DNA of 11,058 bases from Candidatus Falkowiibacteriota bacterium (lineage in GTDB: Bacteria; Patescibacteriota; Patescibacteriia; Patescibacteriales; UBA12075): contig QMNH01000015.1 in assembly GCA_003647675.1 (NCBI GenBank), forward strand, positions 1 through 11,058, given 5' to 3'. This document shows, piece by piece, positions 1-11,058 of this stretch. A program made the position numbers and the translations under genes. How positions within the stretch are numbered: position 1 is the first letter of the stretch; every line of letters starts with the position of its first letter. Under the pieces are notes generated by a model. The model was given only the letters and a program-made list of their open reading frames with translations. It was not told where the DNA came from and did not search any database.

Positions 1-1035
1 ATTATTGATCCTGAATATGAATATAAGCATTTATCGGACGCGGTGGGCGGAACATATATTAATTTGTCCCTGTCCAGTGAAAATAAAATTAATCCTTTTG
101 ATTTGCCGCGTTCAATCGGAAGCGATTCAAAACCCGGAGATATTATTAGGAGCGCTGTTATTACCGTAAAAGGACTTGTTAGATTAATGCTTGGAAATTT
201 AACCAACGAGGAAGACTCAATTATTGACCGCGCTTTGCTTGAAACCTATGCCAAAAAAGATATTACCCCGGATTGTGATTTAAGTAAAATAGAGCCTCCA
301 ATCATGCAGGATCTTCAGGATATCCTGGAAGGCATGGAGGGCGGAGCCGATTTGGCGTTAAGACTGCGCAAATATACTCAAGGCACTTTTTCTGGCCTGT
401 TTAACAGCCCGACCAACGTTAGGATGGAAAATCAGCTGGTCTGCTATTCGGTAAGGGACTTAGAAGATGAGCTTAGGCCGATTGCTATTTATATGATTGT
501 AAATTATATTTGGAACTCAGTGAGAAGTTCAATGAAACAAAGAATATTGGTAATTGACGAGGCTTGGTGGCTTATGCAGCATGAAGACAGCGCTAAATTT
601 ATTTACGCCCTGGTTAAGCGCTGCCGAAAATATTATTTAGGCGTTACTACGATTACCCAAGACGTAAATGATTTTTTAGTATCTCCTTACGGGCAAGCAA
701 TCGTGACAAATTCCTCGCTTCAGCTTTTATTAAAACAATCAAGCGCCGCGATTGATATTATACAAAAAACTTTCGCTTTAACCGAGGGAGAAAAATATTT
801 GCTGCTTGAATGCGGAGTCGGGGAAGGAATATTTTTTGCCGGCAATAAGCACGCGGCCATAAAAGTGGTAGCGTCCTATACCGAAGATCAGCTGATAACT
901 TCGGATCCGCGCCAGCTTTTGGAAATAGAGGAGGCTAAAAAAGAATTTTCAGAAAAAGCCGGGATGGAAGAATCCGATAGTGGAAGCGAAAATGATTACA
1001 GGAAAGCAAAGCCGCAGGATCTTAATATAGAATAA
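1..1035 (+). CDS. VirB4/TraC-like secretion ATPase, C-terminal part (5' end outside window)
   Basis: The reading frame is open from the first base (IIDPEYEYKHLSDA precedes the GTG at 43), so the gene enters from the left and that GTG is not its start. About 344 residues are present. Numbering from the GTG codon, a Walker B motif lies at 168-173 (ILVIDE, followed by AWWLM), and a TTITQDV segment at 202-208 fits the conserved glutamine motif of the ATPase core. The opening stretch around GGTYINLSLSSENKINPFD is characteristic of the VirB4/TraC/TrbE family. The Walker A lies upstream, outside the window. Family members energise type IV secretion or conjugation as membrane-associated hexamers. The tail (about residues 295-330) is acidic and low-complexity. 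The downstream gene encodes a membrane protein that could be a partner. The family assignment is secure; whether it serves DNA transfer, protein export or a pilus-like structure is unknown. Confidence 0.9.
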   Translation: MIDPEYEYKHLSDAVGGTYINLSLSSENKINPFDLPRSIGSDSKPGDIIRSAVITVKGLVRLMLGNLTNEEDSIIDRALLETYAKKDITPDCDLSKIEPPIMQDLQDILEGMEGGADLALRLRKYTQGTFSGLFNSPTNVRMENQLVCYSVRDLEDELRPIAIYMIVNYIWNSVRSSMKQRILVIDEAWWLMQHEDSAKFIYALVKRCRKYYLGVTTITQDVNDFLVSPYGQAIVTNSSLQLLLKQSSAAIDIIQKTFALTEGEKYLLLECGVGEGIFFAGNKHAAIKVVASYTEDQLITSDPRQLLEIEEAKKEFSEKAGMEESDSGSENDYRKAKPQDLNIE

Positions 1036-1110
1036 GGCCGCATAATATAAAACCGTACTTATCTTATTAGCGTTTTTATTATCTGCCGAAGTTTTATTGA
1101 TTTTCATTGC

Positions 1111-1170
1111 TATATTGTTGTATGATTAATTTTATAAGCCATATAACAATATAACCATATAACAATATAA
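1111..1170. repeat. 16-bp tandem duplication with an inverted near-copy upstream
   Basis: The unit CCATATAACAATATAA occurs twice in exact tandem (1139-1154 and 1155-1170). TATATTGTTGTATG at 1111-1124 is its reverse complement with one mismatch, so either tandem copy can form a 13-14 bp AT-rich stem with it. It lies between the VirB4-like gene and the start codon at 1181, where it could affect termination or translation. No function is demonstrated. Confidence 0.6.
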
Positions 1171-1180
1171 TAATTTAAAT

Positions 1181-1843
1181 ATGAACAAAAAATTAATAGG
1201 ATTCATAATAATATTTTTAGGAGCATTAATAATGTTAGGCTTTTTGTATTTAATGTTCGCGGATAAGCTGGGACTGCCGGACGTTTTTAGTTTTTTAAAA
1301 AATGACAAAGCAGTTGAAGAAATATCAAAAAAGCAGGCTGACGATAATGGCTCCAGCCAGCCAGCCGAGGCCGGCAAGGAAATTAAACGAATTACGATTA
1401 ATCCGAAAGACGCGGACATAACGCAAGAGAATAAAAGCGCCGGCGAAAAAAGGGAGTTTACCAAAGATGATTTAAGCCGAATGGCAGAGTCGTTTGCCGA
1501 GCGTTTTGGAAGCTATTCAAACCAATCTAATTTTAACAATATAGTTGATTTAAAATTATTTATGAGCGAAGAAATGAAAGAGTGGGCTGATTCATACGTT
1601 AGCGGCCAGCGCGGCAGGCAAATTGCCAGTGATATATATTATGGAATTACCACTAAAGCGGTTGGCCGGGAGATAAGGGAGTATGACGATGACGCGGGCC
1701 AGGCCAGTGTTTTTGTGCAGACCAGAAGGCGCGAAGCAACCAGCTCTACCAGCAATACGTCTAAAGTTTTTGACCAAGATATAATAATAAAATTCATAAA
1801 AGAAAAAGGCGCCTGGAAAGTTGATGGCGCGAATTGGCTGTAG
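1181..1843 (+). CDS. Single-pass membrane protein, possible VirB8/NTF2-like outer domain
   Basis: The 220-residue protein has a short basic start (MNKK), one hydrophobic helix at about 5-26, a polar low-complexity linker (about 40-95, rich in K, E, D, S) and a folded C-terminal domain (about 95-220). This predicts an N-in membrane anchor with the domain outside the membrane. The domain has a helix-rich first half (MAESFAERFG to MKEWADSYV) and a strand-rich second half ending in AWKVDGANWL. That arrangement resembles NTF2/VirB8-type folds, but this is inference from pattern and context, not a firm match. It starts 145 bp after the VirB4-like gene on the same strand, which supports a shared envelope machine. 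The ATG has no Shine-Dalgarno sequence, and AT-rich repeats lie just upstream. It is certainly a protein-coding gene; the function is unproven. Confidence 0.75.
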   Translation: MNKKLIGFIIIFLGALIMLGFLYLMFADKLGLPDVFSFLKNDKAVEEISKKQADDNGSSQPAEAGKEIKRITINPKDADITQENKSAGEKREFTKDDLSRMAESFAERFGSYSNQSNFNNIVDLKLFMSEEMKEWADSYVSGQRGRQIASDIYYGITTKAVGREIREYDDDAGQASVFVQTRRREATSSTSNTSKVFDQDIIIKFIKEKGAWKVDGANWL

Positions 1844-1933
1844 TAATAAATTATAAATTATTAGTTCATTTTACGTGCTTTTTAATAAACACTGAATATA
1901 CAATCATTAAACGCGAAATAATTCTTAATATTT

Positions 1934-2030
1934 AATTTTGAATTTAAAATGAATGTTTTAATTTTTAATTTTTAAACATTAAATCATTCAAAATTCATTC
2001 AAAATTATAAATTGGAAATTAAAAATTAAA
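1934..2030. repeat. AT-rich intergenic inverted repeats
   Basis: A 15-bp perfect inverted repeat (TTTAATTTTTAATTT at 1957-1971, complement at 2016-2030) encloses a tandem 11-mer CATTCAAAATT (1985-1995 and 1996-2006). AATTTTGAATT at 1934-1944 is nearly the reverse complement of that 11-mer. The gap between the genes at 1843 and 2083 could therefore fold into a long cruciform. It has no coding content, and no clear promoter was found in it. Confidence 0.5.
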
Positions 2031-2082
2031 CCGTATTTTATATTGTAAGTTTGGGAATATTGTATACGGTAAAATATTAAAC

Positions 2083-2841
2083 GTGCGTAAAATATTTAAT
2101 AAAATGAAAAAAAATTTTTCAATAAAATTGTTTATTGTTTCTTCCGTAGTAGCCCTTATTATTTTCGGAATGCTTTATTTTATTTTAGTATTTAGTTTGG
2201 CTCCGGCAGAAGAGGATTTTAGCTCCGGCGCCAGTAAAGCATCGGATAAATATTATCTTAATGAAAATTATCAGGACGCGGATCCCTATATTACGAAAGT
2301 GCCCAGCCTCAAGGATATGCTGGCCGGACCGATTATAAGCGCCCGGGATCCGAGTAAGGGAGCGGACGCGCCGCAAGTTACGATTATTGAATTTTCCGAT
2401 TTTGAATGCGAGTTTTGTCAACAGCAGGAAAAAGTGCTGGAAAGAATTGTCGATGAATATAAAGATAAAGTAAAATTAATATGGAAGGATTATCCGGACG
2501 CTAATTCGGAATCAGCTTCCTATAAATCCGCGGTCGCGGCCCGCTGTGCTCAGGAACAGGATAAATTTTGGCCTTATCATGATTTGCTTTACCAAAATAC
2601 GAAAAGTTTAAGCGGTGAATTATTCATTAATATTGCCGATTCCATAAATTTAGACAGTGATTTATTCAAAAAATGCTTAAACCAGGGAGAGGCGGAAGAA
2701 TTAGTGCGAGAAAATATTGAAGAAGCCAATGCTCTGGATATAAACGGAATTCCTTTTATTTTTATTAATGATCAAGAAGTAATGGGGGAAATTAGCTTTG
2801 AAGATTTGGAAAGAATAGTAAATATTGAGTTAACAAAATAA
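2083..2841 (+). CDS. Membrane-anchored DsbA-like thiol oxidoreductase
   Basis: The 252-residue protein has a basic N-terminus, a membrane helix at about 14-37, a linker, and a thioredoxin-fold domain from about 85. The active site is C109-E-F-C112 in the context FSDFECEFCQQQE, and the cis-proline loop is G222-I-P-F. An inserted helical region (about 140-215) carries two further cysteines, C155 and C198. This is the DsbA/Thioredoxin_4 architecture, and the anchor places the domain outside the membrane, where it would form or isomerise disulfides in exported proteins. The ORF opens with GTG at 2083. The ATG at 2104 (MKKNFSIKL) is equally plausible because neither has a Shine-Dalgarno site, and both leave the anchor intact. 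It lies 28 bp before radA with no terminator between, so the two are probably cotranscribed. Substrates may include envelope proteins such as the one encoded at 1181. Confidence 0.88.
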   Translation: MRKIFNKMKKNFSIKLFIVSSVVALIIFGMLYFILVFSLAPAEEDFSSGASKASDKYYLNENYQDADPYITKVPSLKDMLAGPIISARDPSKGADAPQVTIIEFSDFECEFCQQQEKVLERIVDEYKDKVKLIWKDYPDANSESASYKSAVAARCAQEQDKFWPYHDLLYQNTKSLSGELFINIADSINLDSDLFKKCLNQGEAEELVRENIEEANALDINGIPFIFINDQEVMGEISFEDLERIVNIELTK

Positions 2842-2869
2842 AATTATCTAAAGAATTTAAATTATTAAT

Positions 2870-4222
2870 ATGGCGGATAAATTATTGGCTATATTTGAAT
2901 GCTCTAAATGCGGCGCCCAATCTCCTAAATGGAGCGGGCGCTGTTTAGAATGCGGTTCTTGGGGAACTTTAGTCGAAACAGTTGTAAGTAAAGGTAAAAA
3001 AAATTTGCAGGATTTAAATATTCAGGGAGCACAAATTATTAATTTAGAGAAAATAAAAATTAGCTCAAGCCAGCGGCTAAAAACCGATATTTCCGAGGTT
3101 GATCAGGTTTTGGGTGGCGGCATAATGCCGGGTTCTTTAGTGCTGTTATCGGGAGAACCGGGCATAGGCAAGTCAACTTTAGTCGCGCAAATCGCGGATA
3201 AAGTTGGTAGAAAAAATAAAAAAGTAGTTTATATTAGCGGAGAAGAGTCAGCGGGGCAAATAAAAGAAAGATTGGAAAGATTAAAATGCGGCATTAAAAA
3301 TATTAATTTTATTTCCGAAACTAATTTGGAAAAAATTATTTCTTCTTTATCGGATTTAAAGCCTGATTTTACAATCATTGATTCAATCCAGACAATTTAT
3401 TCTTCTTTGGTGGGAGTTGAAGCCGGGAGTATAAGCCAGATTCGAGCGGCTACGCTGAAATTTTTGGAATTTGCCAAAGAAAATAATATAGCCATACTGC
3501 TAATCGGTCATGTTACCAAAGACGGCCAGGTAGCCGGACCGAAAACGCTTGAGCATATTGTAGATACAGTGGTTTATCTTGAAAGCGACAAAATAGGGGA
3601 TTACCGCGTCCTGCGCGCCACGAAAAATCGTTTTGGTTCAATAAATGAATTGGGTATTTTCGAAATGACCGGCAGCGGCTTTAAAGAAATTAAAAATCCT
3701 TCATCCGTTTTTATAGACGAAGGGGAAGGAAAAATTACCGGTTCGGTGATAAGCTGTGTCATGGAAGGCACCAGGCCTTTTTTAGTTGAAATTCAGGCCT
3801 TGGCAACCAAGACAGTGTTCGGCTACCCGCAAAGAAAGGCTTCCGGATTTGATTTAAACCGTTTGCAGGTATTGTCATCGGTTTTGACTAAAAGGACAAA
3901 GTTAAATTTATCAAATCAGGACATTATTTTAAATGTTGTCGGCGGACTGAAGATTAACGATCCAAGCCTTGATTTGGCCGTATGTTTGGCTATTATCTCT
4001 TCACTTTTAAATCAATACATAGACAGAAAGACTGTTGTTTTAGGGGAAGTCGGGCTGGGCGGAGAAGTGCGTAAAGTAAATAAACTGGCAGAAAGAATTG
4101 CTGAGGCCGAAAAGCTTGGTTTTACAAACGCGATTTTGCCCGAAGTCAGTGTAAAAGCCAAAAAGATTAATTTGTCCGCGCTAAAAAATTTAAATGAAGC
4201 TGTTAGTTATTTAACTGCGTAA
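2870..4222 (+). CDS. radA: DNA repair protein RadA/Sms
   Basis: The 450 residues match the usual RadA length. In order they show a C4 zinc finger (C11, C14, C25, C28), a RecA-like ATPase with Walker A GEPGIGKST (95-103) and Walker B ending at D171 (FTIIDS), the RadA signature KNRFG (252-256), and a Lon-protease-like domain (about 285-450) including LNVVGGLKINDPSLDLAV and LGEVGLGGEVRKV. RadA is a hexameric DnaB-like motor that promotes branch migration of RecA-made recombination intermediates. The Lon-like domain is structural: an aspartate-containing DPSLDLA segment stands where Lon has its catalytic serine. The ATG at 2870 gives the canonical N-terminus just before the zinc finger, although no strong Shine-Dalgarno is seen. 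It follows the DsbA-like gene by 28 bp and ends at a terminator. Confidence 0.97.
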   Translation: MADKLLAIFECSKCGAQSPKWSGRCLECGSWGTLVETVVSKGKKNLQDLNIQGAQIINLEKIKISSSQRLKTDISEVDQVLGGGIMPGSLVLLSGEPGIGKSTLVAQIADKVGRKNKKVVYISGEESAGQIKERLERLKCGIKNINFISETNLEKIISSLSDLKPDFTIIDSIQTIYSSLVGVEAGSISQIRAATLKFLEFAKENNIAILLIGHVTKDGQVAGPKTLEHIVDTVVYLESDKIGDYRVLRATKNRFGSINELGIFEMTGSGFKEIKNPSSVFIDEGEGKITGSVISCVMEGTRPFLVEIQALATKTVFGYPQRKASGFDLNRLQVLSSVLTKRTKLNLSNQDIILNVVGGLKINDPSLDLAVCLAIISSLLNQYIDRKTVVLGEVGLGGEVRKVNKLAERIAEAEKLGFTNAILPEVSVKAKKINLSALKNLNEAVSYLTA

Positions 4223-4248
4223 AAAAGATTAATTTTTTTAAAAATAAT

Positions 4249-4273
4249 AGCCCAATTTAATATGGGCTTTTTT
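4249..4273 (+). terminator. Intrinsic terminator after radA
   Basis: A 6-bp stem AGCCCA/TGGGCT with an 8-nt AT loop is followed by an unbroken T run (4268-4273). It starts 26 bp after the radA stop codon. Confidence 0.8.
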
Positions 4274-4330
4274 GTTGGCTTGGTTAATATGTGGGTATAA
4301 TTATGGCATATAGCCTGGTACTTATGTATT

Positions 4331-4379
4331 AAAAGGGGCGGAAAGAAATAGGGACTATGCTTGCGCACAGCCCCTTTTT
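4331..4379. terminator. Likely bidirectional terminator between convergent genes
   Basis: A 9-bp perfect stem (AAAAGGGGC at 4331-4339, GCCCCTTTT at 4370-4378) encloses a 30-nt loop. A-rich and T-rich arms give a U-run on either strand. It lies between radA (+) and the small gene at 4435-4749 (-), as expected for convergent transcripts. The long loop makes it less typical than the radA terminator. Confidence 0.5.
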
Positions 4380-4384
4380 GGAAT

Positions 4385-4406
4385 GTAAGATATGGCAGTA
4401 TCTTAC
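4385..4406. other. Perfect 8-bp hairpin
   Basis: GTAAGATA (4385-4392) and TATCTTAC (4399-4406) flank a 6-nt loop, 28 bp beyond the stop codon of the minus-strand gene at 4435. There is no T run, so it may be an operator or a 3'-stabilising hairpin. Confidence 0.4.
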
Positions 4407-4434
4407 TGTTCATGAGCATTAAGAGCAAACCGGT

Positions 4435-4749
4435 TCAAGAGTACTCCCTGCTCTGATCACTCATGAAAACTTTTGTTAGCTTATAGGAAGTTAAAATTTC
4501 CCACAAAGCAGTTTTTACCTCATGTTCGTTAAAGCCCGTTGATTGTATGCCGGTTTTACCATTTGGACCTTTAACGAATATTTTAGCTGTAAATGGTTTT
4601 TCAAATGGAAACATTCCTTTTGGACCAGAGGAGCTGTTATTGGTTGTTACCTGCATTAAGTCTAAGATCTGTTTTTTGTTTTTCTTGATTACGGGAAGTT
4701 CCATTTCTTTGTCATTACCAATACCAATTAGCCCTTCTTGTCTATGCAT
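4435..4749 (-). CDS. Small hypothetical protein, 104 residues
   Basis: I do not recognise this family. A good Shine-Dalgarno (GAAAGGA on the minus strand, + positions 4757-4763) lies 7 nt before the ATG, and a promoter-like pair lies about 125 bp upstream, so the gene is probably real. The protein has a charged N-terminal third (about 1-35), a glycine/serine linker (NNSSSGPKG, 37-45), and a compact C-terminal part (about 46-95, FPFEKPFTAKIFVKGPNGK to VKTALWEILTSYK) that reads as strands, a turn and one amphipathic helix. There is no signal peptide, membrane helix or cysteine. It stands alone between radA and recG on recG's strand. A small cytoplasmic protein or regulator would fit, but no function can be assigned. 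Confidence 0.65.
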   Translation of the reverse strand: MHRQEGLIGIGNDKEMELPVIKKNKKQILDLMQVTTNNSSSGPKGMFPFEKPFTAKIFVKGPNGKTGIQSTGFNEHEVKTALWEILTSYKLTKVFMSDQSREYS

Positions 4750-4871
4750 TTTTATTTCCTTTCTAGTTTTAAAATAAACATTAGAAATACAGCCTATTTA
4801 TCGATAATAATGCATCCCTCCCTTCCAAATTAGCTTGTTAAATTGTTATTATTCAATGGTTATGTATCCTT

Positions 4872-4900
4872 TTTTTATCAAAAAAAGTGGCAATTGTCAA
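4872..4900 (-). promoter_or_regulatory. Candidate sigma70 promoter for the 104-residue gene
   Basis: On the minus strand a perfect -35 TTGACA (+ 4895-4900) is separated by 17 bp from TAAAAA (+ 4872-4877, a 4/6 match to TATAAT). It lies just past the recG stop codon and points at the gene starting at 4749, giving a leader of roughly 115 nt. An AT hairpin (7 T, 3-nt loop, 7 A, closed by C-G; 4869-4887) overlaps the spacer and -10. It could instead be a weak recG terminator. Confidence 0.45.
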
Positions 4901-4919
4901 ATAAAATATTTTTTTTATA

Positions 4920-6986
4920 TTATTCTAAATGTGTTTTTTTCTCCCATTCTCCTAATTTTTGGACTAAAGAAGGATGGTTAATAAGTTTTGGGTCGATATT
5001 CATAAGTTCTTTGGCTTCAGATTGAGCTTGTTTTATTAGCTCATAATCAAATAGAGACGCTATTTTTAATTCCGGAAAGCCTTTTTGCGCTGTTCCGTAA
5101 ACCTCCCCCGGTCCGCGGAATTTTAAATCAATTTTAGCCAGGTCAAAGCCGTTATGATATTTTACCAGCGCGTTTAAACGATTTAAGGTTTTTTGGGATT
5201 CATTATCCGTAAGTAAGAAGCAGTAAGATTGATGGCGGCTTCGTCCGACCCGACCCCGGAATTGGTGGAGTTGGGCCAATCCGAACCGATCTGCGCCCTC
5301 GATCATCATAATAGAGGCGTTGGGAATATCAATTCCGACTTCAATAACCGAGGTAGAAACTAAAATATTTATTTTATTATCAAGGAAGTCTTTCATTATT
5401 TTTTCCTTTTCAGTTGTTTTAAGCCGCCCATGAAGCATGGCAATAGAAAGATCCGGGAAAATAGTATTATTTAATTTTTCAAATTCTTCTTTAACTGATT
5501 TTACTCCTAATTTATCGGAAATATCTATTAAGGGGCAGACTACGTATATTTGCCGGCCTTTATTAATTTGCTTTCTGATAAAATTATAAGCATCGCTCCG
5601 TTTTTTTTCCGGAATAACAAAGGTGTTTATTTTTTTTCTTCCTTTGGGCATTTCGTTAATTATTGTAATGCTTAAATCTCCAAAAAGAGCTAAAGCGAGA
5701 GAGCGGGGGATTGGAGTGGCGGTCATGGATAAAAGATGCGGCAATAGGTTTTTCTTTTCAGATTTATCTATTAAAGTTTTTCTTTGTTCCACGCCAAAAC
5801 GGTGCTGTTCGTCGATAATTACCAAAGCTAAGTTTTTAAAATTAATTTTTTCCTGGATTAAAGCGTGCGTGCCGATTATTATATTTGAGTTATCGGCTAT
5901 TTGTTTGGCGTTTATTTTTTGTATTTTTAAATCATAATTTATTTTTTTTTCTGCCCTTGTCATTAGTCCGATTTTTATTTTTTGGTTTTGAAGTAATTTA
6001 GTTATGCTGTTGTAGTGCTGTACGGCAAGAATTTCAGTCGGTACCATAATAGCGGCCTGGCGTTTATTTAGCGCGGTGTTTAGCATGGCGATTAATGCTA
6101 CAATTGTTTTTCCGCACCCGACGTCGCCTTCCAACAAGCGGGCCATTGGCTTTGATTTTTCCAGATCCTTTATAATTTCCCAGGCTGCTTTTTTTTGGGC
6201 CGGAGTCAAACTAAAAGGCAGTGATTCAACGAATTTTTTTGTTTCATTTTCAAAAAATTTAATTTTTATCGCCCGAAATGATTCCAATTCTTTTTTTATT
6301 AATTCAGACTGGAGCTGGAGAAGAAACAGCTCATTAAAACCAAGCCTTCCGCGGGCATTGTTAATGTCTTTAAAGTTTTTAGGAAAGTGTATATTTTTTA
6401 TTGCTTTATTGAGGGGGAGCAGTTTCTGCCTTTTTATTGTTGCCTCGGGCAGCCAGTCTTCTAATTCGTCAGCTAATAATAATATTTGCTTAATTAAAAA
6501 TCTGATTTGTTTTTCCGTAATATTAGCGGTTAAATGATATATGGGCACCAGGCCTTGCGTGTGGATGGTGTTGCCTGAAATTAATTTTTCATATATTGGC
6601 GAAGTCATTTGCAAGCCGGCTGGGCCATGTTCAACTTTTCCGGCTAAAGAAATTTTATCGCCTGCGCGGAGATTACGGGCAATAAATGGCTGGTTAAACC
6701 ATATTATTTTGATCTGTTCTGTGCTGTCGCTCACTATGGCTTCGGTAATATTTATTCTTTTACGCGGACTGCGCTTATTCTGTATGAGCTCAATCTGGCC
6801 TGTGATATTGGCGCTGGTATTTGGTTTTAGGTTCTTTATTGAAGTTATTTTACTAAAATCATCATATCTAAAAGGAAAGTAATTAAGTAAGTCAATTACA
6901 AAATTAACACCGATTTTTTCCAAGCGCTTCGCGGCCGCGGCTCCAACGCGGTTTAATTTAATAATAGGAGTGTTTAGTTCTATCAT
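4920..6986 (-). CDS. recG: ATP-dependent DNA helicase RecG
   Basis: The 688 residues match full-length RecG. The N-terminal wedge with its OB fold covers about 1-150, starting with the helix-hairpin-helix-like LNRVGAAAAKRLEKIGV. Superfamily 2 helicase motifs follow: Walker A GDVGCGKT (287-294), motif II DEQH in IIDEQHRFGVEQR (392-395), motif III TAT (422-424, then PIPRSLALALFGDLS), VSTSVIEVGIDIP (543-555), and motif VI QLHQFRGRVGRSR (572-584). The C-terminal segment LKFRGPGEVYGTAQ (621-634) fits the RecG translocation region. RecG remodels stalled forks and Holliday junctions and can unwind R-loops. The ATG at 6986 gives the canonical N-terminus, although no Shine-Dalgarno is visible. It is transcribed alone on the minus strand, downstream of the tRNA-Ser/GIY-YIG unit. 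Confidence 0.97.
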   Translation of the reverse strand: MIELNTPIIKLNRVGAAAAKRLEKIGVNFVIDLLNYFPFRYDDFSKITSIKNLKPNTSANITGQIELIQNKRSPRKRINITEAIVSDSTEQIKIIWFNQPFIARNLRAGDKISLAGKVEHGPAGLQMTSPIYEKLISGNTIHTQGLVPIYHLTANITEKQIRFLIKQILLLADELEDWLPEATIKRQKLLPLNKAIKNIHFPKNFKDINNARGRLGFNELFLLQLQSELIKKELESFRAIKIKFFENETKKFVESLPFSLTPAQKKAAWEIIKDLEKSKPMARLLEGDVGCGKTIVALIAMLNTALNKRQAAIMVPTEILAVQHYNSITKLLQNQKIKIGLMTRAEKKINYDLKIQKINAKQIADNSNIIIGTHALIQEKINFKNLALVIIDEQHRFGVEQRKTLIDKSEKKNLLPHLLSMTATPIPRSLALALFGDLSITIINEMPKGRKKINTFVIPEKKRSDAYNFIRKQINKGRQIYVVCPLIDISDKLGVKSVKEEFEKLNNTIFPDLSIAMLHGRLKTTEKEKIMKDFLDNKINILVSTSVIEVGIDIPNASIMMIEGADRFGLAQLHQFRGRVGRSRHQSYCFLLTDNESQKTLNRLNALVKYHNGFDLAKIDLKFRGPGEVYGTAQKGFPELKIASLFDYELIKQAQSEAKELMNIDPKLINHPSLVQKLGEWEKKTHLE

Positions 6987-7012
6987 GGTATTATTTTATC
7001 ATATTTTAAACA

Positions 7013-7034
7013 AAATAAAAAAGCCTGTATAGGC
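7013..7034 (-). terminator. Weak intrinsic terminator before recG
   Basis: Read on the minus strand, a short GCCT/AGGC stem with a 4-nt loop (+ 7023-7034) is followed by six T residues, an A and four more T residues. It would end transcripts from the tRNA-Ser and GIY-YIG region before recG. The stem is only 4-5 bp. Confidence 0.45.
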
Positions 7035-7059
7035 CTAGATGCGTAAAAATAATTATAAT

Positions 7060-7074
7060 GCGGAGAGAGTGGGA
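7060..7074 (-). repeat. Displaced 15-bp copy of the tRNA-Ser(UGA) 3' end
   Basis: GCGGAGAGAGTGGGA here is identical to 7448-7462, which covers the acceptor 3' strand and part of the T arm of tRNA-Ser(UGA). The two copies are in the same orientation, 388 bp apart, and bracket the GIY-YIG gene. This is what integration at a tRNA 3' end leaves behind. The base before this copy (T) matches the flank of tRNA-Ser(GCU), suggesting it may preserve the original flank. Confidence 0.7.
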
Positions 7075-7108
7075 CTGACTACGCTAAAGCTTCGTCAGTT
7101 AAAATTCT
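7074..7108 (+). repeat. 35-bp direct repeat, copy A (hairpin element)
   Basis: It matches 7374-7408 at 33 of 35 positions (differences at 7081/7381 and 7093/7393), exactly 300 bp apart. Inside it the arms ACTGAC (7074-7079) and GTCAGT (7094-7099) flank the 14-nt core TACGCTAAAGCTTC. It directly abuts the displaced tRNA-Ser end, and on the minus strand it encodes the last residues (RILTDEALA) and stop codon of the GIY-YIG ORF. Confidence 0.8.
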
Positions 7109-7333
7109 TTTTTTTAAAACCGCTCTACCACTTCCTGTTTTAAAATATTTTTCTAGTCTTCTGGCATGCGTTTCTCTTGGAACAGCAATATAAGCTAAAA
7201 GTTTTACCGGTAATAAATTCATTGTTGCTTTTACCTCTCCCTTTTTATGATTTAATAATCGATTATTTAGATTTTTTGTCGACCCTATATAGATATCATT
7301 ATTAGATAACTTTAAAAAATACACATAACCCAT
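7079..7333 (-). CDS. Small stand-alone GIY-YIG nuclease-domain protein
   Basis: From the ATG at 7333 the protein has 84 residues, close to the size of stand-alone YhbQ/UvrC-N-type GIY-YIG proteins. Motifs are visible in order: YVYFL (3-7) for GIY, YIGST (15-19) for YIG, R25 and H29 in NNRLLNHKKG, and E61 in LEKYFKTGSGR (60-70), supplying the usual tyrosine, arginine and metal-binding glutamate. The frame runs upstream to a GTG at 7411, but those 26 codons come from repeat copy B (RILTDKALA) and have no ribosome site, so the internal ATG is preferred. The last residues (RILTDEALA) come from repeat copy A. It lies downstream of tRNA-Ser(UGA) on the same strand. It could be a housekeeping nuclease or a homing-like gene of a small mobile unit; the flanking repeats favour the latter. 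Confidence 0.85.
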   Translation of the reverse strand: MGYVYFLKLSNNDIYIGSTKNLNNRLLNHKKGEVKATMNLLPVKLLAYIAVPRETHARRLEKYFKTGSGRAVLKKRILTDEALA

Positions 7334-7373
7334 AATATTATTTTTCAGTAAATTTACCAAGTAAACTAGCGAA

Positions 7374-7408
7374 ACTGACTGCGCTAAAGCTTTGTCAGTT
7401 AAAATTCT
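7374..7408 (+). repeat. 35-bp direct repeat, copy B (hairpin element)
   Basis: This is the partner of 7074-7108. Arms AACTGAC (7373-7379) and GTCAGTT (7394-7400) enclose TGCGCTAAAGCTTT, a two-base variant of the copy A core. It lies upstream of the GIY-YIG start codon. Confidence 0.8.
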
Positions 7409-7426
7409 CACAAAACTGCGGATTTA

Positions 7427-7452
7427 TCCGCCGAAGCTTTAGCGTAGGCGGA
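7427..7452 (-). repeat. Hairpin element, copy C, overlapping the tRNA-Ser 3' end
   Basis: On the minus strand TCCGCC and GGCGGA arms flank TACGCTAAAGCTTC, the exact core of copy A in inverted orientation, with entirely different but perfectly complementary arms. The right arm (+ strand) shares CGGA (7449-7452) with the 3' end of tRNA-Ser(UGA). An adjoining small hairpin (7418-7431) could let the pair act as a 3' end signal for the tRNA transcript. Confidence 0.75.
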
Positions 7453-7535
7453 GAGAGTGGGATTCGAACCCACGGTACGCGTTAACGTACAACAGTTTTC
7501 AAGACTGTCGCCTTCAACCGCTCAGCCATCTCTCC
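7449..7535 (-). tRNA. tRNA-Ser(UGA)
   Basis: The 87-nt class II tRNA has acceptor GGAGAGA/TCTCTCC with discriminator G. The anticodon stem is ACAGT/ACTGT with loop CTTGAAA (anticodon TGA). The long variable arm is built on GTACG/CGTAC, and the T arm is GTGGG TTCGAAT CCCAC. No CCA is encoded (the 3' flank is CCT). It lies 47 bp downstream of tRNA-Ser(GCU) and is probably cotranscribed with it. Its 3' end overlaps hairpin copy C and is duplicated at 7060. Confidence 0.95.
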
Positions 7536-7549
7536 GATAATATTAAAAC

Positions 7550-7567
7550 AGACAATATATATTGTCT
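7550..7567. other. 18-bp perfect palindrome between the tRNA-Ser genes
   Basis: AGACAATATATATTGTCT is fully self-complementary. On the minus strand it follows the tRNA-Ser(GCU) 3' end and precedes GTTTTAAT, so it may act as a processing hairpin or a weak terminator between the two tRNAs. Confidence 0.5.
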
Positions 7568-7582
7568 TATTTTATGAATATG

Positions 7583-7669
7583 CGGAGAGGGAGGGATTCG
7601 AACCCTCGAGAGCCGTTAAGCCCTAACACCTTAGCAGGGTGCCCCTTTCAGCCGCTCAGGCACCTCTCC
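7583..7669 (-). tRNA. tRNA-Ser(GCU)
   Basis: The 87-nt class II tRNA has acceptor GGAGAGG/CCTCTCC with discriminator G. The anticodon stem is GCACC/GGTGT with loop CTGCTAA (anticodon GCT). A long variable arm is present, and the T arm is GAGGG TTCGAAT CCCTC. No CCA is encoded (the 3' flank is CAT). It is the promoter-proximal member of the serine tRNA pair. Confidence 0.95.
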
Positions 7670-7681
7670 AAAAAAGAAAAT

Positions 7682-7770
7682 AGAAAACAGACGCCAGACC
7701 ACAGAATTATTTACGTAATTTTAATAATTTAACTATTTTTTTGTTTACTGCTGCCTGTTGTCTGTTTTCT
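7682..7770. repeat. 11-bp inverted repeat flanking the divergent promoter region
   Basis: AGAAAACAGAC (7682-7692) and GTCTGTTTTCT (7760-7770) are perfect inverted copies 67 bp apart. They lie between the minus-strand tRNA-Ser genes and the plus-strand gene at 7821. The right copy overlaps the -35 element of the 7821 promoter. The 9-mer AAAACAGAC recurs at 7546-7554. Confidence 0.5.
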
Positions 7771-7786
7771 TGATAAATGCTATAAT
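7758..7786 (+). promoter_or_regulatory. Sigma70-type promoter for the gene at 7821
   Basis: TTGTCT (7758-7763), a 17-bp spacer, and a perfect TATAAT (7781-7786) preceded by TGC, an extended -10. Transcription would start near 7793, leaving a leader of about 28 nt with no Shine-Dalgarno site. Confidence 0.7.
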
Positions 7787-7820
7787 TACTATATAAAAAT
7801 AGTCAATAAATGTCAAACTA

Positions 7821-8321
7821 ATGAAAAAAAAAGAAAATTTAACTGATTTTAAAGATGATATAATTGGCTGGGAAGTGCATGAATATGAAAAGCACGAAAG
7901 ATCCAGGCCCTGGTATTTTATTGCTGTTTCAATCGCTTTTTTACTTCTGCTTTATTCATTTTTTACTTCTAATTTTCTTTTTGCGTTTATTATTGTTTTA
8001 GCTTCCCTGGTTTTTGTTATGTATGAAGGGCAGATTCCCGGCATAGTTAAAATCAGCCTGACAGACGAGGGGGTAGTTGTCGGCAGGAAATTTTACGATT
8101 ATGATGAAATAAAGAATTTTACTGTTATATATAAGCCGCGACTGGAGACTAAGAATATATATTTTGAGTTTAAAAATGTGTTCCGCCACAGACTTTCTGT
8201 TCCATTGGAAAAAATGGATCCGATTGTAATTAGGGAAAATTTATTAAAATATCTGCCGGAAAACCATGAAAGAACCGACCCGCCGTTGTCTGAGGGACTA
8301 GCCAAACTTTTTAAATTGTAA
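7821..8321 (+). CDS. Conserved-type two-helix membrane protein, unknown function
   Basis: The 166 residues comprise a charged cytoplasmic N-terminus (WEVHEYEKHERSRPW, 17-31), two closely spaced membrane helices (about 32-48 and 51-67), and a soluble C-terminal domain (about 75-150) of alternating strands: ISLTDEGVVVGRKFYDYDEI, NFTVIY, NIYFEFKN, HRLSVPLE, then a helix. This order resembles small PH-like membrane-associated domains (bPH/DUF5673-type), but that is inference. The N- and C-terminal domains should both be cytoplasmic, with a helical hairpin in the membrane. It has its own extended -10 promoter and an AT-rich terminator, so it is a single-gene unit between tRNA genes. The ATG at 7821 is the first in frame; an out-of-frame ATG at 7809 stops after three codons. 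Confidence 0.85.
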   Translation: MKKKENLTDFKDDIIGWEVHEYEKHERSRPWYFIAVSIAFLLLLYSFFTSNFLFAFIIVLASLVFVMYEGQIPGIVKISLTDEGVVVGRKFYDYDEIKNFTVIYKPRLETKNIYFEFKNVFRHRLSVPLEKMDPIVIRENLLKYLPENHERTDPPLSEGLAKLFKL

Positions 8322-8341
8322 ATAAGAAAAAAAAGAAAAAA

Positions 8342-8373
8342 AAGAAAATAATTGCTATTTTCTTATTTTTTTT
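8342..8373 (+). terminator. AT-rich intrinsic terminator after the membrane-protein gene
   Basis: A 9-bp perfect stem AAGAAAATA/TATTTTCTT with a 5-nt loop (8351-8355) is followed by A and eight T residues. The loop and 3' arm also contain the -35 of the tRNA-Arg promoter. Confidence 0.7.
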
Positions 8374-8380
8374 CTATAAT
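8352..8380 (+). promoter_or_regulatory. Promoter of tRNA-Arg(GCG)
   Basis: TTGCTA (8352-8357), a 17-bp spacer and a perfect TATAAT (8375-8380) place the start at about 8387, roughly 12 nt before the mature tRNA. It overlaps the upstream terminator. Confidence 0.65.
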
Positions 8381-8398
8381 TCAAGTACTTTTTTATAA

Positions 8399-8470
8399 GC
8401 ACCCGTCGTTCAACGGATAGGACGCAAGATTGCGGATCTTGTAATGTAGGTTCGATTCCTGCCGGGTGCA
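8399..8470 (+). tRNA. tRNA-Arg(GCG)
   Basis: The 72-nt class I tRNA has acceptor GCACCCG/CGGGTGC with discriminator A. The D stem is GTTC/GGAC. The anticodon stem CAAGA/TCTTG carries loop TTGCGGA (anticodon GCG). The T arm is GTAGG TTCGATT CCTGC. No CCA is encoded (the flank is CAA). The GCG anticodon reads CGC and CGU by ordinary G34 pairing, whereas most bacteria use an ACG tRNA edited to inosine. Its 3' half is duplicated immediately downstream. Confidence 0.94.
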
Positions 8471-8494
8471 CAAGAATACTACATAAAGACTTTT

Positions 8495-8560
8495 TTGTAA
8501 TTAGGTTCGATTTTTACCCGTCCGTAGCTTTATGTGCAGGCGGGCCTGCCGGGTGCACAA
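8495..8560 (+). pseudogene. Duplicated 3' half of tRNA-Arg, split by a hairpin insertion
   Basis: TTGTAAT-TAGGTTCGATT (8495-8512) matches 8439-8457 of tRNA-Arg with one base deleted, and CCTGCCGGGTGCACAA (8545-8560) matches 8458-8473 exactly. Together they repeat the tRNA from the anticodon stem 3' strand to just past its end. The two parts are contiguous in the tRNA but separated here by 32 bp. It lacks a 5' half and cannot form a tRNA. Confidence 0.85.
8513..8544 (+). mobile_element. Hairpin element, divergent copy D, inside the tRNA-Arg duplicate
   Basis: The 32-bp insertion contains arms CCCGTC (8517-8522) and GGCGGG (8539-8544), pairing with one T-G wobble, around the core CGTAGCTTTATGTGCA. 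That core resembles the complement of the copy C core (GAAGCTTTAGCGTA), sharing AGCTTTA. It sits exactly between the two halves of the duplicated tRNA segment, as a mobile palindrome would. An 8-mer ACATAAAG upstream (8481-8488) is also inverted within it (CTTTATGT, 8528-8535). Membership in the family is an inference from partial similarity. Confidence 0.55.
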
Positions 8561-8616
8561 TTTAAAACCTTTTCATTTTAGGTGGAGAGTGTTTTTTTGT
8601 TATAAATATGAGTAAC

Positions 8617-8652
8617 AAACCTCGGATATGATTATTATCCGAGGTTTTTTTT
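8617..8652 (+). terminator. Strong intrinsic terminator
   Basis: A 12-bp perfect stem AAACCTCGGATA/TATCCGAGGTTT with a 7-nt loop is followed by a run of T. No recognised gene ends nearby. The transcript it ends could be the tRNA-Arg transcript or an unrecognised short RNA. A seven-codon frame (ATG at 8608, peptide MSNKPRI, stop at 8629-8631) overlaps the left arm. Confidence 0.85.
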
Positions 8653-8772
8653 ATTTATGTTTGTATTTTATTATTTTTGTTATATAAACATCCTACCTCC
8701 CCATGCTTGTGCCTTGAGCGGACTAACAAAAAGCGGAAATTGAATTTGAGTCGGAATTAGAAAGAAATAATT
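8653..8772. other. Intergenic stretch with no recognised content
   Basis: This 120-bp stretch separates the strong terminator from the stop codon of the minus-strand 94-residue gene. GCGGA occurs twice (8717 and 8734) but does not form a hairpin. No convincing terminator for the minus-strand gene was seen. Confidence 0.4.
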
Positions 8773-9057
8773 TTATAATTTATAATTAATTCCTACACGT
8801 CCGTCATTATCAGCACCTATTTCGATTGTTCTGCCATTTTCCGTGGTAAACGAATAACGTTTTACTTCTCCTGTCGGGACAGCTGCGATTGCGTTGTGTG
8901 CATGAATATGCTCTATAAATTGAGCTTCAGTCAAATCTGGCCCTGTTAGCTTTTCAATGAGCTCCTCAATTTCGGGTGCTTGCTTAATTAAATCCTCCCT
9001 TGAATCCACGGAGATTATTTCCCTTGGTGTTTTTTGTTTTAATTTTTCGAATGCCAT
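8773..9057 (-). CDS. Small hypothetical protein, 94 residues
   Basis: I do not recognise this family. The N-terminal half is acidic and helical (REDLIKQAPEIEELIEKL, 20-37, then LTEAQFIEHIHAHNAI, 42-57). The C-terminal third reads as a beta hairpin (VKRYSFTTENGRTIEIG to RVGINYKL, 65-94). There is no signal peptide, membrane helix or cysteine. H50, H52 and H54 are closely spaced, but no metal role can be claimed. The ATG lacks an adjacent Shine-Dalgarno; a strong AGGAGGT lies about 55 nt further upstream inside a GC-rich hairpin. The composition looks protein-like and the frame is closed by stops on both sides. The protein is likely cytoplasmic. Confidence 0.7.
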   Translation of the reverse strand: MAFEKLKQKTPREIISVDSREDLIKQAPEIEELIEKLTGPDLTEAQFIEHIHAHNAIAAVPTGEVKRYSFTTENGRTIEIGADNDGRVGINYKL

Positions 9058-9108
9058 AGTTTTTAAGTTATCTAATTTATAAAATTATTTTTTCTAACAT
9101 ATCGCCGA

Positions 9109-9169
9109 GCCCACCTCCTCGCGGTTGCGTTTTGGGTGGGCATTGACAGGGAATACCCCTTACCCAAAA
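9109..9169 (-). promoter_or_regulatory. Mutually exclusive hairpins in the leader of the 94-residue gene
   Basis: GCCCACC (9109-9115) pairs with GGTGGGC (9135-9141), while TTTTGGGT (9130-9137) pairs with ACCCAAAA (9162-9169). The two stems share bases, so only one can form. On the minus strand the first stem hides an AGGAGGT (+ 9113-9119) that precedes a short frame (ATG at 9100, peptide MLEKIIL). The layout suits a leader control element; no ligand class is recognised. Confidence 0.4.
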
Positions 9170-9271
9170 TTCAATATTATTTTTATCGTTTATTTCTAAA
9201 AAATTTTATTTATTAGGCCATATAAGGACTCGATAATTTTTACTCTGTGGGCTTGAAAAAAGGCGACTTTT

Positions 9272-9320
9272 ATGTTAAGTTATTTTAACATTAAATATTA
9301 ATGATTTGAAACTAATATTT
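9272..9320. promoter_or_regulatory. Two AT-rich hairpins upstream of the gene at 9353
   Basis: ATGTTAA/TTAACAT (9272-9278, 9285-9291) and AAATATTA/TAATATTT (9293-9300, 9313-9320) are perfect stems, the second ending 20 bp before the Shine-Dalgarno at 9341. They may be operators or leader structures. No clear promoter was identified. Confidence 0.35.
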
Positions 9321-9340
9321 AAATTAAGATGTTCTTTTTG

Positions 9341-9348
9341 AAAGGAGG
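9341..9348 (+). promoter_or_regulatory. Shine-Dalgarno that sets the start at 9353
   Basis: AAAGGAGG lies 4 nt before the ATG at 9353. The frame is open from an ATG at 9329, but the Shine-Dalgarno would then be inside the coding sequence, so 9353 is the start. Confidence 0.85.
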
Positions 9349-9352
9349 AATT

Positions 9353-9589
9353 ATGAACATTGATAGAATGATATACCTGTATGGAAACGAACCCCCTTTG
9401 TACTATTATTCGGTATGTTTATTATGTTTTGGACTGGGCTATAACTATGCTAATTATTCGAATTGGGGATTCTCGTTTTTCTTCGGAAATACTCTAGTAC
9501 TTTTTATCGGCATTCAAATCATGGATGCGCTAATTAAGGGAGTAAAAAAAATTAAAAAGGATTTTAAGGTGTCCATTACCCCAAGGTAA
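9353..9589 (+). CDS. Small two-helix membrane protein, 78 residues
   Basis: I do not recognise this family. From the ribosome-site-supported ATG the protein has a short polar N-terminus, two hydrophobic segments (about 17-33, rich in tyrosine and cysteine, and 40-61), and a basic tail (KGVKKIKKDFK, 62-72). The positive-inside rule puts both ends in the cytoplasm. C22 and C25 (CLLC) lie within the first helix. It is a single gene with its own terminator. Small basic-tailed two-helix proteins can be holin-like, toxin or accessory membrane proteins, but nothing here decides between these. Confidence 0.75.
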   Translation: MNIDRMIYLYGNEPPLYYYSVCLLCFGLGYNYANYSNWGFSFFFGNTLVLFIGIQIMDALIKGVKKIKKDFKVSITPR

Positions 9590-9605
9590 CAGTACTTTTA
9601 TATCG

Positions 9606-9633
9606 ACCATCGAGAAATCGGTGGTTATTTTTT
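9606..9633 (+). terminator. Intrinsic terminator with a GAAA tetraloop
   Basis: The 8-bp stem ACCATCGA/TCGGTGGT (one T-G pair) is closed by GAAA, a stable GNRA loop, and followed by TATTTTTT. It starts 17 bp after the stop codon at 9589. Confidence 0.85.
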
Positions 9634-9636
9634 GTT

Positions 9637-9656
9637 CCTGCCTGCCGGCAGGCAGG
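9637..9656. repeat. 20-bp perfect GC-rich palindrome
   Basis: CCTGCCTGCCGGCAGGCAGG is fully self-complementary and contrasts with the AT-rich surroundings. It lies just after the terminator at 9606-9633. It resembles dispersed palindromes of bacterial genomes and shares CCTGCCGG with the tRNA-Arg duplicate at 8545. Confidence 0.8.
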
Positions 9657-9712
9657 GAAACTGAATTTGGGAGAGCGAGCGTTAAGAATTAAATTATTTA
9701 TGACAATTTTGC

Positions 9713-9741
9713 TTGACTGATTTATAGTATAGTATTATAAT
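9713..9741 (+). promoter_or_regulatory. Strong sigma70 promoter for the gene at 9791
   Basis: TTGACT (9713-9718), a 17-bp spacer and a perfect TATAAT (9736-9741). Transcription should begin near 9748, giving a 43-nt leader that ends in the Shine-Dalgarno GGGAGGT (9778-9784), 6 nt before the ATG. Confidence 0.85.
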
Positions 9742-9790
9742 AGTGTATTCTTTTAAAAAAACATTAATTAACATATAGGGAGGTATTCTA

Positions 9791-10114
9791 ATGGTAAATC
9801 AGGGTTTAGTAACGGTAAAATCAGGTATCAATGTGATGATGAAGGTGGTTTCAGGATGTGATGGCCATAATGCCCAAAAACTCGCCGAGAAACTTAAGAA
9901 GACCTGGCCGCTAGAAGCAGAAGAAGTCAGTCGGATTGCCTATAAAGTTGGATTTGGTTGCGAAAAATGCATTATTGTTTTTACGGAAACAGAAACTATT
10001 TTTAGTGGGGATGACGAAATTTTTTTGGGATATAAAAAAGAGTTTCAAAATCCTAATTTTAATCCAAGATCGGCGAGAGGCACTGCTGACCATGTGGTAA
10101 TAATCGATGTTTAA
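9791..10114 (+). CDS. Small hypothetical protein with a GCEKC motif, 107 residues
   Basis: I do not recognise this family. The gene has the best expression signals in the window: a near-consensus promoter, a strong Shine-Dalgarno and a terminator. The protein reads as strand (VTVKSGINVMMKVVSG, 7-22), helix (HNAQKLAEKLKKTWPLEAEEVSRIAYKV, 26-53), then strands (CIIVFTETETIFSG, 60-73; EIFLGYKKEF, 76-85; DHVVIIDV, 100-107), a small alpha/beta fold. C57 and C60 in FGCEKC, with C23 in SGCDGHN, could bind a metal or form a disulfide. There is no membrane helix or signal peptide, so it is probably cytoplasmic and well expressed. No pathway context is available from its neighbours. Confidence 0.8.
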   Translation: MVNQGLVTVKSGINVMMKVVSGCDGHNAQKLAEKLKKTWPLEAEEVSRIAYKVGFGCEKCIIVFTETETIFSGDDEIFLGYKKEFQNPNFNPRSARGTADHVVIIDV

Positions 10115-10132
10115 AGAATAACGTTTTTGTGG

Positions 10133-10167
10133 GGGCGTGGCATACAATTGTCACGTCCTTCTTTATT
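10133..10167 (+). terminator. Intrinsic terminator after the 107-residue gene
   Basis: GGGCGTGGCA (10133-10142) pairs over 10 bp with TGTCACGTCC (10149-10158), including two G-T pairs, around a 6-nt loop. It is followed by TTCTTTATT. Confidence 0.75.
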
Positions 10168-10184
10168 ATAAATTGTCAAAATAA

Positions 10185-10225
10185 TTTTATTTAACTCGCG
10201 AAGTCAGGTACGCCGTATTAGGCTA
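10185..10225 (-). repeat. Cassette-like intergenic repeat, copy 1
   Basis: It begins with TTTTATTTAACTCGC (10185-10199, + strand), identical to 10598-10612. The next 20-25 bp remain partly similar (CAG, GTACGCCGTATTA here against GTACCGCATTA there). On the minus strand it lies downstream of the 73-residue gene. Confidence 0.6.
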
Positions 10226-10228
10226 CAT

Positions 10229-10250
10229 AACAAAATATTTTAGGTGGTGC
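10229..10250. repeat. 22-bp inverted repeat, left arm
   Basis: It is the perfect reverse complement of 10535-10556. It contains the palindrome AAAATATTTT and ends in AGGTGGTGC. The two arms enclose the 73-residue gene. The 11-mer ATTTTAGGTGG within it (10237-10247) also occurs at 8575-8585. Confidence 0.85.
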
Positions 10251-10288
10251 GGGGAAATGATACGTTCCTCGCTGAGTGCTTATACGTT

Positions 10289-10510
10289 TTAGTCGAAAGG
10301 TTTTGCTAATAAGCATATTCCACAGACAATAAACACTGCTGCCGGTAAAAATAGTACGCCTGAATTAGGTATTTTACTATGGACACCAGCGAAAAGGTAA
10401 ACCGTTCCAAGTCCTGAAAAGATCAATCCGAATATTCTGCGCAAAACGCGTAAAAAGTGTTTAATTTCAAACGGAAAAAACTTTTTAATGTCACATACAT
10501 TTTTAGTCAT
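10289..10510 (-). CDS. Small two-helix membrane protein, 73 residues
   Basis: I do not recognise this family. A consensus Shine-Dalgarno (AAGGAGG, + 10517-10523) lies 6 nt before the ATG, so translation is well supported. The N-terminal 25 residues are basic and amphipathic (IKKFFPFEIKHFLRVLRR). Two hydrophobic helices follow (about 26-44 and 51-68), joined by the loop HSKIPNSG, with a short LLAKPFD tail, so both ends should face the cytoplasm. The gene sits wholly inside a 22-bp perfect inverted repeat and is followed by a cassette-like repeat, which suggests it is the cargo of a small mobile unit. Its transcript could form a long stem joining the 5' leader and the 3' end. No enzymatic motif is present. 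Confidence 0.75.
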   Translation of the reverse strand: MTKNVCDIKKFFPFEIKHFLRVLRRIFGLIFSGLGTVYLFAGVHSKIPNSGVLFLPAAVFIVCGICLLAKPFD

Positions 10511-10534
10511 TGTGTTCCTCCTTGTTTAGAATTT

Positions 10535-10556
10535 GCACCACCTAAAATATTTTGTT
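10535..10556. repeat. 22-bp inverted repeat, right arm
   Basis: It is the reverse complement of 10229-10250 without mismatch. In the minus-strand transcript it lies in the leader of the 73-residue gene, 12 nt before the AAGGAGG. Confidence 0.85.
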
Positions 10557-10597
10557 TATTTATAAAAATTTTATATAAACTTTATTATTTATTTAAT

Positions 10598-10638
10598 TTT
10601 TATTTAACTCGCAAACCAGATGTACCGCATTATATGAT
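10598..10638 (-). repeat. Cassette-like intergenic repeat, copy 2
   Basis: It is the partner of 10185-10225 in the same orientation, 413 bp away. On the minus strand it lies just downstream of the gene ending at 10660, as copy 1 lies downstream of the 73-residue gene. Confidence 0.6.
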
Positions 10639-10659
10639 GTAAATTTTTTATTTAATAAA

Positions 10660-11013
10660 TTAAGAATTTTTATTTGCCAATAATCTTAAAAATGATGAAA
10701 CGGTATTTATTATTATTTCAACGTCATGTCTGTCGTAGTTTTTTATTGTCCCATGTTTAATGCTATCCATCCAATCTTTTAGATTTCTAAATAATTCTTT
10801 TGAATATTTCGTACTAAAACCTATTTTTTTCGAATCATCATTTTTAAATACATGTTTAAATCCTTTATTTTTGTTCCCTAGAACTATCTTGGCTATTTCA
10901 TCACAAGCTGTATACATATCTTCAATAGCATCCTTTAATTGCGATTTATTTTTGGCAAATAAAAATTCTCTTAGTCCCTCTTCATAATTTTTTATAAAAT
11001 AGATTAAATCCAA
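10660..11013 (-). CDS. Small protein, possibly HEPN-related, 117 residues, TTG start
   Basis: The frame opens with TTG (MDLIYFIK), preceded by GAGG 8 nt upstream and by an in-frame stop two codons before, so this rare start is the only one that includes the N-terminal helix; the next ATG is at residue 33. The protein is almost entirely helical (about 1-20, 24-45, 68-86, 96-113). The region WMDSIKHGTIKNYDRHDVEIIINTVSSFLR (81-110) recalls the C-terminal helices of HEPN-type proteins from abortive-infection and toxin families, where an HG-containing loop precedes the last helix. A canonical RxxxxH motif is not clear, so activity is doubtful and the assignment tentative. A possible -10 (TATACT, + 11036-11041) lies upstream; its -35 falls outside the window. 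Confidence 0.65.
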   Translation of the reverse strand: MDLIYFIKNYEEGLREFLFAKNKSQLKDAIEDMYTACDEIAKIVLGNKNKGFKHVFKNDDSKKIGFSTKYSKELFRNLKDWMDSIKHGTIKNYDRHDVEIIINTVSSFLRLLANKNS

Positions 11014-11020
11014 TATTTAA

Positions 11021-11024
11021 CCTC
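11021..11024 (-). promoter_or_regulatory. Shine-Dalgarno supporting a TTG start
   Basis: On the minus strand TTAGAGGTTAAATA precedes the TTG at 11013, giving GAGG with a spacer of 7-8 nt. It decides the start of the 117-residue gene. Confidence 0.55.
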
Positions 11025-11058
11025 TAAATTAATACAGTATAAAAGTAATTTATAGTGA

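Follow-up and report, generated by a model that had tools for sequence, protein, structure and literature searches.

A KSGSG-type GIY-YIG nuclease gene with terminal hairpins at a tRNA-Ser 3′ end: a candidate minimal mobile element and its 30-bp hairpin family

The unit at the tRNA-Ser(TGA) gene

The window analysed here is an 11,058-nucleotide stretch of DNA from Candidatus Falkowiibacteriota bacterium (GenBank assembly GCA_003647675.1, contig QMNH01000015.1, positions 1 to 11,058). At the 3′ end of its tRNA-Ser(TGA) gene we noted a compact unit in which the tRNA end is followed, in order, by hairpins C and B, the gene of a GIY-YIG nuclease, hairpin A and a 15-bp copy of the tRNA end. The features are as follows.

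7447–7535, minus strand: tRNA-Ser(TGA), the putative target gene (ARAGORN)
7448–7462, minus strand: tRNA-proximal copy of the 15-bp tRNA 3′-end direct repeat, TCCCACTCTCTCCGC
7427–7452, minus strand: hairpin C (left terminal, adjoining the tRNA), TCCGCC-TACGCTAAAGCTTC-GGCGGA
7418–7426, minus strand: TAAA spacer and partial third arm TCCGC, 3′ of hairpin C, from the sequence
7374–7399, plus strand: hairpin B, ACTGAC-TGCGCTAAAGCTTT-GTCAGT, antisense to the nuclease gene and 40 nt upstream of its ATG
7079–7333, minus strand: GIY-YIG nuclease gene of the KSGSG subfamily (PF01541, E = 1.2e-11), with an internal ATG at 7333
7074–7099, plus strand: hairpin A (right terminal), ACTGAC-TACGCTAAAGCTTC-GTCAGT, read from the sequence
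7060–7074, minus strand: distal copy of the tRNA-Ser 3′-end direct repeat, 15 bp, adjoining hairpin A
7060–7447, minus strand: whole unit, 388 bp, absent after tRNA-Ser(TGA) in genomes G009, G004, G006 and G007

The mechanically called open reading frame of the nuclease extends from 7079 to 7411, and the start was taken at the internal ATG. The final codons of the gene (TDEALA-stop) are encoded by hairpin A, and the left arm of hairpin C consists of the last nucleotides of the tRNA-Ser gene. The first-pass annotation of this DNA had placed the three hairpins at these positions, with arms and cores that agree with the window sequence, and had described them as lying next to tRNA genes or fragments; this is borne out, as C overlaps the tRNA-Ser(TGA) 3′ end and A abuts the 15-bp copy. 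It had overlooked the GIY-YIG gene between A and B and gave the unit as 26 nt, when it is actually 30 nt. Between the two repeats there is no open reading frame of at least 60 aa besides the GIY-YIG gene and no tyrosine integrase. A comparison of positions 7040–7560 with a phage collection gave 20 matches listed of 51, all of them to the tRNA-Ser part only. As DNA, hairpins A, B and C each fold only 1.2–1.7 sd better than shuffled sequences. The covariance model described below (R1) scores hairpin B at E = 1.2e-4, B being outside the training alignment A1; hairpins A and C are members of that alignment and their matches are by construction.

In G009, G004, G006 and G007, which are of the same family, the tRNA-Ser(TGA) gene ends in ...TCCGC and runs straight into other DNA. 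In the window, the AT-rich flank beyond the distal repeat resembles the flank at these empty sites. Since the tRNA-Ser ends are empty in genomes of the same family and are followed by a similar AT-rich flank, we interpret 7060–7447 as an insertion. Presence and absence at a corresponding intergenic site, a criterion for homing endonucleases, was therefore observed.

The hairpin family and its 30-bp unit

Among 59 related genomes of the order, 38 contain exact copies of the core TNCGCTAAAGCTNC, 227 in all (26 in the richest), compared with two copies of the reversed pattern. In the source genome there are 21 core matches with at most two mismatches, against four for the reversed pattern, and several of them carry paired arms that differ from one another: TCCGCC/GGCGGA (upstream of tRNA-Gln), CCCGCC/GGCGGG and, with one mismatch, CCCCAC/GAGGGG. 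The window by itself is not decisive (three core matches with at most three mismatches compared with 1.27 expected), and it is on the genome-level counts that we judge the family to be real.

Pairing of the arms was assessed by position in 112 distinct copies, which come from fetched loci only and represent about half of the 227. Watson–Crick pairing is approximately 7–10 sd above shuffles at positions 2–6 and 6 sd above at position 1, with 99 pairs at position 5 (75.5 ± 2.4 in shuffles) and 91 at position 6 (54.6 ± 4.4); at position 7 it falls to background. The covarying arms are 6 bp long. A short 3′ flank after the right arm, CAAG or TAAA, is also conserved. Two-sided changes were counted in alignment A1, which comprises 69 copies with at least five pairs each and from which locus L049, also with at least five pairs, was kept out as a likely chance match. 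Such changes were observed in all six arm pairs, with 83 double-changed cells compared with 21.8 ± 3.4 in shuffles and 6–17 in slid controls. The arms nevertheless share a strong consensus, YCCKCC. A third copy of the arm beyond the 4-nt spacer gives a weak signal, yet one that exceeds all 500 shuffles.

The inner part of the loop also varies in a concerted way. In the mini-stem GCT-AA-AGC a T-A pair is switched together to C-G, and among the listed matches to TNCGCYAARGCTNC, which come from 46 of the 59 genomes (the reversed control gives 15 matches overall), the inner pair is T-A in at least about 80, C-G in 46, C-A in 17 and T-G in four; this tally was made by hand, and six of the C-G rows belong to one tandem array. 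Because the inner pair covaries, the loop is read as a second small stem. Some copies have a longer and different loop, for example TTC-GCGCTTTGCGC-TAC. As read from the sequences, the hairpin is generally organized as arm – TWC – inner stem – TWC – arm′. The earlier claims of a fixed core with covarying arms and of selection for the folded form are therefore sustained, with pairing at positions 1–6. An Rfam scan of nine loci returned only tRNA, tmRNA and rRNA above the cut-off. We do note sub-threshold sX4 matches (27.7–31.7 of 70 bits) that span tRNA-Ser and hairpin in loci L357, L347 and L001.

In genome G043 the hairpin forms a tandem array (locus L402, G043:C2:53283–53446) with a period of exactly 30 bp. 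The array lies directly upstream of a likely gene start, and the contig ends within it. This array, together with TrpS and a tRNA fragment that each contain a clean insertion of 30 bp, shows that the hairpin unit is 30 bp (ten codons), not 26. Among 102 hairpins with at least four pairs, 42 lie inside stop-to-stop frames of at least 150 aa. In 33 of these 42 the hairpin is on the same strand and in one frame, with five, two and two in the other open frames; the favoured frame reads PSYAKASEGK and variants, a stop-free ten-codon cassette. The cassette-bearing proteins include PheS, ValS, TrpS and RecG, names which, like those of the other genes, we assign from the sequences themselves.

Two insertions can be compared directly with empty sites. 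In TrpS, exactly ten extra residues are found between G and YGDFK in three of 18 sequences; G017 has the insertion, whereas its congener G045 lacks it in both of its TrpS copies. At the DNA level it is a clean insertion of 30 bp in which both arms are new, the arm sequence not being present in the empty copies. In locus L364, two more copies of the 3′ portion of a tRNA-Ser gene lie between that gene and the nuclease gene, and the third of these three adjacent tRNA-Ser 3′ fragments is split by an insert of exactly 30 bp; read on the other strand it is ACCGCC-TACGCCAAGGCTTC-GGCCGG-CAGG, with four of six arm pairs. The two empty copies alongside do not contain the arm sequence. No target duplication was found at either the TrpS or the L364 insertion. 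A loop of PheS holds the PSYAKASEGK-type peptide in G050 and G043. In the PheS of G042 and G016 (L427 and L434) the same loop contains other palindromic-looking peptides, LTPPAPLLKGGLRG and PGPSPAGAGEWR, and from these sequences other cassette families may share the PheS site.

A stricter pattern, CCNCCTWCGCTAAAGCTWCGGNGG, was found in at least 119 stretches of the collection, with approximately 0.1 expected by our estimate. The 80 stretches with titles comprise 30 from Patescibacteria/CPR, 13 from Bacteroidota, 12 from Alphaproteobacteria, eight from Verrucomicrobiota/Kiritimatiellota, 11 others (which include Geomonas, Nitrospira, Planctomycetota, Omnitrophota and Armatimonadota) and six without a name. 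Judged by record titles, which are sometimes doubtful (L236, titled Rhizobium, has 39% G+C), the hairpin is present in at least ten phyla. Most of these stretches are metagenome-assembled genomes (MAGs), single contigs of which can be misassigned. Among the titles that name strains and are not marked as MAGs are Mesorhizobium sp. SOD10, Bradyrhizobium sp. CSA112 and Arg816, B. betae Opo-243 and Geomonas diazotrophica Red69, and since named strains carry the hairpin it is not merely a metagenome artefact. In IMG/VR the consensus was found in 35 viral-contig stretches (L310–L344), some with several variants. Arms and flanks were tabulated for 174 distinct cores from the titled and viral stretches. 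Scans of viral contigs with two nuclease queries gave no confirmed match, and a tblastn search of plasmids with a Xanthobacteraceae nuclease gave none.

The KSGSG nuclease, hairpins and tRNA ends

The nuclease of the window belongs to a GIY-YIG (PF01541) subfamily with the signature E-x-Y-[LF]-K-[ST]-G-S-G. Residues Y5, Y15, R25, H29 and E61 are invariant in an alignment of 18 sequences (A2), and the conserved Tyr, Tyr, Arg and Glu are presumably catalytic. NCBIfam returned nothing above cut-off for the five KSGSG proteins tested, and the subfamily is without a name there. By sequence, its closest relatives with a solved structure are UPF0213 proteins and the SLX1 nucleases, which are structure-specific. 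At least 1593 of 1600 candidate proteins pass E ≤ 1e-8.

Of 284 cores, only 11 have a GIY-YIG gene of any type within 600 bp, and in eight of these 11 the neighbour is of one kind, ...E-x-Y-L-K-S-G-S-G-x-A-F.... In Patescibacteria a TWC hairpin lies within 300 bp of 12 of 23 KSGSG genes compared with none of 42 other GIY-YIG genes (p = 3e-7), and each of three control triplets was found near none of the 23. A covariance model of the hairpin, one of the checks suggested with the first reading, was built and matched 12 of 30 KSGSG-query loci and two of 60 control loci at E ≤ 0.01. The first KSGSG query was the nuclease from a locus that had itself been found by its hairpin; two replicates used other queries. 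In the first of these, a phylum-wide nuclease set, the model matched 18–19 of 29 loci at a similar limit, some of the matches being distant from the nuclease and two of the loci repeating earlier ones (L448 = L347, L463 = L355). In the third set, ranked by a protein profile whose alignment (A2) includes the first query protein and others from hairpin loci, matches at E ≤ 0.05 were seen in five of eight KSGSG loci and none of 20 others; two of these loci (L477 and L479) hold copies that were used in model building, which leaves three of six, and three KSGSG loci (L480–L482) are without a match. A link to GIY-YIG genes at large was rejected, model matches at E ≤ 0.01 being present in one of the 30 PF01541 loci read.

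The distribution of cores among genomes, from counts copied or made by hand, points in the same direction. The nine genomes with a detected KSGSG gene have a median of 14 cores, compared with two in the 50 without (p = 0.003), detection here resting on one GIY locus, the best, in each of 30 genomes. Of the 50, 37 still hold cores, up to 34 per genome, where one or two per genome can be chance (the reversed pattern totals 15). Core counts show a correlation of rho 0.55 with GIY-YIG genes of all kinds and a weak one of rho 0.31 with Y1 transposases.

In alphaproteobacteria, loci L195, L213 and L230, which were found via the hairpin, have the DNA order tRNA – hairpin – nuclease; a tRNA-end repeat was sought in these three loci and none was found. 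Among 120 listed homologues of the Xanthobacteraceae nuclease, those fetched with names being alphaproteobacterial, all 11 proteins of at least 91 aa begin with a hairpin-like peptide of the MPSEALAKEG type, in some cases decayed or shifted, directly before the nuclease start as read at the peptide level. The antisense hairpin consensus that would encode MPSEALAKEG (P0009, P0023, P0060 and others) contains AAGGAGG, and from its sequence this stretch of the stem is a possible ribosome-binding site.

A tRNA or tmRNA 3′ end is found no more than 350 bp upstream of 32 of 46 KSGSG genes compared with six of 52 other GIY-YIG genes (p = 2.5e-9); KSGSG was called here by a pattern slightly different from that in the hairpin-proximity test. 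A repeat of the tRNA 3′ end of at least 12 bp lies past the gene in seven of the 32 KSGSG loci with an upstream tRNA and in none of the other 25. The repeats are 15 bp in the window, 17 in L447, 13 in L347, 15 in L353, 15 in L355, 14 in L369 and 19 in L358. None of the six other GIY-YIG loci with an upstream tRNA has a repeat, a contrast that is not significant (p = 0.57) and involves too few loci. A right end consisting of GAATTTTA, hairpin and tRNA repeat is common to the window, L447, L347 and L369; two of these loci have the arms ACTGAC/GTCAGT, and the remaining two have paired arms of other sequence.

The arms in many cases follow the adjacent RNA gene: a CCA end is accompanied by TGG, the CCA-less TCCG of the window by CGGA and the CAC of tmRNA by GTG. 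In the KSGSG-query loci, the last three nucleotides of the RNA together with three flanking nucleotides are complemented within 60 nt at 18 of 75 tRNA/tmRNA 3′ ends, where 500 shuffles gave a mean of 1.9 and a maximum of six; control loci gave two of 25 compared with 0.6. The first reading had drawn attention to the match between an arm and the tRNA end, and this part of it holds also at other RNA-gene ends, where the outer left arm is formed by the tRNA or tmRNA end itself; the copying of target sequence that it was thought to favour is not required. In L068, L100, L102, L107 and L045 the hairpins adjoin tRNA 5′ ends in the opposite orientation, and the arm is partly tRNA end.

Interpretation and alternative explanations

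In our view, the locus is probably a minimal element of tRNA ends, mobile or homing, that terminates in hairpins and of which the 30-bp hairpins are derivatives. This reading rests, at the level of sequence, on the hairpin family and its covariation, the 30-bp unit, the occupied and empty sites, the link to KSGSG nucleases and the tRNA-end repeats. A complete unit would be approximately 320–420 bp long, would lie at a tRNA or tmRNA 3′ end and would consist of one GIY-YIG endonuclease gene with hairpin ends, with 13–19 bp of the tRNA 3′ end directly repeated at its flanks in some loci. Several results weigh against this reading: cores in 37 of the 50 genomes where no KSGSG gene was detected, the small share of cores (11 of 284) near a GIY-YIG gene, the 25 of 32 loci that lack the direct repeat, as do L195, L213 and L230, the KSGSG loci L480–L482 that the model does not match, and the correlation of core counts with GIY-YIG genes of all kinds and, weakly, with Y1 transposases. 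The constant parts of the hairpin would be TWC, the inner mini-stem and TWC, followed by CAAG or TAAA, while the arms would need only to pair, so that compensatory changes could let them drift. On its own, the 30-bp hairpin would be a non-autonomous, REP/MITE-like derivative that has spread among tRNA ends and intergenic sites and, as the PSYAKASEGK cassette, into proteins. As to the steps of movement, we infer that the nuclease may recognize the folded hairpin (a cruciform or single strand) by its shape and loop and may cut at tRNA ends or hairpins, with repair then copying the element in as in homing. The bolder proposal, that this is a new class of bacterial mobile element with a GIY-YIG enzyme as its sole mobility protein, approximately 350 bp long, hairpin-ended, specific for tRNA 3′ ends, shape-reading and mobilizing a 30-bp in-frame satellite in trans, is one that we put forward only tentatively.

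The strongest rival is a free-standing homing endonuclease similar to T4 SegB, whose gene carries at its start a hairpin that hides the ribosome-binding site, the solo hairpins being recombination debris. According to PMC2988022, SegB is a single GIY-YIG gene in a tRNA intergenic region, segB has a hairpin at its ribosome-binding site, its spread is probably by cutting and repair, and free-standing T4 enzymes cut hundreds to thousands of bp away. The hairpin-like peptides that abut the start of the 11 long homologues and the AAGGAGG inside the antisense consensus agree with a role in translation. Hairpin B, however, is placed 40 nt before the ATG, and neither of its arms resembles an SD sequence; hairpins are found also at the far end of the unit (in the window, L347, L369 and L447), and many genomes hold hairpins far from any nuclease and in frame in proteins. 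Terminal hairpins, tRNA-3′-end repeats, dispersed 30-bp derivatives and a location on bacterial chromosomes likewise set the present unit apart from SegB, and we consider this rival unlikely. The favoured element would add hairpin termini and in-frame satellites to what is seen in free-standing homing endonucleases.

The first-pass annotation had raised a mobility mechanism that copies target sequence into both arms. In outline, mobility is supported, since tRNA ends are directly repeated, empty sites exist and a nuclease is linked to the hairpins. For target copying, in which the right arm is synthesized on the target and the arms mirror the site, one may cite the matches at 18 of 75 RNA ends and the third arm beyond the spacer, equalled in none of 500 shuffles; co-movement of the tRNA end with the hairpin, or targeting guided by pairing, explains the RNA-gene ends as well. 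The TrpS and L364 insertions, clean 30-bp additions with both arms new and empty sites that lack the arm, rule out copying into both arms at these two sites and do not support it as a general rule, and the shared consensus of the arms also speaks against it, which makes this explanation very unlikely. A non-mobile host signal (a terminator or a signal for RNA processing, uptake or recombination) would account for the conserved fold, for hairpins that abut mature RNA ends and for the sX4 matches far below cut-off. Such a signal is hardly credible given hairpins on both strands and within coding regions, presence and absence at corresponding sites, and the nine loci in which Rfam identified only known stable RNAs.

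REPs are linked to RAYT transposases (IS200/IS605-like) and have a two-part stem with an internal loop, which the present hairpin resembles; like them it is a short dispersed palindrome tied to a small endonuclease gene, and 41 of 59 genomes have a PF01797 match. It is nevertheless highly improbable that the hairpins are classical REPs mobilized by a Y1 (RAYT) transposase. The nuclease here is GIY-YIG, not Y1 HUH, the arms covary freely around a constant loop, and the hairpins are often in genes (the 42 of 102 noted above), whereas REPs by definition seldom overlap coding regions (PMC12306157). Covariance-model matches at E ≤ 0.01 were seen in one of 30 PF01797 loci read, the correlation of core counts with Y1 genes is weak and the core-rich genomes G008, G036 and G048 have no PF01797 match; on these grounds a RAYT transposase was ruled out as the partner. 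The favoured element would work like REP/RAYT systems and homing endonucleases while differing from the former in its enzyme.

Other known systems can be compared with this probable element. Rickettsia palindromic elements are palindromes that interrupt unrelated protein genes while keeping the reading frame, as do the present hairpins, with 33 of the 42 in coding regions in one frame; according to PMC10969869 they are approximately 150 bp long and from Rickettsia, and the present hairpin is 30 bp long, occurs in many phyla and has a linked nuclease and tRNA-end unit. MITEs have terminal inverted repeats, target duplications and a transposase acting in trans; the present hairpin is palindromic, there is no target duplication at TrpS or L364, and its enzyme is a putative one. 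Integrative elements at tRNA 3′ ends use a tyrosine recombinase. They share with the window and the other loci of the seven the repetition of the tRNA 3′ end at the far boundary, and differ in that here there is no integrase, the unit is less than 0.5 kb and the ends are hairpins. Among the open-access PMC papers listed by our searches, we came across no account of this hairpin family, nor of GIY-YIG elements at tRNA ends that terminate in hairpins.

These observations tie a common, uncharacterized small nuclease subfamily to a dispersed hairpin with hosts in many phyla, by record title, and offer a concrete reason for the odd SYAKASEGK-type peptides that interrupt conserved proteins. They also present a candidate element whose stems possibly vary freely, since only fold and loop may count. 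If mobility is the work of the nuclease, the unit would be among the smallest autonomous mobile units known to us, and precise 30-bp insertions that keep the reading frame would matter for protein evolution and annotation. Should the reading as a novel class prove true, many phyla would be gaining a ten-codon peptide cassette in essential proteins.

Elsewhere in the window we note a perfect 22-bp inverted repeat (10229–10250 and 10535–10556), the copies of which are 284 bp apart, and a second inverted repeat close by (10663–10684 and 10948–10969, 95%). From their sequences, these pairs within 10229–10969 are possibly another small insertion element.
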